The notes below the pieces were generated by a model. It did no database searches. It worked only from the letters and a program-made list of their open reading frames with translations, and was not told the DNA's origin. From Isoetes taiwanensis (Eukaryota; Streptophyta; Lycopodiopsida; Isoetales; Isoetaceae): a stretch of DNA of 64,000 bases. Where the stretch lies: contig JAJEKV010000002.1 of NCBI GenBank assembly GCA_021234155.1, forward strand, positions 41,963,203-42,027,202. Reading direction: 5' to 3'. A program made the translations under genes and the position numbers. Of the stretch, positions 1 through 64,000 are shown one piece after another (within the stretch, counting starts at the first letter, position 1; every line of letters starts with the position of its first letter).

Positions 1-110
1 AATCTCCGGGCGTGGGAGGGTGAATCTTCCATTATGGCGCTGAGGAGGCAGGCGCCTACAATGCCTATATGCGCTCATGCCTACACCTCTAGTTTGCCCA
101 CATTGGAGGA

Positions 111-142
111 TATCCTTCTCGCGTGGGGTAGCGAGAAGGATA
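111..142. repeat. Perfect 12-bp stem hairpin in the 3' region of element 1
   Basis: The arms TATCCTTCTCGC and GCGAGAAGGATA are exact reverse complements around an 8-nt loop. It lies downstream of the chromodomain trace on the coding strand, in what would be the 3' untranslated region. No open frame here looks protein-like. Its role is unknown. Confidence 0.7.
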
Positions 143-316
143 GATTCCTCCTATCAAAGCATGTAGCGGGGCTAAAAGGTGCTTTCCCTATCAATGCATT
201 CCTTCATGACCTCCTTTCTCGGTGGTCTACTTACGTAGGGGCCAGTAGACTTTCCTAATCCCTTCTACTGTGGCAGAAGCAGTCATGCCTACATTGACAT
301 TACACCGCCCTAGAGA

Positions 317-3300
317 TCACCGTAGTGGTCCCATCATCGGTAACAAGCGCATCACGACCATACTAGCGTGGGTGGCATCACGTGAATTAATCTTAACTAC
401 ACAAGAATTAACCACAAATCGACATGCACGAGCCGATTTCTTCGGAGATGACCTTGCCGTCCCCATTGCTCCATAAATTGTGGATACTGCTTGCTTTACT
501 AAATCTTTCTTAAGTACCCGTCGCGTCTTCCAGCGGTAAGTGTTTCCACTTGACCAAATCTTGGAGGAGGTCACGATCTCCCTCGTTTTCTTGAAAGCTT
601 TATCAAGAATCAATTACGGAACTATCTCCGGTACTCCTCAGTCATTTTCCAACAGCGTTAGCGAATCAAGACTTCGTCTGGATTTGGGGTATGCTTCTTC
701 AACAAACTCGTGGAACACCTTATGAATCTTTAGGTGTCTTGCCAAATCTAGCTTGTAGGATTGATTACCTACTCTCTTGACCGACTGATTACGAAGGTCC
801 AGCCCACCTTGGGCAAGCTTCTTGCAATTGCCGATCTGAGCTTTGCACCTTCACCTTGATCTTGAGCCAAACATCATCTCCAACTTTGAACTCTCTTCTT
901 TGTTGGATAGCGGCGGCGATGCTCTTTTGCGACTTCTTCTTTTGCTAGCGGTCTACCCTCGAACTTCTTCCACAGGCTGCTGGCATATCGGCCAACATCT
1001 GGCTGCCCAGAAACTTCCACTTTTGACAGGGGGTTGTGCCAAAATTATGCAGGTTAAACAGCGATAGCCATAATTGATCATAAGCGGCGACATTTGGGAT
1101 GATTCACGCTTGGTGCTATTGTATGCAAACTCCACCAAGTGAATAAATTCTTCCCATACTTTGCTTATTCCGGACATAGTTTAGTAGCATGTCCTCTAAA
1201 ATCCTGTTGGTCCGCTCCGTTAAAAGCCATCCGTGCGAGGATGATATCACGGAGTGCTCATGGATAACCGATGGAATTAGTCAAAGGGTCTTGCCAAAAG
1301 GCTCATGAACGGATCCCTATGGAGATGATCTCCCTTGGCATGCCATGAAGCACGAAGATCTCTTTTGGTGAAGAGCTTTCTTTGTATCCATAGGCTGTAT
1401 CGTGGTTACGCAAAGGCACAAAATGTGCCATCTTAGACAACTTATGGAACCACTACCATCAAGGCATCCTTGCCTCTCGGCCCCATTCTTGAGTCCACGT
1501 GATAAAATCCATCTTTGATTACCTCCCACTTGGCGTTTGGCACGCTAATGGCTCTAATGCCCACGGAATTGAAGGCTGCTCGCCTTTGTGCTGGCGGCAT
1601 AGGTGACATTCCTTGATGTAGCGAGCTATTTGCTTCTTCATTCTGGCCAATAATAGGCTGCTTTGCGTTTTTGAAATATGTTTTCATGAATCGCGTGGCG
1701 GCTATTGAAACATTTATTGCGTGTCATGGAGGATCAACTTCCTTACACACGATGATTGAGTCGCAGCACAACTTGTTCTTATGGTATAGCAGGTTGCCTT
1801 CCTTCTTATAATGCTTGAAGGCCTCCCGCTCTTTATCTGTTCTAGCCTCCTTGAAAGGCTTGCCCATACTTCCACAGAAATCCACATCCATGGCAAGGAC
1901 TCTTCAATCCTCTTACCAAAAGTCATTTGGAAGCGTCGAAATTGCATTGCAATGCACTCTAGTTGTCGGGGGGATGCCTTGAAAGCATCTCTGCTACCAC
2001 ATTGAGCTTCCGGCTTGTAGACTATATCAAAGTCATATTCTTCAAGGAACTCCATCCATCTCCCGTTTGCCTCAGATTAAGGTGTGGTTCGCGTGAATAC
2101 ATATTGGAGGCTCACGATGGTGGTATCAATTGGAACTTCCTTCCCAAGAGATAATGCCTCCATATTCTTAATGCGCGACAACCCTTAAGCAACTCGATGC
2201 GTGCGTTGGGTAGCGTCGTCTCGGCGTCGTTCATCTTCACGGAATCATCCGCTACCACCGCTCTTCTTGCATAAGCCGCTTTTTGTAGCTATCTTACTGC
2301 ATCTGTTGCTACAAACTTATCTTTCTCGGGTCCGGCGAGTTAAAGGCGATGTTGTTAAAGCTTCCTTCAACAATTCAAACCCCTTTTGGGCTTTCTTGTG
2401 CCAATGCTCTGCAATCTTTCACCTTCTGCGCCCCGTCGGATGCGTTAGCGGGGCTGCTATCTTAACAAAGTTCTTCACGAACTTCACAGTACCACCGCTG
2501 GGCCGAAACCGACTTCATGCACATTCTTGGTCTTGGACCCTTTGAATAATGGCTTCAATCTTGGCGAAGTGCTGTTGAGATGCCTTCTGGCGAGATCACA
2601 TGACCTAGATACTCCACCTTTTTTGTTTCGCGAAGTGGCGCCGACAACTTGGCGTCCTTGGGTGCCTCTTCAACTTCTCTAGCACTCTTCTCAAGTGTTG
2701 TGCGTGCTCTTCAAGGGATGCGCTATACACCAAAATGTCGTCAAAGAAAACAATCACAAAGGTGTCGGGGAACTCCACGAAGATATCGTTCATGAGCCTC
2801 ATGAGCGTTGCGGAAGGCATTTGATGAGCGAAAGGCATTACGTGAACTCATAATGCCCATACTGCCCAGCGTTACGGCGGTCTTATGGATATCTTCTTCC
2901 TTTATCGTCATTGATAACGACCTTAAGTCGATTTTGGAAGATCTTTGCACCTTGGAGCTGATCCATCAAGTCGTCGATCTTGGGCGCATACTTGTTCTTA
3001 ATGGTGTGCTTATTCAGCGTCTATAGTCTATGCATCCTCAAAGATCCATCCTTCTTCTTGACAAAAGAATGGGCTCCAAGCGGGCGAGACACTAGGTCTA
3101 ATGAAACCTAGGTCGGCGACTCCTAGCGCTTCTTCAGCTCCAGACAACTCTGCGTTGTCATTCTATATGGAGCCTTGCTTGTTGGCTTTGTTCCTGGTTC
3201 GAGTGCAATCTAGCACTCAACTCCCCTATAAGGAGGGAGCTGCTTGATCTCATCACGGAAAGAGATCATGGAACTCCGTGTCGGCTTAGCTACTTGCCCG

Positions 3301-3760
3301 GCAACTTCTTTGAGCACCTTGTCTTCTTTGCTTCCTTCCCGATTCGGCTCACTAATCTCAAGCTTGAAGATGTATGCCACTTGCTCACTCTTGATGCACT
3401 TGAGCAGTGGTTTGGAAGACATACCTTTGCATGATGGGAACAACTTCCTTACACATTATCTCAATGATCTTGCCGTCGGGCGTTGGGAAGGTCACCTTCC
3501 CGCTTTCCGCGGTCGATAATGGCCCTTTGTCCAAAGGTACTCCATTCCTATGATCAAGTCATACTTTCCAATGCCCATTACTTCTGCCCCCATCTGGATA
3601 TTAATCCACGGCAAAGTCGATGTCGAAGTTAATTCTCTTGCCATGCCAGTGCGCCTTCTTGCACCACTTGCTAAAACAACGGGTCTTGGCTTTGACTTTG
3701 GCGGCTTCAACTTCAACATTTGAACCATTAAGGGGATGCAAAGTTATGGCTACTTCACGA
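317..3760 (-). pseudogene. Decayed pol of element 1 (protease, RT, RNase H, integrase, chromodomain remnant)
   Basis: Read on the minus strand from high to low coordinates. Protease C-terminal half lies at 3,492-3,728 (DLIIGMEYL). The protease-RT linker is at 3,210-3,443. RT lies at 2,605-3,200 with the active-site block FFDDILVYS. The RNase H end is near 1,900-2,055. Integrase core pieces are at 953-1,690 (VEFAYNSTK, MINYGYRC). A post-integrase/chromodomain trace is at about 317-640. Frames change repeatedly and the coding strand carries many stops. Pieces align one by one with the more intact pol of element 2. Nothing here could be functional. Confidence 0.85.
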
Positions 3761-3799
3761 GTCTATCAAGACTATGAAGGACTTAGCTTTAGCCTTCCC

Positions 3800-5190
3800 T
3801 ACTGTGGAAATTACCCTATCTTGGCTCTCTTTTGCTCTGTATCTATTGCGGCAAAGATGTGACACTCACCACGGATGTAGTCGCGGGCCTCTTCGCCGTC
3901 GTCGTCCCGTGAGGCGTCCCAATCTCCCAACTCCGCTAGAGCTGCACTCATGGCGTAGGGGACAGTTTGCTGTCCTATGGCCCGTTTGGAAGCACACAGG
4001 CTTTTGTTTTTCTATGCACTCCTGCCTCTTTTCCTTGGGCATCGGCTTGCAAAAGGATTACCTTTGCTTTGGAGTAGTTTGACCTCTCACCGCTTGTCCT
4101 TGAAGGACACACTTCTTCTCTCTCTTTGCTTCCTGGTTCCCCACCATATGGGGCTCTAAATTTGGACCTGAATTTTAGTTGCCACAGGGGCTATAGCTTC
4201 TGTCGCCTTGCCTTTATCACGGAAGTCTCTTGCTGCTTGTGCCCGCTATTACGAGGTCCTGAACCCCGCAAGCTTATAGCCTTGGATTCCACTTCGATCT
4301 TGTCCTAGGGTTTATTGCCCTCACAAGCTTGCGGATCTCCTCATTCAGCCCCTCAATATAGCTTTCTACTGCATGCTTCTCTCCCAACCTCGGCACATAC
4401 AGCCTTAGCCTCATGAATTCCTCTGTATATTTCTGAACTGATTTGTTGCCTTGCTGCAACCTGTAAAAGCTGCATCATCTTTGGACTTATGTTCCCTCGG
4501 AACGTAATGGCGCTTGAAGGCTTTAGCAAACTTTTACGAACTTACAAGCATCCCTGCTTAAGCCATGTGCCTTTGCATAACCCTTCCACCAAATCCGGCG
4601 GCTCCTTTCAAGTTGGCTGTTGCAACTTCGCCTTTGTCCTTATCCTTCATGCCATAAGCATTTCCATTACTTTCGCTCATCTCGTCCACCATGCCTCTGC
4701 TTCCAATCGACTGTTCTCCCCGAGAAGCTGTTCGAGTTCAGGCCTTCCATACATTGCCGGTCTTGGAATCCACCTTCTTCTTACGGTAGTCGAGGGCCAC
4801 GGTATCTCTTTATCGTCCCTGCACGGGGTGTTCCTCTGCCCTTCCATACATTGGATTTCACGAACTGTTCTTCCCTCTTCCTCAGTCAGTCGAGTCTGAA
4901 CTTGAGTCCGGAAGATTCGGATTGGGGATCTCCTTCTCTTGCTCCTCTTCTTGTCCCTTCCTTCCCTCAGAGCTGATGCTTTGCGACAGGCCCGAGCATT
5001 GCCCACCAGAACCCCCCTCCACTTGCCTTGAGACGGTAATGCCTTTATCGCTCCAGTCCGTCCTCATCATGGGCTATCTCCTCCTCCTCTGGGGTCATGG
5101 GTTCCCTATCTTCAAATAGGTTTCTTGCGGGGGTGGTGCAGGCGGGGTTTGTTCTTCTATAAGGTCTCCAGTTGTGGATTCCCCTAGCGT
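3800..5190 (-). pseudogene. Decayed gag of element 1
   Basis: The capsid C-terminal motif is visible at 4,274-4,459 on the minus strand (QQGNKSVQKYTEEFMRLR and YIEGLNEEIRKLV), the usual Ty3/gypsy retrotransposon gag pattern. Upstream, 4,677-5,190 encodes a charged N-terminal region rich in Glu and Pro (EEQTPPAPPP). No clean zinc knuckle can be read because of frameshifts around 3,900-4,200. Gag would form the particle that packages element RNA; this copy is dead. The start codon cannot be fixed. Confidence 0.7.
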
Positions 5191-5517
5191 TTAGGCCTCT
5201 GTTTGCATACACAAGCAATTCATGGCTATATGATTAGTTCCATTTGTTCTTCTTGCATTGTTTATGTTTGTTGGTATAATTGTGGGGCAAACTACATCAA
5301 CAAAACATTTAAAAGTGCAGCGAATTATATTTATATATCATATAATATTTTAAATACAAAAAGTCTCAGGGATCAAGAGTCTAACTAGTCTTGAAATCGC
5401 CGGTAAGGCGGGTTGTCTTCAAGAAACTTCTTAACTTGGGCGTCCCTACCGGAGTGACCCAAGTTCTGATGATGCTTGCGGCGAGCCTCCACGGATGGCT
5501 CTCACCGGGTCTTCTAC
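5191..5517. other. AT-rich spacer between gag and ORF b of element 1
   Basis: About 200 bp (5,200-5,390) is strongly AT-rich, with ATATTTATATATCATATAAT-type sequence, then GC-rich sequence resumes. It separates the extra genes from gag and could hold an untranslated region or promoter for gag, but no specific site can be defended. Confidence 0.4.
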
Positions 5518-6878
5518 CTAGCGGTCGGATGTAAGGGCGCGATCCTTTATAATCTCGCGGCGTGTCGGTGGGGGATGGCGAAGTCGAAGAGGTCGAGTGC
5601 CATTGACCTCTTGACTAAAACGACATAGTCGACATTTGTTGCTATTCGAGCATGCTGCGCGAAGCCTGAGAGTGCAATCGGCATAAATACTCCTTCTTAG
5701 CCTCACGGGACTGAACTTGCGGTGAATTACCGCTATTCTTCCATCCATCGGCCCGCGGCAAGTAGTATCTGCGACCTATCCGTTGTGTGTCGCCGAAGCT
5801 TCTCCCGCTTGTTTGGCCTCCAGCTCTGAGCCTTGGCGTGCTCGTCGACCTCAACCCGGTGCAAGCTCCTGTAGTCTTCAATTGTCGGGTCGAGCCTCAG
5901 GTCGATTCCTTCTCCTTTTTGGCGGGGTGATATCGAAGGACCGGCATTAGGATGCTCGTGGTCTTCCACGGATCCCCATCTGTTCTTGGAGGGCGAGGAA
6001 CTCCTCCTCTGTTGGCGACTCCGGCTTCGTCCATCAATTGCCTGATCTTTGTAGGCACGGATGTCAGGTCGTCTCCCCGTGTAGGTGTCGGACTCCCTCA
6101 CTTGGCGGGAAGTCGAGGCTCCCGGGCGATGAAGTCGTCCATGTCGGTCCGCGGTGGTGGAGCGGTTAGGTCAACTTTGAGCTCCCTCTCCCCGTGGGAA
6201 GGTTACGGATGTCGCTGAGGTAGATACTCCTCTCCGTCGATGATGATAGGGGCTAGGCTTGTGATGCCTAGCCGGTGGAGAGCAACTCGATGCCACTGGC
6301 TCTGCTCGCGAAATTGATCAGCTCTTGCTCTCTCCTTGGCGTGTTCTTCGCGCGAGTCGAGCTCCGTGTATCCTTCCGTCGTCCGGCTCCTCTTCATCCT
6401 CTCTTGCTTCCTGTTCCTGTTGATACTGCAACAGCATCTGCTCTTCCTCTTGCTCTGCTATGGGGTCCACCTCCATCGGAGGATAGAGGTTACCCCATCG
6501 GGTTCTCCGGCGATGGGATAAGAAGATGGCTAGGGCGGCGGTGTAAGAGAAGTACTTGGTCCTGTTGGCTGTCAGGACCATGTAATCAGGTAGTCTCTGC
6601 GCCTTGTTAGTCAAGTACTTGGCGATGTTGGGGACATCGCCCAAGGCTGCTTGAAGGGATGGGCGGGGAACAAAGTATCCTATGCAAGGGGGGACTTGAA
6701 CAAGGGAGGGTCCTACCCTAGCTTGAAATTCTGCTAGCACCTGCCTATAAGCTGGGGTTGCATTTAGCGTAGCTTGGATGTTGATTTCTTTCACAAAGAC
6801 TTGGAAGATGTTGTTGACATCTGCCTCAGTAGCATGGGCACTGGCGCTGTACCATCGCCCAAAATCAGTAGTAGCCAT
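5518..6878 (-). pseudogene. ORF b of element 1: unknown protein encoded upstream of gag
   Basis: The start is the ATG at 6,878, chosen because it follows a TATA box (6,993-7,000) by about 115 nt and opens the longest frame (MATTDFGRWYSASAHATEAD). The first 186 codons are open to 6,318. A frame change near 6,390 leads into 6,203-6,397 (DSREEHAKERARADQF), then further broken Arg/Ser- and Glu/Arg-rich pieces to 5,518. The N-terminal block has a compact hydrophobic segment (LPDYMVLTANRTKYFSYTAA) followed by an acidic and Gln-rich stretch. The same block is recognisable in ORF b' of element 2 (LGD/LGG, then a helix ending ALAI), so it is a family trait. I recognise no known domain. Confidence 0.6.
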
Positions 6879-6992
6879 TGATCTAGCAAAGAAGGGAGTA
6901 TCAAACGGATGCAGAAGCGCCTCAGGGAGCTGAAAGATCGCCTAAGCAGTGGGGAGCAAATTTGCAGGGTGCCAATTTAGAAATGGGGGACT

Positions 6993-7000
6993 TATTTATA
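6993..7000 (-). promoter_or_regulatory. TATA box of ORF b (element 1)
   Basis: TATAAATA on the minus strand, about 115 nt before the ORF b ATG. The same octamer occurs at 8,972-8,979 about 102 nt before the first ATG of the H3-like unit. The matched geometry argues that both extra genes had their own Pol II promoter rather than relying on the LTR. Confidence 0.5.
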
Positions 7001-7177
7001 GAAAGGGGAAAACCCTAATTTTTGGATGACTTAGAATTTACTGAGATTAGGCAACTCTACCCTATTAAGTGATGCAATTGCAAGTTTGACGTATATTTCT
7101 AGGGTTTGAGCATGCTAAGGAGAGCTACTGAACCTATTGTGCAATTTGGGAGATCATTTGGTGATGAAATGGTACGG

Positions 7178-7246
7178 GGTCTCACACGTTGCGCCCAGCC
7201 CGATTTCTAAAATGTAGAAATCACTGTCTGGCGGACGTTATGAGAC
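7178..7246. repeat. Hairpin motif copy 1 (promoter of ORF b)
   Basis: One of four related copies. Ends are inverted (GGTCTCACACGTT and a GACGTTATGAGAC-type arm) around a core TTTCTAAAATGTAGAAAT that is itself a near-palindrome. It lies about 180 bp upstream of the TATA box of ORF b. Confidence 0.7.
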
Positions 7247-7377
7247 ATAGGTCCCTAATTGGGCTAGGATTACTCAATTTAGGTGATCTAAGGCTGTAAT
7301 TCCACTAAACTCATCGAGTTAGGCAGAATTGACCCCTTACTTGGTCGATTTGGAGCTGTTTTGGGCATTTTGGGCAT

Positions 7378-7442
7378 GGTCTCACGTTGCGCCCGGCCCG
7401 ATTTCTAAAATGTAGAAATGTCACGGCGGCGGCGTGTGAGAC
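7378..7442. repeat. Hairpin motif copy 2 (promoter of ORF b)
   Basis: Starts GGTCTCACGTTGCGCC and ends GGCGGCGTGTGAGAC, so the outer arms pair. The inner core TTTCTAAAATGTAGAAAT is identical to copy 1. It lies 200 bp from copy 1, between the end of the H3-like unit and the promoter of ORF b. Confidence 0.7.
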
Positions 7443-7609
7443 ATCGTCTCAATTTTGCTCAAAACTCCAATTTAATTAAAACGAAGGCTAGGGATCGATA
7501 TCTTGACCTATTTAAGCGAGGGTTTGACACTTTATTTACACAAAATTTTCTTTATATTAACAAAATTTTCCGATTATTTACAAGGTTCAAGGCGTTCTCC
7601 CTTGATGTG

Positions 7610-8870
7610 CACAGCAAGATACATATCACACGCCTCATGAGGGTAACCCTCTTGGCGTGCACCGTGCAGGCCGTTGAGTCTTCAAAATGCTTAACTATAT
7701 GCGCTTGACGCCGCCTCTTGTAAACCAAACAGACATCTCATCGGTCCGCGCGCGTATGCGTGTTGTATTCTTGGATGACTTCCAGCGGACCAAAGCGGGA
7801 ACGGCCCGGGGAATCAGTCCAGAACTCTTACCGAAGTGGCGGATCTCCTTGAGTGCCCCAATCTTCCAACTTCTTCTTCTTGTTCCGCTTCTTCCACGGT
7901 GCTCGGGGAGGCTTGGGCTTTGGTGGAGGGGCTTGATTGCACGGCTCTTCGTCGGTGTCCGCCTTCAATCGTTCTCACCGGTGCTCCTGGTAATAGGCAT
8001 TGTAGGCCTCCCACTTTACCATATCTCAGCGTTGTGCTCCCGATCCTCTTCCGATAGACCTTTGGGGGTCTATCACATATGCTTCCGTTTCTTGGTAGTG
8101 GGGTCTTGACCCTATCCCACGTCCCGAAATGGTGGGGAGCCGCCGCCACTGCCCGACCTCCTCGTTCTTGGGCCGTCTGCTCACGGGACCTCTTCCTCTG
8201 ACCCGGGGGGCTTTGAAGAGCTTGCCCGTCTGCGCCCGACTTACGTAGTCTCCATCCGGTCGTCGGTGGTGTGGGCGGGTCTCCCCTCCCGATGGCTCGT
8301 TGATGGCGAGGCCCTCCGCCCTTCTTCCCAGCCTTTACCAGCTTCCTCTTGCACGCGCTACGGCTTTGGCCCTCCTCTTCTTGGGTCCATTTGGCTGTCG
8401 TGGTCGTCTTCCGACTCTTTGTCCTCTGCTCCGTGGCTTTTGACTTGCCACCCCGTATTTGTGAGCGAAATCGCGGTCTGCCTCTTCTTCTTCGGGGTGG
8501 TTCGGTGTTGCTTTGCTCTTCTCTTCCCTGCTCCTCCTGCGGTGGATCTCCTTTGGGGTTGTTCTTGGGCTGTTGATGGGTCCGCTTTGTTCCCTCTGCT
8601 CCTCACGTGGGTTGGCGTCCCCCTGGTGTTGCTCTTTGCTGCCCGTTTCACGCCTCTGCCGTGCAATTTAAATCGAGGATCTCGTTCATGGCGTGCGTAG
8701 GTCGTCCTCCAAGATTTACGTGTGGTGGCTCGGTCCGACCACCCCCTCACTTGAAAGATTCAGCCGGTGGAAGCGTTCACCAGAAGAATCACGTGAAAGA
8801 GGGAGCGGGCGGCGGCTGGAGGATCCGCTTGGCTAGGCGTCCTTGCGATGCGCCCGTCGCGGGCCATCAT
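7610..8870 (-). pseudogene. Histone H3-like gene carried by element 1 (frameshifted)
   Basis: The proposed start is at 8,870 (ATG ATG GCC; MMARDGRIARTPS), 102 nt after a TATA box. A long basic tail follows: 8,358-8,750 is Lys/Arg-rich, and 7,861-7,920 encodes KPKPPRAPWKKRNKKKK. A frameshift at about 7,857 leads into the H3 fold: ALKEIRHFGKSSGLIPRA matches the H3 alphaN segment (ALREIRKYQKSTELLIRKL). Then come LQEAASSAY (alpha2, H3 LQEAAEAY) and, after another shift, FEDSTACTVHAKRVTLMRR (H3 [19 protein letters not shown]) ending near 7,630. Order and spacing match H3. The tail is much longer than the about 40 residues of a normal H3. LMRR resembles centromeric H3 variants, but the fold is too damaged to decide. 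Several frameshifts make it a pseudogene. Confidence 0.75.
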
Positions 8871-8971
8871 CTTACGGTTTTGTCGATCGGAGCTAAAGCG
8901 CCCGAGGAGATCGCCTTGGCGACCTGGCGAAAGTTCTAGGGAAGAACGGGGAAAAATGGGAGGGGCGGTTC

Positions 8972-8979
8972 TATTTATA
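8972..8979 (-). promoter_or_regulatory. TATA box of the H3-like unit (element 1)
   Basis: TATAAATA on the minus strand in the context CTATAAATAG, about 102 nt before the proposed ATG. Two hairpin motif copies lie 75-330 bp further upstream, the same order as at ORF b. Confidence 0.5.
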
Positions 8980-9055
8980 GGGCCAATTTTAGGTCAACTT
9001 TTAAACTACCTTTTTTGGGTTGTCTAGAGCACCTAAAAACACCCTAATTAAGCAA

Positions 9056-9120
9056 GGTCTCACCGCGTTGCGCCCAGCCCGATTCTAGAATCTAGAAACA
9101 CATCTGGCGGCGTATGAGCC
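9056..9120. repeat. Hairpin motif copy 3 (promoter of the H3-like unit)
   Basis: Begins GGTCTCACCGCGTTGCGCC and ends GGCGGCGTATGAGCC. The core ATTCTAGAATCTAGAAA contains TTCTAGAA, a TTCnnGAA inverted pair like a minimal heat-shock element. It is paired with copy 4. Confidence 0.7.
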
Positions 9121-9238
9121 ATGGTGGGGCCCACTATTAAATTAACATGTAACATGCTAAATCTACTAATTCTTAGCTTAAATTTAGAATTATCAAGGTA
9201 TTTTCTTGTAATTTACAACTTTTTTTTGGTGTCAAAGT

Positions 9239-9308
9239 TGAATGTCTGCATACGTTAAACCCGATTTCTAGAATGTAGAAATCTGTCACGGCGGCGACGT
9301 GTGAGACC
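9239..9308. repeat. Hairpin motif copy 4 (promoter of the H3-like unit)
   Basis: The right arm GGCGGCGACGTGTGAGACC is well preserved and the left arm is diverged. The core TTTCTAGAATGTAGAAAT again contains TTCTAGAA. It lies about 185 bp from copy 3, compared with 200 bp between copies 1 and 2. Confidence 0.65.
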
Positions 9309-9489
9309 ACCTACTTTTGGATGTTGGCTCATCAATTTTTTAGTCTTTTTCGTTTCTATTCATTTTAAGCTGTTACTTAGCTTAGCATAAACTACAAAAA
9401 TGAGAAAAATTTTCTCATTTTTTTAGGTTTGAGGATCCTATCAAGTTAGTGCTCTTGAACATGGCGATGCTTTTGCTCTTGGTCTCCAA

Positions 9490-9507
9490 GAACATAGCTC
9501 GATACCC
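9490..9507 (-). other. Degraded primer binding site of element 1
   Basis: Immediately inside the LTR on the minus strand, GGTATCGAGCTATG resembles the plant initiator-Met site TGGTATCAGAGC with a small deletion. Its position 3 nt from the LTR end, upstream of the H3-like unit and not next to gag, shows that the extra genes lie inside the element. Confidence 0.6.
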
Positions 9508-9509
9508 TT

Positions 9510-11177
9510 TGTGGCGTCCCCTACTGTGTTATCACGGTGCACTCACCGGTATACAAGCGAAGTTCATCCCCATACCAGCTCCATGCTAATACAGGGGCCC
9601 TCCACACGACACTTGCAGTGGCGGGTTCCGGTGGGAAGAGTGGAAGGGTCATTGCACCCGTCTCCCTCGGGGCCTACCTAGGCTGCGGGCGTAAACGCCA
9701 CATGTCGCTTAGCACATACATCAACATCACATGACCATCACAAAGGATGGTCCTCCACATATCTGCATAGACAAAGATCAGCACATCACATAGGGGAATC
9801 CTACCCAAGGCTCGGACTCAAGGGATGACCCGGCGGCTTGGGTCTCGAGTTCATTGCGGGCGAAATTCATGGCAATGGATTTGGGCGGCATATGAGCATG
9901 GCTTAGGGTTGTCCACTCCATCCGCCCCTCCACATTGCACTTTGCGAGTGGTGCGAAAAAGTGTCGGGACCCCGACCGTAGCCAGCGGGATGCATAGCCA
10001 AGAGGGCTACTCACGGGCTCATCTTCCCAGTTCGATGGGGCGGTAGGGATCACTCCCTCGAGAGATCTACATCTTGACTCAAGGTGGCTAGAGGGCCCAC
10101 TTTGCCCGTGTTCGGATCGAACCCAGGGAAGGTGAACACCACCCCACGGGTGTCGAGCCCATGCCTTGCCCGCACGCAGTGGCAAGCCATTGGACCTAGC
10201 CACAATGGTTCCCGGTAGGCCTTACACACCAGAGGAACCGTTCATGAGTCAGGACATGAATCTCCTTCTCAGCCAGTCTGGCCCCTTCACCCACATCCCG
10301 GTGTGGCTCTTGTGCCGCCGGGCGAATCTGGTGTGCTAGAGAGGCTACTCTAGGAGCATCAACTACAAAGCTTTAGGTCTCTACCCCCCTTCCCAATACA
10401 AGGAGTTCATAGAGATACATCATCCATATACTTCACAGAGAACTAAAGAACTAAATCTAATCTACAACATAGAGTTAGGTGCTTTAGTTAGAATCTACTA
10501 TCTATAGATCTAGAGGGCTGCTATGGGCAATTCAATAGGCTAAACCTACTGATTCTAGGACCAAAATGAGGTTTAGACTATCTAATTGGCCAAATACCTG
10601 ATCCTTGAGGGGCTCCTCCTGACCTGAGCTCGACCATCCTGTTGAAACGCTCGAATCTAGAGAAACTAAGGATGCAATTCTCCCAGGCAGAGTCTGGGAT
10701 GCGGTTTTGGCTGTTGAGGCAGCCAAAACAGAGTTCTGAAGCCCTAAAATCGAAAATTGGGCTAGTTAGGGTTTCCTACCCTATATAGACAAGGGGGTTG
10801 GTTAGGGTTTCCAATTATCCCCTTTTGGCATGTGGGATAATTGGAAATGGGCCCACTTGCCTTTAAGGGCTAGGTGGCCAAATGTGCACACATGGAAATG
10901 TGTGCCCACATTAATGTGTACATTGGAAAATGTGCACATTAATTGCACCTATGGGTGTGGCCCACTTGGCATGAAGTGTCCACTTGGAAATGTGTGCTCA
11001 CATTAATGTGTATATTGGAAAATGTGCACATTAATAGTTGCACATATTTCTGGCAAGTTGCCCCCTAGGGCTACCCACGGCTACGCTAGCCCATTACCGC
11101 CACCGGAGTGGGTGGGTACGCGCGCGTGGCAACGATGCGGTATAGATCCGGGGTATCTTTGTCTTTGAAGCGTCCTG
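9510..11177 (-). mobile_element. 5' LTR of element 1
   Basis: About 1.67 kb. The plus-strand left end TGTGGCGTCCCC corresponds to TGTGACGCTCCC at the left end of the element 2 LTR (27,803). Internal blocks are shared; for example the string agggttgtccact and the following ccgcccctcc occur in both (near 9,906 and 28,225). The right end is placed by matching the distal end of the element 2 LTR (ggaacgtcaca against gaagcgtcctga), so it is uncertain by a few bases. Near 10,880-11,040 there are repeated AATGTGTACATTGGAAAATG-type motifs. Confidence 0.75.
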
Positions 11178-11236
11178 AGATGCTTCTTAGTGGTCCTACA
11201 CAACACCAATTGCCCTTCCTCAAATGGATTGACAAC

Positions 11237-11557
11237 TCAGTAACTTGTCTTTGATAAGCTTGACTTTTGTTTATGCCTCATATTGAATTCTCTAGCGCTT
11301 CTTGTCTCATCTCTTGCAATTGCGACCAAATCATCCATCCTATTATGCACTTGATTTGGAGTTGGAACTTCTCCTAAATTCTCATAATAAGGTAGCTCCA
11401 CAAATGAACACAAAGGAATGTCCAAATAAATAGGCATCACGACTTGCACTCCATAAACCAATTCAAATGGTGTAAATCCGGTAGCCAACTTGTAAGTACA
11501 CGAAACTCCATAAGGCACTGTCAAGGCTTCATGCCAATTTCTTTGATTATCCTTCAA
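11237..11557 (-). pseudogene. Integrase C-terminal part of the non-chromovirus element
   Basis: 106 codons on the minus strand in a different frame from the main pol. WHEALTVPYG and TGFTPFELVYG match the conserved region after the DDE core, where capsid-like host sequence is followed by the GxxPFxLVYG block. The frame break lies between 11,557 and 11,710, and the second catalytic Asp region falls in the gap. Downstream (11,180-11,236) a FEEGQLVL-type motif can be read before the element is cut by element 1. Confidence 0.8.
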
Positions 11558-11709
11558 CTGTTTTGGCCAAGATAGCTTTTCAAATTTTTGTTAGTAGACT
11601 CGGACTTGCCCATTGCCACGTGGATAATAAGCGAGAAGCTTGCACATGTTGAACACCAATCTTTTACGTTAACCGAGCTACTACTTTCCCCATGAAATGA
11701 GTTCAGCGA

Positions 11710-13815
11710 TCATCGACAAAAAGAATGGTTAGAACACCAAACCGAGAAATCAAATTGTGATAAAGAAATCTTCTTGTGGTATTTTTCGTAGCATGCTTTC
11801 TTTGGAACTGCTTCTACCCACTTCGTAAACATGCATGTGGCTGCCAAGATATACTTATGACCTTTGGAAGATGGAGGATTGATAGGCCCAATATAATCCA
11901 ATCCCCACATATGAAATGGACCAACGCTCAAAATAGGATGGAATGGCATATTATTATGGCCTGTTAACTGCTTGTGCCTTTGACACTTCTCACATTTGCT
12001 AACAAAGTCTCTAGTATCCTTGTAAAGAGTTGGCCAATAATATCCCCAATGAAGGATCTTCCTAGCTGTTGTTCTGGCTGCAAAATGCCCCTGACACTCA
12101 TGTGCTTGCTGCAATAAATCATGAGTTTGCTGACCAGCAACACATCTTAATAAGAGACCTTCCATAGTCCTCTTATAAAGAATAGCTTCATGCACCACAT
12201 AACCAGCTGCTTGTACTCTAAGAGCATGCTTTTGTTGCTTTGAAAATAATGAGGGATAAGTCTGATCTTGTAAATACCTGTATATATTGGCATACCAAAG
12301 ATCCACGGTTTCAATGAACCCTTGTAGTACGCCATTATCCGGAACTGCTACTGGCTGGTCTGTTTCCTCTTCTATTTCAGCACCACTACTCAAATAGGCA
12401 CTTGGATTATGAGCTCCTTGAGCCATCTTAACATACTTCAACTCAAATTCTTGTATGATAAGAGCCCATCTTGTAAACTTAGGATCTTGGACAGTCTTGT
12501 TGTAAATGCATGGCAATGGGTTCACAGCCATATGAATGTAAACATACTGTACATTTGCTGAATTCCATTGTGAAGGAAGAAGATAATGTCTAAACTTATT
12601 CAAGGCCCACTTCAATGCCAACCCAAGATGCTCCACATGAGTCCATTTCTGCTCTTGTGGAGTTAACAACCTGCTAGCATAGTAATTCACATCATAATGC
12701 TTTTGCTGATTTTTCTGACATAGTGTGACAGCCAAAGCTTGCTCCCAAACAGTAAAGAATAAATGAAAAGGCTCACTCATTCTTGGAGGAATCAGCAAAG
12801 TTCTCTCTTTCAATTGTCCAAGACACCATTCAAATGCTTCTTGAGCGTCCTCCTTCCATCTAAAATTCTGCCCTTGCTTCATAGAATCCACAAGTGGCTG
12901 GGTTATTTTAGCAAAATTGTGCAAATACCTCCTACTAAAACTGAGTTGGCCATATAAGCTTCTCACTTGTGATACATTTGTAGGTGGTTTGACCTTCTCC
13001 AAGGCTGCAATCTTACCATGATCCACTTGTAATCCCTTTTCTGAAACATAATTGCCCAATAGTTTTCCTCCTCTAGTGAAGAAAATACACTTAGCAGGAT
13101 TCAAACTTATACCATACAGCCGGCATCTTTCAAGAACTTTTCTGAGATGATCCAAGTGATCCTTTCTTGGATTAGAAAATACTGTTAAGTCATCTATAAA
13201 GACTCTCAAAAAGTCTAAAATATCATGAAAAGCATATGTCATAGCTCTCTGAAATGTGGCTGGAGCATTTGTGAGGCCAAAAGGTAATACCTTGTAAGCA
13301 TAGATGCCAAAAGGTGTTCGAAAAGCCGTCATTGCTTGATGTGGTGGATAGATTTGGATCTGATTATATCCTGAGTACCCATCCAAGAAAGAATAGGCCT
13401 GATTTCCTGCAACAATATCCAATAAAGTGTCTATGAATGATGTAGGAAAATGATCTCTTTTGGTAGCTTTATTGAGATCCCTGTAATCAATGCAGACTCG
13501 GATTGAGTTATTTGGCTTTCTCACTGGGACAATCGAACTGATCCAATCTGAATTTGGCACTGGTACAATAAATCCTGCCTCCAAAAGCTTCATGACTTCA
13601 ACCTTTACTTGCTCCTCTATTGCTGGACTCATTCGCCTTTGAGCTTGTTGGACTGGTTTTGATCCTTGTTTCAAATCAATGGTATGCACCACAACCTCTG
13701 GTGGAATCCCTTTCAATTCTTTGTAATTTCTTGCCAAAACATCCCTGAATTCTCTTAATAAAGATATCAAATCGCGTTCCTCCTCTTGACTAAGATCTCC
13801 TCCAATAGTAACCAA
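11710..13815 (-). pseudogene. RT, RNase H and N-terminal integrase of the non-chromovirus element
   Basis: 701 codons. RT: VCIDYRDLNKAT at about residues 110-121, FLDGYSGYNQI at about 143, [13 protein letters not shown] at about 178 and the active site VFIDDLTVF at about 205. RNase H follows at about 320-450 (YYASRLLTPQEQKWTHVEHL). The integrase zinc finger is present (HECQGHFAARTTARK then CEKCQRHK) and the first catalytic Asp in MWGLDYIGP. The frame ends soon after VPKKA, so the rest of integrase is lost to a shift. The first in-window Met follows an in-frame Ser/Pro-rich linker that extends the frame upstream. Otherwise well preserved; a fairly recent insertion. Confidence 0.9.
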
Positions 13816-13849
13816 TTCTTCTTGATGTCCTTGAGAAATATTGATGTTC

Positions 13850-14060
13850 TTGACTGAATGTGGTGACTGTAATGAATGTGGTGAATGTGGTGACAGTGAT
13901 GAATGTGGTGAATGTGATGACAGTGATGAATGTGGTGACTGTGGTGAATTTGATGACAGTGATGAATGTGGTGACTGTGGTGAATGTGGTGACGGTAGTG
14001 AATGCGGTGTAGGTGATGACTGTGGTGAATGTGGTGATTGTGGTGACTATGATGAATATG
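13850..14060 (-). repeat. Minisatellite encoding a Ser/Pro/His linker between protease and RT
   Basis: About 200 bp of TCACCACATTCACCACAGTC-type repeats on the minus strand, units of 9 to 12 bp. In the RT frame it reads SPHSPQSPHSS and similar, running directly into the RT ORF, with one in-frame TAG near its start. The plus-strand Cys/Gly/Glu-rich ORF is its shadow. Motifs of the same composition occur in the LTR at about 17,230-17,335. Confidence 0.75.
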
Positions 14061-14077
14061 GACTGATATGATTTACC

Positions 14078-15136
14078 TCATCCTCCAGAATGTGTGCATG
14101 CCACCAAGCATCTTGTACTTGTATTGGGCTGATTTCTGTTTACCCCATCTATGCTTGATGTCAAAATCAGCATCTCTACTTGATCTTGATCAATTCCTTG
14201 CTGGAATAAAGTCTCCCCAATGGGTCTTTGAAGGGACTCTTCCTGCATGTTCACAAGAGTCTCTTGTAACTCATCTTCACCAATACTTTCAAGTCTTTGG
14301 ATATACTTATCGGCAACTTGCTGCTGTAAATGACATATTTCTGAAATTTGGGTACCTTTTAACCACTTGTACAAAGTCTTATCTTCCCTGTCACCCACCT
14401 CCAAGACATGAAAACAACTAAGACCTTGCTGCCCTGACACCATAGCATTCTCTTTGCTGATTTCGAACTGCGGGCTGCTCAAAGAAGGATTGCAAAGAAA
14501 GGTACCTTTTACTGATTTTAGAGGATGATCTATAGTAACCTTGTATTCTCCTTGAAAGATGTTCATTTCGCGCTTCCTCCATGAAGTCTCAGCTTGTACG
14601 GCATTTAACCATGTACGACTCAGCAACAAAGTATAAGTTTCAGCATGCACACTCTCTGGAAATTTCAAAACCATGAAATCCAAGATTGCTTCCACCTCAT
14701 AGACCTTGCATAAGACATTTCTTATGACTCCCATAGGCTGCACCTTCATTTGATTGAATGCTTTGAGCATCATAGTTGTCGGTTCCATCATTTTCAATCC
14801 AACTTGAAGCATTATGTGGTAAGGCATTACATTCACTCCACTACCAGTATCTATGTTGGCCTCTTTGATTAGATATCCATTAATACTCACATCACAAAGA
14901 AATAGCCCAGGATCCTTGGATTGCCGGGCTGGTGGCTCCATTCTCCTCTTGTCGGTATCATTTGATATGATTTGTTGGACTGAAATTTCTGATTTTCTTC
15001 TTCCCCCTAACTCTTGCAACAAATTTGGAGAATAATGCATCAATTGCTCAAGAGTAAGTGTAACTTTAGTGGCCAAAACTTGGCTGATCACGTCATCTTC
15101 ATTTTGAATTTCCTCATCCACCATAGGAGGCATCAC
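14078..15136 (-). CDS. Aspartic protease region of the non-chromovirus element
   Basis: 352 codons on the minus strand. The retroviral-type aspartyl protease signature is NIDTGSGVNVMPYHI at about residues 115-129 (D-T-G-S catalytic loop), followed by a second-lobe block ending in SRTWLNAVQAE. The C-terminal part is a Gln/Glu-rich linker with no recognised domain. A frame break separates it from gag (15,170) and a stop from the RT frame. Protease cuts Gag-Pol inside the particle. Confidence 0.8.
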   Translation of the reverse strand: MMPPMVDEEIQNEDDVISQVLATKVTLTLEQLMHYSPNLLQELGGRRKSEISVQQIISNDTDKRRMEPPARQSKDPGLFLCDVSINGYLIKEANIDTGSGVNVMPYHIMLQVGLKMMEPTTMMLKAFNQMKVQPMGVIRNVLCKVYEVEAILDFMVLKFPESVHAETYTLLLSRTWLNAVQAETSWRKREMNIFQGEYKVTIDHPLKSVKGTFLCNPSLSSPQFEISKENAMVSGQQGLSCFHVLEVGDREDKTLYKWLKGTQISEICHLQQQVADKYIQRLESIGEDELQETLVNMQEESLQRPIGETLFQQGIDQDQVEMLILTSSIDGVNRNQPNTSTRCLVACTHSGG

Positions 15137-15169
15137 TATGGGCTGATTTTCTTCTATAGACTGAAACTG

Positions 15170-16805
15170 TTATGTGGGCAGCACATTGAATTGCACCTTC
15201 TTAGGTGCTGACACCTTCAAAGCTTGTTCCTTCAAAGCCTTTGGAAAAGAGGTCTTAGTCTTCTCCGCAATTGGCACTACTCTTGGTTCTTGAACCACCT
15301 TTTGTGATCTTGTAACTGCATTTACTTCTCCAATCTCTTCTTCTTGCTGAAATGGGTCATGCTCCACCTCAACAAATCCACAATTTACTACTGATTTTGC
15401 CTTCTCTTGCTTCTTAAGCTCCTCAATAAGAGCCTTAACTTGAGGATTATCAATGTACTTTGCATCTTGAATGCGAACATCATTATTAGGAAGAGGTACT
15501 GATTCAAACACTTGCTGCTTTGGTGGATACTTGTTGGTTGCCCATTCTGGTTTCCCATGGATTTTCCAACAAGTAGTCTCATCATGCTTGAATTTATCAC
15601 ATAACTTGCAATATAAATGAGCCTTACTTGGATACCATCCCTGTTTTGGCTGCACCATTGGTGTGGAACCCATTGGAACTTGTTGGGCAATTGGAGCTTG
15701 TGGCATCATTGGAACTTGTGGTGTGATATGTGCTGCCTGCATTGGTTGAATAGGAATAGACCAGTGCTTGTTGCATAACAGCAAATACCGGATTGGCCCT
15801 CTCAAAGAATCTCTTCTCCCTACATTCTTGATCATTATGGCCTTTGATTTGGCATCTTGAGCAGAATTTCAGCAATCTACATGTAGCATCAGAATGTCCA
15901 ATAGACCCACAATACTCACAAATAATAAACTGCACCTCCCTTGGCTTCTCACCAATTGTAAGCTTAGAAATCTTGGCTGCAATATCCTCTGTTTTATGCT
16001 CTGGAGCAGCAACTTCATGAATGTATCCCAGCTTATCTTCAGCCTTGAGATCATACTTTTGTGCCTCTAGTAATGTTGTAGGCTGTTTAGCCTTCACCTT
16101 ATGAGCAATAGCTCGTTTCAGTCCCTTCACATACCATTGGATATCCATTTCATCACTCCTTGCAATCTTCCAATGAACCACGGCTTTGAGAACCGCAATG
16201 TACCTCTGATTATACTCTCTAATTGATTCATCTTCCTTTTGTGTAAAATCGGTCCACCTTTCCATAGTCTTATCCTTACCATGGACTTCTTGATAATTAG
16301 CAATGAAAGCTTCCTTTAATTCCTGATATGTCAGTGTATCTGGCTGAGTTTGTGCCCATTCCTCCACCGAATCTTGCAAAGAACTATGAAACCAAAGCAA
16401 GTAATCAACAACCGGTAACTTACATTGCTGGCAATACCTCTCAAACTTCACAATATGCTTCAAAGGATCCCGATCCACCAGATCATCAAACTTTGGAATC
16501 CCCATTGTCTGAAAACCCCATACCATAGGTGGTAATACAACCATCTCTGCCTCTTCTTGGGTTTCTTGAAATTGGAAAAACGAAATTGAATCTCCCTTCA
16601 ATTTGAAAAACGAAATTGGATTACTGTCTAGATCGGTAAATGGAATCAAAACCTCCTGGATCTGAGAACTAGACCCCAGATCTGCTCCCAAATCTGAAAA
16701 CGAAATTGAATCTTGATGCAATTTTGAGCCCAAAGATTGACTCACCGGTCCCCTTCTTGTTACGATAGAGCTTGGTGGTATCTCCTTCTTACTTCTCTTG
16801 GGCAT
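15170..16805 (-). pseudogene. Gag of the non-chromovirus element, split by one frameshift
   Basis: The start is at 16,805 (MPKRSKKEIPPSS), near the primer site. The capsid domain spans about residues 90-250 (MVWGFQTMGIPKFDDL, WAQTQPDTLTYQELKEAFIANY). Two CX2CX4HX4C knuckles follow: CEYCGSIGHSDATC and CSRCQIKGHNDQEC. The frame ends at 15,624; a second frame (15,170 to about 15,820) carries a third knuckle, CKLCDKFKHDETTC, and a Lys/Glu/Pro tail. I infer one original Gag broken near 15,700-15,830. The N-terminus has short SISF repeats. Gag builds the particle and binds RNA. Confidence 0.85.
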
Positions 16806-16973
16806 AAAACTATGCTCCCCTTGTCAAATTCTACCCCACAAATCAATTACGGCAAAATCCCCTTCACACAAGAAATTGCTCCTTTCTCAATGGTGCCGTT
16901 CTTTACCGACAAACACCAATACCAATGGTAACAACTCCTTTTTCAATGGAAATTCTTGCCGATCAATGGTCTG

Positions 16974-16993
16974 TCGAGCACCGTGGTCGCCAA
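16974..16993 (-). other. Primer binding site of the non-chromovirus element
   Basis: Directly after the LTR end TCTAACA on the minus strand comes ATTGGCGACCACGGTGCTCG. The TTGGCG-type start resembles primer sites of non-chromovirus plant elements, not the Met site of element 1. I cannot name the tRNA. Confidence 0.45.
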
Positions 16994-16994
16994 T

Positions 16995-17344
16995 TGTTAG
17001 AACCTGAACTCTAACCTTGCAAGAAGGATGAAAAACCCAACAATCCAAGCTCAATCTATCAGAACAAGGCAATGCACAACACAAAGAATCATCATCTCCA
17101 TAGCTAGATCAATGAAAATACTCTCTCCCAATACACCGTCTCTCTGTTCTCTTACTATCTATCTCTCTGCTCAGACAATACTCTGATGATAATGCCCACA
17201 ATGCATACGTGCAAATATCCTGCACGCGTGCTTGCGTATATGATGAGTGTGGTGAGTGGTGACAAGTGTGGTGAGTGGTGCGTGGTGACGAATGTGGTGA
17301 GTGGTGATGAGTGTGGTGAGTGGTGAATGGTGATCACCCCAACA
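16995..17344 (-). mobile_element. 5' LTR of the non-chromovirus element
   Basis: 350 bp, ending in TG...CA-type inverted tips: minus strand begins TGTTGGGGTGATCACC at 17,344 and ends AGGTTCTAACA at 16,995. About 100 bp at its start (17,230-17,335) is a minisatellite of ACTCACCACACTCATCACC-type repeats. The 5 bp beyond it is GCTGC; the matching duplication is not in the window. Confidence 0.75.
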
Positions 17345-17377
17345 GCTGCTAATCACACTGACCCCGAATTTTGGTCC

Positions 17378-18879
17378 ACAGTTGTTTTTTTCTTGTGCGG
17401 AAGTGTTGTTTTATGCCAAAAACAACACCAAAATGGCCCCAAAAGTCCACGTGGCCCGTTTATCCGGATTTGCACAAAGAGACAGTGGTTTTTTTGCAAA
17501 AAAATCCCACGGTGGTTTTTCTGGCACTTTTTTGTTTTTTTGTCAACGTGTCCTTTTTTGTCAGTGTTGTTTTTACCGAACTTTTTCGACGTGTGGTTTT
17601 TTCCTTGACTGTTGTTTTTTAAGGAGTTACGTGTTGTTTGTCTTCCAAATAACACGTGTAGGTTTAAATATTAGTACTCGTGGAAAAGTGATAAAAGACC
17701 GTTCTTTTTCCCTTTTCTATGTGTGTGTTTTTTTTATCTACTTGTAGTTTTTAGCGAAACCATGAATTGTTTTGCTTCAGGTTTAGATATTACTACATGT
17801 GAAAAATAAAATTACAACATCAAAGTAAGATGGTTTTATAAAAATATACATGATATTTAACGAAATACTATATGTGTTACTTAAATCCAGCTATTGCTTT
17901 TAATGCTCCTAACTATTGTTTTTCTAAAGTAAGGACATATAGAAAAGAATGATTATAACACATATTGTTTCTAATGCGTATTTTGACCAATTAAATATCG
18001 ACACGTGGCATATTTTTAAAATAAAAAAAACTATTATTTTAACCAATCATATACTAACACGTGGCATACATTTAAACAAAAAAAACATGCCTTCCAAATT
18101 TAATTTAAAATAAGAAAGCCTTTGAGAATCGAACCCAAACAAGTCCATACGGCAATCCAAATACCAACGTTAGATTAAAACATTGAATAGATTAAAACAT
18201 TGAATATTGAATGTTAAAACATTAAAGTAATCATTAAGACTCAAACAATTTTCCTGTATAAGGTTCAAAGCATGAAGTAAAACAAGTAAATTTAATGTTT
18301 AAGGTTCAACACATTAAATTAATGTGATTTCAATGGTTAAAGTTGAAAACAATGTAGCCACCGTATTCGTCAGGTTACTGTAGCACAGTTGTGGTAATGG
18401 GCTTAGGGTAATGCAACCACTGGCTTCTTTGTTTTTCCGGTTCCAAGAGCCCTTTAAATCCAATTTAAAAAGGATGAGAAATGCACGTGATAAAGAAAAG
18501 GAAAAAAATAGATTTCGTTGCTTACTTCATTTCACGGCATCAATTGTTCCTGTAAGAGGGTATTTTACCTCATCCATCAGTGTTTGCTTAAAAATATCTG
18601 GAAGAATCACATCAATATGAGGCCAGGAACAGGAGTTTCAGGAATCTGGCATAGCAGATGCATAGATAAAATAGACAAGGATTTATCAGGAGCTGAGGGG
18701 CAAATGGCAAAGGCGAATCAGGGAATCTGAAAAAAAAGCTTACCTGATAATGACGAACAGAAGGGGGTTAGAGTAGTGATGGTTAGTGATATGAAAAAAC
18801 AAATTTTGAAGCGGCATCTGGAGATGCCAAACAAATGTGACTTTGAGCTGTATACTTGGGCTATGTAAACTGTGACAGG
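17378..18879. other. Left subterminal repeats and AT-rich DNA without a gene
   Basis: 17,378-17,640 holds spaced GTTGTTTT repeats, poly-T tracts and ACGTG motifs. A short duplication follows at about 17,998-18,090, where the ACACGTGGCATA motif occurs twice about 58 bp apart. At 18,121-18,140 GAGAATCGAACCC resembles an inverted Pol III B box. The remainder is AT-rich and I see no coding signal. Confidence 0.5.
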
Positions 18880-18990
18880 AGCTGTCTATGATTTCCAAGC
18901 AGCCATCATATTGTTTCCTGTCTATGATTTCCAAGCAGCCATCAGAATCGAACTGTCCAATATCGCCCATATAAAACCAGTGCATCAAAA
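18880..18990 (-). pseudogene. Long-chain acyl-CoA synthetase exon fragment with an internal 36-bp duplication
   Basis: Minus strand: HWFYMGDIGQFDSDGCLEII matches the conserved motif of plant long-chain acyl-CoA synthetases (W-F-x-T-G-D-I-G near the AMP-binding site, then GCLEIIDRKK). After IIDRKQYD the motif GCLEIID repeats because 27 bp at 18,882-18,908 recur at 18,918-18,944. The real enzyme would continue with a Lys-rich catalytic loop, which is absent. It is a short captured fragment inside the putative CACTA element. LACS enzymes activate fatty acids with CoA. Confidence 0.7.
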
Positions 18991-19333
18991 AGCAAGAAGG
19001 AAGAAGTAAGAAGTGAGCCTGCGATAAAAAAGCCAGTAAGCACTACGACAAAGCTTAAAAATAATATAAAACAATCTTGTATTTACCGGATGCCATGCTC
19101 GAGACAATAAAGCTCCTGCCAAGCTTTGCCGACCACCCATTTACGCTTTTTTTTGGCTTCGTCTTCTACAAAGGATGCATTTCAAATGCAAATAGATGCA
19201 AGGTCGGGCCGAAATGCTTCGCTTTTGACAAATTGATAGGTTTTTTTCTCGTGCGGGGCTTGAAATGAAGGGTCAAGAGGAATCGATTGATCAAAGCTAA
19301 AGGAGGAGATGAGGAAGCGGTGATCTAGCCGAT

Positions 19334-19660
19334 CTACGTGCGATGGAGATCGTGATCTTGGTGCTTTGGGGACCTAGACACGGATGCGTAAACTCTTTCT
19401 GGAGAACCTGAAGACTTCCTGCGAGGAGATCTATCCCTCTTTCTTCTGGGCAATGGCGATCTTCTGGGTGATGGGGATCTCGATTTCCTTGGCGACAAAG
19501 ACCTGCTTCTGCCACGCCCACTAGACCTATGTTTCTGTTTCGGCGAAGCAGACCTTTTTGAACTATCCGATCTTGGACTTCTTGAATGCCTCTTAACAGA
19601 CCTTAGATTCTCTGGCGGCGATGTGGTTTTTTTCGGCGACACGATCCGTGCCGATCCCGG
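19334..19660 (-). pseudogene. SR-type splicing protein C-terminal fragment
   Basis: Minus strand, about 105 codons of RS dipeptide-rich sequence (VKRHSRSPRSDSSKRSASPK, then RSLSPRKSRSPSPRRSPLPR) ending at a stop at 19,334. This is the typical RS domain of plant SR or SR-related splicing factors; no RRM is present. Sequence upstream on the same strand looks like a promoter and 5' region (see 19,700-19,960), so the fragment seems to join a gene start to a distant RS exon. It lies inside the putative CACTA element. Confidence 0.65.
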
Positions 19661-19699
19661 GCATCTTTGCAATCTGCTTTGGTTCCCAAACACCAAGGG

Positions 19700-19960
19700 A
19701 GCTTTGGTTTGGGGAATCAAGGAATGCTGCCGGATTCGCCGCTGAGCTTCGCCGTCGCCATAGCCATAGAAAGAATAACATGGGAAACGACCACCGCCAT
19801 AGCTGCCGATCGCCATAGCCGTAGCACAAGGAAAGCGGCGCAAGGAAAGGGGCCAGGCGGGAAAGAAGGGAAAGAAACACAAGCTGGCCCCAACCAATAG
19901 GATGATACGACCTGGATCAAAATCCAGGCCGTTCATCTCGGCCCATCTCGGCCATTGAAT
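19700..19960 (-). promoter_or_regulatory. Promoter/5' leader-like module, copy 1
   Basis: Minus strand: GAGATGAACGGCCTGGATTT, then an ATCC-CTATTGG block (CCAAT box inverted), then pyrimidine-rich C/T sequence and repeated GGCTATGGCG. The same order occurs at 54,184-54,520 ahead of the BES1/BZR1 fragment. It probably represents the proximal promoter and 5' UTR captured with the gene fragment. Confidence 0.4.
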
Positions 19961-20749
19961 GGTTTTTACATTTATCAAATTATTAATTTGTTACATGGGT
20001 CCTAAATGTACACAATTTTTTTGGGGAGGGCCATTGCAGGGGATAATGGTGAGGCGGTGCTTCCAGTTGAGGCAGAGGACCGAGAGCCCTTTGTGGTGGC
20101 ACCATCGGAGCATTTTGCCATGCAATGGCCTGAGGCATATAAATTATGGCTTCTTTTTTTTTTTGACAAACATAAAAAGGGATAGGTGAAGTAACTTTAG
20201 TTGACCACTATGTTTTCGGTGGCAGTCACCTCCGCTGGAACAATTGCTCCCATCTGGCTCACTAATATTCCACAAAATTTTGTAAATATAGGTATAATGA
20301 TCTATATAACCCGCCAAATTTCTAGCACTTGATCTGCCGAAAACTTTATTGGGATACATCACTCCACAAGGGTTCACTATTTTATAGTCAAATCTGGGAT
20401 CTCGGATAGTAAGCATCCCACAATCTGCAAATGTTGGCATGGAATATGATGATGTGGCACTTCAACCGTTGACATGTCATGTCGAGAGTAAGCAAGACCA
20501 ACTAGGCTCCAAAATGCCACGCGGACTCCAACCCTGCACTACAAGTAGCACAACCGCATGCCAAGGACCAGCAGAAAGCAGCTTTGCAAGTTCCATTAAT
20601 AATGTAATCTTCCAGCCACCACTCCAGCCATTCTTCAGTCATACTCTACAACGTTTCTGGGGTCTATACAAGTGATTTTCCTAGTAATCCTTTAACTACA
20701 TATGACTACACGGGTTTATAGCTTGACATCTCTAGTTTGGCATATGTAA
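19961..20749. other. No recognised gene; one unassigned minus-strand ORF
   Basis: A 98-codon minus-strand frame at 20,144-20,440 (CGMLTIRDPRFDYKIVNPCG) has a protein-like composition but I cannot assign it. On the plus strand at about 20,450 the first trace of the tandem repeat described downstream appears (GATGATGTGGCACTTC). Confidence 0.3.
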
Positions 20750-21569
20750 ATCGTACCAAGGTCACAAAAATCCCTTATGGATCTAATGTTCAGATTGTAA
20801 TCTTAGAAACCATGAATTTCCAAGTTAAAGCCCACCCCTTTCGCTTGCATGGTCATGACTTTTATGGGGTGATATGACAACGTTTGGGCAACATGTCAAG
20901 ATATGAGGCATTTTTGCAAGAAATGGATAACATAAGAAATAGGACAACTTTTTAGGGTTTTTGTATAGGGATTTTGCAAGGACAAAACAAAGGAAACTTT
21001 AAGAACTTAGAGCAATTTTTTGTTACCTTTTGTTGACATGTGCATGATGATGTGGCATGCCATTGGTGACATATCATGCCAAGTAAGCAATGCCAACTTT
21101 TGACTAGGCCAAAAATAAAATAAAAATGTGCAACTCTGGTTTTCCATGGGTTGATGTGGCTGGTGACATGGCAAGATATGGGTGATGTGGACATGATGAT
21201 GACCCTATGCACACTCTCGGGCACGTTTGTCTCCATCCTGATGCAAAAAATATAGGGTTCATGTTATGGGCTGCTGCCTTGCCACAAGTGGTCAGGATTT
21301 GGCAGCGCATGTCGTTACCCTTATGGCACCAAAAAATAGCATGGAAAAGATGATGTGGCACTCCAAGTGGTGACATCGCATGCCAAGCAAGCAAGTTCAA
21401 GTTTTGACTAGGCCAAAAATGAATAGATGTACATCTTTTATCTTTTCATTGGGTGATGTTGGCAAATTTTGGATGACATGGCGAGATGTTGGTGACGTGG
21501 ACGTGATGGCTAGGACTTTATGCAAAAAATATGACAACCTTTGGATTTTTTGGTAGAGGAGTTTAGCAA
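20750..21569 (+). repeat. Degenerate tandem repeat, unit about 300 bp
   Basis: The string GATGATGTGGCA followed by TTTTGACTAGGCCAAAAAT occurs at about 21,045 and 21,350, with a weaker first unit from about 20,750. Each unit also carries GACATGGC and ATGCAAAAAATATG-type segments. The last unit runs straight into the 19-bp minisatellite, whose motif (TGGCATG) it already contains. Confidence 0.65.
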
Positions 21570-24352
21570 GGAGCCTAGGTGGCATGTTGGAGCCACCTTG
21601 GCATGTTGGAGCCTAGGTGTCATGTTGGAGCCACCTTGACATGTTGGAGCCTAGGTGGCATGTTGGAGCGTAGGTGGCATGTTGGAGCCACCTTGACATG
21701 TTGGAGCCTAGGTGGCATGTTGGAGCGTAGGTGGCATGTTGGAGCCTAGGTGGCAAGAGCTCACGTGGCATGTTGGAGCCCGTGGCATGTTGCGACCCAC
21801 GTGGCATGTTGGAGCTGATGGTGGCATATTTGAGCCACCTTGGCATGCTTGAACCTCGTTGGCATGTTGGAGACACCTTGGCATGTTGGAGCCTAGATGG
21901 CATGTTGGAGCCTAGGTGGCACGTTGGAGCCTAGGTGGCATGCTAGAGCTCACCAGACATGTTGGAGCTCACGTGGCATGTTGGATCCACGTTGGCATGT
22001 AGGAGCCCACGTGGCATGTTGGGCCTAGGTGGCATGTTTGACCCATGGAGCCTACGTGGCATGTTGAACCCATGGTGGCATGTTGGAGCCTAGGTGGCAT
22101 ATTTGAGCCACCTTGGCATGCTTGAGCCTAGGTGGCATGTTGGAGCCAACTTGGCATGTTGGAGCTCACGTGGTACGCTTGTGCCTAGGTGGCATGTTGG
22201 AGCCTAGGTGGCATGCTAGGTGGCATGTTGGAGCCCACGTGGCATGTTGGAGCCTAGGTGGCATGTTGGAGCCTAGTTGGCATGTTAGAGCCTACGTGCC
22301 TTGGTGGCATGTTGGAGCCTAGGTGGCATATTTGAACCACCTTGGCATGCTTGAGCCTAGGTGGCATGTTGGAGCCAACTTGGCATGTTGGAGCTCACGT
22401 GGCATGTTGGAGCCCAGGTGGCATGTTGGAGCCTAGGTGGCATGTTGGAGCCTAGGTGGCATGCTAGGTGGCATGTTGAAGCCCACGCGGGCACGTTGGG
22501 CGTGGGTGGCATGTTGGAGCCTAGGTGGCATGTTGGAGCCACCTTGGCATGTTGGAGCCTAGGTGGCATGTTGGAGCCTAGGTGGCACGTTGGAGCCTAG
22601 GTGGCATGCTAGAGCTCATGAGGCATGTTGGAGCCTAGGTGGCATGTTGGAGCCTACGTGGCATGTTGAAGCCTTGGTGGCATGTTGGAGCCTAGGTGGC
22701 ATATTTGAGCCACCTTGGCATGCTTGAGCCTAGGTGGCACGTTGGAGCCAACTTGGCATGTTGGAGCCTATGTGGCATGTTGGAGCTCACGTGGCATGTT
22801 GGAGCCCAGGTGGCATGTTGGAGCCTAGGTGGCATGTTAGGTGGCATGTTGGAGCCCACGTGGCATGTTGGGCGTGGGTGGCATGTTTGAGCCTAGGTGG
22901 CATGTTGGAGCCTACGTGGCATGTTGGAGCCTAGGTGGCAAGTTTGAGCCACCTTGGCACGCTTAAGCCTAGGTGGCATGTTGGAGCCACCTTGGCATGT
23001 TGGAGCCTAGGTGGCACGTTGGAGCCTAGATGGCATGCTTGAGCTCACGAGGCATGTTGGAGCCTAGGTGGGATGTTGGAGCCTCGTGGGCATGTTGAAG
23101 CCTTGGTGGCATGTTGGAGCCTAGGTGGCATATTTGAGCCACCTTGGCATGCTTGAGCCTAGGTGGCACGTTGGAGCCAACTTGGCATGTTGGAGCCTAT
23201 ATGGCATGTTGGAGCTCACGTGGCATGTTGGAGCCCAGGTGGCATGTTGGAGCCTAGGTGGCATGCTAGGTGGCATGTTGAAGCCCACGTGGCATGTTGG
23301 GCGTGGGTGGCATGTTGGAGCCTAGGTGGCATGTTGGAGCCTACGTGGCATGTTGGAGCCTAGGTGGCATATTTGAGCCACCTTGGCACGCTTGAGCCTA
23401 GGTGGCACGTTGGAGCCACCTTGGCATGTTGGAGCCTAGGTGGCATGTTGGAGCCTAGGTGGCACGTTGGAGCCTAGGTGGCATGTTGGAGCCAACTTGG
23501 CATGTTGGAGCTCACGTGGCATGTTGGAGCCCAGGTGGCATGTTGGAGCCTAGGTGGCATGTTGGAGCCTAGGTGGCATGTTGAAGCCCACGTGGCATGT
23601 TGGAGCCTGGGTGGCATGTTGGAGCCTAGATGGCATGTTGGACCCACGTGGCATGTTGGAGCCTAGGTGGCATGTTTGAGCCACCTTGGCACGCTTGAGC
23701 CTAGGTGGCATGTTGAAGCCACCTTGGCATGTTGAAGCCTAGGTGGCATGTTGGAGCCTAGGTGACACGTTGGAGCCTAGGTGGCATGCTAGAGCTCACG
23801 AGGCATGTTGGAGCCTAGGTGCCATGTTGGAGCCTACGTGGCATGTTGAAGCCTTGGTGGCATGTTGGAGCCTAGGTGGCATTTTTGAGCCACCTTGGCA
23901 TGCTTGAGCCTAGGTGGCACGTTGGAGCCAACTTGGCATGTTGGAGCCTATGTGGCATGTTGGAGCTCACGTGGCATGTTGGAGCCAACTTGGCATGTTG
24001 GAGCCTAGGTGGCATGCTTGAGCCTAGGTGGCATGTTGGAGCCTATGTGGCATGTTGGAGCTCGGTGGCATGTTGGAGCCTAGGTGGCATGTTGGAGCCT
24101 AGGTGGCATGCTAGGTGGCATGTTGAAGCCCACGGCATGTTGGAGCGTGGGTGGCATGTTGGAGCCTAGGTGGCATGTTTGAGCCACCTTGGCACGCTTG
24201 AGCCTAGGTGGCGCGTTGGAGCCACCTTGGCATGTTGGAGCCTAGGTGGCATGTTGGAGCCTAGGTGGCACGTTGGAGCCTAGGTGGCATGCTAGAGCTC
24301 ACGAGGCATGTTGGAGCCTATGTGGCATGTTGGAGCTCACGTGGCATGTTGG
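21570..24352 (+). repeat. 2.8-kb minisatellite, 19-bp unit, with higher-order blocks
   Basis: The unit is roughly TGGCATGTTGGAGCCTAGG, 19 bp, repeated about 140 times with variants (CCACCT, CCAACT, CTCACG, CCCACG in place of CCTAGG). Variants recur in fixed order, giving higher-order blocks: the block 22,672-23,100 is repeated nearly unchanged from 23,100 on, and a marker TATTTGAGCCACC recurs every 190-370 bp. Open frames through it on both strands are by-products of the stop-free unit. Confidence 0.95.
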
Positions 24353-25045
24353 AGAGGCCGGACCCGGAGACCGGACATCACAAAGGTTACCGAGGCGGGG
24401 CTTTCCTACTAGTGCTCCTCAGGAGGGCAAATGCCAATGCCTCCCCTTCCCCGGCCGGTTTCCCATCCCAATCGTTGAATCCACTCTTCAAGTAACCCGC
24501 TCAAGCGGGTTCAAAAAAATTCAAGATCCGTCCGAGAGAACATATCAAAGCGCCAAAGTGTCTGCAAATCGACCATGTAGAATTTGTCGCTCGGAAGCGT
24601 ACAAAGGCTCCGGAATGGAGATTTGACTTAGCCATGTCGTCCAAACAAATAAAATTACCCTAGGGACCAAGTTACACGGTCATTTTTGCAGCAAAAGAAG
24701 CACGAACCCTCTACATGGCGATTACGCACCCTCCGCTAAAGGCCAATTCACTACTGAACGTGTTGGACATGTGGCACTTCCTCGAGCGAGGGGTGGTCTT
24801 ACGCCCCCGAAACTTGGTCTCCGTGGTAATGTCGATGTTTCGAGTTTGTTGGCGAGTCGGATCACGCCCGGGGTGGGAGAGTTGCCCGCCCGCGGGCGAG
24901 GACCTTCCGGAGAGGACATTTTGGGTCGAACCGCTTCGAAGGTTTTAGGGCTCGCCTTCTGGCCAACGCCCCCACTACCTCATGACATTGTGCAAGATCC
25001 TGGTCCAATCGACTAGGGTATGGCCTCCAAAACGTAAACCCCGCG

Positions 25046-25378
25046 GCCTTGCCGGTTATTGTAGGGTTTACGTTATGGAGGCCAAAACGTCGGGCTTGCA
25101 CTTGGGACCCGGTGTACCTTTTCAAACATGCATGCGGAGCCATGGCAACCCGAAATAACAGAGTTTGGATCTATAAGCAATCCCGAATCATTCCAAAAAA
25201 ATTTGCTACTACAAAATGTGTTCTTGACTTCTAATTGCGACACTGGGAGGAGGGTAAATCCAAACCCCATTTCGTCAGTTTCTATTGCTTCTTGTTTTCA
25301 ATCAGAAGCTTCGACCATGTCTCAAGTGCAATCAATAAAACTTGACTTCCATAACGTAAACCCTACAATAACCTAGCA
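25046..25378. repeat. MITE-like unit, copy 1, in the fold-back loop
   Basis: Begins GGTTATTGTAGGGTTTACGT and ends with the inverse (ACGTAAACCCTACAATAACC), so it has its own inverted tips of about 25 bp. The interior shares CATGCATG, GAGCCATG and AAATAACAGAGTTT with copy 2. Confidence 0.75.
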
Positions 25379-25706
25379 ACGATAGGTTTACGCTTTTTGG
25401 AGGCCAAAACGTGGTCGACTTATTTGATAACTAGGTGGACCATTTCTAAACATGCATGGGGAGCCATGAGAACTGAAATAACAGAGTTTCGATCTATTCG
25501 CCAATCCGAGTGACCCCAAACAATTTTGCTACTGCATAAGGCGCTCTACACTTTTAATTGTAAAACTAGGAGGAGAATAAATCCAAACCCCATTCTTGCA
25601 ATTTCTACTGCCTCGTGTTTTCAAACGCAGCTGCTCGACCATGTCCCAAGTGCAACGGACCAAAGCCCGACCTCCATAACGTAAACCCTACAATAACCTA
25701 GCAAGG
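25379..25706. repeat. MITE-like unit, copy 2, in the fold-back loop
   Basis: A direct repeat of the preceding unit, with the same interior landmarks and the same right tip (ACGTAAACCCTACAATAACC). Its left tip is shorter (GGTTTACGCTTTTTGGAGG). The tips also match the inner ends of the fold-back arms (GGTTTACGTTTTGGAG). Confidence 0.75.
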
Positions 25707-26394
25707 CACATGGTTTACGTTTTGGAGCCCATACCCTAGCCAGATTGGACCAGGAGCTTGCATAATGTCATGAGGTAGTGGGAGGGCATTGATGCCGAAG
25801 ATCTGAGCCCCTAAAACCTTCCGTAGCGGTTTGACCCAAAAGGTCCTCTCGGAAGGTCCTTGGCCATGGATCGCAACTCTCCCACCCCGTAACGTGGATC
25901 CGACTCGCCAACGCGGACTCGAAATATCGACATTACCCTGGAGACAAGTTTTGTGGGCAGAAGACCACCCCTGCTCCAGGAAGCGCCAAAGTAGCTCATG
26001 CCCAACACGTTCAGTAGTCAATTGGCCTTAGCGGAGGGGTGCGTATAATCGCCATGTAGAGGGTTTGTGTTTCTTTTGCTGCAAAAAATGACCGTGTAAC
26101 TTGGTCCCTAGGGTAATTTCACTGTTTGGACGACATGGCGAAGTCAAATCTCCATTCCGGAGCCTTTGTACTGCCCGAACGACAAAACACTTGGGTTTCT
26201 ACATTCATTGCGGGGCAGGACGCTTTGGTTTGATATGTTCATAGTGCAAATCGTCTAAGTGCAATAAGTTATCTTGTTTTTCAAAGACCCATTGCATTCT
26301 TAGAAAGAACCATTGGATAAGATAAATTAGATACAATTAAAACCATTGGATGACATGGATAACTATTGGATCGTCTATAGCGAACCTTAGTACC

Positions 26395-26905
26395 AACTAG
26401 ATGTAGGCATGGTTTAATGGTGTTCCACTAATGATATCCAAAATGGGGGGATAATGTTAGGATATTGCATAGTCTTGCCATTTTATAATGCTTGGGGATT
26501 TGTTGCAATGGTCCTATTCCCCATAAACAATTACATCTCAAATTCTTAATGGTCTAAATTATACCAAGATGTAGGAACGGTTTAATGGTGTTCCACTAAC
26601 GATATCCAAAATGGGGGAATAATGTTAGGATATTGCATGGTCTTGCCATTTTAATGCTTGGGGATTTGTTTCAATGGTCCTATCCTCCATAAAGAAATAC
26701 ATCTCACAATTCTTAATGGTTTGTTATGCAAAAATGTAGGCGTGGTTTAATGGTCTTTCTCTAACAATATCCAAAATGTTAGGATATTGTTAGGATTTTG
26801 CGTGGTCCTATGACATTAATGCTTAGGGATTTGTTGCAGCGGTCCTGCACTCCCTCAAGGAATACAAATAAAATTCTTGATGGTTTTGTTATGCAAAAAT
26901 AGGTA
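26395..26905 (+). repeat. Tandem repeat, about 165-bp unit, three copies
   Basis: Each copy contains GGTTTAATGGTGTTCC (or a variant), ATATCCAAAATG, GTTAGGATATTG and GCTTGGGGATTTGTT, with starts at about 26,400, 26,570 and 26,738. AT-rich, no coding signal. Confidence 0.8.
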
Positions 26906-26939
26906 AGTAATTGAAGTAGTTGAAGTAACTTGTCTTACA

Positions 26940-27480
26940 TGGAATACTAGTATAAGGACATGTGATCGTGCACGTGCATCACATGTAGCAAATCAAGTAC
27001 TCTATCCTACCACTATAAAGACCCGTGATATGGAAGGATAGGACATGTAGAGAATCAAGTATTCTTTCCTACTTCTATAAAGACATGTAACAATAGAAGT
27101 ATTACACATGTCGTAATTCATGTATTCTTTCCTACAATGTCTTAGCAAATATAGTACTCTGTCCTACCACTACAAACACATGTGACATGGAAGCATACGA
27201 CATGTAGAGAATCAAGTATTCTTTCTTACTTCTATAAAGACATGTGACAATAGAAGTATTACACATGTCGTAATTCATGTATTCTTTCCTACAATGCCTT
27301 AACAAATAAAGTACTATGTCCTACTACTATAAAGACATGTGAATGGAAGTATAGGACATGTAGAGAATCAAATATTCTTTCCTACATCTATAAAGACATG
27401 TGACAATAGAATTATTAGACATGTAGAAATTCAAGTATTCTTTCCTACAGTGGATTGTATTATAAAATGACATGTCACAA
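26940..27480 (+). repeat. Tandem repeat, about 155-bp unit, three or more copies
   Basis: TATTCTTTCCTAC followed by TCTATAAAGACATGTGACAA recurs at about 27,057, 27,215 and 27,372, each with GACATGTAGAGAATCAA-type sequence. It forms the last array before the right end of the putative CACTA element. Confidence 0.8.
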
Positions 27481-30275
27481 TAGAAGAAACTACAAAACAA
27501 CAGTGGATGTTTTAGTCCACTGAAAAAAGAACACCATTATCGAACAAAACCATACCTCCACAAATCCACATGTAGGATTCTTTGAAAACAGGACATGTAG
27601 ACCTACCAAAACTGATGTTTTCAACAGTGGACCAAAAACCGGGGTGAGTGTGAATACTATTGGCATGTCTACTTATTGCCAGATGGAGATAGTATCCATC
27701 TTTAATAATTGGCGGCAGTGTACCTTTCTTAGAACCTGGAGATCGTAGTCTACGCATCGTGCTTCAACTTACTAAATCAAGAAAGACAAATAAGGGAGAA
27801 TGTGTGACGCTCCCTGAACATATACGACACTCGGACGTATACATACGGGGACTTCCCCCTCCCATGGCGACCAACTCGCCACGAGCAGGGCCCTCCGTCT
27901 AACTCGGGCCATCCATAGAAAGATGCTCGAGTGAAGGACACAGAGGGGTCATTCGGCCCACGCCTTCAATGGGGCTCCTATGTCACAGAAGCGTGAATAC
28001 AAGGTTAGCACACATCATAATCATATAATAAAATACCACCACGAAGGGTGGCACATCCATCCGACTGACAACAACAAAGAAGATGCATTTAATACTAGGG
28101 AAAACACCCCAAACCCATGGTTCTACCCCGGCTCAGACTCCAGTAGGGATCGACTGACGGCTAGGTCTCAAGAGATCAGCAGACCGAATTTTGACATGGC
28201 GTTGGCTGGCATAGAACATCGGCTAGGGTTGTCCACTACATCCGCCCCTCCTGTGCACACTTTGCAGATGAGTTGAATCATGCTATGGCATCACTATAGC
28301 CTTCCGGAGACGCAGACTCAAGGTACCACCCTCCAGGGTTCATGAAGCCCTGGTCCAATGAGGCAGGTCAGGGAAGTGTCCCCTTCCAGGATTGCAGCGG
28401 TTCCATGGGTGAGCTAGAGAATACATGCCGCATCAGCGACCCCCGCATCCATACCTGACTTACTCACCCTAAATCTACTCAAAGTACAGGGTGCCCCATA
28501 CGGGTCACACCTCTGCACCCAGGGAGTGTCAGACCCATACCCGGCCCTCTATGTGACCTGCTGCTCGCCTAGCCCATCAGTAGGAGTCCCGTGAGCCTTG
28601 TATGTTCGTGCAAGACCCCACCCCCACTTCACCACTGCGTCCCTTCTCTGGTGCTAAGCAATTCCATAGCATCCACGACTCGGTGGTCTCTTGTGCTCAG
28701 GCCGCAATAATTGGGAGCTAAAGGAACTACTAGGAGCATACTAAAGCATAAGGCACAGAGGTCTCTACCCCCCTCTAATCCCTGCTTTACGGAAGACTAA
28801 CAGAAATACTTTCATAGATTGATCCATCCATTCATAATAACCATAATCCATAATTGAAATGTAGTCCTAATTATCAAAGAAGGGTTAATCCTAAGCTAGA
28901 ACAACCAGAGAAGACTCAGAGAACTTGACTAAAGCGCTAGCCTTAGAGATATCAAACTAGACTGTCTACTAACCCGAGTTTCGACTTGATCCATTATCAT
29001 GGGGTGGCTCCATCTTCTAAGGCTTGGGTGATTAGCAAACTTGGGCACTCAGCAACAGCTTCAGCAACTTGGGCGACAAGTTAGCATCCCCATGCTGGCC
29101 AATCGAGTTTGGCCAAGTGGCGCCTTCCTAATCCATCCATTATCCTAATTAATCCAATTAGAGATTAATTCCTTAATTATAGGTAATCCTATTGTTTAAA
29201 TTCGGTTTTTCCGAGGTTCCAAAAACTTTTTAGAATTTTTCTTATGTGGTTTTTCCTAAGGTTTTGGGATTTCTGTCCACCGGAATGACATCCCGATTGT
29301 CCAAAAATCTCTAAATATTTTAGTGGCATCTTAATTGGGGCGTGCTTATCCCAGTTCTTACAGATGGCGAAGGAGGCGTGCATGCTGGCGGATTAAGATG
29401 GTGCATCCAGTTGGATTTGATCTTGGATGTAAATATTCAGATGCTATGGAAATAAACCGGTTCCTATTTTCTTACTTAGTGGCAGCCACCGGAAATGTCT
29501 GAGACAATCAAACATGCTGAAAACCAAGACAACCGGACATGGACGTCGTGATGTCTATTTGCTCCATGAAGCCATATTTGGGTGAAGTATCCAGTAAACA
29601 GGTTAGGCTTTTTATTTTTTATCACAAAACGGAGTTTGAATCAAACACTTTCTCTGGTTTCTTTCTCTGCTTTCTCTGGCTTTGCTTTCGGTTTTTTATT
29701 TCAATATTTTTTCCAGTTTCTAACGTACTTTCTCTACGCAGGCAAGTTTTGGGATAATAACCTGGAACACAAGGTATAGAGCATGTATTCTTCTGCTGTC
29801 TGCATCGAATTTGAAAAAGCAGAAGCATTAGTAAGACTCACAGTGATTATCTCCAGATGGATTATTAGAGATGCCATGGAATCTTTTCCACATAGATGGT
29901 TAGGTTTGAATGCTTCCTCATCATTCAATTTGTACCTTCCTCATCACTCAATTTGTTTCTCAATGTATACATCCTATTTTGTTTAAGAAGCCTTCATCCC
30001 GCTTTGAGAAGTACCATTTGGAGCTTGCCCATTTGAGCTACTGTGTTTTGTGCCAAGGGGCAACGATTTTGCGCAGATCTTTATTTTGTTTGATCTTTTT
30101 GAATACATCTGATCCATTATTTTTGTTGTTTCTCATGTGTTTTAGTCATCTCTCGGTCTTAGCATCAGTCCACGGGATGGACATATACCGGGCTGTTCTT
30201 TTCAGTCCCTTTGATATCAATTTAAGCCCCGATATGATTGTGGCTAAGAAGAGATCCAAAGATGATGATTCATGA

Positions 30276-33200
30276 TTTCACGGTCAAAATTATCCGGTAT
30301 TTCTTATGGCTTTATTTATTGCTGGCTACTCAAATATATTTGTGCTTCTTGAATGTTGCCATTGGATTTAAGGTAGCCATCTTCTTGCCATAACTTTTAG
30401 GCAACTCTTCCTGCCATAATTTTCATGTTAAATATCCCGATAGTTGTCTATGAGATTAAAAGCATGTCATGTCATTGACGTCATGGTTCCATCATTGTTG
30501 TTATGAAGATGATTTGAGCTGTCTTATTGTAGTTCTATATATGGAATCCAAATCCATTGTTATTTCTCGAGCACTTAATATTAGCATGCAGGATACCAAT
30601 GCAGCAAGCTTGAAACTATGAATTCTGACCATTTAAGCAAATCGAAATAACTTCTTGATAAAGAACACGGTTCTTGCGCAAGAGGTGTGGCTACTCATAA
30701 CATCCACAAGTGAGTCCCTTTCCAAAACTGTCTTTTCAAGTTCATGTCTACAATTATGAATTTTGTCGTCTTCACCACTGCTCCTTATCCATTAGATCAA
30801 TGATTAAATTCTCTATTATATGAATTTCTATTTGGCCTCGAAGCACTTAGTGAAATCGACGGTTGCCTGTGCTTACCATGTTTGCATCTATCCTTCAAGA
30901 GCACATGACATGCTATTCATGGACTTCAGAGCTACCCTTCGTGACCACACCCAAAAAGCTCAATGGCTGGAGACTTGGGAATAGTAAACAGATGCTAGAT
31001 GCTGCTTGATTGCTTCAAAAATGTCGATACTCCATTTTTTCTAGAGTTCAGATTTTTTCTAAGACATGGATTTGGTGTGCTCTCTACATGTCTACAATTA
31101 TGAATTTCATTGACTTTGTCAGTCCCGTAATTATAATTAGCTTCATTATGGACTTTCTAAGCACTCTTTCCCAGAATAAACTCTCTGCCCCTGTTTGTAG
31201 CATGAAAGCTGAGTTCCGAATTTTCTCTCTTACAACACCTTCCTATGTAGCAGCACATTTGGGATCCCGATAATTCTTGGTTGCACAGAGCTCCTTATCC
31301 ATCAGATTAATGATTAAGTTCTCTATTACATGAATTTGTATTCGGCCTTCAAGTGCTTAGAGAAAGCCACAGCAGTGGGCTGTGCTTACCATGTGTAGCC
31401 AGCTAGGTTTGTCCCTAACAGTTATATATAGTTAGTTTCATTGTTGCTCAGCATATTCTACATTTTATACCTATAAATATATGCAACATGTGAGTATGTG
31501 CAGGCTATCTATTATTTAAATTTACGTCACGCTTCTAATTTGCCCGGCAAAGAAGAGCAAAGATGCACGGGCTTAGATTTCTGCAGCTTTTTGTGAATCT
31601 GGAGGATGACCAGGCATACTAAACTATTCAACACTATGCAAATTGATATTGCTCATCCCTAAGCTACTTCAGCAATGTGAAGCGCATTATAGGTTCTATT
31701 CTCTAAGATCCCTTCTATTTTATGTTCGCCAAATTTAATTTCCGATGAACCCAAGGATATGCTAAGTCTAATGATGACTTATTATGGCTATGGAGGTCCT
31801 GCGCACTCTTTGTGAACATAAAGTCTGTGCGCCAGCTCATCTAACACAATGCCTCGGAACTACTCATTCTCCACTGAGCTGGTACTCCTTCCTATCCAAA
31901 CTCAAGTTTCTTAACTTAATAGAAAATGCTGCTGGAAGTATAGAATATACTCAACATGCAAGATCTACTAACTCTTCATCTGCATAGACCTCACTATTGT
32001 TTATTTTAGCTGGTTGACATTTAACGAAGAAAAAAAATAGAAAGTGTATGCTAGAGCAGTTTGAACATTCTCTGGAAGTATTGGATGTATTGAGATACCA
32101 ACTAGGTCTAAGGTTTGCGATATCATCTGCATCTCCATTCAACAGAGCTTTATAATTCATTTCTTTTTTAAAAAACATGGTCTGAAATTTTTAATGCCCT
32201 TATTATGTCCTTGAATGTGGCAGACAAGAAAATATTGTTGACTTCATGAGGTACGAGAATCTAGCAAATATATAAACTTTCTACTTTGTGCATCTCTGTC
32301 CATGTCATCTTTGCTTTTGCTTTGCAACAACACTTTCCATATATTTCTGTCTTTGGGTTTGATTTGAAAACTCAAAGCCTAAAGCTATTTTCCTACCTAC
32401 CTATGACATTGCAACCACACTCAAGACATGTTCCACCATCACTTTGGAATATTTTTGACATGACGTAGAGATTACATGCCACCACGCATCAACACATTGT
32501 AGGTTGACCAACCGCATAAATTGTGAAATTCCTCAATAGAATTTGAGCAATGCAATTTTAGAGGGTTCTATTGCATAGCAAATGTAGTCTCCTCCTTGGT
32601 GATTCTCACATTTATCCCTTTCATCGTTTGAAATTAAACAATAGATATCCACTATTGTCATTGTCTCCTAATTCGAACACTTTTTGTTATTGTCAACTTC
32701 CACAGATTATCTAACTATTGTCATCTCTACCGCATATTCTTACAATTGGAGACCTAATGTGCAGCGAAGCTCTCTACAATGAATTCAACCACATGCATGT
32801 TTTATATTAACCATAGTTATTGTTGTCTTATTCACTATGATGTGTTCTGTTTAAAATATAATGCTTTGGACACTCATACTAAATAAGAAATCAAATCTTG
32901 ATGCATATATGTTCATCTTTGCGAGCCATTCAAAGGTATCATCATGCAGTATTTTCAACATACAACCAACTAAAAACATGTTCTAGGACTATTATGTCAT
33001 TGCTGTGTTATGTATTGTTAGCTACTGCTTCCAACCATCTGCATTTTATATGCCTGGAATTTAGATTCTACTTGATTGGTTATATTGATGTTAATTATGT
33101 TAAAGTGTGTTTCGATACCAAAGTTTACTAATAATGCTAACATATTTCTCTTTCGTAACTTTGCGGATCTTTATGGGCAACTTAGGGAGTTAATATAATA

Positions 33201-34316
33201 TAGCTCAAAGCATTCTCGACCAACATTTGTAACCTCTCCACTTATCCTTGCAGAGTGTTACTTTGAAATAAAATAACTAAAACTATATGGACCCTGATTG
33301 TTTCCACTTTGTAGCAATGGTAGTACAAGCATAGATTTATTTATGCGTAACAATTACTTGAATACGCCCATGGTCATGGTCTTAGCCTTATCTCGGGGCT
33401 TCAAACACATTCTGATAATATTCATTCTTGCGAAGAGCTTTCTACTCAACGTGCTTTGCTATTTTCTTGATTGAAATATAGCTTGCTTTAATCAATCTTC
33501 TATGACATGTGCTAAACATCACATTCTATTTATTCACAACGTGAGAAATTGCCAACTTTCAGTTTGAGATTGGCAAAAAAAAAAAAAATTCTACGTTGAA
33601 TATTGACAAATCTTGAACTACCTACAAACTTACGTCCAATACAAAACTTTAGCGACTCCAATCACAAAACTGTTGAATATTGACAATCCTGAACTACCTA
33701 CAAACTTACTTCCAATACAAAACTTTAGCGACTCCAATCACAAAACTCTGGTTAAAGAAGACATAATAATTTCTCTTCCAATATTCCATTTTTGTCTTGC
33801 CTCCATTTAGATTTTACCAACTTAATCTATATTTAAACAATAGATATGCTTTTCCCATTTAGCAAGGTAATCTACATATGCTACTTCAAGCTTCCCTACA
33901 ATAGCATTCAAACCCATTACAAAGGGTTTTTTTTAAGTCATATACAACCTGTTTAGCTCAATACAATACATCTAACATCAAGATTTTGTCTATATGTATT
34001 TAAGTATGTCTACAACTTCATAGCTGAAATTGCACCCCTCCCTCCCAATAGGTTCAATTCAACTATAACTTCTTAAATTTAAAACAATAAATGTTCAATA
34101 CTTCAGATACATACTCATGTCTCTCTACGAACAACACAATGAAAAACAAACTTTCATATAATGTAATACCTGCATTTATAGCTATCTCTCTCTAGCAACA
34201 AAGCAACCAAACAAACACTTCCACTAGCAACTACACGCTATTCCCTACATAATACATTGTACCTAGACATTAAAAGATGCTTCACATATTTATTCCCCTT
34301 CCAAATCACTACTAAA
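30276..34316. other. Helitron H1 interior without a recognised gene
   Basis: AT-rich. A duplicated segment is seen: CTCCTTATCCATTAGATCAA at about 30,781 and its variant at about 31,291, with a shared CATGTCTACAATTATGAATT at about 30,743 and 31,087. A 70-bp tandem duplication lies at about 33,601-33,750 (CTTAGCGACTCCAATCACAA-type units). It resembles intron or 3' flank sequence of captured genes. Confidence 0.4.
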
Positions 34317-34344
34317 GCCCGGCAACGCCGGGCACCATAACTAG
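34317..34344 (+). other. 3' terminal hairpin and CTAG of Helitron H1
   Basis: The GC-rich stem-loop GCCCGGCAACGCCGGGC is followed by ACCATAA and CTAG. The same stem-loop closes H2 at 42,808-42,836. Confidence 0.9.
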
Positions 34345-34491
34345 TTAACCTTTAATAATTAATTTAGCATAGCTAAATTAATCCCTTTTAGGTCAACCCC
34401 CTAGGTTAAAATACCCCATGGTGGCGTACCTCTACTGGGTGACGTGTCAGTATATTTATACGTATACCGTATAAATACTTGGAACGTCACA

Positions 34492-34502
34492 TTCTCCCCT
34501 CC
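34492..34502 (-). other. Polypurine tract of element 2
   Basis: GGAGGGGAGAA directly precedes the TGTGACG start of the 3' LTR on the minus strand. Ty3/gypsy elements use such a tract to prime plus-strand DNA synthesis. Confidence 0.75.
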
Positions 34503-34978
34503 TTAGAAATAATGCTGTCCTCAGCATTAGGGTTAGTCCAAATATAAGAATTATACATAGAAGAAGGAAAATAATTCCCTATTTCTGAAGGTAATAACAT
34601 TAGAACTTGAATTATCAAATAGTTTAAGCACCAAGGTGCATTTCACATACTTATCATAGAAAGGTTTAAGGACCGTAGTCCGATATCAAACATCACAGTG
34701 ACAAAAAGGTAACACATGTAGACAAAATAAAACTATAGAAGTCGGGTTATCAGCAACCCTCTATACATGGGCAGGTCACGTAGTGCTCACTGGCCTGCAC
34801 ATGTCAATACGTTAGTATATATAGATAATATAAATAGGTTGTGGTTGAAGGGACCACCCCCTATAAGAATAAAAGGAAAAATTTATCTACAAGGGAACCT
34901 ATCATGCCTATGGTTCGCAATTCATTACGGCATAAGGAATGGTCATGTTCCTATTATAGCCGGGATGTACGCGGCCTA

Positions 34979-35713
34979 TCAACTACATGCTTTGCAAGCA
35001 TTGACAATACACCACGTCCTAGAGAACACGAGGGTGATCTCATCATCGGTAACTATTATTAACCACAATCCATCTACCCCTCTACTGCATGATTCTCGGC
35101 GAATCAAGCCTTGAAGATTACCGCCGGGTGCGGGGTTGATAGCATCGTTGATGGTGCGGCCCTGAGATTCCCGCATGAAGTCCGGATAGTGCTTCTCAAG
35201 GTCTATCTTCATCACCCACGTAGCATCCTCAACTGGCAAGTGTTTCCACTTAACCAAGTATTGCAGCATTTGACTCCTTCTGGTCTGCTTATAGGCGCGA
35301 TCAAGAAGAGCTTCAGGCACTATATCTAGATGCTCTTCTGTCATTTCAAGAAGGGTGGGTGTATCCAAGACCTCCTTTGGATCGGGGGTGTGTTGTTTCA
35401 GAAGACTCACGTGAAAGACCTTGTGGATCTTCAAGCGGGGTGGCAAATCCAAGCGATATGCATGTTCACCTATACGTTCTATAATTTTGAACGGCCCAGC
35501 CCATCTGGGTGCCAGCTTCTTGCAGTTACCAATCTTAAGCTTGGCTTGCTTTACTTTAATCTTGAGCCAAACTGATTCACCCACCTGGAAGAGACGTGGG
35601 GTTCTGTGCTTATCCACGACACTCTTCTGACGACTGCGTGCAGCCAATAAGTATGCATGAAATTCTTCAACCAAAGCTTGCATTTCCAAGAGGAGCTGTT
35701 GAGAAACCTCCAC
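34979..35713 (-). CDS. Integrase C-terminal domain and chromodomain of element 2
   Basis: About 244 codons in a frame shifted from the integrase core. The first part holds the GPY/F-type module (LAPRWAGPFKIIERIGEHAY). At about residues 125-185 a chromodomain is clear (YLVKWKHLPVEDATW, with aromatic and Trp positions kept). In chromoviruses this domain reads histone marks and steers integration into heterochromatin. The last about 60 codons have no recognised domain and may run past the original stop. Confidence 0.85.
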   Translation of the reverse strand: MEVSQQLLLEMQALVEEFHAYLLAARSRQKSVVDKHRTPRLFQVGESVWLKIKVKQAKLKIGNCKKLAPRWAGPFKIIERIGEHAYRLDLPPRLKIHKVFHVSLLKQHTPDPKEVLDTPTLLEMTEEHLDIVPEALLDRAYKQTRRSQMLQYLVKWKHLPVEDATWVMKIDLEKHYPDFMRESQGRTINDAINPAPGGNLQGLIRRESCSRGVDGLWLIIVTDDEITLVFSRTWCIVNACKACS

Positions 35714-36430
35714 CTTAGAAAGGGATTATGCCATGTGTCCGGAGTAAGGCATTGATAACCATAATTAATCATGAAGGGAGACATTCTAGAAGACTCCTGT
35801 TTCGTACTGTTGTAGGCAAATTCGACCAAATAAATATAGTCAGCCCATTGTGATTGCTTACTCCATACATAACTTCGTAGCATATCCTCTATAATGCGAT
35901 TGGTACGCTCTGTCTGACCATCCGTCTGGGGATGATATGCCGTACTCATAGCAAGCTTGGTTTGAATGGTGGCAAAGAAATCTTTCCAGAATGCACTTAC
36001 GAATTTGGGATCCCTGCCGGATACAATAACCCGGGGCATTCCATGCAATCTGAAGATCTCCTTTGTAAACAGCAAAGCGGTATCGAAGGCTGTATCCGTG
36101 GTACGACATGGCAAGAAATGAGCCATTTTGGACAATTTGTTGACCACTACCATCAATGCATCATATCCACGGAGAGTACGTGGAAGGCCCACAATGAAAT
36201 CCATGGTTATCACTTCCCACTTAGCGTTGGGCACATCCAGAGGTTGCAACTCTCCTGGAATCCTTAATTGCTCAGCTTTGGTTTGTTGACACACCTGACA
36301 CTGCTTAATATACTTGGCAATGTCCTTCTTTATAGACGGCCAAAAATAACTGGAGCGGATCTTAAAATAGGTCTTCATAAAACCTGCATGTCCAGCTATA
36401 GGGCTGTTGTGCGTATCATGGAGAATAAGT
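35714..36430 (-). pseudogene. Integrase zinc finger and catalytic core of element 2, with a missing catalytic Asp
   Basis: Frame open from about 36,430 to 35,551. H-H part: LILHDTHNSPIAGHAGF; C-C part: CQVCQQTKAE. The core begins WEVITMDFIVGLP (first Asp). The second Asp position reads VSGRDPKF instead of the usual VSDRDPKF, so a catalytic residue is lost. The Glu region YHPQTDGQTERTN is intact. A frameshift near 35,720 separates it from the C-terminal domain. This copy could not integrate by itself. Confidence 0.85.
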
Positions 36431-36439
36431 TTACGTACT

Positions 36440-36735
36440 CCTGTAGTTTACAAGAAGTATTCCATTGCCAAAATGAGTTCAGTTTCGTTGCTTTCTCCAG
36501 CCTCTTTACCTTTACCCTCTGTTAGTAGCTTTTGCTCTTAAGTTCACAACACACACTATTAATACTCAACAATCTTCTGTTGTTGTAGCTGTACCATAGT
36601 CCAATTCTTTATTCTTTTTAGTTGCTCGCTTGCCTATTTATTCCTGGGACAGAAATCGCCCGAAAGCATCAGTTGTATATGAAAGTGGATGTATTCTTCA
36701 AACTGTACATATTTCCACAATGGAATTTCATGTCT
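36440..36735. mobile_element. Small (about 290 bp) MITE-like insertion in element 2 pol
   Basis: Between the RNase H-integrase linker (KLWLTRET) and VRKLILHDT there are about 290 bp of non-coding sequence that element 1 lacks at the same place (its KATCYTIRTSC and VRKLILHDT are nearly adjacent). Tips are weakly inverted (ATTCCATTGCCAAAAT and ATTCCATTGTGGAAAT). Boundaries are approximate. Confidence 0.55.
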
Positions 36736-36957
36736 CTCTAGTTAGCCACAACTTATCTTTGTAATATAACAAATTGCCCTCTTTCTTATACGAACGGAAA
36801 GCTTCACGTTCTTTATCTGTACGTGCCTCCTTAGCCAAACTATCCCACACCTCACGGAACTCTGGATCCGTGGCCAAGGTCTGCTCTATCTGTTTTCCGA
36901 ACTCACTGGTGAGGGTGGAAATCGCGTTACAATGGGTTCGGGTGACCAAGGGATGGC
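36736..36957 (-). pseudogene. RNase H-integrase linker of element 2, distal exon-like piece
   Basis: Minus-strand SRHPLVTRTHCNAISTLTSE continues the frame broken at 45,633 (VVADALS). The join across the hAT insertion restores the family motif ADALSRHP. It ends where the small insertion begins. Confidence 0.85.
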
Positions 36958-36965
36958 GTGACAAC
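36958..36965. repeat. Target site duplication of the hAT element, left
   Basis: GTGACAAC, identical to the right copy at 45,625-45,632. Confidence 0.9.
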
Positions 36966-37904
36966 CAGGGTTGCCCTTAAGGGCAAATTTGAATAGGTAT
37001 AATTTAGAATAGTTGGCGAACTATCAACTCTTTTAATTTGGGTTTTTTCGGTATTGCCAAAAACATTTTTGGTATTTTCTTAAGGCCGATTCTCTAAGGT
37101 TTAATGGGTTTTGTCTGCCGGAAAAAAAAACCGATAACCCAAAAATCGAATGAAAAATAAAATAAAATAATATGGCGAATAGAAATTCCTAAATGGGTTG
37201 TGCGAGATTTGGGCTTGAAGAACCCATGTCGGCATGCCTGCCACGGGAAGGAAGGAAGGAAGGAAGGAAAAGCTTGAAGATTTCAGAATTGATTTATCAG
37301 AGAGTTTGTATTTACAACCCCAATCCCTGCTTTCGCATGTAAATTTGATTTTCCCAAAGGATCTATTGTCACAGTTATTGCATTTTTTTTTGCAGTTTTC
37401 GTTGACGCGCCTTCTCAGGTTTGCATGGACAGCCTCTGGTATTTTCATCAGGTAAATGCAGGTTCGATATGTATATTTTTCTATTTCTATTGTTAGAGTC
37501 TGATGTTGCCTCAGATAGATTCGTGTTAGTCCATCATATGGCTTATTCACAGTTGCCGATTTGTACGATTTCTTTGTATGGCTTCTGTCATGCTGCCCGA
37601 ATGACGTGCTTGGTGCAATATTTCTTCAACGCAGTTGGGGTAAGCCCTTATGATATAGATATCGTTTATGTCCAGGACTTTTGTTGTATATCTGAATGGT
37701 GCTAAGATCTTCCATAGGTTACACGTACTTTCTTGCATGTGTTTATTAGAATTGTGAATTGGAAGCTTTGGAAGCTCTATTCTGTTAGGTTTAGCATGAT
37801 CTTTTGTTTTTAGAGCAAGGTTGCACTGGAATTATGGATTGTTCTTCTATTATTTAGCATAAATGGGGAATTGTGTCAGTGCTTTTAACTTTGCCCTGAT
37901 CCCA

Positions 37905-38570
37905 TGTTACATCCCCCATGTTACCGATGGTCATGGACCAGCCGAGTTCATGCGATGGAGGAAATACTATGTACTGAACATGGCCAATTCAATGGGTAAA
38001 GATAATGGAGCATAGGAAATATTTGGAGTTCTTAACTTGCAAGCAAGTGGTTCATAGTCCTTACTTCAAAATCATTTGTGTTGCATAGGTGTAGATCCAT
38101 GGCTGTTACTATAAGCAGCACGACATCTCTTTAATGCAGAAGAACATCTATTTAGCAACTAACCACTAGATAGTTAATCCATTTAGGTTGTACTGAAAGC
38201 CATTGACATATGTTGATCTGTTATAGTTGGAAACGACCAGAGGGTTGCTGGTCCCATGTTGTTGATGGTCATGGACCAGCTAAGTTCATTTGATGGGGGA
38301 AATATCAGGTACAGCTCATGGCCAATTCAATCGGTAAAGATAATAGAGTATAGAAAATATTTGTAATTCTTTAACTTACAAGCAAGTGGCTCATTATCAT
38401 TTGTGTTGCATTGTAGATCTATAGATCTATTTCTGTTACTACAGCTGGCAAGCCGTTTCTTTGATGCAGAAGAACATCTGCTAAGCAACTAACCACTAAA
38501 TAGGTAACTCAATTAGATTGCACTGAAATTCATTGACATATACTGATCTATTATAGATAATTGAAAATGA
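37905..38570 (+). repeat. Tandem duplication, about 330-bp unit, inside Helitron H2
   Basis: Two diverged copies share GATGGTCATGGACCAGC, ATGGCCAATTCAAT, GTAAAGATAAT, AATCATTTGTGTTGCAT or a close variant, GCAGAAGAACATCT and GCAACTAACCACTA in the same order (37,925 onwards and 38,260 onwards). Confidence 0.85.
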
Positions 38571-41500
38571 TCCGATAAATGTAGGAACTAGATAGATGCA
38601 ATTCGACAAGATTGTCAACAGATAAAGCAGCACTGAGGAGAGACATATTGAAGGTGTTCAATTTGTGGTGCTATAGGGTTGTTTCTAGATCTGATTATTA
38701 ATGCCTTGATCTAATTTGCTGCATCCATCAGCATCAACTCTATGCATTCCTCTATTATCCATTATGATTGTTGGGGCTCCACTACAGATGCATATATGGG
38801 CTCTTTCTGAAACACATAGAGATATTTTCAAGTTTTAACAAGATGACAAGGTGTGATGGCAAAATGCTTGGTTTGTTTGGTGAAGGTAAGTTTATCATCT
38901 GAATATAGATCTACACTATTTTGAATCTTTTACAATTTACTCCCAAAATTCCAATCTGGATAGCATAATTTTTGCAATATGAGTCTTGATACTAGCACGT
39001 ACCGTACGAGTTCTCAGAATGGATCTTGATGCAAATCCACGTAGTAAGTTTTCTGTTCTTTCTCCGTGATCTATTCGATAGTAGTAGGCGATGCCAGCTC
39101 GCATGCATGACGTGGACCTCAGATAACCTGTATTCTTGGCTGAATATTGTGTGGGTCTAGCAGGCATGCAATTCCAGCCACTCTAACCGACTGTTTTGCA
39201 CAGCTCGAGGGTCCGTGGCAACTTCCTGTAGTATCCATGTTGTATCGAAGCTGTAGTTGGATCGAAATCTATAGTTGGAGCCAATGAGACCACTGATTCA
39301 AATTTGCAAGTTTCCAGGTACTTGATTAATTTTTTGCTTTTCAGATAGTTAATTGTGTGCCACATAGATCATCTTATTGATGAACCTGCAGCACTTTTAG
39401 ATAACACAGATGACTGGATTATGCACACGAAAACGACTCAGATTCAAGAGTTTTGCTTTGCAATTGACTTCTGCCAAGGTAAAGGTGGTGATATACAAAT
39501 CTATAGCTTTCTTCGTGTTCTCTGGGATTCCGTGCGGCAAGTTCTACAAATGGGGCTCTTGCAATCCGCATCCCTATAACTTTCAAGTCCAGTTAGACAT
39601 TTTGTTATATTATCCACATGATTTACGTGCCAGAATTTTGAGCTACAGAGCCATCCATCGGTTGTTTGTACATGAGCAAGAGTGTTTTGTGTATTCAAAA
39701 TGATTGAAGATATTGGAAATATGGCTTTCTGCTCCAACCAGTTTTTGAATTATAGAAGTCGTTTCTGCATTTAGCAACTTGAGAATCATGTGCTTATAAT
39801 CAATTCAATGGAATGCTTAACTGGAACTTCGATGTAGGAACTTTTGTATTTTCTACCCATTAGTGGACACGTTTCAGTTTATAAACTTGCCTCATCCTAA
39901 GGTATGGCTTTTTTATACATTCTTGCCTTTTTTTTTTATTGCTACTGTCTTGCAACTGCATAACAGATGTTGATTCCACATGTAGAATAATGTAATGGTT
40001 GTTGGGGACATGTGTATGCATTATGTCTTTCATACCATATAATTCTGGCCTGAGATAATATAAACAAGGTTGAAATTTAGTTCTAATTCCTGCAGGCCCT
40101 TGGGGATGGGTCTAAAGTATCTCTTCATACTTTGATACTTCTGTTAAAGGATTTTGGCCAATCCGATGTTCTCATATACAGTTATACGATATGTTTAAAA
40201 TTCGGAAGTCTTCGGAAGTCTTCCGAATGCTAAACATTCGGAAGTCTTCGTGCATTTGGAGCTCATCCTGTTAAACATATATGTCGCAGTAAGTTATGCC
40301 AATTAGGAGGTAATTATTGAATGAATGCTAGCAGTTACCTTATCATTTATGGTGATAGAATTTGTACTAATGGATAGAAATTTGTGGATTTCAAGGTTAG
40401 TTGCATTGTATAGAAGTAAGCAAGCATCTTCATCCACCTATATGGGAAAATAGCCTTCTCTTTACAAAATCACAGTATTGGTTCCATATTATTTGTGCTA
40501 ACGAATAAATGATTATTTGTGCAGGCTTTGTTGTTTCATGGATACAAGCAAAGTAGAGCATTCATCCACCAGTAGTTTTTTTTGACAAGTTTAGAAGAGG
40601 TACTTTTTGTACTTTTCTGGCAGCCTCTTCAGAAGTGGGTCAGAAACCCACCCACTTTGTTTGTCTATCACATGGACTCACAATGACTATACTTATTTTG
40701 ACTTGGCAGATCTGGGTAGTGTCAGCTTCCTGCGTTAAAGATCGGACCACAAATGACATAGTAATCATTTATTATGTCTGTAATTTGGTTACATGTGTAA
40801 CTTGGTCCAGTCCAAAATACTAATCTAACGGGGCTGTGCATCCAAAGCATTACTCCAGATTATCTCAACCCTGATGGGTTGTGATTGTACAATTGATATT
40901 GCAGATTCGGTGTTATGACTCTGATGCCAGTTCAAAATGACGGCAGAGGATATTAGATGGTACTTTTTGCAAGCATTCATCTTAGCCTATCACACTATAA
41001 AAACCAAGAGGGATATTATGCAACATAACTTCAGTAGCATTTTACTTAAGGGGAGCACGAGCAATAGATTTTTGTTTTTGAACAGTAAGAAAAATCTATA
41101 GGATACAGGAGGCATCTCATTTCTATCCTGAACAGACAATGCAAAGGTCAATGCATATTCTTTCTTATTGCTGTAGATGGCTAGCTATAATTTTATTGTG
41201 CTCTTATAATTGTAGTTTAATACCCTGGGACGTTTTTTGGATACTTCCAGCATCCAACTTAATTCCACTTGCTAAAAGTGTTACCACGTTGTCCTTAAAG
41301 ATGTGAAATTTGCCAAGATCCTAGAGCTTTAACATTTAGAGAAACAACTGATGAAAGAACCAAAATTATGTGTGTGTTTATCCTTATATGGACAACATTA
41401 TGTTAGAGGTCAGCTTACTCTAGAAATAAGGATATTGCTTGAATCAACCGCATATACTATGTGGCAATGAACGTTTTTAACTTTGGACTAAGACTCCAAT

Positions 41501-42807
41501 TAATCGAGATTTGTGCTTACATGCGCATCAATTTCAAGAGGCTTTGACAAGTTAAGTTATCCTTTCTTTGGGAAATAGTAATATCCTTTCGATCATGATA
41601 CTTTTTGTGAGTAAAACTCGATTTTAATTTTAAGAAGCTAGGTTGGATCATTGTACATGGAAAGTAAAGTGTGCATGTGGTAGTAAGCAGTTCGCTTAAC
41701 CAATTGCATCTAAATTGATGCTCTTAGATGATGTCATCGCCTATTGACGTCGCATACAATTGCGTCTAACTGGACGGTGTCAAATTATGTCGTTGTCTAC
41801 TACTTTTGAGGTTGCACAGACCTTGAATAAAGATAAATGGCTCATGTATGTAGTAATTTGAATTTAGACACACTTCAAATAATGGATGATTTGATTATTT
41901 TGCTAACTTTTTCTTTCCAAGGTACATTGAAAGAAATATTCAAAATGATAACTATATTGTGTAATAAATGTGAAAACCAAACTTTGTCACAATGCAACTA
42001 CACAAAATTGAGTTATTTTTAGTATGTTAAAAGAGATGTCATTCACTAGCCTTGGATGACAATGCATTTCCACGTGATAGGTTATTTCTATACGAACAAC
42101 AATTTAGCTAAATCAACATAGCAACTTCCATGACATCTATACATCTAGATTTCTATAATGGATCTTTATTGGCAACACATTATTTCTCTTAAGGGACGCA
42201 TGCATTTTTAATTCTTACTACCATTTCTAGAGTTTCACATATTGTACTTATGTTAGGCAACGCTACATGGCTTACACATATGGCAATGCTATAATTTGTT
42301 TTTAAAAGGCAAGACAAAATCCGTCTATCTCTACACTTTAAGATTAAATACAACACTTACATCTAAATCATACGTTCATGTAGGTACAATGTCTTGCAAA
42401 AAACAAATAAACAAGGAAATAGGTAGATCCCACAAACATTGTAAAAGCTCAACATGGGGTACTTTGCATAAACATGGCTTTCTTTTGGATGCTTTGGCGT
42501 TGTGTGATTTATGTTTTGTCATTACATCTGAGGTTATTTCATGCATCCATTATTACCATATCTGTTGCAGATCAAGGAAAGCATCGATGAGGCAATAGAT
42601 TATATGATAAACCTTGTGTTTCTTTTTCATTTTTTGAGGCATTCACCATGAAAATATCAAAGTATAGGTTAGATCACTCCATTCTAAGGTTCAAAAATGC
42701 TATTTTGATTTGGTTATTTCCAATTTGTTAGTGCAAAAAGCGATGCCTTTCTTCAATCTGACTAGCAACATCTGTCCTGCCTCGAATTAACATAAATTTG
42801 TACTTAT
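38571..42807. other. Helitron H2 interior, mostly without recognised genes
   Basis: AT-rich sequence. At 39,355-39,600 a plus-strand exon-like stretch contains the residues IPCGKFYKWGSC in one frame, faintly like the start of a CCCH zinc finger, but the remaining ligands are not placed. From 40,260 to 42,800 I see only intron-like or intergenic DNA. Confidence 0.35.
40201..40250. repeat. Hairpin with 10-bp perfect stem in Helitron H2
   Basis: CTTCCGAATG, five bases, CATTCGGAAG (40,220-40,244), preceded by two direct copies of TTCGGAAGTC. No protein context. Confidence 0.75.
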
Positions 42808-42836
42808 GCCCGGCAACGCCGGGCACCCATTACTAG

Positions 42837-44283
42837 TAGGTTTTTAAGTTTAGACGAGTTGGCGAATTAATTCTAACTTGAATATTAGTTGTCGAACATT
42901 GGCTTGACCAATGCTATTTAGCAAAAGATCGTAACAAAGTTTTTTCCCTCTAGGTGGGGACGCATAAGGACTTCGTTCCACACACACACACCCCCACCAC
43001 CCCCAACCCCCTCCCCGGGCGTTTTCCCTAATAGTTGATCTCAAACTGCTAGTTAGTCGGTCCCAGTTTTTGTCTCTAAATGTACAATGGGTTAAGCTAA
43101 TTTAACTTCAAAACCTGTCATGACATAATGGAGGTAGATGTTATTAAACCCCTTTGATCTATTGTTATGAATGCGGTGAACAGTGGTTGGATTTTTATAA
43201 TGGTTTTATTAGCAGTGAACAGTGCATCTCCATTGAACAGTGCTTTTGATTTGATACCAAACAATCAACTTCAAACACTGATCTTTGACCATCAACTTAA
43301 TGAACTTTGACCATTAAACTTGTTCACTCAACTTAGAAAATGTAAAAGTACTTTTCAACTTCTGCATGAGCTACAACTGCAGCATGAAACTTTGCTTGCA
43401 CCTGGCTTATTTTTCTAGGCCTCACTTGCACCTGAAACCTTAGGCATTAATGCAACAAGGCCATCAGAGGATGCTCTCGTTGTCAGAGAAATCAGTATAC
43501 CACCTCAATGAACAATGATGAATATTCAATATTTGGATTTGAATAAAGAAATGGTCAATATTTTGATTTCAAAGCAATATGCTATTTGGAAAGTAAAAGT
43601 ACTGACATTGTAAACATCGTTTTAGTTACCAGAACAGTCCAGAATGCAAAAAACTTAGAAGTCGAGAGGAGCATACCTGATATCCTTTTGAGACGAAATT
43701 CTCCTTGCTGATATCTTTTGCCCTCAAAACAATGGCATGTCAATTTTATGCAAACCCATGTGATGAGCCATGTAAACTGCTGCACAAATCATCTGTACGA
43801 TTCTTTAGCTCCTTTCTTTCAAGGAGACCTCCAAGATCTCTTGCCAATCCTGAAGGATAAAGAATTGGACCCACAGAATGCCTGGATGGAATAATATTAG
43901 GAAATAATCGAGCAGCATAAATTAGAACATAATTATGAACCCATTTATGGTGTTAATGTTGAAAAGGAGCTGTGAGGAAGATGTTCCATGCACTAAAAAT
44001 GTTCCATGCTCCTGTCATAAGTTCCCAAACTCCAGTAAATGATAATGCTCAATCAGCCAAGCATATAACGTGCAGCCTAGAAGCATGTTTCCAGATTACC
44101 TTTACAAAACATGTGCCGTTAAGGTGTATGCTCGTTAAGTCAAAAGAATCTGACTGCTTGCATGAGCCTTGCTCAGAATTGGCCAAAGGCATCCCTAGAC
44201 TTTAGTATAATTTCCCATGAGTTCCTCACTAATCGTGTTGGAACATCTAGCAATATTTTCTGCCACATGCCATCCCAGTTAAA
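42837..44283. other. hAT left interior without a recognised gene
   Basis: Begins with TAGGTTTTTAAGTTTAGACG..., a direct repeat of the sequence just left of the Helitron. Contains a CA/CCCCA low-complexity tract (42,979-43,015) and three GTGAACAGTG repeats (43,176-43,245). Confidence 0.5.
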
Positions 44284-44677
44284 TCAAGCTCGATTGAATA
44301 GTATGGAACAATTCAACCCCCTAGCTGAGTATTCCCCTATGACTTTTTCTTTATCTGGCCCAAGTGCTATTTGTCGCGTACATGTAGATGCTTGCAAGCA
44401 ATATGTAGCTAGCAGCATTCTCTGGATCCAGTGCTGAAACAATTTCTGCAGCAAGGTTGCCCCGTTGCATATCACCATGAACTTTACAAGCAGCAAGCAT
44501 TGCCATCCAAGTTGAGGCAATAGGTTCAAATGGCATGGTGAAGGCATGCAATTTCTTGCCATGTACAAGATTTATCAGATTTGCACATGCATTCAAGCTG
44601 TTGATGCAGGTAACAATGTCAGTTGCTTCACTGCTATAACTAACTCTGTTCCAGGCTGACAGTAATACCATTTTCAT
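44284..44677 (-). pseudogene. Pentatricopeptide repeat (PPR) protein fragment
   Basis: Minus strand: DIVTCINSLNACANLINLVHGKKLHA is a PLS-class PPR unit, then MPFEPIASTWMAMLAACKVH and ALDPENAASYILLASIYMYA form the tail just before the E domain. The join between HAF and MPFEP skips several repeats present in normal proteins, so the fragment has an internal deletion, and there is no DYW domain. PPR proteins bind organelle RNA for editing or processing. Captured inside the hAT. Confidence 0.8.
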
Positions 44678-44777
44678 CTATCCATTCTTTGAAGACACTA
44701 CCAAAACCTCCTTCCTCTAACAAACTATTTGATCAAAAGTTTTGTAAGGCAGACTTCAGATCATTGAAAGAAAAAAT

Positions 44778-45023
44778 TCACAAATGAGCTCCCCTTATCT
44801 CTTCACAAAATCTTCTTGGAGTAGAGGGCTCACATCCGAGCTTATCTTTTGGACTTATAGAGCCTGATTTGCATCTTCTGGTGACTCCACAGTTTCTGTA
44901 AGATAAACGATAACAAGTTTTGCTTATTCCCTTGTTAGAAAACAGATTGGGGTACCCTAAAACTCTATTCCTCAAATCCATGATATTAGGAGACAACCTA
45001 AACTGCATTTTAACCAAATGCAA
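44778..45023 (-). pseudogene. Possible mTERF-like fragment
   Basis: Minus-strand FRLSPNIMDLRNRVLGYPNL resembles the mTERF helix pattern (repeated Leu and a YPxL turn). It is short and followed by low-similarity sequence. The call is weak; it could be unrelated. Confidence 0.25.
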
Positions 45024-45624
45024 ACCAACAACTTAAAGGGCATTTTAACCAAACGCCTACAAGAATTACATGTTCCTCTTAGAGAGCACAATTGTAGAAA
45101 ATGGAGGATTCAGGCTTGCATCTGCAAAAGTCGAAAGGTAAGAAAAAAAAATACACTCTGTGAAAGGTAACTAGATTTAAAAATAGAAGGAAGAAGGAAT
45201 TTGAAGAATGCAAGAAACATGACATACGAGAGTTACTGTTCCTCTTATTGAACACCACTGTAGAAAATGGAGGATTCGAGTAAATGTATGAGCCCAGCTT
45301 GCGTCTATAATAGTAAAGCTTCTCGTTAATGATTTCTTACCGATCTACTTAGGATCTTGCAAGAAAATGCCTTATTCAAGCAGTGGTAAGTGGCGAATCC
45401 ATGAGTTAGGATCCCTCAATTCGTAGAAATGGAGGCGAACCACTAGATTTGAGCCTAAGAACCTGAGGCTAATTCAAGAAAGGCGGGAGGAAAAATTGTC
45501 GAAAAGTTGGCGACCTAATAGAAAAATATTTTCAATAGTAGCCTACTCAAGTTTCGTATAACATTTACTAAAATGTTCACAATATAGCCATTGGGCTAAA
45601 ATTCGCCCCTTAAGGGCAACCCTG
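45024..45624. other. hAT right end region without a gene
   Basis: Includes a short duplication: CACAATTGTAGAAAATGGAGGATTC at about 45,090 and CACTGTAGAAAATGGAGGATTC at about 45,257. AGTTGGCGA near 45,503 is a subterminal motif also present twice at the left end. Confidence 0.5.
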
Positions 45625-45632
45625 GTGACAAC
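45625..45632. repeat. Target site duplication of the hAT element, right
   Basis: GTGACAAC, identical to 36,958-36,965. It lies inside the codons for ...DALS of the element 2 RNase H end. Confidence 0.9.
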
Positions 45633-47095
45633 GCATCCGCAACCACATTGTGTTTCCCAGGCTTATACATAATCTCAAAATCATACTCCTCGAGAAACTC
45701 CATCCATCTCCTTTGACGGAGGTTGAGATTCGGCTGGGTTGATAGATAACGGAGACTCTGATGATCTGTATCCAGCTGAAATCTTCTACCAAGAAGGTAG
45801 TGTCTCCATATACGCAGAGCGCGGACAACAGCCAACAACTCCTGATCATGGGTAGGGTATCGCTGTTCTGTCTCATTCATTTTCTTTGAATCATAGGCAA
45901 TAACCCTCCCCTCCTGCATTAGGACTCCCCCGGTAGCAATCTTACTGGCATCCATTGCTACTAGTTTATCCTTTTCGGGGTCAGGCAATGTGAGGACTGG
46001 TGCGGACGTTAGAGCATCCTTAAGCTTCTGAAAACTTGCCTGGACTTTTGTTTTCCAATGCTCAATCCAATCCTTCACTTTCTCATGCTTTGTAAGATCG
46101 GTAAGAGGTGCTGCAATCTTTGCAAAATCCTTAACAAACTTACGGTAATATCCTGCCAATCCCAAGAAGCTTCGGACCTCTGAGACATTACCTGGAATAG
46201 GCCAATCCTTGACTGCCTCTATCTTTGCTGGGTCTGTGGCAATTCCCTCTGCTGAAATGACATGTCCCAAATAGTCCACCTTCGGAGTGGCAAACTTGCA
46301 CTTAGAGAACTTGGCAAAGAGCTGGTGACGTCTTAGCTTTTGTAGGGCCAAGCGAAGATATTTCTCATGCTCCTCCAAGGTCTTACTATAGATGAGAATG
46401 TCATCAAAGAAAATAACAACAAAATCATCCAAGTATTGGCGGAAGACATCATTCATTAACCGCATAAAGGTTGCGGGGGCATTCGTTAATCCAAAAGGCA
46501 TAACGGTAAACTCATAATGCCCATATCTAGTGCGAAAAGCAGATTTATGGATGTCCTCCTCTTTAATTCGTATCTGATGATATCCGGAGCGTAAATCAAT
46601 CTTTGAGAAGTACTTGGCCCCTTGCAGCTGGTCCATAAGATCGTCTGCCCTAGGCAAAGCATAGCGATTCTTGATCGTATGCTTGTTGAGCTGCCGATAG
46701 TCAATACACATTCTTAAGGAGCCATCCTTCTTCTTAACAAAAAGGATAGGAGCGCCAAAAGGCGAAACACTAGGACGAATAAACCCTAGGTTTAGTAACT
46801 CCTGAAGTTGCTTCTTAAGCTCTGCCAATTCAGGGGGACGCATACGGTACGGGGCCTTACTGGTAGGCTTAGTACCTGGTTCCAAAGCTATCTCACATTC
46901 TACTCCTCTAAATGGAGGTAGTTTCTGGATCTCGTCTGGAAAGAGATCGCTAAATTCCCTAAGAAGATCAGCAACGCCCTTTGGCAAGGCATCAACTACT
47001 TGCTTTTGCTTAGCATCTGACTCAATGGAGGCAAGTCTGATGACACAAAGTAGCGTATCCTTGCGTATAGCCTTATTTAACTGCCTGATGGACAT
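45633..47095 (-). CDS. Reverse transcriptase and RNase H of element 2
   Basis: About 487 codons before the hAT breaks the frame. [60 protein letters not shown] and active site [10 protein letters not shown]. RNase [16 protein letters not shown] (first Asp), [12 protein letters not shown] (Glu) and [10 protein letters not shown] (Asp), so all three catalytic positions are visible. These motifs are of chromovirus type and uninterrupted, so this part decayed little before the hAT arrived. Confidence 0.95.
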
Positions 47096-47098
47096 AGA

Positions 47099-47613
47099 CT
47101 ACATAATGGGGTTTAAGGGATCATCTTTTATAGTTACTCGGGCTCCATTAGCTGCATTGAAGGTAACCTCCCGTTTTTCGCAGTCTATATTGGCCTTTGC
47201 AGATGCCAAGAATTCCATACCAACAATCAGATCATATTTGCCAATGTCCATTAACTCGGCACCCAATGCAAGCGGGTGCACTGGCATTTACATTTTAAGG
47301 TTAATCGGCGACCATGAGTATGTCTGATTTTTCCACTGGCTAAAGTGACAGGTTTCGGTCGGGACCTCAAAGTCTCAAGCTGCAATACCTGGGCCATTCT
47401 AGGAGAAGCAAAATTATATGTACTTCCCGCATCCATAAGAATTATGAAAGGCTTACTGTCTACTTGACCTATAGTGGAAATAACGGCGGTGACTTTCGGC
47501 ATTACCCGATTTCTATAGCTGCAAGGATATGGGGCCGACCGTGAATATACTTTCGGAGCCTCCTCCTCGACGGGTAGTGTAGACTTCGAGATCATCCCAA
47601 TCGAGGTCGCCAT
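47099..47613 (-). pseudogene. Aspartic protease of element 2 (one frameshift)
   Basis: First frame (47,251-47,613) holds ILMDAGSTYNFASPRMAQ with the catalytic D-A-G-S loop typical of chromovirus protease; second frame (47,099-47,287) holds ELMDIGKYDLIVGMEFL. The shift lies near 47,280. Linked upstream to gag and downstream to RT. Confidence 0.85.
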
Positions 47614-47675
47614 GGCGAATAAGGCGTCTGGCGTGACATAAGGGCAATTCTACATGAAGTGCGGGCGCGATACAC

Positions 47676-48820
47676 CTAACATGCCTTATCTGTGCAGGAG
47701 CTGCTCTCGGGCCTCTTTAGGAATAGATCATGAAGAGGTTCGAACTTCCCTACCGACATTGTTCGGTTTAGTCGGGCATGTTGAAGGTGACTTTCTTTTC
47801 TGGCCCAGTAAGAGTTCTGCTTGAGGGGCCCGGGGACTTGGTGAAACGGGGGCTTGTAAAAGGTGTGTGCTGGGGCCGGGGCTAAGAATAAAGAGGCGGG
47901 GATCTTTGAAATGCGGTTTCTTGGTGTGTCCTCTTCCAGGCTCAATGCCTTAGCCTCGACCTCTGCAAATGATTTGGTCTATGGCCTTAACCATTCGTTT
48001 AATTGATGGGGCCAACCCTTCAATATAGCCCTCCACCGCCCTCTTTTCATTCATACACTGGTACATACACCTCAAAGCATGAATTCATCATGTAGGCCTG
48101 AACCGACATACCCTTATGCTCTAACCTATAAAAGTCTGAATCTGGCGGCATTTTGTGCGCGGGGCACGTAATGCGACTTAAAAGCTTTGGCAAACTTTTG
48201 AACTTGCATCCGCCTTACGTCCGGATGCTTGGCTCTAGCATAGCCCTTCCACCAAATCTGGCGGCTCCGGTAAGGTTTGTGGTGGCAACTTTTCACAAAT
48301 ATCTTTCTCCGTCATGCCATAGGATTTCCCAAACTCCTTCATCTCGTCCAACCAGGACTCTCGCATTCAAACCGCCTCTAGATTTCCCATCAAACTGGGC
48401 CAATTTCCTGTTTTTCCATATACTAGTTATGGCCGTATCAACCGTCTTACGGTACTCCTTGTCCCGGCGCTTTGCATGGTCACCAGATGACATAGACGAC
48501 TCCGAGGACAGAGAAGTGGCTGATGGTGAGGATGTAAGCTATCCCGAACGAGCCGGCGATGTTTGGAATGGTGCCTCCTTTGGCGGAGTGCGGGGCACGG
48601 TTACGAGTGCGGTGGGCGGGCGTGGTGGTGGGCTTGGCGGTAATGGAGGTAACTCCGGTCCGTCCTCTTGCATATGGTGTGGTGGGTTGGCATTTAACAC
48701 ATAAGCCTGGAGCTCTACTAACTGCCGCTTCATCAACATGAGTTCTTGCTCCGGTGTTAATCTGCTGGCATTCGAGGGTGTCTGCCATGAGGCGTTACGT
48801 GCACCGTCTATATTGACCAT
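47676..48820 (-). pseudogene. Gag of element 2 (frameshifted)
   Basis: The likely start is at 48,820 (MVNIDGARNASWQ). The N-terminal region includes a coiled-coil-like stretch (LTPEQELMLMKRQLVELQAY) and a Pro-rich segment. The capsid middle (48,060-48,480) is shattered into frames. The C-terminal piece 47,676-47,945 has the basic tail before the protease. No intact CCHC knuckle is read. Confidence 0.7.
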
Positions 48821-49069
48821 AAGAAAGTATAAGGAGAATTATGGTGATAGCACGTGGCACAAAGAAGATCATTTTAAGTAATGCTAGGGACTAATAATAA
48901 AGACAGTCCAAGAGAATGAAAGAAAAGATCTCTGTTATAACGTCAAAGTAGCAGTTACATGGGAGATGTATCTTTAACAAAAACTTAAGGTCATACAGTA
49001 CAAAAGTAGTGATTACACACATATTTAGCCATAAGGCTGTACATTAGACAACTTTTAGTCAATACATAC
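48821..49069. other. AT-rich spacer between gag and ORF c of element 2
   Basis: About 250 bp of AT-rich DNA without coding signal, at the same place as the spacer at 5,191-5,517 in element 1. Confidence 0.4.
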
Positions 49070-49540
49070 TTAGCCATAAAAGAAAATTGAAGAGATTAAG
49101 CCTAAGGCTGCGCAAAAGGGTACAGGATAGAGTAGCGAGCGCTCTCCGTCGGACCACGACCACCTTATGCGAGCCCATGCCTGGATAATAACATGCTGGT
49201 AGTCCAAGGTAGGACTGATAATGAGCAAGTTAAAAAGGTTTCTTAGTGCATAAAAGATCTGCCATAAATGGTCATTGGCGTCCGCAAAAGCTTTGTGCCT
49301 TGTCATATCCCAGTAATCCCAGGTACGACGAAGGGTTTGTTGTAGATTCTCAAAGGCACGTTCTCGGAGAATATTGACTATTTCCAGGCCTTTAGTTGAG
49401 TCGTAGGGCTCTCCTTGTTCCAGAGGCTCCTCCGTCTCGTAATCATCATCCCGATCCGGATACCCTCCATACCGTTGGCCATAATCTTGGTCGGGAGGCC
49501 CCGGTCGTCCCTTCGTATTTCGTTGGTGATTCTTTCCTCA
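49070..49540 (-). CDS. ORF c of element 2: unknown protein between gag and ORF b'
   Basis: An open frame of about 155 codons on the minus strand ending at 49,070. Tyr/Asp/Arg-rich start (DQDYGQRYGGYPDRDDDYET), then predicted helices (ILRERAFENLQQTLRRTWDY) and a hydrophobic end (FCAALGLISSIFFYG). No clear ATG near its start; the first Met is at 49,306. It may be a separate small gene or the shifted C-terminal end of ORF b'. I do not recognise it. Confidence 0.45.
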
Positions 49541-49778
49541 AATTCTTCGAGTTCCTAAATGCACAAGGCGGTAAGAATGAATATACAACGTGGAACAATT
49601 TCTTATACTCTAAACTCTACAAGATACAAGGAAGTATCATGGGCAAAAACAATTTAATTGTATTCAACGATACACTAATCATAACTCATAAGAAAATGGC
49701 ACATATATTATATGATGGCCAAGAAAAACGCAAATCAAAATTACAACTATCACATAATACAAAGATCGTAAGAAATGT

Positions 49779-51070
49779 CTAAGAACTAGATTCCTCCTCG
49801 TCGTCCATAGGCTGAGGAGGTGGTCGGTAGCGCATCAAAGTGGTGCTGGGGTTAGCGGAGAGGGCGGCTCGAGCTGCTGCCTCCGGTGGTAAACAAGTGG
49901 CCAAGGGTGCCGCCACAAGGAGTCGCATACTTGCACAGCCCGCCACGTCCCCCAACGCTACGATAGCCAAATCTCGTCGGACCAAGGTAATGGTGGTGGC
50001 GTGATAGTCAATCTTCTTATGGCCCGCCAAGGTGGATATCGCACGAAGTGCCCACCAAGATGCTTCAGAAGAAGGCCCCAAGTTCTTGGAGAAGAACAGG
50101 ACCTCTCCTTGCCAGAAAGCTGAAAGGAAGAATCGGGTCACATAGTTGCCCATTGCCCTAATTTGGGGACCCCTGGAGGTCTCCGCTTCCTTTTCCAAGT
50201 TAACGGGGATCTTCTCCTGCTCTGCTTCTTCTTTGTCGTCCTTAAGACTTACCTTGGTGTTCCAAAAGTCTTCCTCCTCTTCATCCACCCCTCCCATGGT
50301 GATCTGCAATGGCTGGTCGGTAGGAGGAGGCCTCACGTGAGCCGCAAACTGCTCCTCTGGAGGCTGGGGGGTATCAGTCAGTAAGAACTGCCGAAGGGAC
50401 AAAAGGGTCTCAACGGGCTCTAGCTCTTCTGGCCGATATACCAACAATTTCTCGACTTGTGGGGGATGCACAACCGATGTGGTAAAGTCGAGAAAGTCAT
50501 CCTGGCAGTACTCGGCAAGATCATAGAGGACCTCTATCTTTTTGCGGCCCCGCATATCAGCAATAACGCGGTAGGCCCACATAATGTCCTCTAGAATCAG
50601 GTACTCTTGGTTGTTCAAGAGTACGGTTGGAAGGAGGTTTAGCCCTTCGAGCTTGAGGGCTTTCTCTCGGCTTGCCGGGGCTTCGGTGGCGAGTTCCCTC
50701 CACCTTACAAAATCCTGCTCGTCGACGACCTCATGAGTCTTCGGGTCGAGGAGGCGGGTGTAGAGCGATTGCTTTCGGCCGCTATCTGCTCATCTTCAAT
50801 ATCTTGGTCCATAATGATGGCCAGTGCAAATCGGGCCTCAAAACAGACTTCCCGATCTATAGTAACAATGGGGAGGTCGGTTCCTCTTCTCCTTATGCCC
50901 TTGATGACATTCCGGGCATGCTCATCACCTCCTAACATCTCAAGCAAAGTGTGGAAGTCGAGGTAGAGCTGTGAATCGTCTTCACCTGCATGTTAGAGAC
51001 GAGGTCCACTTGCTGGAAGCGGAATGGGATGAAGAACATCAAAGGAACCAAGGGTCCCAGTGCTCTCCAT
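49779..51070 (-). pseudogene. ORF b' of element 2: homologue of ORF b, unknown function
   Basis: The proposed start ATG at 51,070 lies 60 nt after a TATA-like box. It needs two frame changes: near 50,980 (into GEDDSQLYLDFHTLLEML) and near 50,760. From about 50,690 to 49,779 the frame is open for about 300 codons (ILEDIMWAYRVIADMRGRKK at about 50,600, an acidic segment VDEEEEDFWNTKV, and an acidic end DDEEESSS). The block LGGDEHARNVIKGIRRRGTD, with the helix FEARFALAII after it, aligns with LGDVPNIAKYLTNKAQRLPD and TAALAIF in ORF b of element 1, so the two are homologous. The C-terminal 90 residues have a faint H2A-like pattern (see findings). No firm domain. Confidence 0.6.
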
Positions 51071-51125
51071 CCAAGTACCACTGCTGTAGAGTCGTAAGGG
51101 AGGAGAACTAATGGGCCAAAAGTGA

Positions 51126-51132
51126 CTTTATA
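51126..51132 (-). promoter_or_regulatory. TATA-like box of ORF b' (element 2)
   Basis: TATAAAG on the minus strand in AGTATAAAGTCAC, about 56 nt before the proposed ATG. It parallels the TATA box before ORF b in element 1. The hairpin motif pair of element 1 is not visible here. Confidence 0.35.
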
Positions 51133-51309
51133 CTTTTTGGCACGTTTTCCTAGGTTATTTAAAAAAAATTATTATTTACTTAATAATTTACAATTAAATA
51201 TACACCAAGTGGCAGAATTAGACATTTTTATATTCACAGGTTCACAAAAAGAATATTGTACATAGATAGATCTACAAAATTGTACAACAGAATAAAGTAG
51301 GTCGCATAA

Positions 51310-51516
51310 TCACCGAAACTCCCCTCGAATCCTCCTTGCAAAATTTGGAGGTCCTTGGGCATTATGGTAACCCTCTTTGCATGGATGGCCTTGAGAGGTT
51401 GGCGTCACTCAAAATTTCTATAAGGTAAGCCTCGGCTGCCTCCTGGAGTGCGAGGATAGCAAAGGCCTGAAACCTCAGGTCGGTCTTAAATTCTTGGGCA
51501 ATCTCTCGCACAAGGC
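51310..51516 (-). pseudogene. Histone H3 C-terminal fold carried by element 2 (5'-truncated, frameshifted)
   Basis: Minus strand: [18 protein letters not shown] then [20 protein letters not shown] match H3 alpha1 and alpha2 almost residue for residue. After a shift [15 protein letters not shown] gives L2 and alpha3; after a second shift ARRIRGEFR ends at a stop (51,310), where plant H3 ends RRIRGERA. No intron. IMPKD is the canonical rather than centromeric form. The N-terminal tail is lost because element 2 is cut at 51,520. It lies upstream of ORF b', exactly where element 1 carries its H3-like unit. Confidence 0.9.
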
Positions 51517-51520
51517 ACCC

Positions 51521-53536
51521 AAAATTAAAACACTACATGGTTTTTCCCTTGGTTGTGACTACAAAACCATTTTACAAAACCAATACATGTTTGTGGGTTG
51601 ATATCATTAAAAACCATATGAGGCTAAACTAATGGGTTCTTTTGTAAGGTTTGTTAGGGCGGTGTTATGGTATGGCAATTGCTAATGGTTTCCTTTGTAG
51701 AGTTTGTCAAAGTGGTATAGCATGTTGGTAAATTTATGTGGTATATTATAGTGTTTTAAGGGTATGGTTAGTCCCTATGGTATAACACGATGGTGTGGAT
51801 GTGGTTTAATATGCTGCTCTATTCATGTGATTCTATAGTGTGGTTGGTTATTGTGGTGAACTAGCATGGCTAATTGTCATGGTAAATGCATATGGTTCAC
51901 AATGTGTTAGATTCAAATTACTATTACTATTAGTAATAGTTAATTCCAAATGTGCATGGTTTGGTTATGCCTTATCTTCGTGGTTATCATTTATAAACCA
52001 GTGATGATAACCAGTAACACTTTGTTGTTTAAATCATTTCAACAACCAGTAACACTTTGTTGTTTAAACCACTTCAACTTTATTCAACAATCATTTCAAC
52101 AACCAGTAACACTTTGTTGTTGTTTAAACCATTTCAACTTTATTCAACTAAAATCTATTACGAAGTAACGTTTTGTTGTTTAAAGCATTTCAATAGTATT
52201 TAACAAACTATTAAAGAATTGCGTATTGTTGTACTTATTACGTCCATGTCAATATGTATGCTTTCAGGAGTAAGGGGATTTGAACCCCAACCATTTCCAT
52301 AACTCATAAACAAAGATAAATCTATTTTCAAAAATACTTACAAAACAAATTCAGATAAAAACATCTTATAGAAAGACCAACCTTGCACTTGTAAGTACCT
52401 AAATATCAAAACAAATTAAGATAGAAATGTCTTAAAGAAAGAAAGTATTGACTTTGCACTTGTATTTAAGTACATAAATAACAGAAACATAATGCAGCTT
52501 AAACCAATCACCTCTACTTCCGTCCGGTGATGCAATAAAGTATGAAAAGATAACTTCTTACTTTAAGGTCTATAAAGGCTCCTGTAAATTGTACCAAGAT
52601 CTGACATATAAAAGCATATAAACACACACCTATGGTAGGTGGGAAAATGGAGGCATGATAATAACGGGCACAATGGAAAAGCAGCACTAAAACCTATTAT
52701 ATATGTTAAAAGATCAATTTATATGTTGCATGCAAGCTTTGTTAACCCACATGATATAAATGTGTAGTGCAACATACCTATGTTTTTGGTGCTCATGAAT
52801 ATAAATCTGTATTCAGAGCCCGTCATCCCTGTATTTTGAGACCACATAAACAGCAAAGCCACAAAGAACCTTGATTCAAAGAACCATAATTGAAAGCAAA
52901 CTTGTGTGACCAGATTTTCAGATATTGCAGAACCCATTGCAACATCTTTTTCTTTGAACAATATGCAGCATGTTCAAAAGGAGCCTTCAATAACTTGTCG
53001 AAATTCTAAACCTGCTATCTTACCATATCTGCAATCAACCAAGACCAGGATCTTCTAAGTTGGTCACTATAAGCAAGGTCTCTATGGGTTCCGATTAAAA
53101 TAGTAAGGATGGGGCAGTGGTCACCAAAAGCCTGATTGGTCACCAAGCATGGTCATGCTGTGTGCACGCCACTGCAGAGGACAGTTTGTCTTCATTTCAT
53201 TTCCGTTCCTTTCAGCACCTCACATTGCTTCAGCATTTCCACCCTTGCATTCCCCACATAAATTAAAGAGAAGAAATATACAAGCAGCAGCAGCAGCAGC
53301 TATCTTAGAGGTGAGACTTATCTAGAGGTGAGACTTATCGCCCTTATAGCCATTTGCAGAAAAAACATTGCTGGATCTGCTCCATTGATTTCGTCTCCAG
53401 CACAGTAGATGCCAAAAATTGCAGAGGGCCTCCTGTGTAGCAGATTCTTTAGAGCTAACTTACAATGAAGAGAGGAATAGAGTAGCAGAGGCTAAGTTAC
53501 CTTCGTAATAGAGGTTGCCAGTCCCAACTCCAGCTC
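51521..53536. other. AT-rich DNA with tandem repeats, no recognised gene
   Basis: 51,532 starts CACTACATGGTTTTTCCC, like a CACTA end, but no partner end is found. 51,650-51,950 is rich in ATGGT repeats. 51,980-52,215 holds three to four copies of AACACTTTGTTGTTTAAACC with TTCAACTTTATTCAAC. A tRNA-like GGATTTGAACCCC lies at 52,279. (AGC)5 at about 53,284 and a 17-bp duplication TAGAGGTGAGACTTATC at 53,307-53,340 follow. Confidence 0.5.
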
Positions 53537-53694
<158 letters not shown>

Positions 53695-54183
53695 GTCCAA
53701 ATCCTCTTAAACAATCCCAGCACAAATTTCCTTCAAAAACCTAGCCACCAGAGTATTTGATCTAGTGCACCCCAATACTTTCCCCTGTATAGAAAAGTTC
53801 TGCCAGGTTCTGCAAAAGGCTTTTGAACCCGCAAAGCCTAAAACGCAGGGAATGAAGAACCCTGTCTGGCTAATGATGCATTCGACCATATCTTCTGAGC
53901 AGAAACCTGAAAACCCACAACTCGATCCTGCTCAAACAGGCCCCCCATTGCATCCCGGATAAATAACTGCTTAATAGATGGAATAACTACCACATGCAGC
54001 GGCTGGGGACCATAGCAAAACAAAAAACTGTACTAGAAATGTTGCTGCCGGAGCTATGGTGGAAGCCAAGATGCCCAGAGAAAAGGGCATCCAAAGGGGG
54101 CCACTAAATGCGGCCAAAGTAAACTAAAATATACTAGAAACCGTGTGGAAAAGGGAGCAAAGCAAGGTTTAAGACTTACGTAT

Positions 54184-54520
54184 GTACCAAGAATAAGGAA
54201 GACTACTCTGCGCCTCCTACACATCTGGTCGAAGTCGATTGAGTCGCTTAAGAGGATGCATTAGAAGGAGGAAAACATGGCAACCTAGAAGTGGATATAT
54301 GGCGACGATGATCACTTGCATATTGTGCATAGCTCGAGCGCCATAGCCGGAAGTATGGCAATATTCGCCATAGCTGAGCACTAGAACAGGCATGCAAATG
54401 GAAGGCAGCAAGGGCGGGAAAGTGGCGGGCGTAGGGGGAAAAGGGGCGGTCCAATAGGAGCATTCTACTAGGATCGAAATCTCGACCATTGATCACGATC
54501 AAATCTAGACCGTTCATCTC
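54184..54520 (-). promoter_or_regulatory. Promoter/5' leader-like module, copy 2
   Basis: Minus strand: GAGATGAACGGTCTAGATTT, a repeat of GATC-containing sequence, CTATTGG (inverted CCAAT), a C/T-rich tract and GGCTATGGCG. It ends near a splice-donor-like ACGTAAGTC at about 54,180. It lies 490 bp upstream of the BES1/BZR1 fragment and probably represents its first, non-coding exon. The same layout is at 19,700-19,960. Confidence 0.4.
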
Positions 54521-55439
54521 GCCTAAAAATAATCTATATTAAAATATTATACCTGTATTAATCTCCGTGGACGATAAAAGTACCTTCCTTCCTTCCTTCC
54601 TTCCTTCCCCCAGCCGCCGCCTTATGCAAGCCTGGCATAGAACCCAAATGCAATCTCCAGTTTGGATCTATGCTATATTGAAATAACTGCAATTGATCCA
54701 AAATGGTAAGTGAGATGTTTAGTGTAAATGCTACTTGTTGTTTTGTTGTTTTGTTCTTATCTTATCTTATCTAAAAGTAATTGTGCCTGAAGCACCAGGA
54801 GTTACTCAAATGTGCCTAAAGGGCAGTGCGCTCGAATTATCGAGTGTTACCCTAGCGGTAGTTAGAGCGTTATTGACTCGTTGGCTACTTGCATTATAGG
54901 TGCTTGTGATGGTGTTTGAAAAATAAGAACTTTCAGGTTAGATAGCTTTGCCTTGTGATCAGGCGTTATTTGGACCTGCCTTAGCTTAAATCTATTGAAT
55001 TTGATTAGCCACAAAGGGGAGTTGTTTATCACTATGGAATTCGATTGCCCAAATACTAGATCACTCCATCGATGCGCCATCGCCAAGCAGCGCTCCATCG
55101 ATGCCAAAAATCAGTTGAGAAACCAAGCTACTGAGAGATAGCAAAGCCAAAACATGCATTCGGCAAGCGGGATGCTCCATACTTTCTAAGAAGAAGGAAA
55201 AAACTTTATCCGGACTAGCCAGGCCGCCATGCAAGCAAGAAACAAAAAAGTGTAGGGGTCTCAGTGAGGAGGCGGTTTACACACAAATCTCATTAACTGC
55301 CGCTCTCTATAACGATTCCTCTCTCCGTAATGAATCAAGAAAAAAAAGGATGGATAAATTGTTTTTAGCTTTACGTAAAAATTCTCTTGTCTTATCTTAT
55401 TATCTCAGCCTATGTTTTTGGAAGAGGTAATTTTCACCG
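54521..55439. other. No gene seen; (CCTT)n microsatellite
   Basis: (CCTT) repeats at 54,583-54,608, CTTATCTTATCT repeats at about 54,755-54,771. A GGAA microsatellite of the same type in opposite sense lies at 37,247-37,269. Otherwise unremarkable. Confidence 0.5.
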
Positions 55440-55770
55440 CCTCAAAATTTTGCGGTGAAATTACGTGTGGCCAGGCCGCTTCAGCGACTCCGCCCATCTC
55501 GCCCACCAGCTTCGCTGGCGGCCCGAACTTTCACCAAAATTTTCAGTGGTGAAAATTCCCCGACGAAAAAAGCGGGGGGCTTGAGATTTGCGGCAGATTT
55601 CTTCGGCCGATTTCCGGCAAGTTTTCTTTGGCAGCGCCGCTTTGCAGGGGAAGGTCAGTTCATTGCAGAGGAGTATTGCAGCGAGGGGCAAATCGGCTGG
55701 CGATCGATTCAAGTTTTAATCTGAAAAAACAGTCGTTTGGGGGCAAAATTTCAAGCCCCCTGTTTTTTCG
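55430..55770. other. GC-rich island with stacked hairpins
   Basis: Inverted repeats TTCACCGC...GCGGTGAA (about 55,433-55,460) and TTCACC...GGTGAA (about 55,530-55,555), then a strong hairpin at 55,723-55,769. An 89-codon plus-strand frame and an 83-codon minus-strand frame cross it, but neither looks like a known protein. Base composition differs sharply from the AT-rich flanks. Confidence 0.45.
55723..55769. repeat. Two-tier hairpin
   Basis: Outer stem GAAAAAACA/TGTTTTTTC (9 bp) and inner stem GGGGGC/GCCCCC (6 bp), separated by a 7-nt one-sided bulge and closed by a 10-nt loop. The pattern, ending in a T run, would resemble a strong terminator in bacteria; in a plant it is just a stable fold. 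Confidence 0.75.
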
Positions 55771-57529
55771 TAAAGTGGAGATATGACTCACGTTGACATA
55801 TTTCTCTTAAGGGAATTCTCATGCTTATTACCTCCAAGAATTCCATTTCCAAGTTATATTTTGCCCCCTAGGTGGAGGTATAAACCCTGTGGGAAGTATT
55901 TTTTGCGATCCCTTCGCGTTTTTCTTTTCTTGCTGGTGCACCTTTATATATCAAAATTGATAAATTGATACTAAGATTTTCTTTTCCTTTTTTATTTTTC
56001 TTTTTGTCTTGTTTTTTGGGCATAATCAACCACCACTATGTGTAGCAACTTCTCCTGTTGTTGCAATGGTGTGGAAAAAAGTTGCATGGATCATTGCGAC
56101 TCTTGTAGAGATAAGATCAAAGGTGCATATCGATGGAGAGCAGTGGAGATGGATGGGTCAATTTTGGAGATCAATCTTCGTTGAACATATCATGATTCAT
56201 ATTTGGTGAACAAGAATTTAAGCAGTGCTAGAAAAGCATACATGGTATAGACATGATATTTGTAGGCATGGCAGAATTTAAAAGTCAGAATCCCACAATC
56301 ATCGATCGTAGCACCCTAGCTATCCTCTAGGCGAGAACACGGGGCAATAATGCAGTAGGTTTAAATCCCACGTGTTCTCAAATCAAAAGGTTTTTAGGTT
56401 GTAGTTTTATTGTTTTTTTCTCATTATTATCTAGGAACCAAGCCCGCATGATTGTTCAGACGCTATGATTGTTTACAATGTATGAGTCCCTAATGTATCG
56501 GATGGACTAATATGCATGCATGGGAAAGCGATTTAAGTATATTTAATACCCATTTGTAATTTTTCCATGGTGGAGGTGTAAGTTTGGCGTAAGTCTCTCC
56601 ATATGTGTGATTCTTAGTTGTGTTTTATACTGTTTTTTGTTATATCATGGTAATCAACCTCGTTGCATTCCCCAAGGTTACATGTCCCGATGTTCAGACC
56701 CTAGTCTTAATTGCACACTTGGTGGTGGTACGAGTACCCCTATATATGTGGTCAATCATTTGACAATAATGATGAAAAACTACTGAGAATAAATTTTTTG
56801 GTAGTAATATTAGTGCAATAAGTGGGGCTCCTATAGCAACAATAATGGATTTTGTGGGTGATTGCGTAGTTTGCACTTGTACCCATTAAGTACTTTGGGA
56901 GGCATCAACTATTTAGTTTTGGTCATTTTTGTACGGAGGGAGTGGTGTTCCAATGTTAGTCCTATCTCTGGGATGAGGTGTGTTTCGGTTTGAATAGGTT
57001 CATTGAGCTTGTTCTATTCTATTCTATTCTATTCTATTCTATACTATTCTATTCTATGGCATAAATCATTTCAGTGTAGCCCCAGGGATTCAATATTATT
57101 TGTAGTATGGGACATCTGTCAATGCATGTCATGTAAATTTTGTCTTTTATTTATTTAACTCCTTTTAACTTGTGTATGCATGAACTGCTACTTTTTTGCT
57201 GCTTTTTAGATGGTCACTCCTGCATGTACACCACCTATCATTTTTGAGAACATTTACTACAATATTTTCCATCAAGGTCTTACTATAGTCCTTATGATTT
57301 GGTATTGCAACAACCATACATTCTGCAGCAGACCGGCATTTAAGTCTTCCTTGTTTTATGATTTAACTAAATGGGGCTATTCCTCAATATGCTCAATGCC
57401 TTAATCAAGGTCCTATATTCCATCAGGTAGTACTTCTTGTTTTTTTTAATCCATTTGGATTTTGGGCACAAATATATTCTGCTATTCACATTGTATCTGC
57501 ACTATCTTACTTTTCATTTCCATCATAAC
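55771..57529. other. No gene seen; tRNA-like inverted repeat and (ATTCT)n
   Basis: 56,333-56,379: GAGAACACG...CGTGTTCTC enclosing GGTTTAAATCCC, a Pol III B-box-like string. 57,010-57,057: (ATTCT)n microsatellite of about nine units. Remaining sequence is AT-rich without coding signal. Confidence 0.5.
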
Positions 57530-57785
57530 TGAAGATGTAAATTAACAGCTACAGGGAAAATCAGTACATCCGAAAGTCTAATTATGCACTTTCATTTTCA
57601 TTTTCATCTTAACTTAAGATGTATATCAACAGCCATTTATGAGGAAATACCATTACATATATTCCTGGAAAAAATCAGTAATTTTCATCTTAACGTATAT
57701 CAACAGCCAATTATGAGGAAATACCATTACATATATTCCTGGGAAAAAATCAGTACATATAAAAGTCTATTTATGCACTTTTAGT
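57530..57785 (+). repeat. Short tandem duplication, about 80-100 bp units
   Basis: TATCAACAGCCATTTATGAG (57,622) and TATCAACAGCCAATTATGAG (57,697) each continue with GAAATACCATTACATATATT; a diverged earlier unit starts near 57,530. Confidence 0.8.
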
Positions 57786-58113
57786 ATAGTGAAAACACTG
57801 CTGCTTTGACTTATCATAAGCCCATGAAAACCATACAGAACAGAGATGGTGATAATACCTGATTTTCGTATGAAACCCGTGCATTATGTCTTTGAAAGGA
57901 AATTTTTTTTAAGGGGAAAAAAACCTATGCAACTATAGCTGTAAATACCAAACAGTAGGTCTTTTGTCACAATATATTCCAAAACTTGTGTCCATTTTTG
58001 TAGCAAGATCATCCATTCCTTTAGAGTATTTATCCTAGACCCATACATCCGTTTCGAGCAGCCATACATCATAACAGCAAAAGAGATACATTGAGAGAAG
58101 AATCACCACGTAC

Positions 58114-58250
58114 CTGCAGCCAATCATGTATACATTAGCAGTAATCCCGGTAATGCAACAAGGGCCAAAAGGTACTTTGGGTGATTCTTGGCTTATCGCC
58201 CTTCACCCAATGCACCTTTTGCTCTTGATAAATGAAAGTCTACTAAGAAT
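58114..58250 (-). other. Putative exon, duplicated at 61,177
   Basis: Minus strand ends TTGGCTGCAG with a donor GTACGT at 58,113. About 100 bp upstream (ACCTTTTGGCCCTTGTTGCA) matches the segment ending at 61,177. Conservation of the splice-like edge between the copies hints at a real exon, but no protein is recognised. Confidence 0.3.
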
Positions 58251-58738
58251 GCACAGATCAAGGTAATACAACATTTTCCATAATTTAATCCCTTTGTAAC
58301 TATCTAGTAGTTAGCTTGTCTTTGAAATGATGGACTAAAAACATGTCCCGGATATCTTACCTTATTCATCAGAAGAAGGTCATATAATAACTTACCTCAT
58401 TGATCTGCTGGGATAGTTTAGTCATAGCAGACAAAGATCATATTTTTTCAAACAGAGCATGCTTTAATATTTAGGCTCTTTTATTTTGTGCCTCTAACCA
58501 GCAAAGAGAACCATTCAAAAGGTTAGTATTTGGAGAAGCATCATGCAGACACGAAATCTATTCTTATGCTATTATTTTTTGAATATAAGATATATCTGTA
58601 GCTCACGACACAGTCTATTAAAATGCATGTATCGATTAAAGGCCATGTTCCTGTCCAGTATCAGTTAAAGACCAGGCTGTATCTTATAATTCGAGTGCAC
58701 TCCTTTTGCATGTAAACAACTGGATCACAAATTTATAC

Positions 58739-58939
58739 CTGTAAGTCTTCAGCATCAGAATCAACATCCTCTTCATTTTGTTGCGTTTCTGGAACATATG
58801 GTTCATTGCTATTATTGCCTCTATAATACCCAGCATGATTACGATTGAATCCTCCACCCCTTTTTGCTACAAAGCCAGTACCACCATCATCAAAGTTTCG
58901 TTTAGAATCAAAGCTTCTACCACCGCCACGTCTACTCAT
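58739..58939 (-). CDS. Putative first coding exon of an RG-rich protein
   Basis: ATG at 58,939; 67 codons end exactly at a CAG/GTATAA donor (58,738) in phase 0. The N-terminus is Arg/Gly/Phe-rich (MSRRGGGRSFDSKRNFDDGG), then Asn/Tyr-rich, and ends acidic (NEEDVDSDAEDLQ). Such tails occur in RNA-binding and mRNP proteins. No globular domain in this exon and I cannot follow the next one. It could be a genuine host gene or a captured exon. Confidence 0.4.
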
Positions 58940-59279
58940 CTTGAGTTTTCTGATCCTTTGGACCAGCGTAGCTCCTTTCTATCTCTATTTCTGGTGCTAG
59001 TTCTTCCTCTGATCTATGTCTACCAGACTATTTACCAGAAATAAATTCCATTTTTCAAATCCAATGACTTACCCAGAAAGATATTGTGGCCATAAAGAAA
59101 GTCTGCATGGCAGTGCCAGTAATCGAGAGTGCCAGTAATCGAGACGCCGGATTCCTTAACTAGGTCAGAACCCTAGTTTTTTTCTTCAATGCATGCGGCC
59201 GTATTTTCAATTTCGTTTTTTATTTCTTCAATGGTTAATTCTATACTTTAGTAATGCAACTATCCCTTATTACTTTGGG
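58940..59279. other. Upstream region of the RG-rich exon
   Basis: Contains an AACTAGGGTTCTGACCTAGT stretch (minus strand, about 59,153-59,178) with an AACCCTAG core similar to the telo-box of plant promoters, and a short duplication GTGCCAGTAATCGAGA (59,114-59,142). Confidence 0.35.
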
Positions 59280-59860
59280 AATATAGCCAAATCCGAAACA
59301 AACTTTTATCTCTACATTGTTCCCTTAGGGTCATGTGCAACCTGCCCTCAATGCCAAAACTTGTTCTTATATCCATAACATGTCTGCTTAGAACATATTA
59401 ACCCTATTACAGTCAAGGTGATGTGTGATCAGATGCCCATATATTGCCCATATATTACTGGGAATCAGGAATTACTCTTAGAAGTTAGGCCATATTTTAT
59501 TTTTACTACCATGACGGAGCTGAACATATGCTCCTTTGCCTATTTTTGGCATATGCTATTAAACTTCATTGATTCACACTTAGTGCTGTATGTCTCCCTT
59601 ATAGCCAAAATCTGCAACCTTAGGGTCACGTATAATACGCCCCTAGTGCCACACTAGTTCGTATATCCATATTAAATGCATTTAGAGATAAACAGCAACT
59701 TTAGGCACATATGTACTGTGCGGTCAGTCTACCTACATTACCAGAAATCAGAATTTACCAAAGCTGGTAGAAATTTGGGTCATATCTCATTCCAATTACC
59801 ATGATAGATCTATATAAATGCTCACTGCCTGATTATTGGCATATGCCATCATATTAAAAA
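59280..59860 (+). repeat. Degenerate tandem duplication, about 290-bp unit
   Basis: TTAGGGTCATGTGCAACCTG (about 59,328) and TTAGGGTCACGTATAATACG (about 59,619), with TGTGATCAGATGCCCATATA (59,424) and TGTGCGGTCAGTCTACCTAC (59,717), follow in the same order 290 bp apart. Confidence 0.7.
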
Positions 59861-59861
59861 A

Positions 59862-60638
59862 AAAAACCAGTCCAACCTAGATATCTAGGCTGCACATCAG
59901 CCTCGGTCAATCCCAGGAACTGTATTATCAATCCAGACGAAGAAAAATCCAAGTCTGGTACTTATGATCCAATAGCTAGATCCCTTTTGTCATAAAACAA
60001 ATGTAGCCAATGAAAATCTACGTTCAAATAAGAACCATGTCTAAATACAAGAAAAGGGACATGCGAACAAAGTTTACTCTTACAAGTTATCTTACCAAAT
60101 AGTCTTCTAGTGCCTGTGAGCCAAACTAAGTCCTCCAGGTTAAGGTATTCCATTAAGAAGATATATTGTTGACGCTTTTAAACCATTGCAAGCACATTCC
60201 AAACATTTATATTATTTAGAAGAAAATTACACAGTGATCTTTGGTCCTTTTAGCCGCTCTACTCATGTAGAGACCATTTTTTACGTACACAAATAAGGAC
60301 AAATATGTAGCCAATGTGAAGATCAAGATGTAGCCAAGATCAAGCATGCATAATACATGTCTCATTTTACACATCCACGTGTTCATTAAAATTATAACAT
60401 TTATGTGTCACTCGGTCTCTTCACTACAAAGTTTGCACTTTACTACAAGGTGCCCGACATCCATGCTAAATTTGCACAGCCTACTCAAGGAGTCCATTAT
60501 CCACATTTAAATCAAATTCTCTAAATAATAGACACATCTCGATTTGCCAAGCTTATATTTTAGAACAAACATATCGTAGCTTTCATGCATGCATAGGTTT
60601 TGCATGTCATGGCCAAGTGGCTTATAAACTGACTTTTG
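59862..60638 (+). repeat. Direct repeat, copy 1 (partner at 63,222)
   Basis: 777 bp beginning in an A-tract followed by CCAGTCCAACCTAGATATCT. It is about 95% identical by eye to 63,222-64,000. It contains a minus-strand frame MEYLNLEDLVWLTGTRRLFG ending at a possible GTAAGA donor, conserved in both copies. Confidence 0.9.
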
Positions 60639-61176
60639 CATCTACCCTTTCTATTTTGCCACAGTTTTCATGCATGCAAAGGTTTTGCTTGTCATTGCCA
60701 AGTGGCCTATTAAGGCCATTGGTTCACATCTACACTGAACTAGCAGAGCAAAGTGCCTTGCACATTCTACAGGCTCACCATTTCATTTCCTAAAAAGGAA
60801 AGCGTGTATACATAGCAATAGTTCAACCAGATTTTACACCAGCTTGAGAATATAAATAAAAGTGAAAGTATTGCTTTAACTGCTTCAGAAATATATCATG
60901 ATAAAGTACTTTAATCTATAGATCCACCCAGACTGCCCATAGTTTTTTTATCGTAAAAAAGACCACTTCAAAAACATTTTATAGCTAAGGTAGATACAAC
61001 CAGTGCAATTGTAGCAGCAGATTCGAGAAGAGTCATGTAGAGGTCTGTCATAATAGTAGCCTTGCCTCCAGTTTTTTTCAAAAGAAACGGTCTTCCAATT
61101 TGTGACTCCATTCATACCCTAGCAAATCCACAAAACCGCAAGCAAAAAAATGACAAGGGCAGGAGAGGTCCGGTAC
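60639..61176. other. No gene seen; local duplication
   Basis: CATGCATGCAAAGGTTTTGCTTGTCATTGCCAAGTGGC (60,671 on) is a diverged direct repeat of 60,592-60,632. The rest is AT-rich. Confidence 0.5.
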
Positions 61177-61280
61177 CTGCAGCCAAACAACATGACATTA
61201 GCAATAAATTGGTACTGCATGAAGGGCCAAAAGGTACAATGGAGCCTCTCGGTTTATAGCCGATCAGCCCTTGTAACCTT
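61177..61280 (-). other. Putative exon, duplicate of 58,114
   Basis: Minus strand ends TTGGCTGCAG with donor GTACCG. ACCTTTTGGCCCTT and ATTGCTAATG are shared with the copy at 58,114. The offset between the copies is 3,063 bp. Confidence 0.3.
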
Positions 61281-61464
61281 TTTGCCCAGTTAGTAGAACC
61301 TGCTAGAATTGTATTTAATATTCATAAGTAAAGAGTGCAGAATGCATTGGTAAAGAAACTAACTTGTACTTCCTTTTAGCATATTGCAAACTAATGTATT
61401 ACATTTGATCACCACTGTTGTAGCTTAGATAATGCATGGACTCTAAAATTCATCAAAGAGATAC

Positions 61465-61640
61465 CTGGATTTCGTCCTTGATATGAAGAAAATCTTTCAT
61501 ATTGTTGTATTTCATCAGGAATATGAGAGCAATTAGTTTCAGCCAAAGACATGCAGTCAAGAAATGGTTCTTCAAAGAAAATATCACTTGAAGCTTCTTT
61601 ATCCGAATCGGGCCCAAGGGAATGAAGGGAATGCAATCGG
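61465..61640 (-). CDS. Putative second exon, acidic protein
   Basis: A minus-strand frame (LHSLHSLGPDSDKEASSDIF, then EPFLDCMSLAETNCSHIPDE) is open up to a CCAG/GTATCT donor at 61,464. An alternative frame is also open, so the assignment is uncertain. The acceptor is not defined (about 61,640-61,670). It follows the exon at 61,810-61,932 on the same strand. Confidence 0.35.
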
Positions 61641-61809
61641 AATCAAGTTCCCGCCATTATTCCATGGCTTCCATAAACAACCAGATATGTTTATCTTTGT
61701 AAAATCCTGGGGATCTTCCACATGTGCTAAATTGATTCGGTTCCAGGGCTATACACTAGGTTTTGACTAAAAAGAAAGGATCTCAGCTCAAGGAATGGAA
61801 TATACTTAC

Positions 61810-61932
61810 CTTTGCATCTGGAGCTGATAAAGACCCACATGCGTGAGATTCTGATTTTCGATTCTTGTAGAAGCTGCACCGCCACTTCAATTTGAAAGTT
61901 GTTAGGTTCTTTGTAGCCATCGATCCGTGCAT
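61810..61932 (-). CDS. Putative first coding exon of the same gene
   Basis: ATG at 61,932; 41 codons (MHGSMATKNLTTFKLKWRCS... ending ...LSAPDAK) end exactly at an AAG/GTAAGT donor (61,809), a perfect plant consensus, in phase 0. No domain recognised; not similar to the exon at 58,739. Confidence 0.4.
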
Positions 61933-63221
61933 GGCCCGGATAAAGGGAAAAATGGAGCTCTAACCTAATCCATACCATGGTATTTTATTTTTTAGAGTAT
62001 TACCTTGCTTTATGAGTAGTCTCTTAACTTGCGTACACCCCATTCAAAGGTCTTGTATTGTTACCAAGTCCACAGCTGAGCACCTAAGTTATTAAAGCCA
62101 CCATTGCTTAAAGTTCAAATAATTCAGTTGTAAATCAAGAAGTTCAAAGGTCCAAATTTAGGGTACTACACCCCGGTGGTTATGCTTATGAATAGACCAC
62201 ATGTTTCTGATAAGGCCAAAAGACCAACAAAAATTCCCTTAAATATATGGTGCGAATATATGGTTTAAATTACCATTAAATGTCTTTGCAGACCTTGTAG
62301 CGATGGTCGATCATCACGACCTAGTCGTCATATTTCCTATTATTTTCCATGGTAATATTTATGAATTAAAAAATCCTACCTCCTTCCGTAGGGACTGGGC
62401 TGACCTTTTTATGAAATGCATCATAGGGGGGGACCCCCTCTTGTCTGATGAGGCCAAACCCAACCCTATTGTGTATTTTTATCCCTATTGAATCAAACAA
62501 ATAAATAGGAGCATTTAGTTGTAGACTTACCTTTTAGTATTGGTTGCTGATAACTTGTATGAGAACATGCGCTTCACGTTTGAGTTCATATCTCCTGGTG
62601 CACCAGTGATAAATCATGGAATGGTAGCCATATAATTGGCTTTTTAGTTTTTCATGGCCAAATGGCCTATGAGGTACATGACCTCTTTGTTTTAAACCAG
62701 ATATCTGGTGGTGTAATATAAAGGTAAATGCATACCCTTTATTCAAGACATGCAGTCAATTAAAAATGAGATATATTTGTAAATATGAGCTATTGCAAAC
62801 CTCTTAGCCCATGAAATTGCAGCTCAGGATTGTTTGTATGGCCCTCTTTGGACATTCCATTTTGTTTGCTGGATACCCAGGTGGTTACACAGCAAATTTT
62901 TCTCACGTATAACTTCGAGCCTCGGCATCATAATATAGTCCCACAAATTGTAAACTTGGCGTGCATTGCATACAGTAATAACTTTCTATCCTGGCTGGCT
63001 GGAAATTCCAATGCGACCAACCCAGATAATTTTATTTCAGATCCGTTTCATCAGGAAGTTTTTGTCCTGTAGATAATCCAGTAATGTACAACATCAATGC
63101 ATGTTACATAGAGGTAATAATATATACACATACATGGTTACTGAAGTGTAATAAAAGAGTGAAGGGATATGGCTAGAGGACACAAGCAACCCTGGTTGAA
63201 CCAAGGAATTGAAGTGTCTAA
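61933..63221. other. No gene seen
   Basis: AT-rich. A plus-strand frame at 62,303-62,491 and others are short and not protein-like. A GGATATGGCTAGAGGACACA segment precedes the second direct repeat. Confidence 0.4.
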
Positions 63222-64000
63222 AAAAAACCCAGTCCAACCTAGATATCTAGGCTACACATCAGCCTCAGTCAATCCCAGGAACTGTATTATCAATCCAGAC
63301 GAAGAAAAATCCAAGTCTGGTACTTATGATCCAATAGCCAGATTCCTTTTGTCATAAAACAAATGTAGCCAATGAAAATCTACGTTCAAATAAGAACCAT
63401 GTCTAAATACAAGAAAAGGGACATGCGAACAAAGTTTACTCTTACAAGTTATCTTACCAAATAGTCTTCTAGTGCACGTGAGCCAAACTAAGTCCTCCGT
63501 GTTAAGATATTCCATTAAGAAGATATATTGTTGGCGCTTTTAAACCATTGCAAGCACATTCCAAACATTTATATTATTTAGAAGAAAATTACACAATCGA
63601 TCTTTGGTCCTTTTTAGCCGCTCTACTCATGTAGAGACCATTTTTTACGTACACAAATAAGGACAAATATGTAGCCAATGTGAAGATCAAGATGTAGCCA
63701 AGATCAAGCATGCATAATACATGTCTCATTTTACACATCCACGTGTTCATTAAAATTATAACATTTATGTGTCACTCGGTCTCTTCACTACAAGCTGCAC
63801 TTTACTACAAGGTGCGACATCCATGCTAAATTTGCACAGACTACTCAAGGAGTCCATTATCCACATTTAAATCAAATTCTCTAAATAATAGACACATCTC
63901 CGATTTGCCAAGCTTATATTTTTAGAACAAACATATCGTAGCTTTCATGCATGCATAGGTTTTGCATGTCATGGCCAAGTGGCTTATAAACTGACTTTTG
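63222..64000 (+). repeat. Direct repeat, copy 2, running off the right edge
   Basis: Offset 3,362 bp from copy 1. Small indels include a missing AAGTTTG near 63,795 and single-base changes. The copy continues beyond the window. Confidence 0.9.

Follow-up and report, generated by a model that had tools for sequence, protein, structure and literature searches.

Does a plant LTR retrotransposon encode a core histone of its own, and what might such a protein do for it? The question is raised by a stretch of 64,000 nucleotides of the Isoetes taiwanensis genome (hereafter the window), in which an earlier note, made from the letters and open reading frames alone, had reported a histone H3-like gene at 7610..8870 of the minus strand, inside a chromovirus. 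We refer to this chromovirus as element 1. It extends beyond the left edge of the window, and we identified the following parts of it.

9510..11084, minus strand: 5' LTR, 5' edge approximate (blastn to L031, L033 and L036; LTR defined in copies A and B)
9497..9507, minus strand: degenerate primer-binding site (sequence; the site of copy A, TGGTATCAGAGC, is exact)
9260..9307, minus strand: inverted-repeat module upstream of H3, copy 1, 67 bp in relatives (repeat comparison)
9052..9125, minus strand: inverted-repeat module upstream of H3, copy 2 (repeat comparison)
8972..8979, minus strand: TATA box (TATAAATA), ~110 nt ahead of the H3 start
7574..8867, minus strand: H3 gene, decayed (ATG at 8867 and TAA at 7576-7574 in the window copy)
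7589..7859, minus strand: histone H3 fold part of that gene (tblastn; PDB match; alignment to a relative)
7374..7447, minus strand: inverted-repeat module upstream of ORF2, copy 1 (repeat comparison)
7178..7248, minus strand: inverted-repeat module upstream of ORF2, copy 2 (repeat comparison)
5386..6941, minus strand: ORF2, decayed, 3' end approximate (ORF 6318-6941; relatives L034:5703-7199 and L036:3825-4892)
4000..5233, minus strand: gag, decayed, edges approximate (Retrotrans_gag on 4274-4474; relatives)
1990..3865, minus strand: protease, reverse transcriptase (RT) and RNase H, decayed (RVT_1 on 2605-2847; similarity to element 2)
317..1954, minus strand: integrase and chromodomain region, decayed (blastn to the element 2 integrase)

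The LTR ends in GCCACA at 9510. A search of the window for TGGTATCAGAGC at up to 2 mismatches missed the primer site, and the piece at 317-613 gave no Pfam match and no chromodomain; the relative L037 does have a Pfam match. Gag runs from window position ~5.2 kb downward, where the earlier note had placed it.

A tblastn search of the 64-kb window with a canonical plant H3 recovered the reported place as pieces at 7961-7592 of the minus strand, in several frames, with a summed E of 3e-7 and a best piece of 37 bits. The best score in a control of 50 shuffled windows was 23.1 bits (mononucleotide shuffles, searched at the default word size instead of 2). The C-terminal piece matched PDB H3 chains at E 1e-4 and scored 19.1 bits against the Pfam Histone profile, under the cut-off of 26.4, and the piece containing ALKEIRHF (7695-7964) found no Pfam family and no histone among the PDB sequences. 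By themselves, the window pieces are thus weak evidence for a histone. The gene is identified as H3 because an uninterrupted relative in the same genome scores 97.4 bits against that profile, and the protein of this relative aligns to the window gene over residues 14-418 at E 3e-44. The profile search and the search for intact relatives, both proposed in the earlier note, hence gave a sub-threshold window piece, an open relative well recognized as a histone, and uninterrupted H3 copies in the host genome with H3 within an LTR pair; together with tblastn, the relatives bear out an H3-like gene inside a chromovirus at this place. The window copy was also correctly described as frameshifted, as it has 75% DNA identity to a natural open relative from which, in one alignment, it differs by 34 indels, 33 of them frame-shifting, and 3 in-frame stops. 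The Lys/Arg/Pro-rich stretch that had been taken for the extended tail is present just before the fold, but it is not the whole tail, as the N-terminal part of relatives comprises ~337 residues (L031).

The searched assembly comprises 1,658,258,908 bases in 1110 contigs. With the window H3 piece as query, at least 150 matches were found (those scored of 1741 candidates, a few being one place in two frames). When the 427-aa protein of L031 was used instead, 98 of 13955 candidates were scored; at least 65 of the 98 are full length, that is, they run from query residue 5 or earlier through 418 or later, and at least 44 of the 65 are free of stops. An open frame beginning at MARTKQ reaches into the end of the fold in 21 of the 30 best loci (including L066, which shifts frame near the end); 7 are partly open and 2 were missed by the start motif used.

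In the open loci the protein has 411-439 residues from its start. The open frames of L031-L035 begin with MARTKQT(A/T/V)RKP, continue for ~300 residues and end in a gap-free H3 fold; L036 is open only downstream of the tail. The tail start is ARTKQTARK in 19 of the 21 MARTKQ-starting loci and ARTKQTTRK in the other 2, so that K4 and K9 are present, and the residue after K9 is proline instead of the serine (Ser10) of canonical H3. A short continuous tail with a K27/K36 region joined to the fold is absent, with ~300 residues of unrelated sequence lying between. In L031 this linker is acidic at residues 21-150 (net -20), and a stretch of 37 residues just ahead of the fold is basic (net +7). No database relative of the linker (residues 30-335) was found at E 0.001 among 3366 candidates. 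A search with the whole protein scored 7951 candidates and gave 2388 matches, of which the best 120 are 32-53% identical and span 24-53% of the query; both searches are sensitive solely to relatives with short exact shared words.

The fold scored 97.4 and 94.5 bits against Pfam Histone in the two proteins tested, and a PDB search gave 175 distinct sequences with E values up to 1e-5, the strongest match being at 2e-28 and gap-free over 88 residues. It is identical to canonical H3 at 52 of 96 positions (54%), and the nearest database proteins are divergent H3 and CENH3-like sequences, mostly unnamed, at up to 64% identity. Residues R69, R72, R83, H113, K115, R116, T118 and D123, which we take to be DNA-contact and H3-H3 positions of H3, are retained in the alignment. 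Assembly and modification may nevertheless differ from those of canonical H3, since R63, K64, L65 and K79 are changed and Ser10 is replaced by proline. By most of the features tested, the protein would be classed as an H3 and its carrier as a chromovirus.

The placement of this gene within the element is clearest in two copies with LTR pairs. Copy A, ~13.1 kb long by arithmetic, is bounded by LTRs of ~1.57 kb that are 96.2% identical, have the ends TGTGAC...GTCACA and are flanked by a 5-bp target duplication, AATGC. Its primer site, TGGTATCAGAGC, matches at 12 of 12 positions one base past the 5' LTR, and a purine-rich tract precedes the 3' LTR. Between the LTRs lie, in order, H3, ORF2, gag, protease, RT/RNase H, integrase and chromodomain; RVT_1 (143 bits) and rve (40.9 bits) were recognized by Pfam, with the integrase after RT in the Ty3-type order, and a chromodomain stands at the end of the integrase frame (40.8 bits; cut-off 25.1). 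The H3 gene of copy A is itself damaged, with the tail out of frame with the rest. Copy B likewise has H3 between two LTRs, which align over 1.46 kb at 93.2% identity (ends and target duplication not established), and its 3' stretch is without any frame of 150 codons.

At all 30 further loci that were retrieved, one of which is the window's own, H3 is flanked identically by the leader before it and by the spacer and ORF2 after it. The TATAAATA box was found 108-110 nt ahead of the H3 start in 7 of 7 copies and 60-160 nt ahead in 21 of 21 open loci; the two sets share four copies, so the box is present in 24 of 24 distinct copies. The same box precedes ORF2 in 4 of the 5 copies that reach it, and a TATA box is found near the gag start in all 5. 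The ORF2 product is a protein family of ~500 aa common to both element types (L034:5703-7199; window 49779-50789), which matched no Pfam family and, in a PDB search, merely two entries at E 0.5.

Because 30 of 30 loci share the element flanks, chance capture or an unrelated nested insertion is excluded; an unrelated insertion with its own target duplication, which had been named as the finding that would overturn the H3 reading, is contradicted by these flanks together with the LTR and target-duplication evidence. The open copies, the LTR pairs of copies A and B and the shared flanks instead support the proposal that an H3 gene with a lengthened tail was taken up by this retroelement family, and we are highly confident that it is a real, selected gene of the element.

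Inverted-repeat modules of 67 bp, paired 199-200 bp apart, stand ahead of H3 and again ahead of ORF2 in copies A and L033, and may bear on regulation. In L036 they lie as follows:

2582-2648, 2782-2848, 4506-4572 and 4705-4771 of L036, reverse strand: 67-bp inverted-repeat modules (sequence comparison)

Selection was measured as pooled dN/dS (NG86) over the 210 pairs of the 21 open loci, copies chosen for similarity or openness whose pairs are not independent and in some of which dS exceeds 1 and is unreliable. The overall ratio is 0.144; it falls to 0.040 in the fold and 0.012 in residues 1-10 and rises to 0.180 in the linker, and the largest value for the fold in any single pair is 0.232. 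In pairs of the first six copies the fold gave 0.00-0.04 when L035 was left out and a looser 0.06-0.12 when it was included. For other parts of the element, dN/dS is 0.15-0.22 in RT (three of L031, L033, L034 and L036) and, in these four copies, 0.17-0.26 in ORF2, 0.14-0.40 in protease and 0.29-0.51 in gag. The histone parts are the most constrained of those measured, because the ratios of the tail start and the fold fall below those of RT, ORF2, protease and gag. These codon comparisons show that the tail start and the fold have been maintained across copies by purifying selection. As a separate observation, dS in H3 exceeds dS in RT for the same pairs (L031-L036).

The window contains a second element, related to the first and likewise on the minus strand.

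51309..51524, minus strand: element 2 H3 fold fragment, canonical-like, N-terminal part absent (tblastn; comparison with L069)
49779..50789, minus strand: element 2 ORF2 (BLASTP to ORF2 of the element 1 type, 26% over 290 aa, E 6e-12)
47978..48361, minus strand: element 2 gag core (similarity to element 1)
45596..47098, minus strand: element 2 RT and RNase H (Pfam)
34979..36447, minus strand: integrase and chromodomain, assigned to element 2 (Pfam Chromo 35.4 bits; H2C2)

The H3 fragment, missed in the earlier note, was detected by tblastn with canonical H3 at 51523-51342 of the minus strand (60.8 bits, 70-83% identity, E 7e-17). It lies 5' of ORF2, gag, protease and RT, and the last three have 66-72% DNA identity to those of element 1. 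We infer that the integrase and chromodomain at 34979..36447, ~8.7 kb from the RT part, belong to element 2, being on the same strand and kin of element 1. Neither an LTR nor a primer site of element 2 was found within the window.

A genome search with canonical H3 gave at least 150 places (those scored of 9022 candidates). In fifteen of these the match spans residues 1-136 at 96-98%, and we regard them as ordinary host H3 genes. At the remaining 135 places, similarity is mainly to residues 25-135, at 71-86%; an open frame of at least 400 codons, with no stop in the match, is present at 49 of these 135. One such copy, L069 (463 codons), has the presumed start MAITKSAPD... and no ARTKQTARK, followed by ~300 residues unlike the linker of the first type and then by a canonical-like fold (Pfam Histone 140.8 bits) with the end RRIRGEQP. 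The H3 of element 2 in the window is of this type (79-83% identity). Two of the 13 departures of one type-2 copy from canonical H3 are common to type 1, and in the tree type 2 joins plant H3 at a support of 75. An element-borne histone is also supported by another element type of this genome, deeply diverged from the first, which appears to carry its own long H3 fusion. In viral contigs, 9 stretches fit the search pattern, and no relative of the element 2 RT is encoded in any of them.

Several further features were observed in the window. An ORF rich in RS/SR repeats, resembling a fragment of a splicing factor, lies at 19334-19990 on the minus strand, and a similar start (EMNGLD...) is found in the vicinity of 54248-54538 on the same strand. 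There is a large tandem array of 19-bp periodicity at 21461-22972, an array of 9-bp periodicity within another gypsy element at 13828-14079, and a segment of ~1.7 kb (24538-26240) with a 72% match to its own reverse complement. A direct repeat of 781 bp (59858-60638 and 63220-64000, 97%) is possibly the LTR pair of a short element.

With its LTRs, iMet-type primer site, and gag, protease, RT, RNase H, integrase and chromodomain in the usual order, the first element resembles plant chromoviruses, and it differs from them in two added genes, the H3 variant and ORF2, between primer site and gag, each preceded by a TATA box. The word 'histone' is absent from the consulted part of a review on the additional ORFs of plant LTR elements (PMC7264820). 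Orchid Ty3/gypsy elements provide a parallel, as a plant family in which a cellular-type domain was captured and retained as an additional ORF, but theirs is an m6A (RNA) demethylase and not a histone or other chromatin building block (PMC9289625). Another parallel is found in DNA viruses (xenomavirus, DSLPV1, sylvanvirus and others), mobile genomes that carry H3 alone, with some tails lengthened; these H3s are 73-87% identical to an H3 of a possible host and have 35-68 extra residues where lengthened, and the main text of that paper does not use the word retrotransposon (PMC9145170). In contrast, the H3 described here is encoded by a retroelement with many genomic copies, its fold is 54% identical to canonical H3, and it has ~300 inserted residues.

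The fold also shares the motifs ALxEIRHFQK, LIPxAPF and TLM with plant CENH3 and animal CENP-A, and has 57% identity to a Quercus CENH3. Unlike these proteins, it keeps the canonical length of loop 1 and the ARTKQTARK tail start, and its C-terminus, HIKGERP, is canonical-like, with neither a longer loop 1 nor a CENH3-specific end. Because loop 1 has the canonical length and the C-terminus is canonical-like, the protein is not a CENH3 by those features; the trees give it no supported place with CENH3, with canonical H3 or elsewhere (long stem of 0.7, deep support of 14-42).

The earlier note had held that plant Ty3/gypsy elements are not generally known to encode core histones, and we found no contrary report in the open-access literature: a retroelement-encoded core histone is reported in none of the titles and abstract beginnings of open-access papers searched, a scope that excludes preprints and most subscription journals. 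The chromovirus with an H3 variant is thus a combination that we did not find reported.

We suggest that the element probably makes a nucleosomal H3 variant of its own, which would protect or mark chromatin for the element. The fold itself is predicted, with similar confidence, to work as a nucleosomal H3. The TATA box would drive the H3 gene, and the protein would pair with host H4 and enter nucleosomes, or nucleosome-like packages on element DNA, as a dominant variant. The long charged tail and the altered modification sites would thereby be placed where silencing or integration is decided, and expression or integration of the element would be aided. Escape from host silencing, or its steering, may be the benefit, a point on which we are less assured. 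The selection data are compatible with the earlier suggestion that the histone may shape chromatin, either on element DNA or at the target.

Alternatively, the N-terminus might act as a decoy. Histone mimics of viruses titrate or mislead host factors, and the ARTKQTARK start could do the same to the host enzymes that methylate H3 K4 and K9, or to readers or chaperones, with the fold as an anchor. Such a role would fit the strong conservation of the first ten residues, the highest of any stretch measured (0.012), the proline in place of serine after K9, and the ~300 aa between tail start and fold. It would not, however, require the whole fold to be so conserved (0.040), and the single type-2 copy read starts with MAITKSAPD... 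and is without ARTKQTARK; we consider the decoy role somewhat unlikely.

The protein might instead condense cDNA or the pre-integration complex, or mark chromatin for the integrase chromodomain and so choose integration sites. The integrase frame of copy A does end in a chromodomain above the Pfam cut-off, and the basic stretch ahead of the fold in L031 (net +7 over 37 residues) would suit a condensing protein. Compared by eye with HP1, this chromodomain seems to be without most of the methyl-lysine cage, and H3 has its own TATA box, separate from gag-pol, which argues against such a function; we regard it as unlikely.

Although the window copy is broken by many frameshifts, as a functionless passenger left by chance capture or by a nested host H3 pseudogene would be, that origin is very improbable given the same flanks at 30 of 30 loci, the 44 of 65 full-length places without stops, the strong selection and the conserved TATA box, and gene conversion from host H3 is disfavoured by the 54% identity to canonical H3. 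Nor do we give more credence to a host family of histone variants beside which elements inserted by chance, as the host does have H3 genes of its own, but these 15 canonical places are separate 136-residue matches at 96-98% to plant H3, and the H3 of copy A lies between LTRs with a target duplication.

Returning to the element-made nucleosomal variant, its broadest form is that two chromovirus lineages each express a dedicated H3 variant with a long new domain and build with it a chromatin specific to the element, through which silencing and integration would be evaded or redirected. We advance this tentatively and with some doubt. The occurrence of such genes also has a practical side, as gene counts and repeat masking in genomes with H3-bearing elements may be distorted. 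In the consulted part of its description, the annotation of the Isoetes taiwanensis genome aimed to drop plant-protein-like repeats from the repeat library (PMC8566536), and because such repeats were meant to leave the library, H3-bearing elements perhaps went unmasked. For the biology of transposons, the element would show that a transposon is able to carry, amplify and select its own chromatin component, and it would provide a natural test of the roles of the H3 tail and fold once released from host constraints. If the two-lineage proposal is true, element-encoded histones would constitute a third layer of the arms race between plants and transposons, beside small RNAs and DNA methylation.
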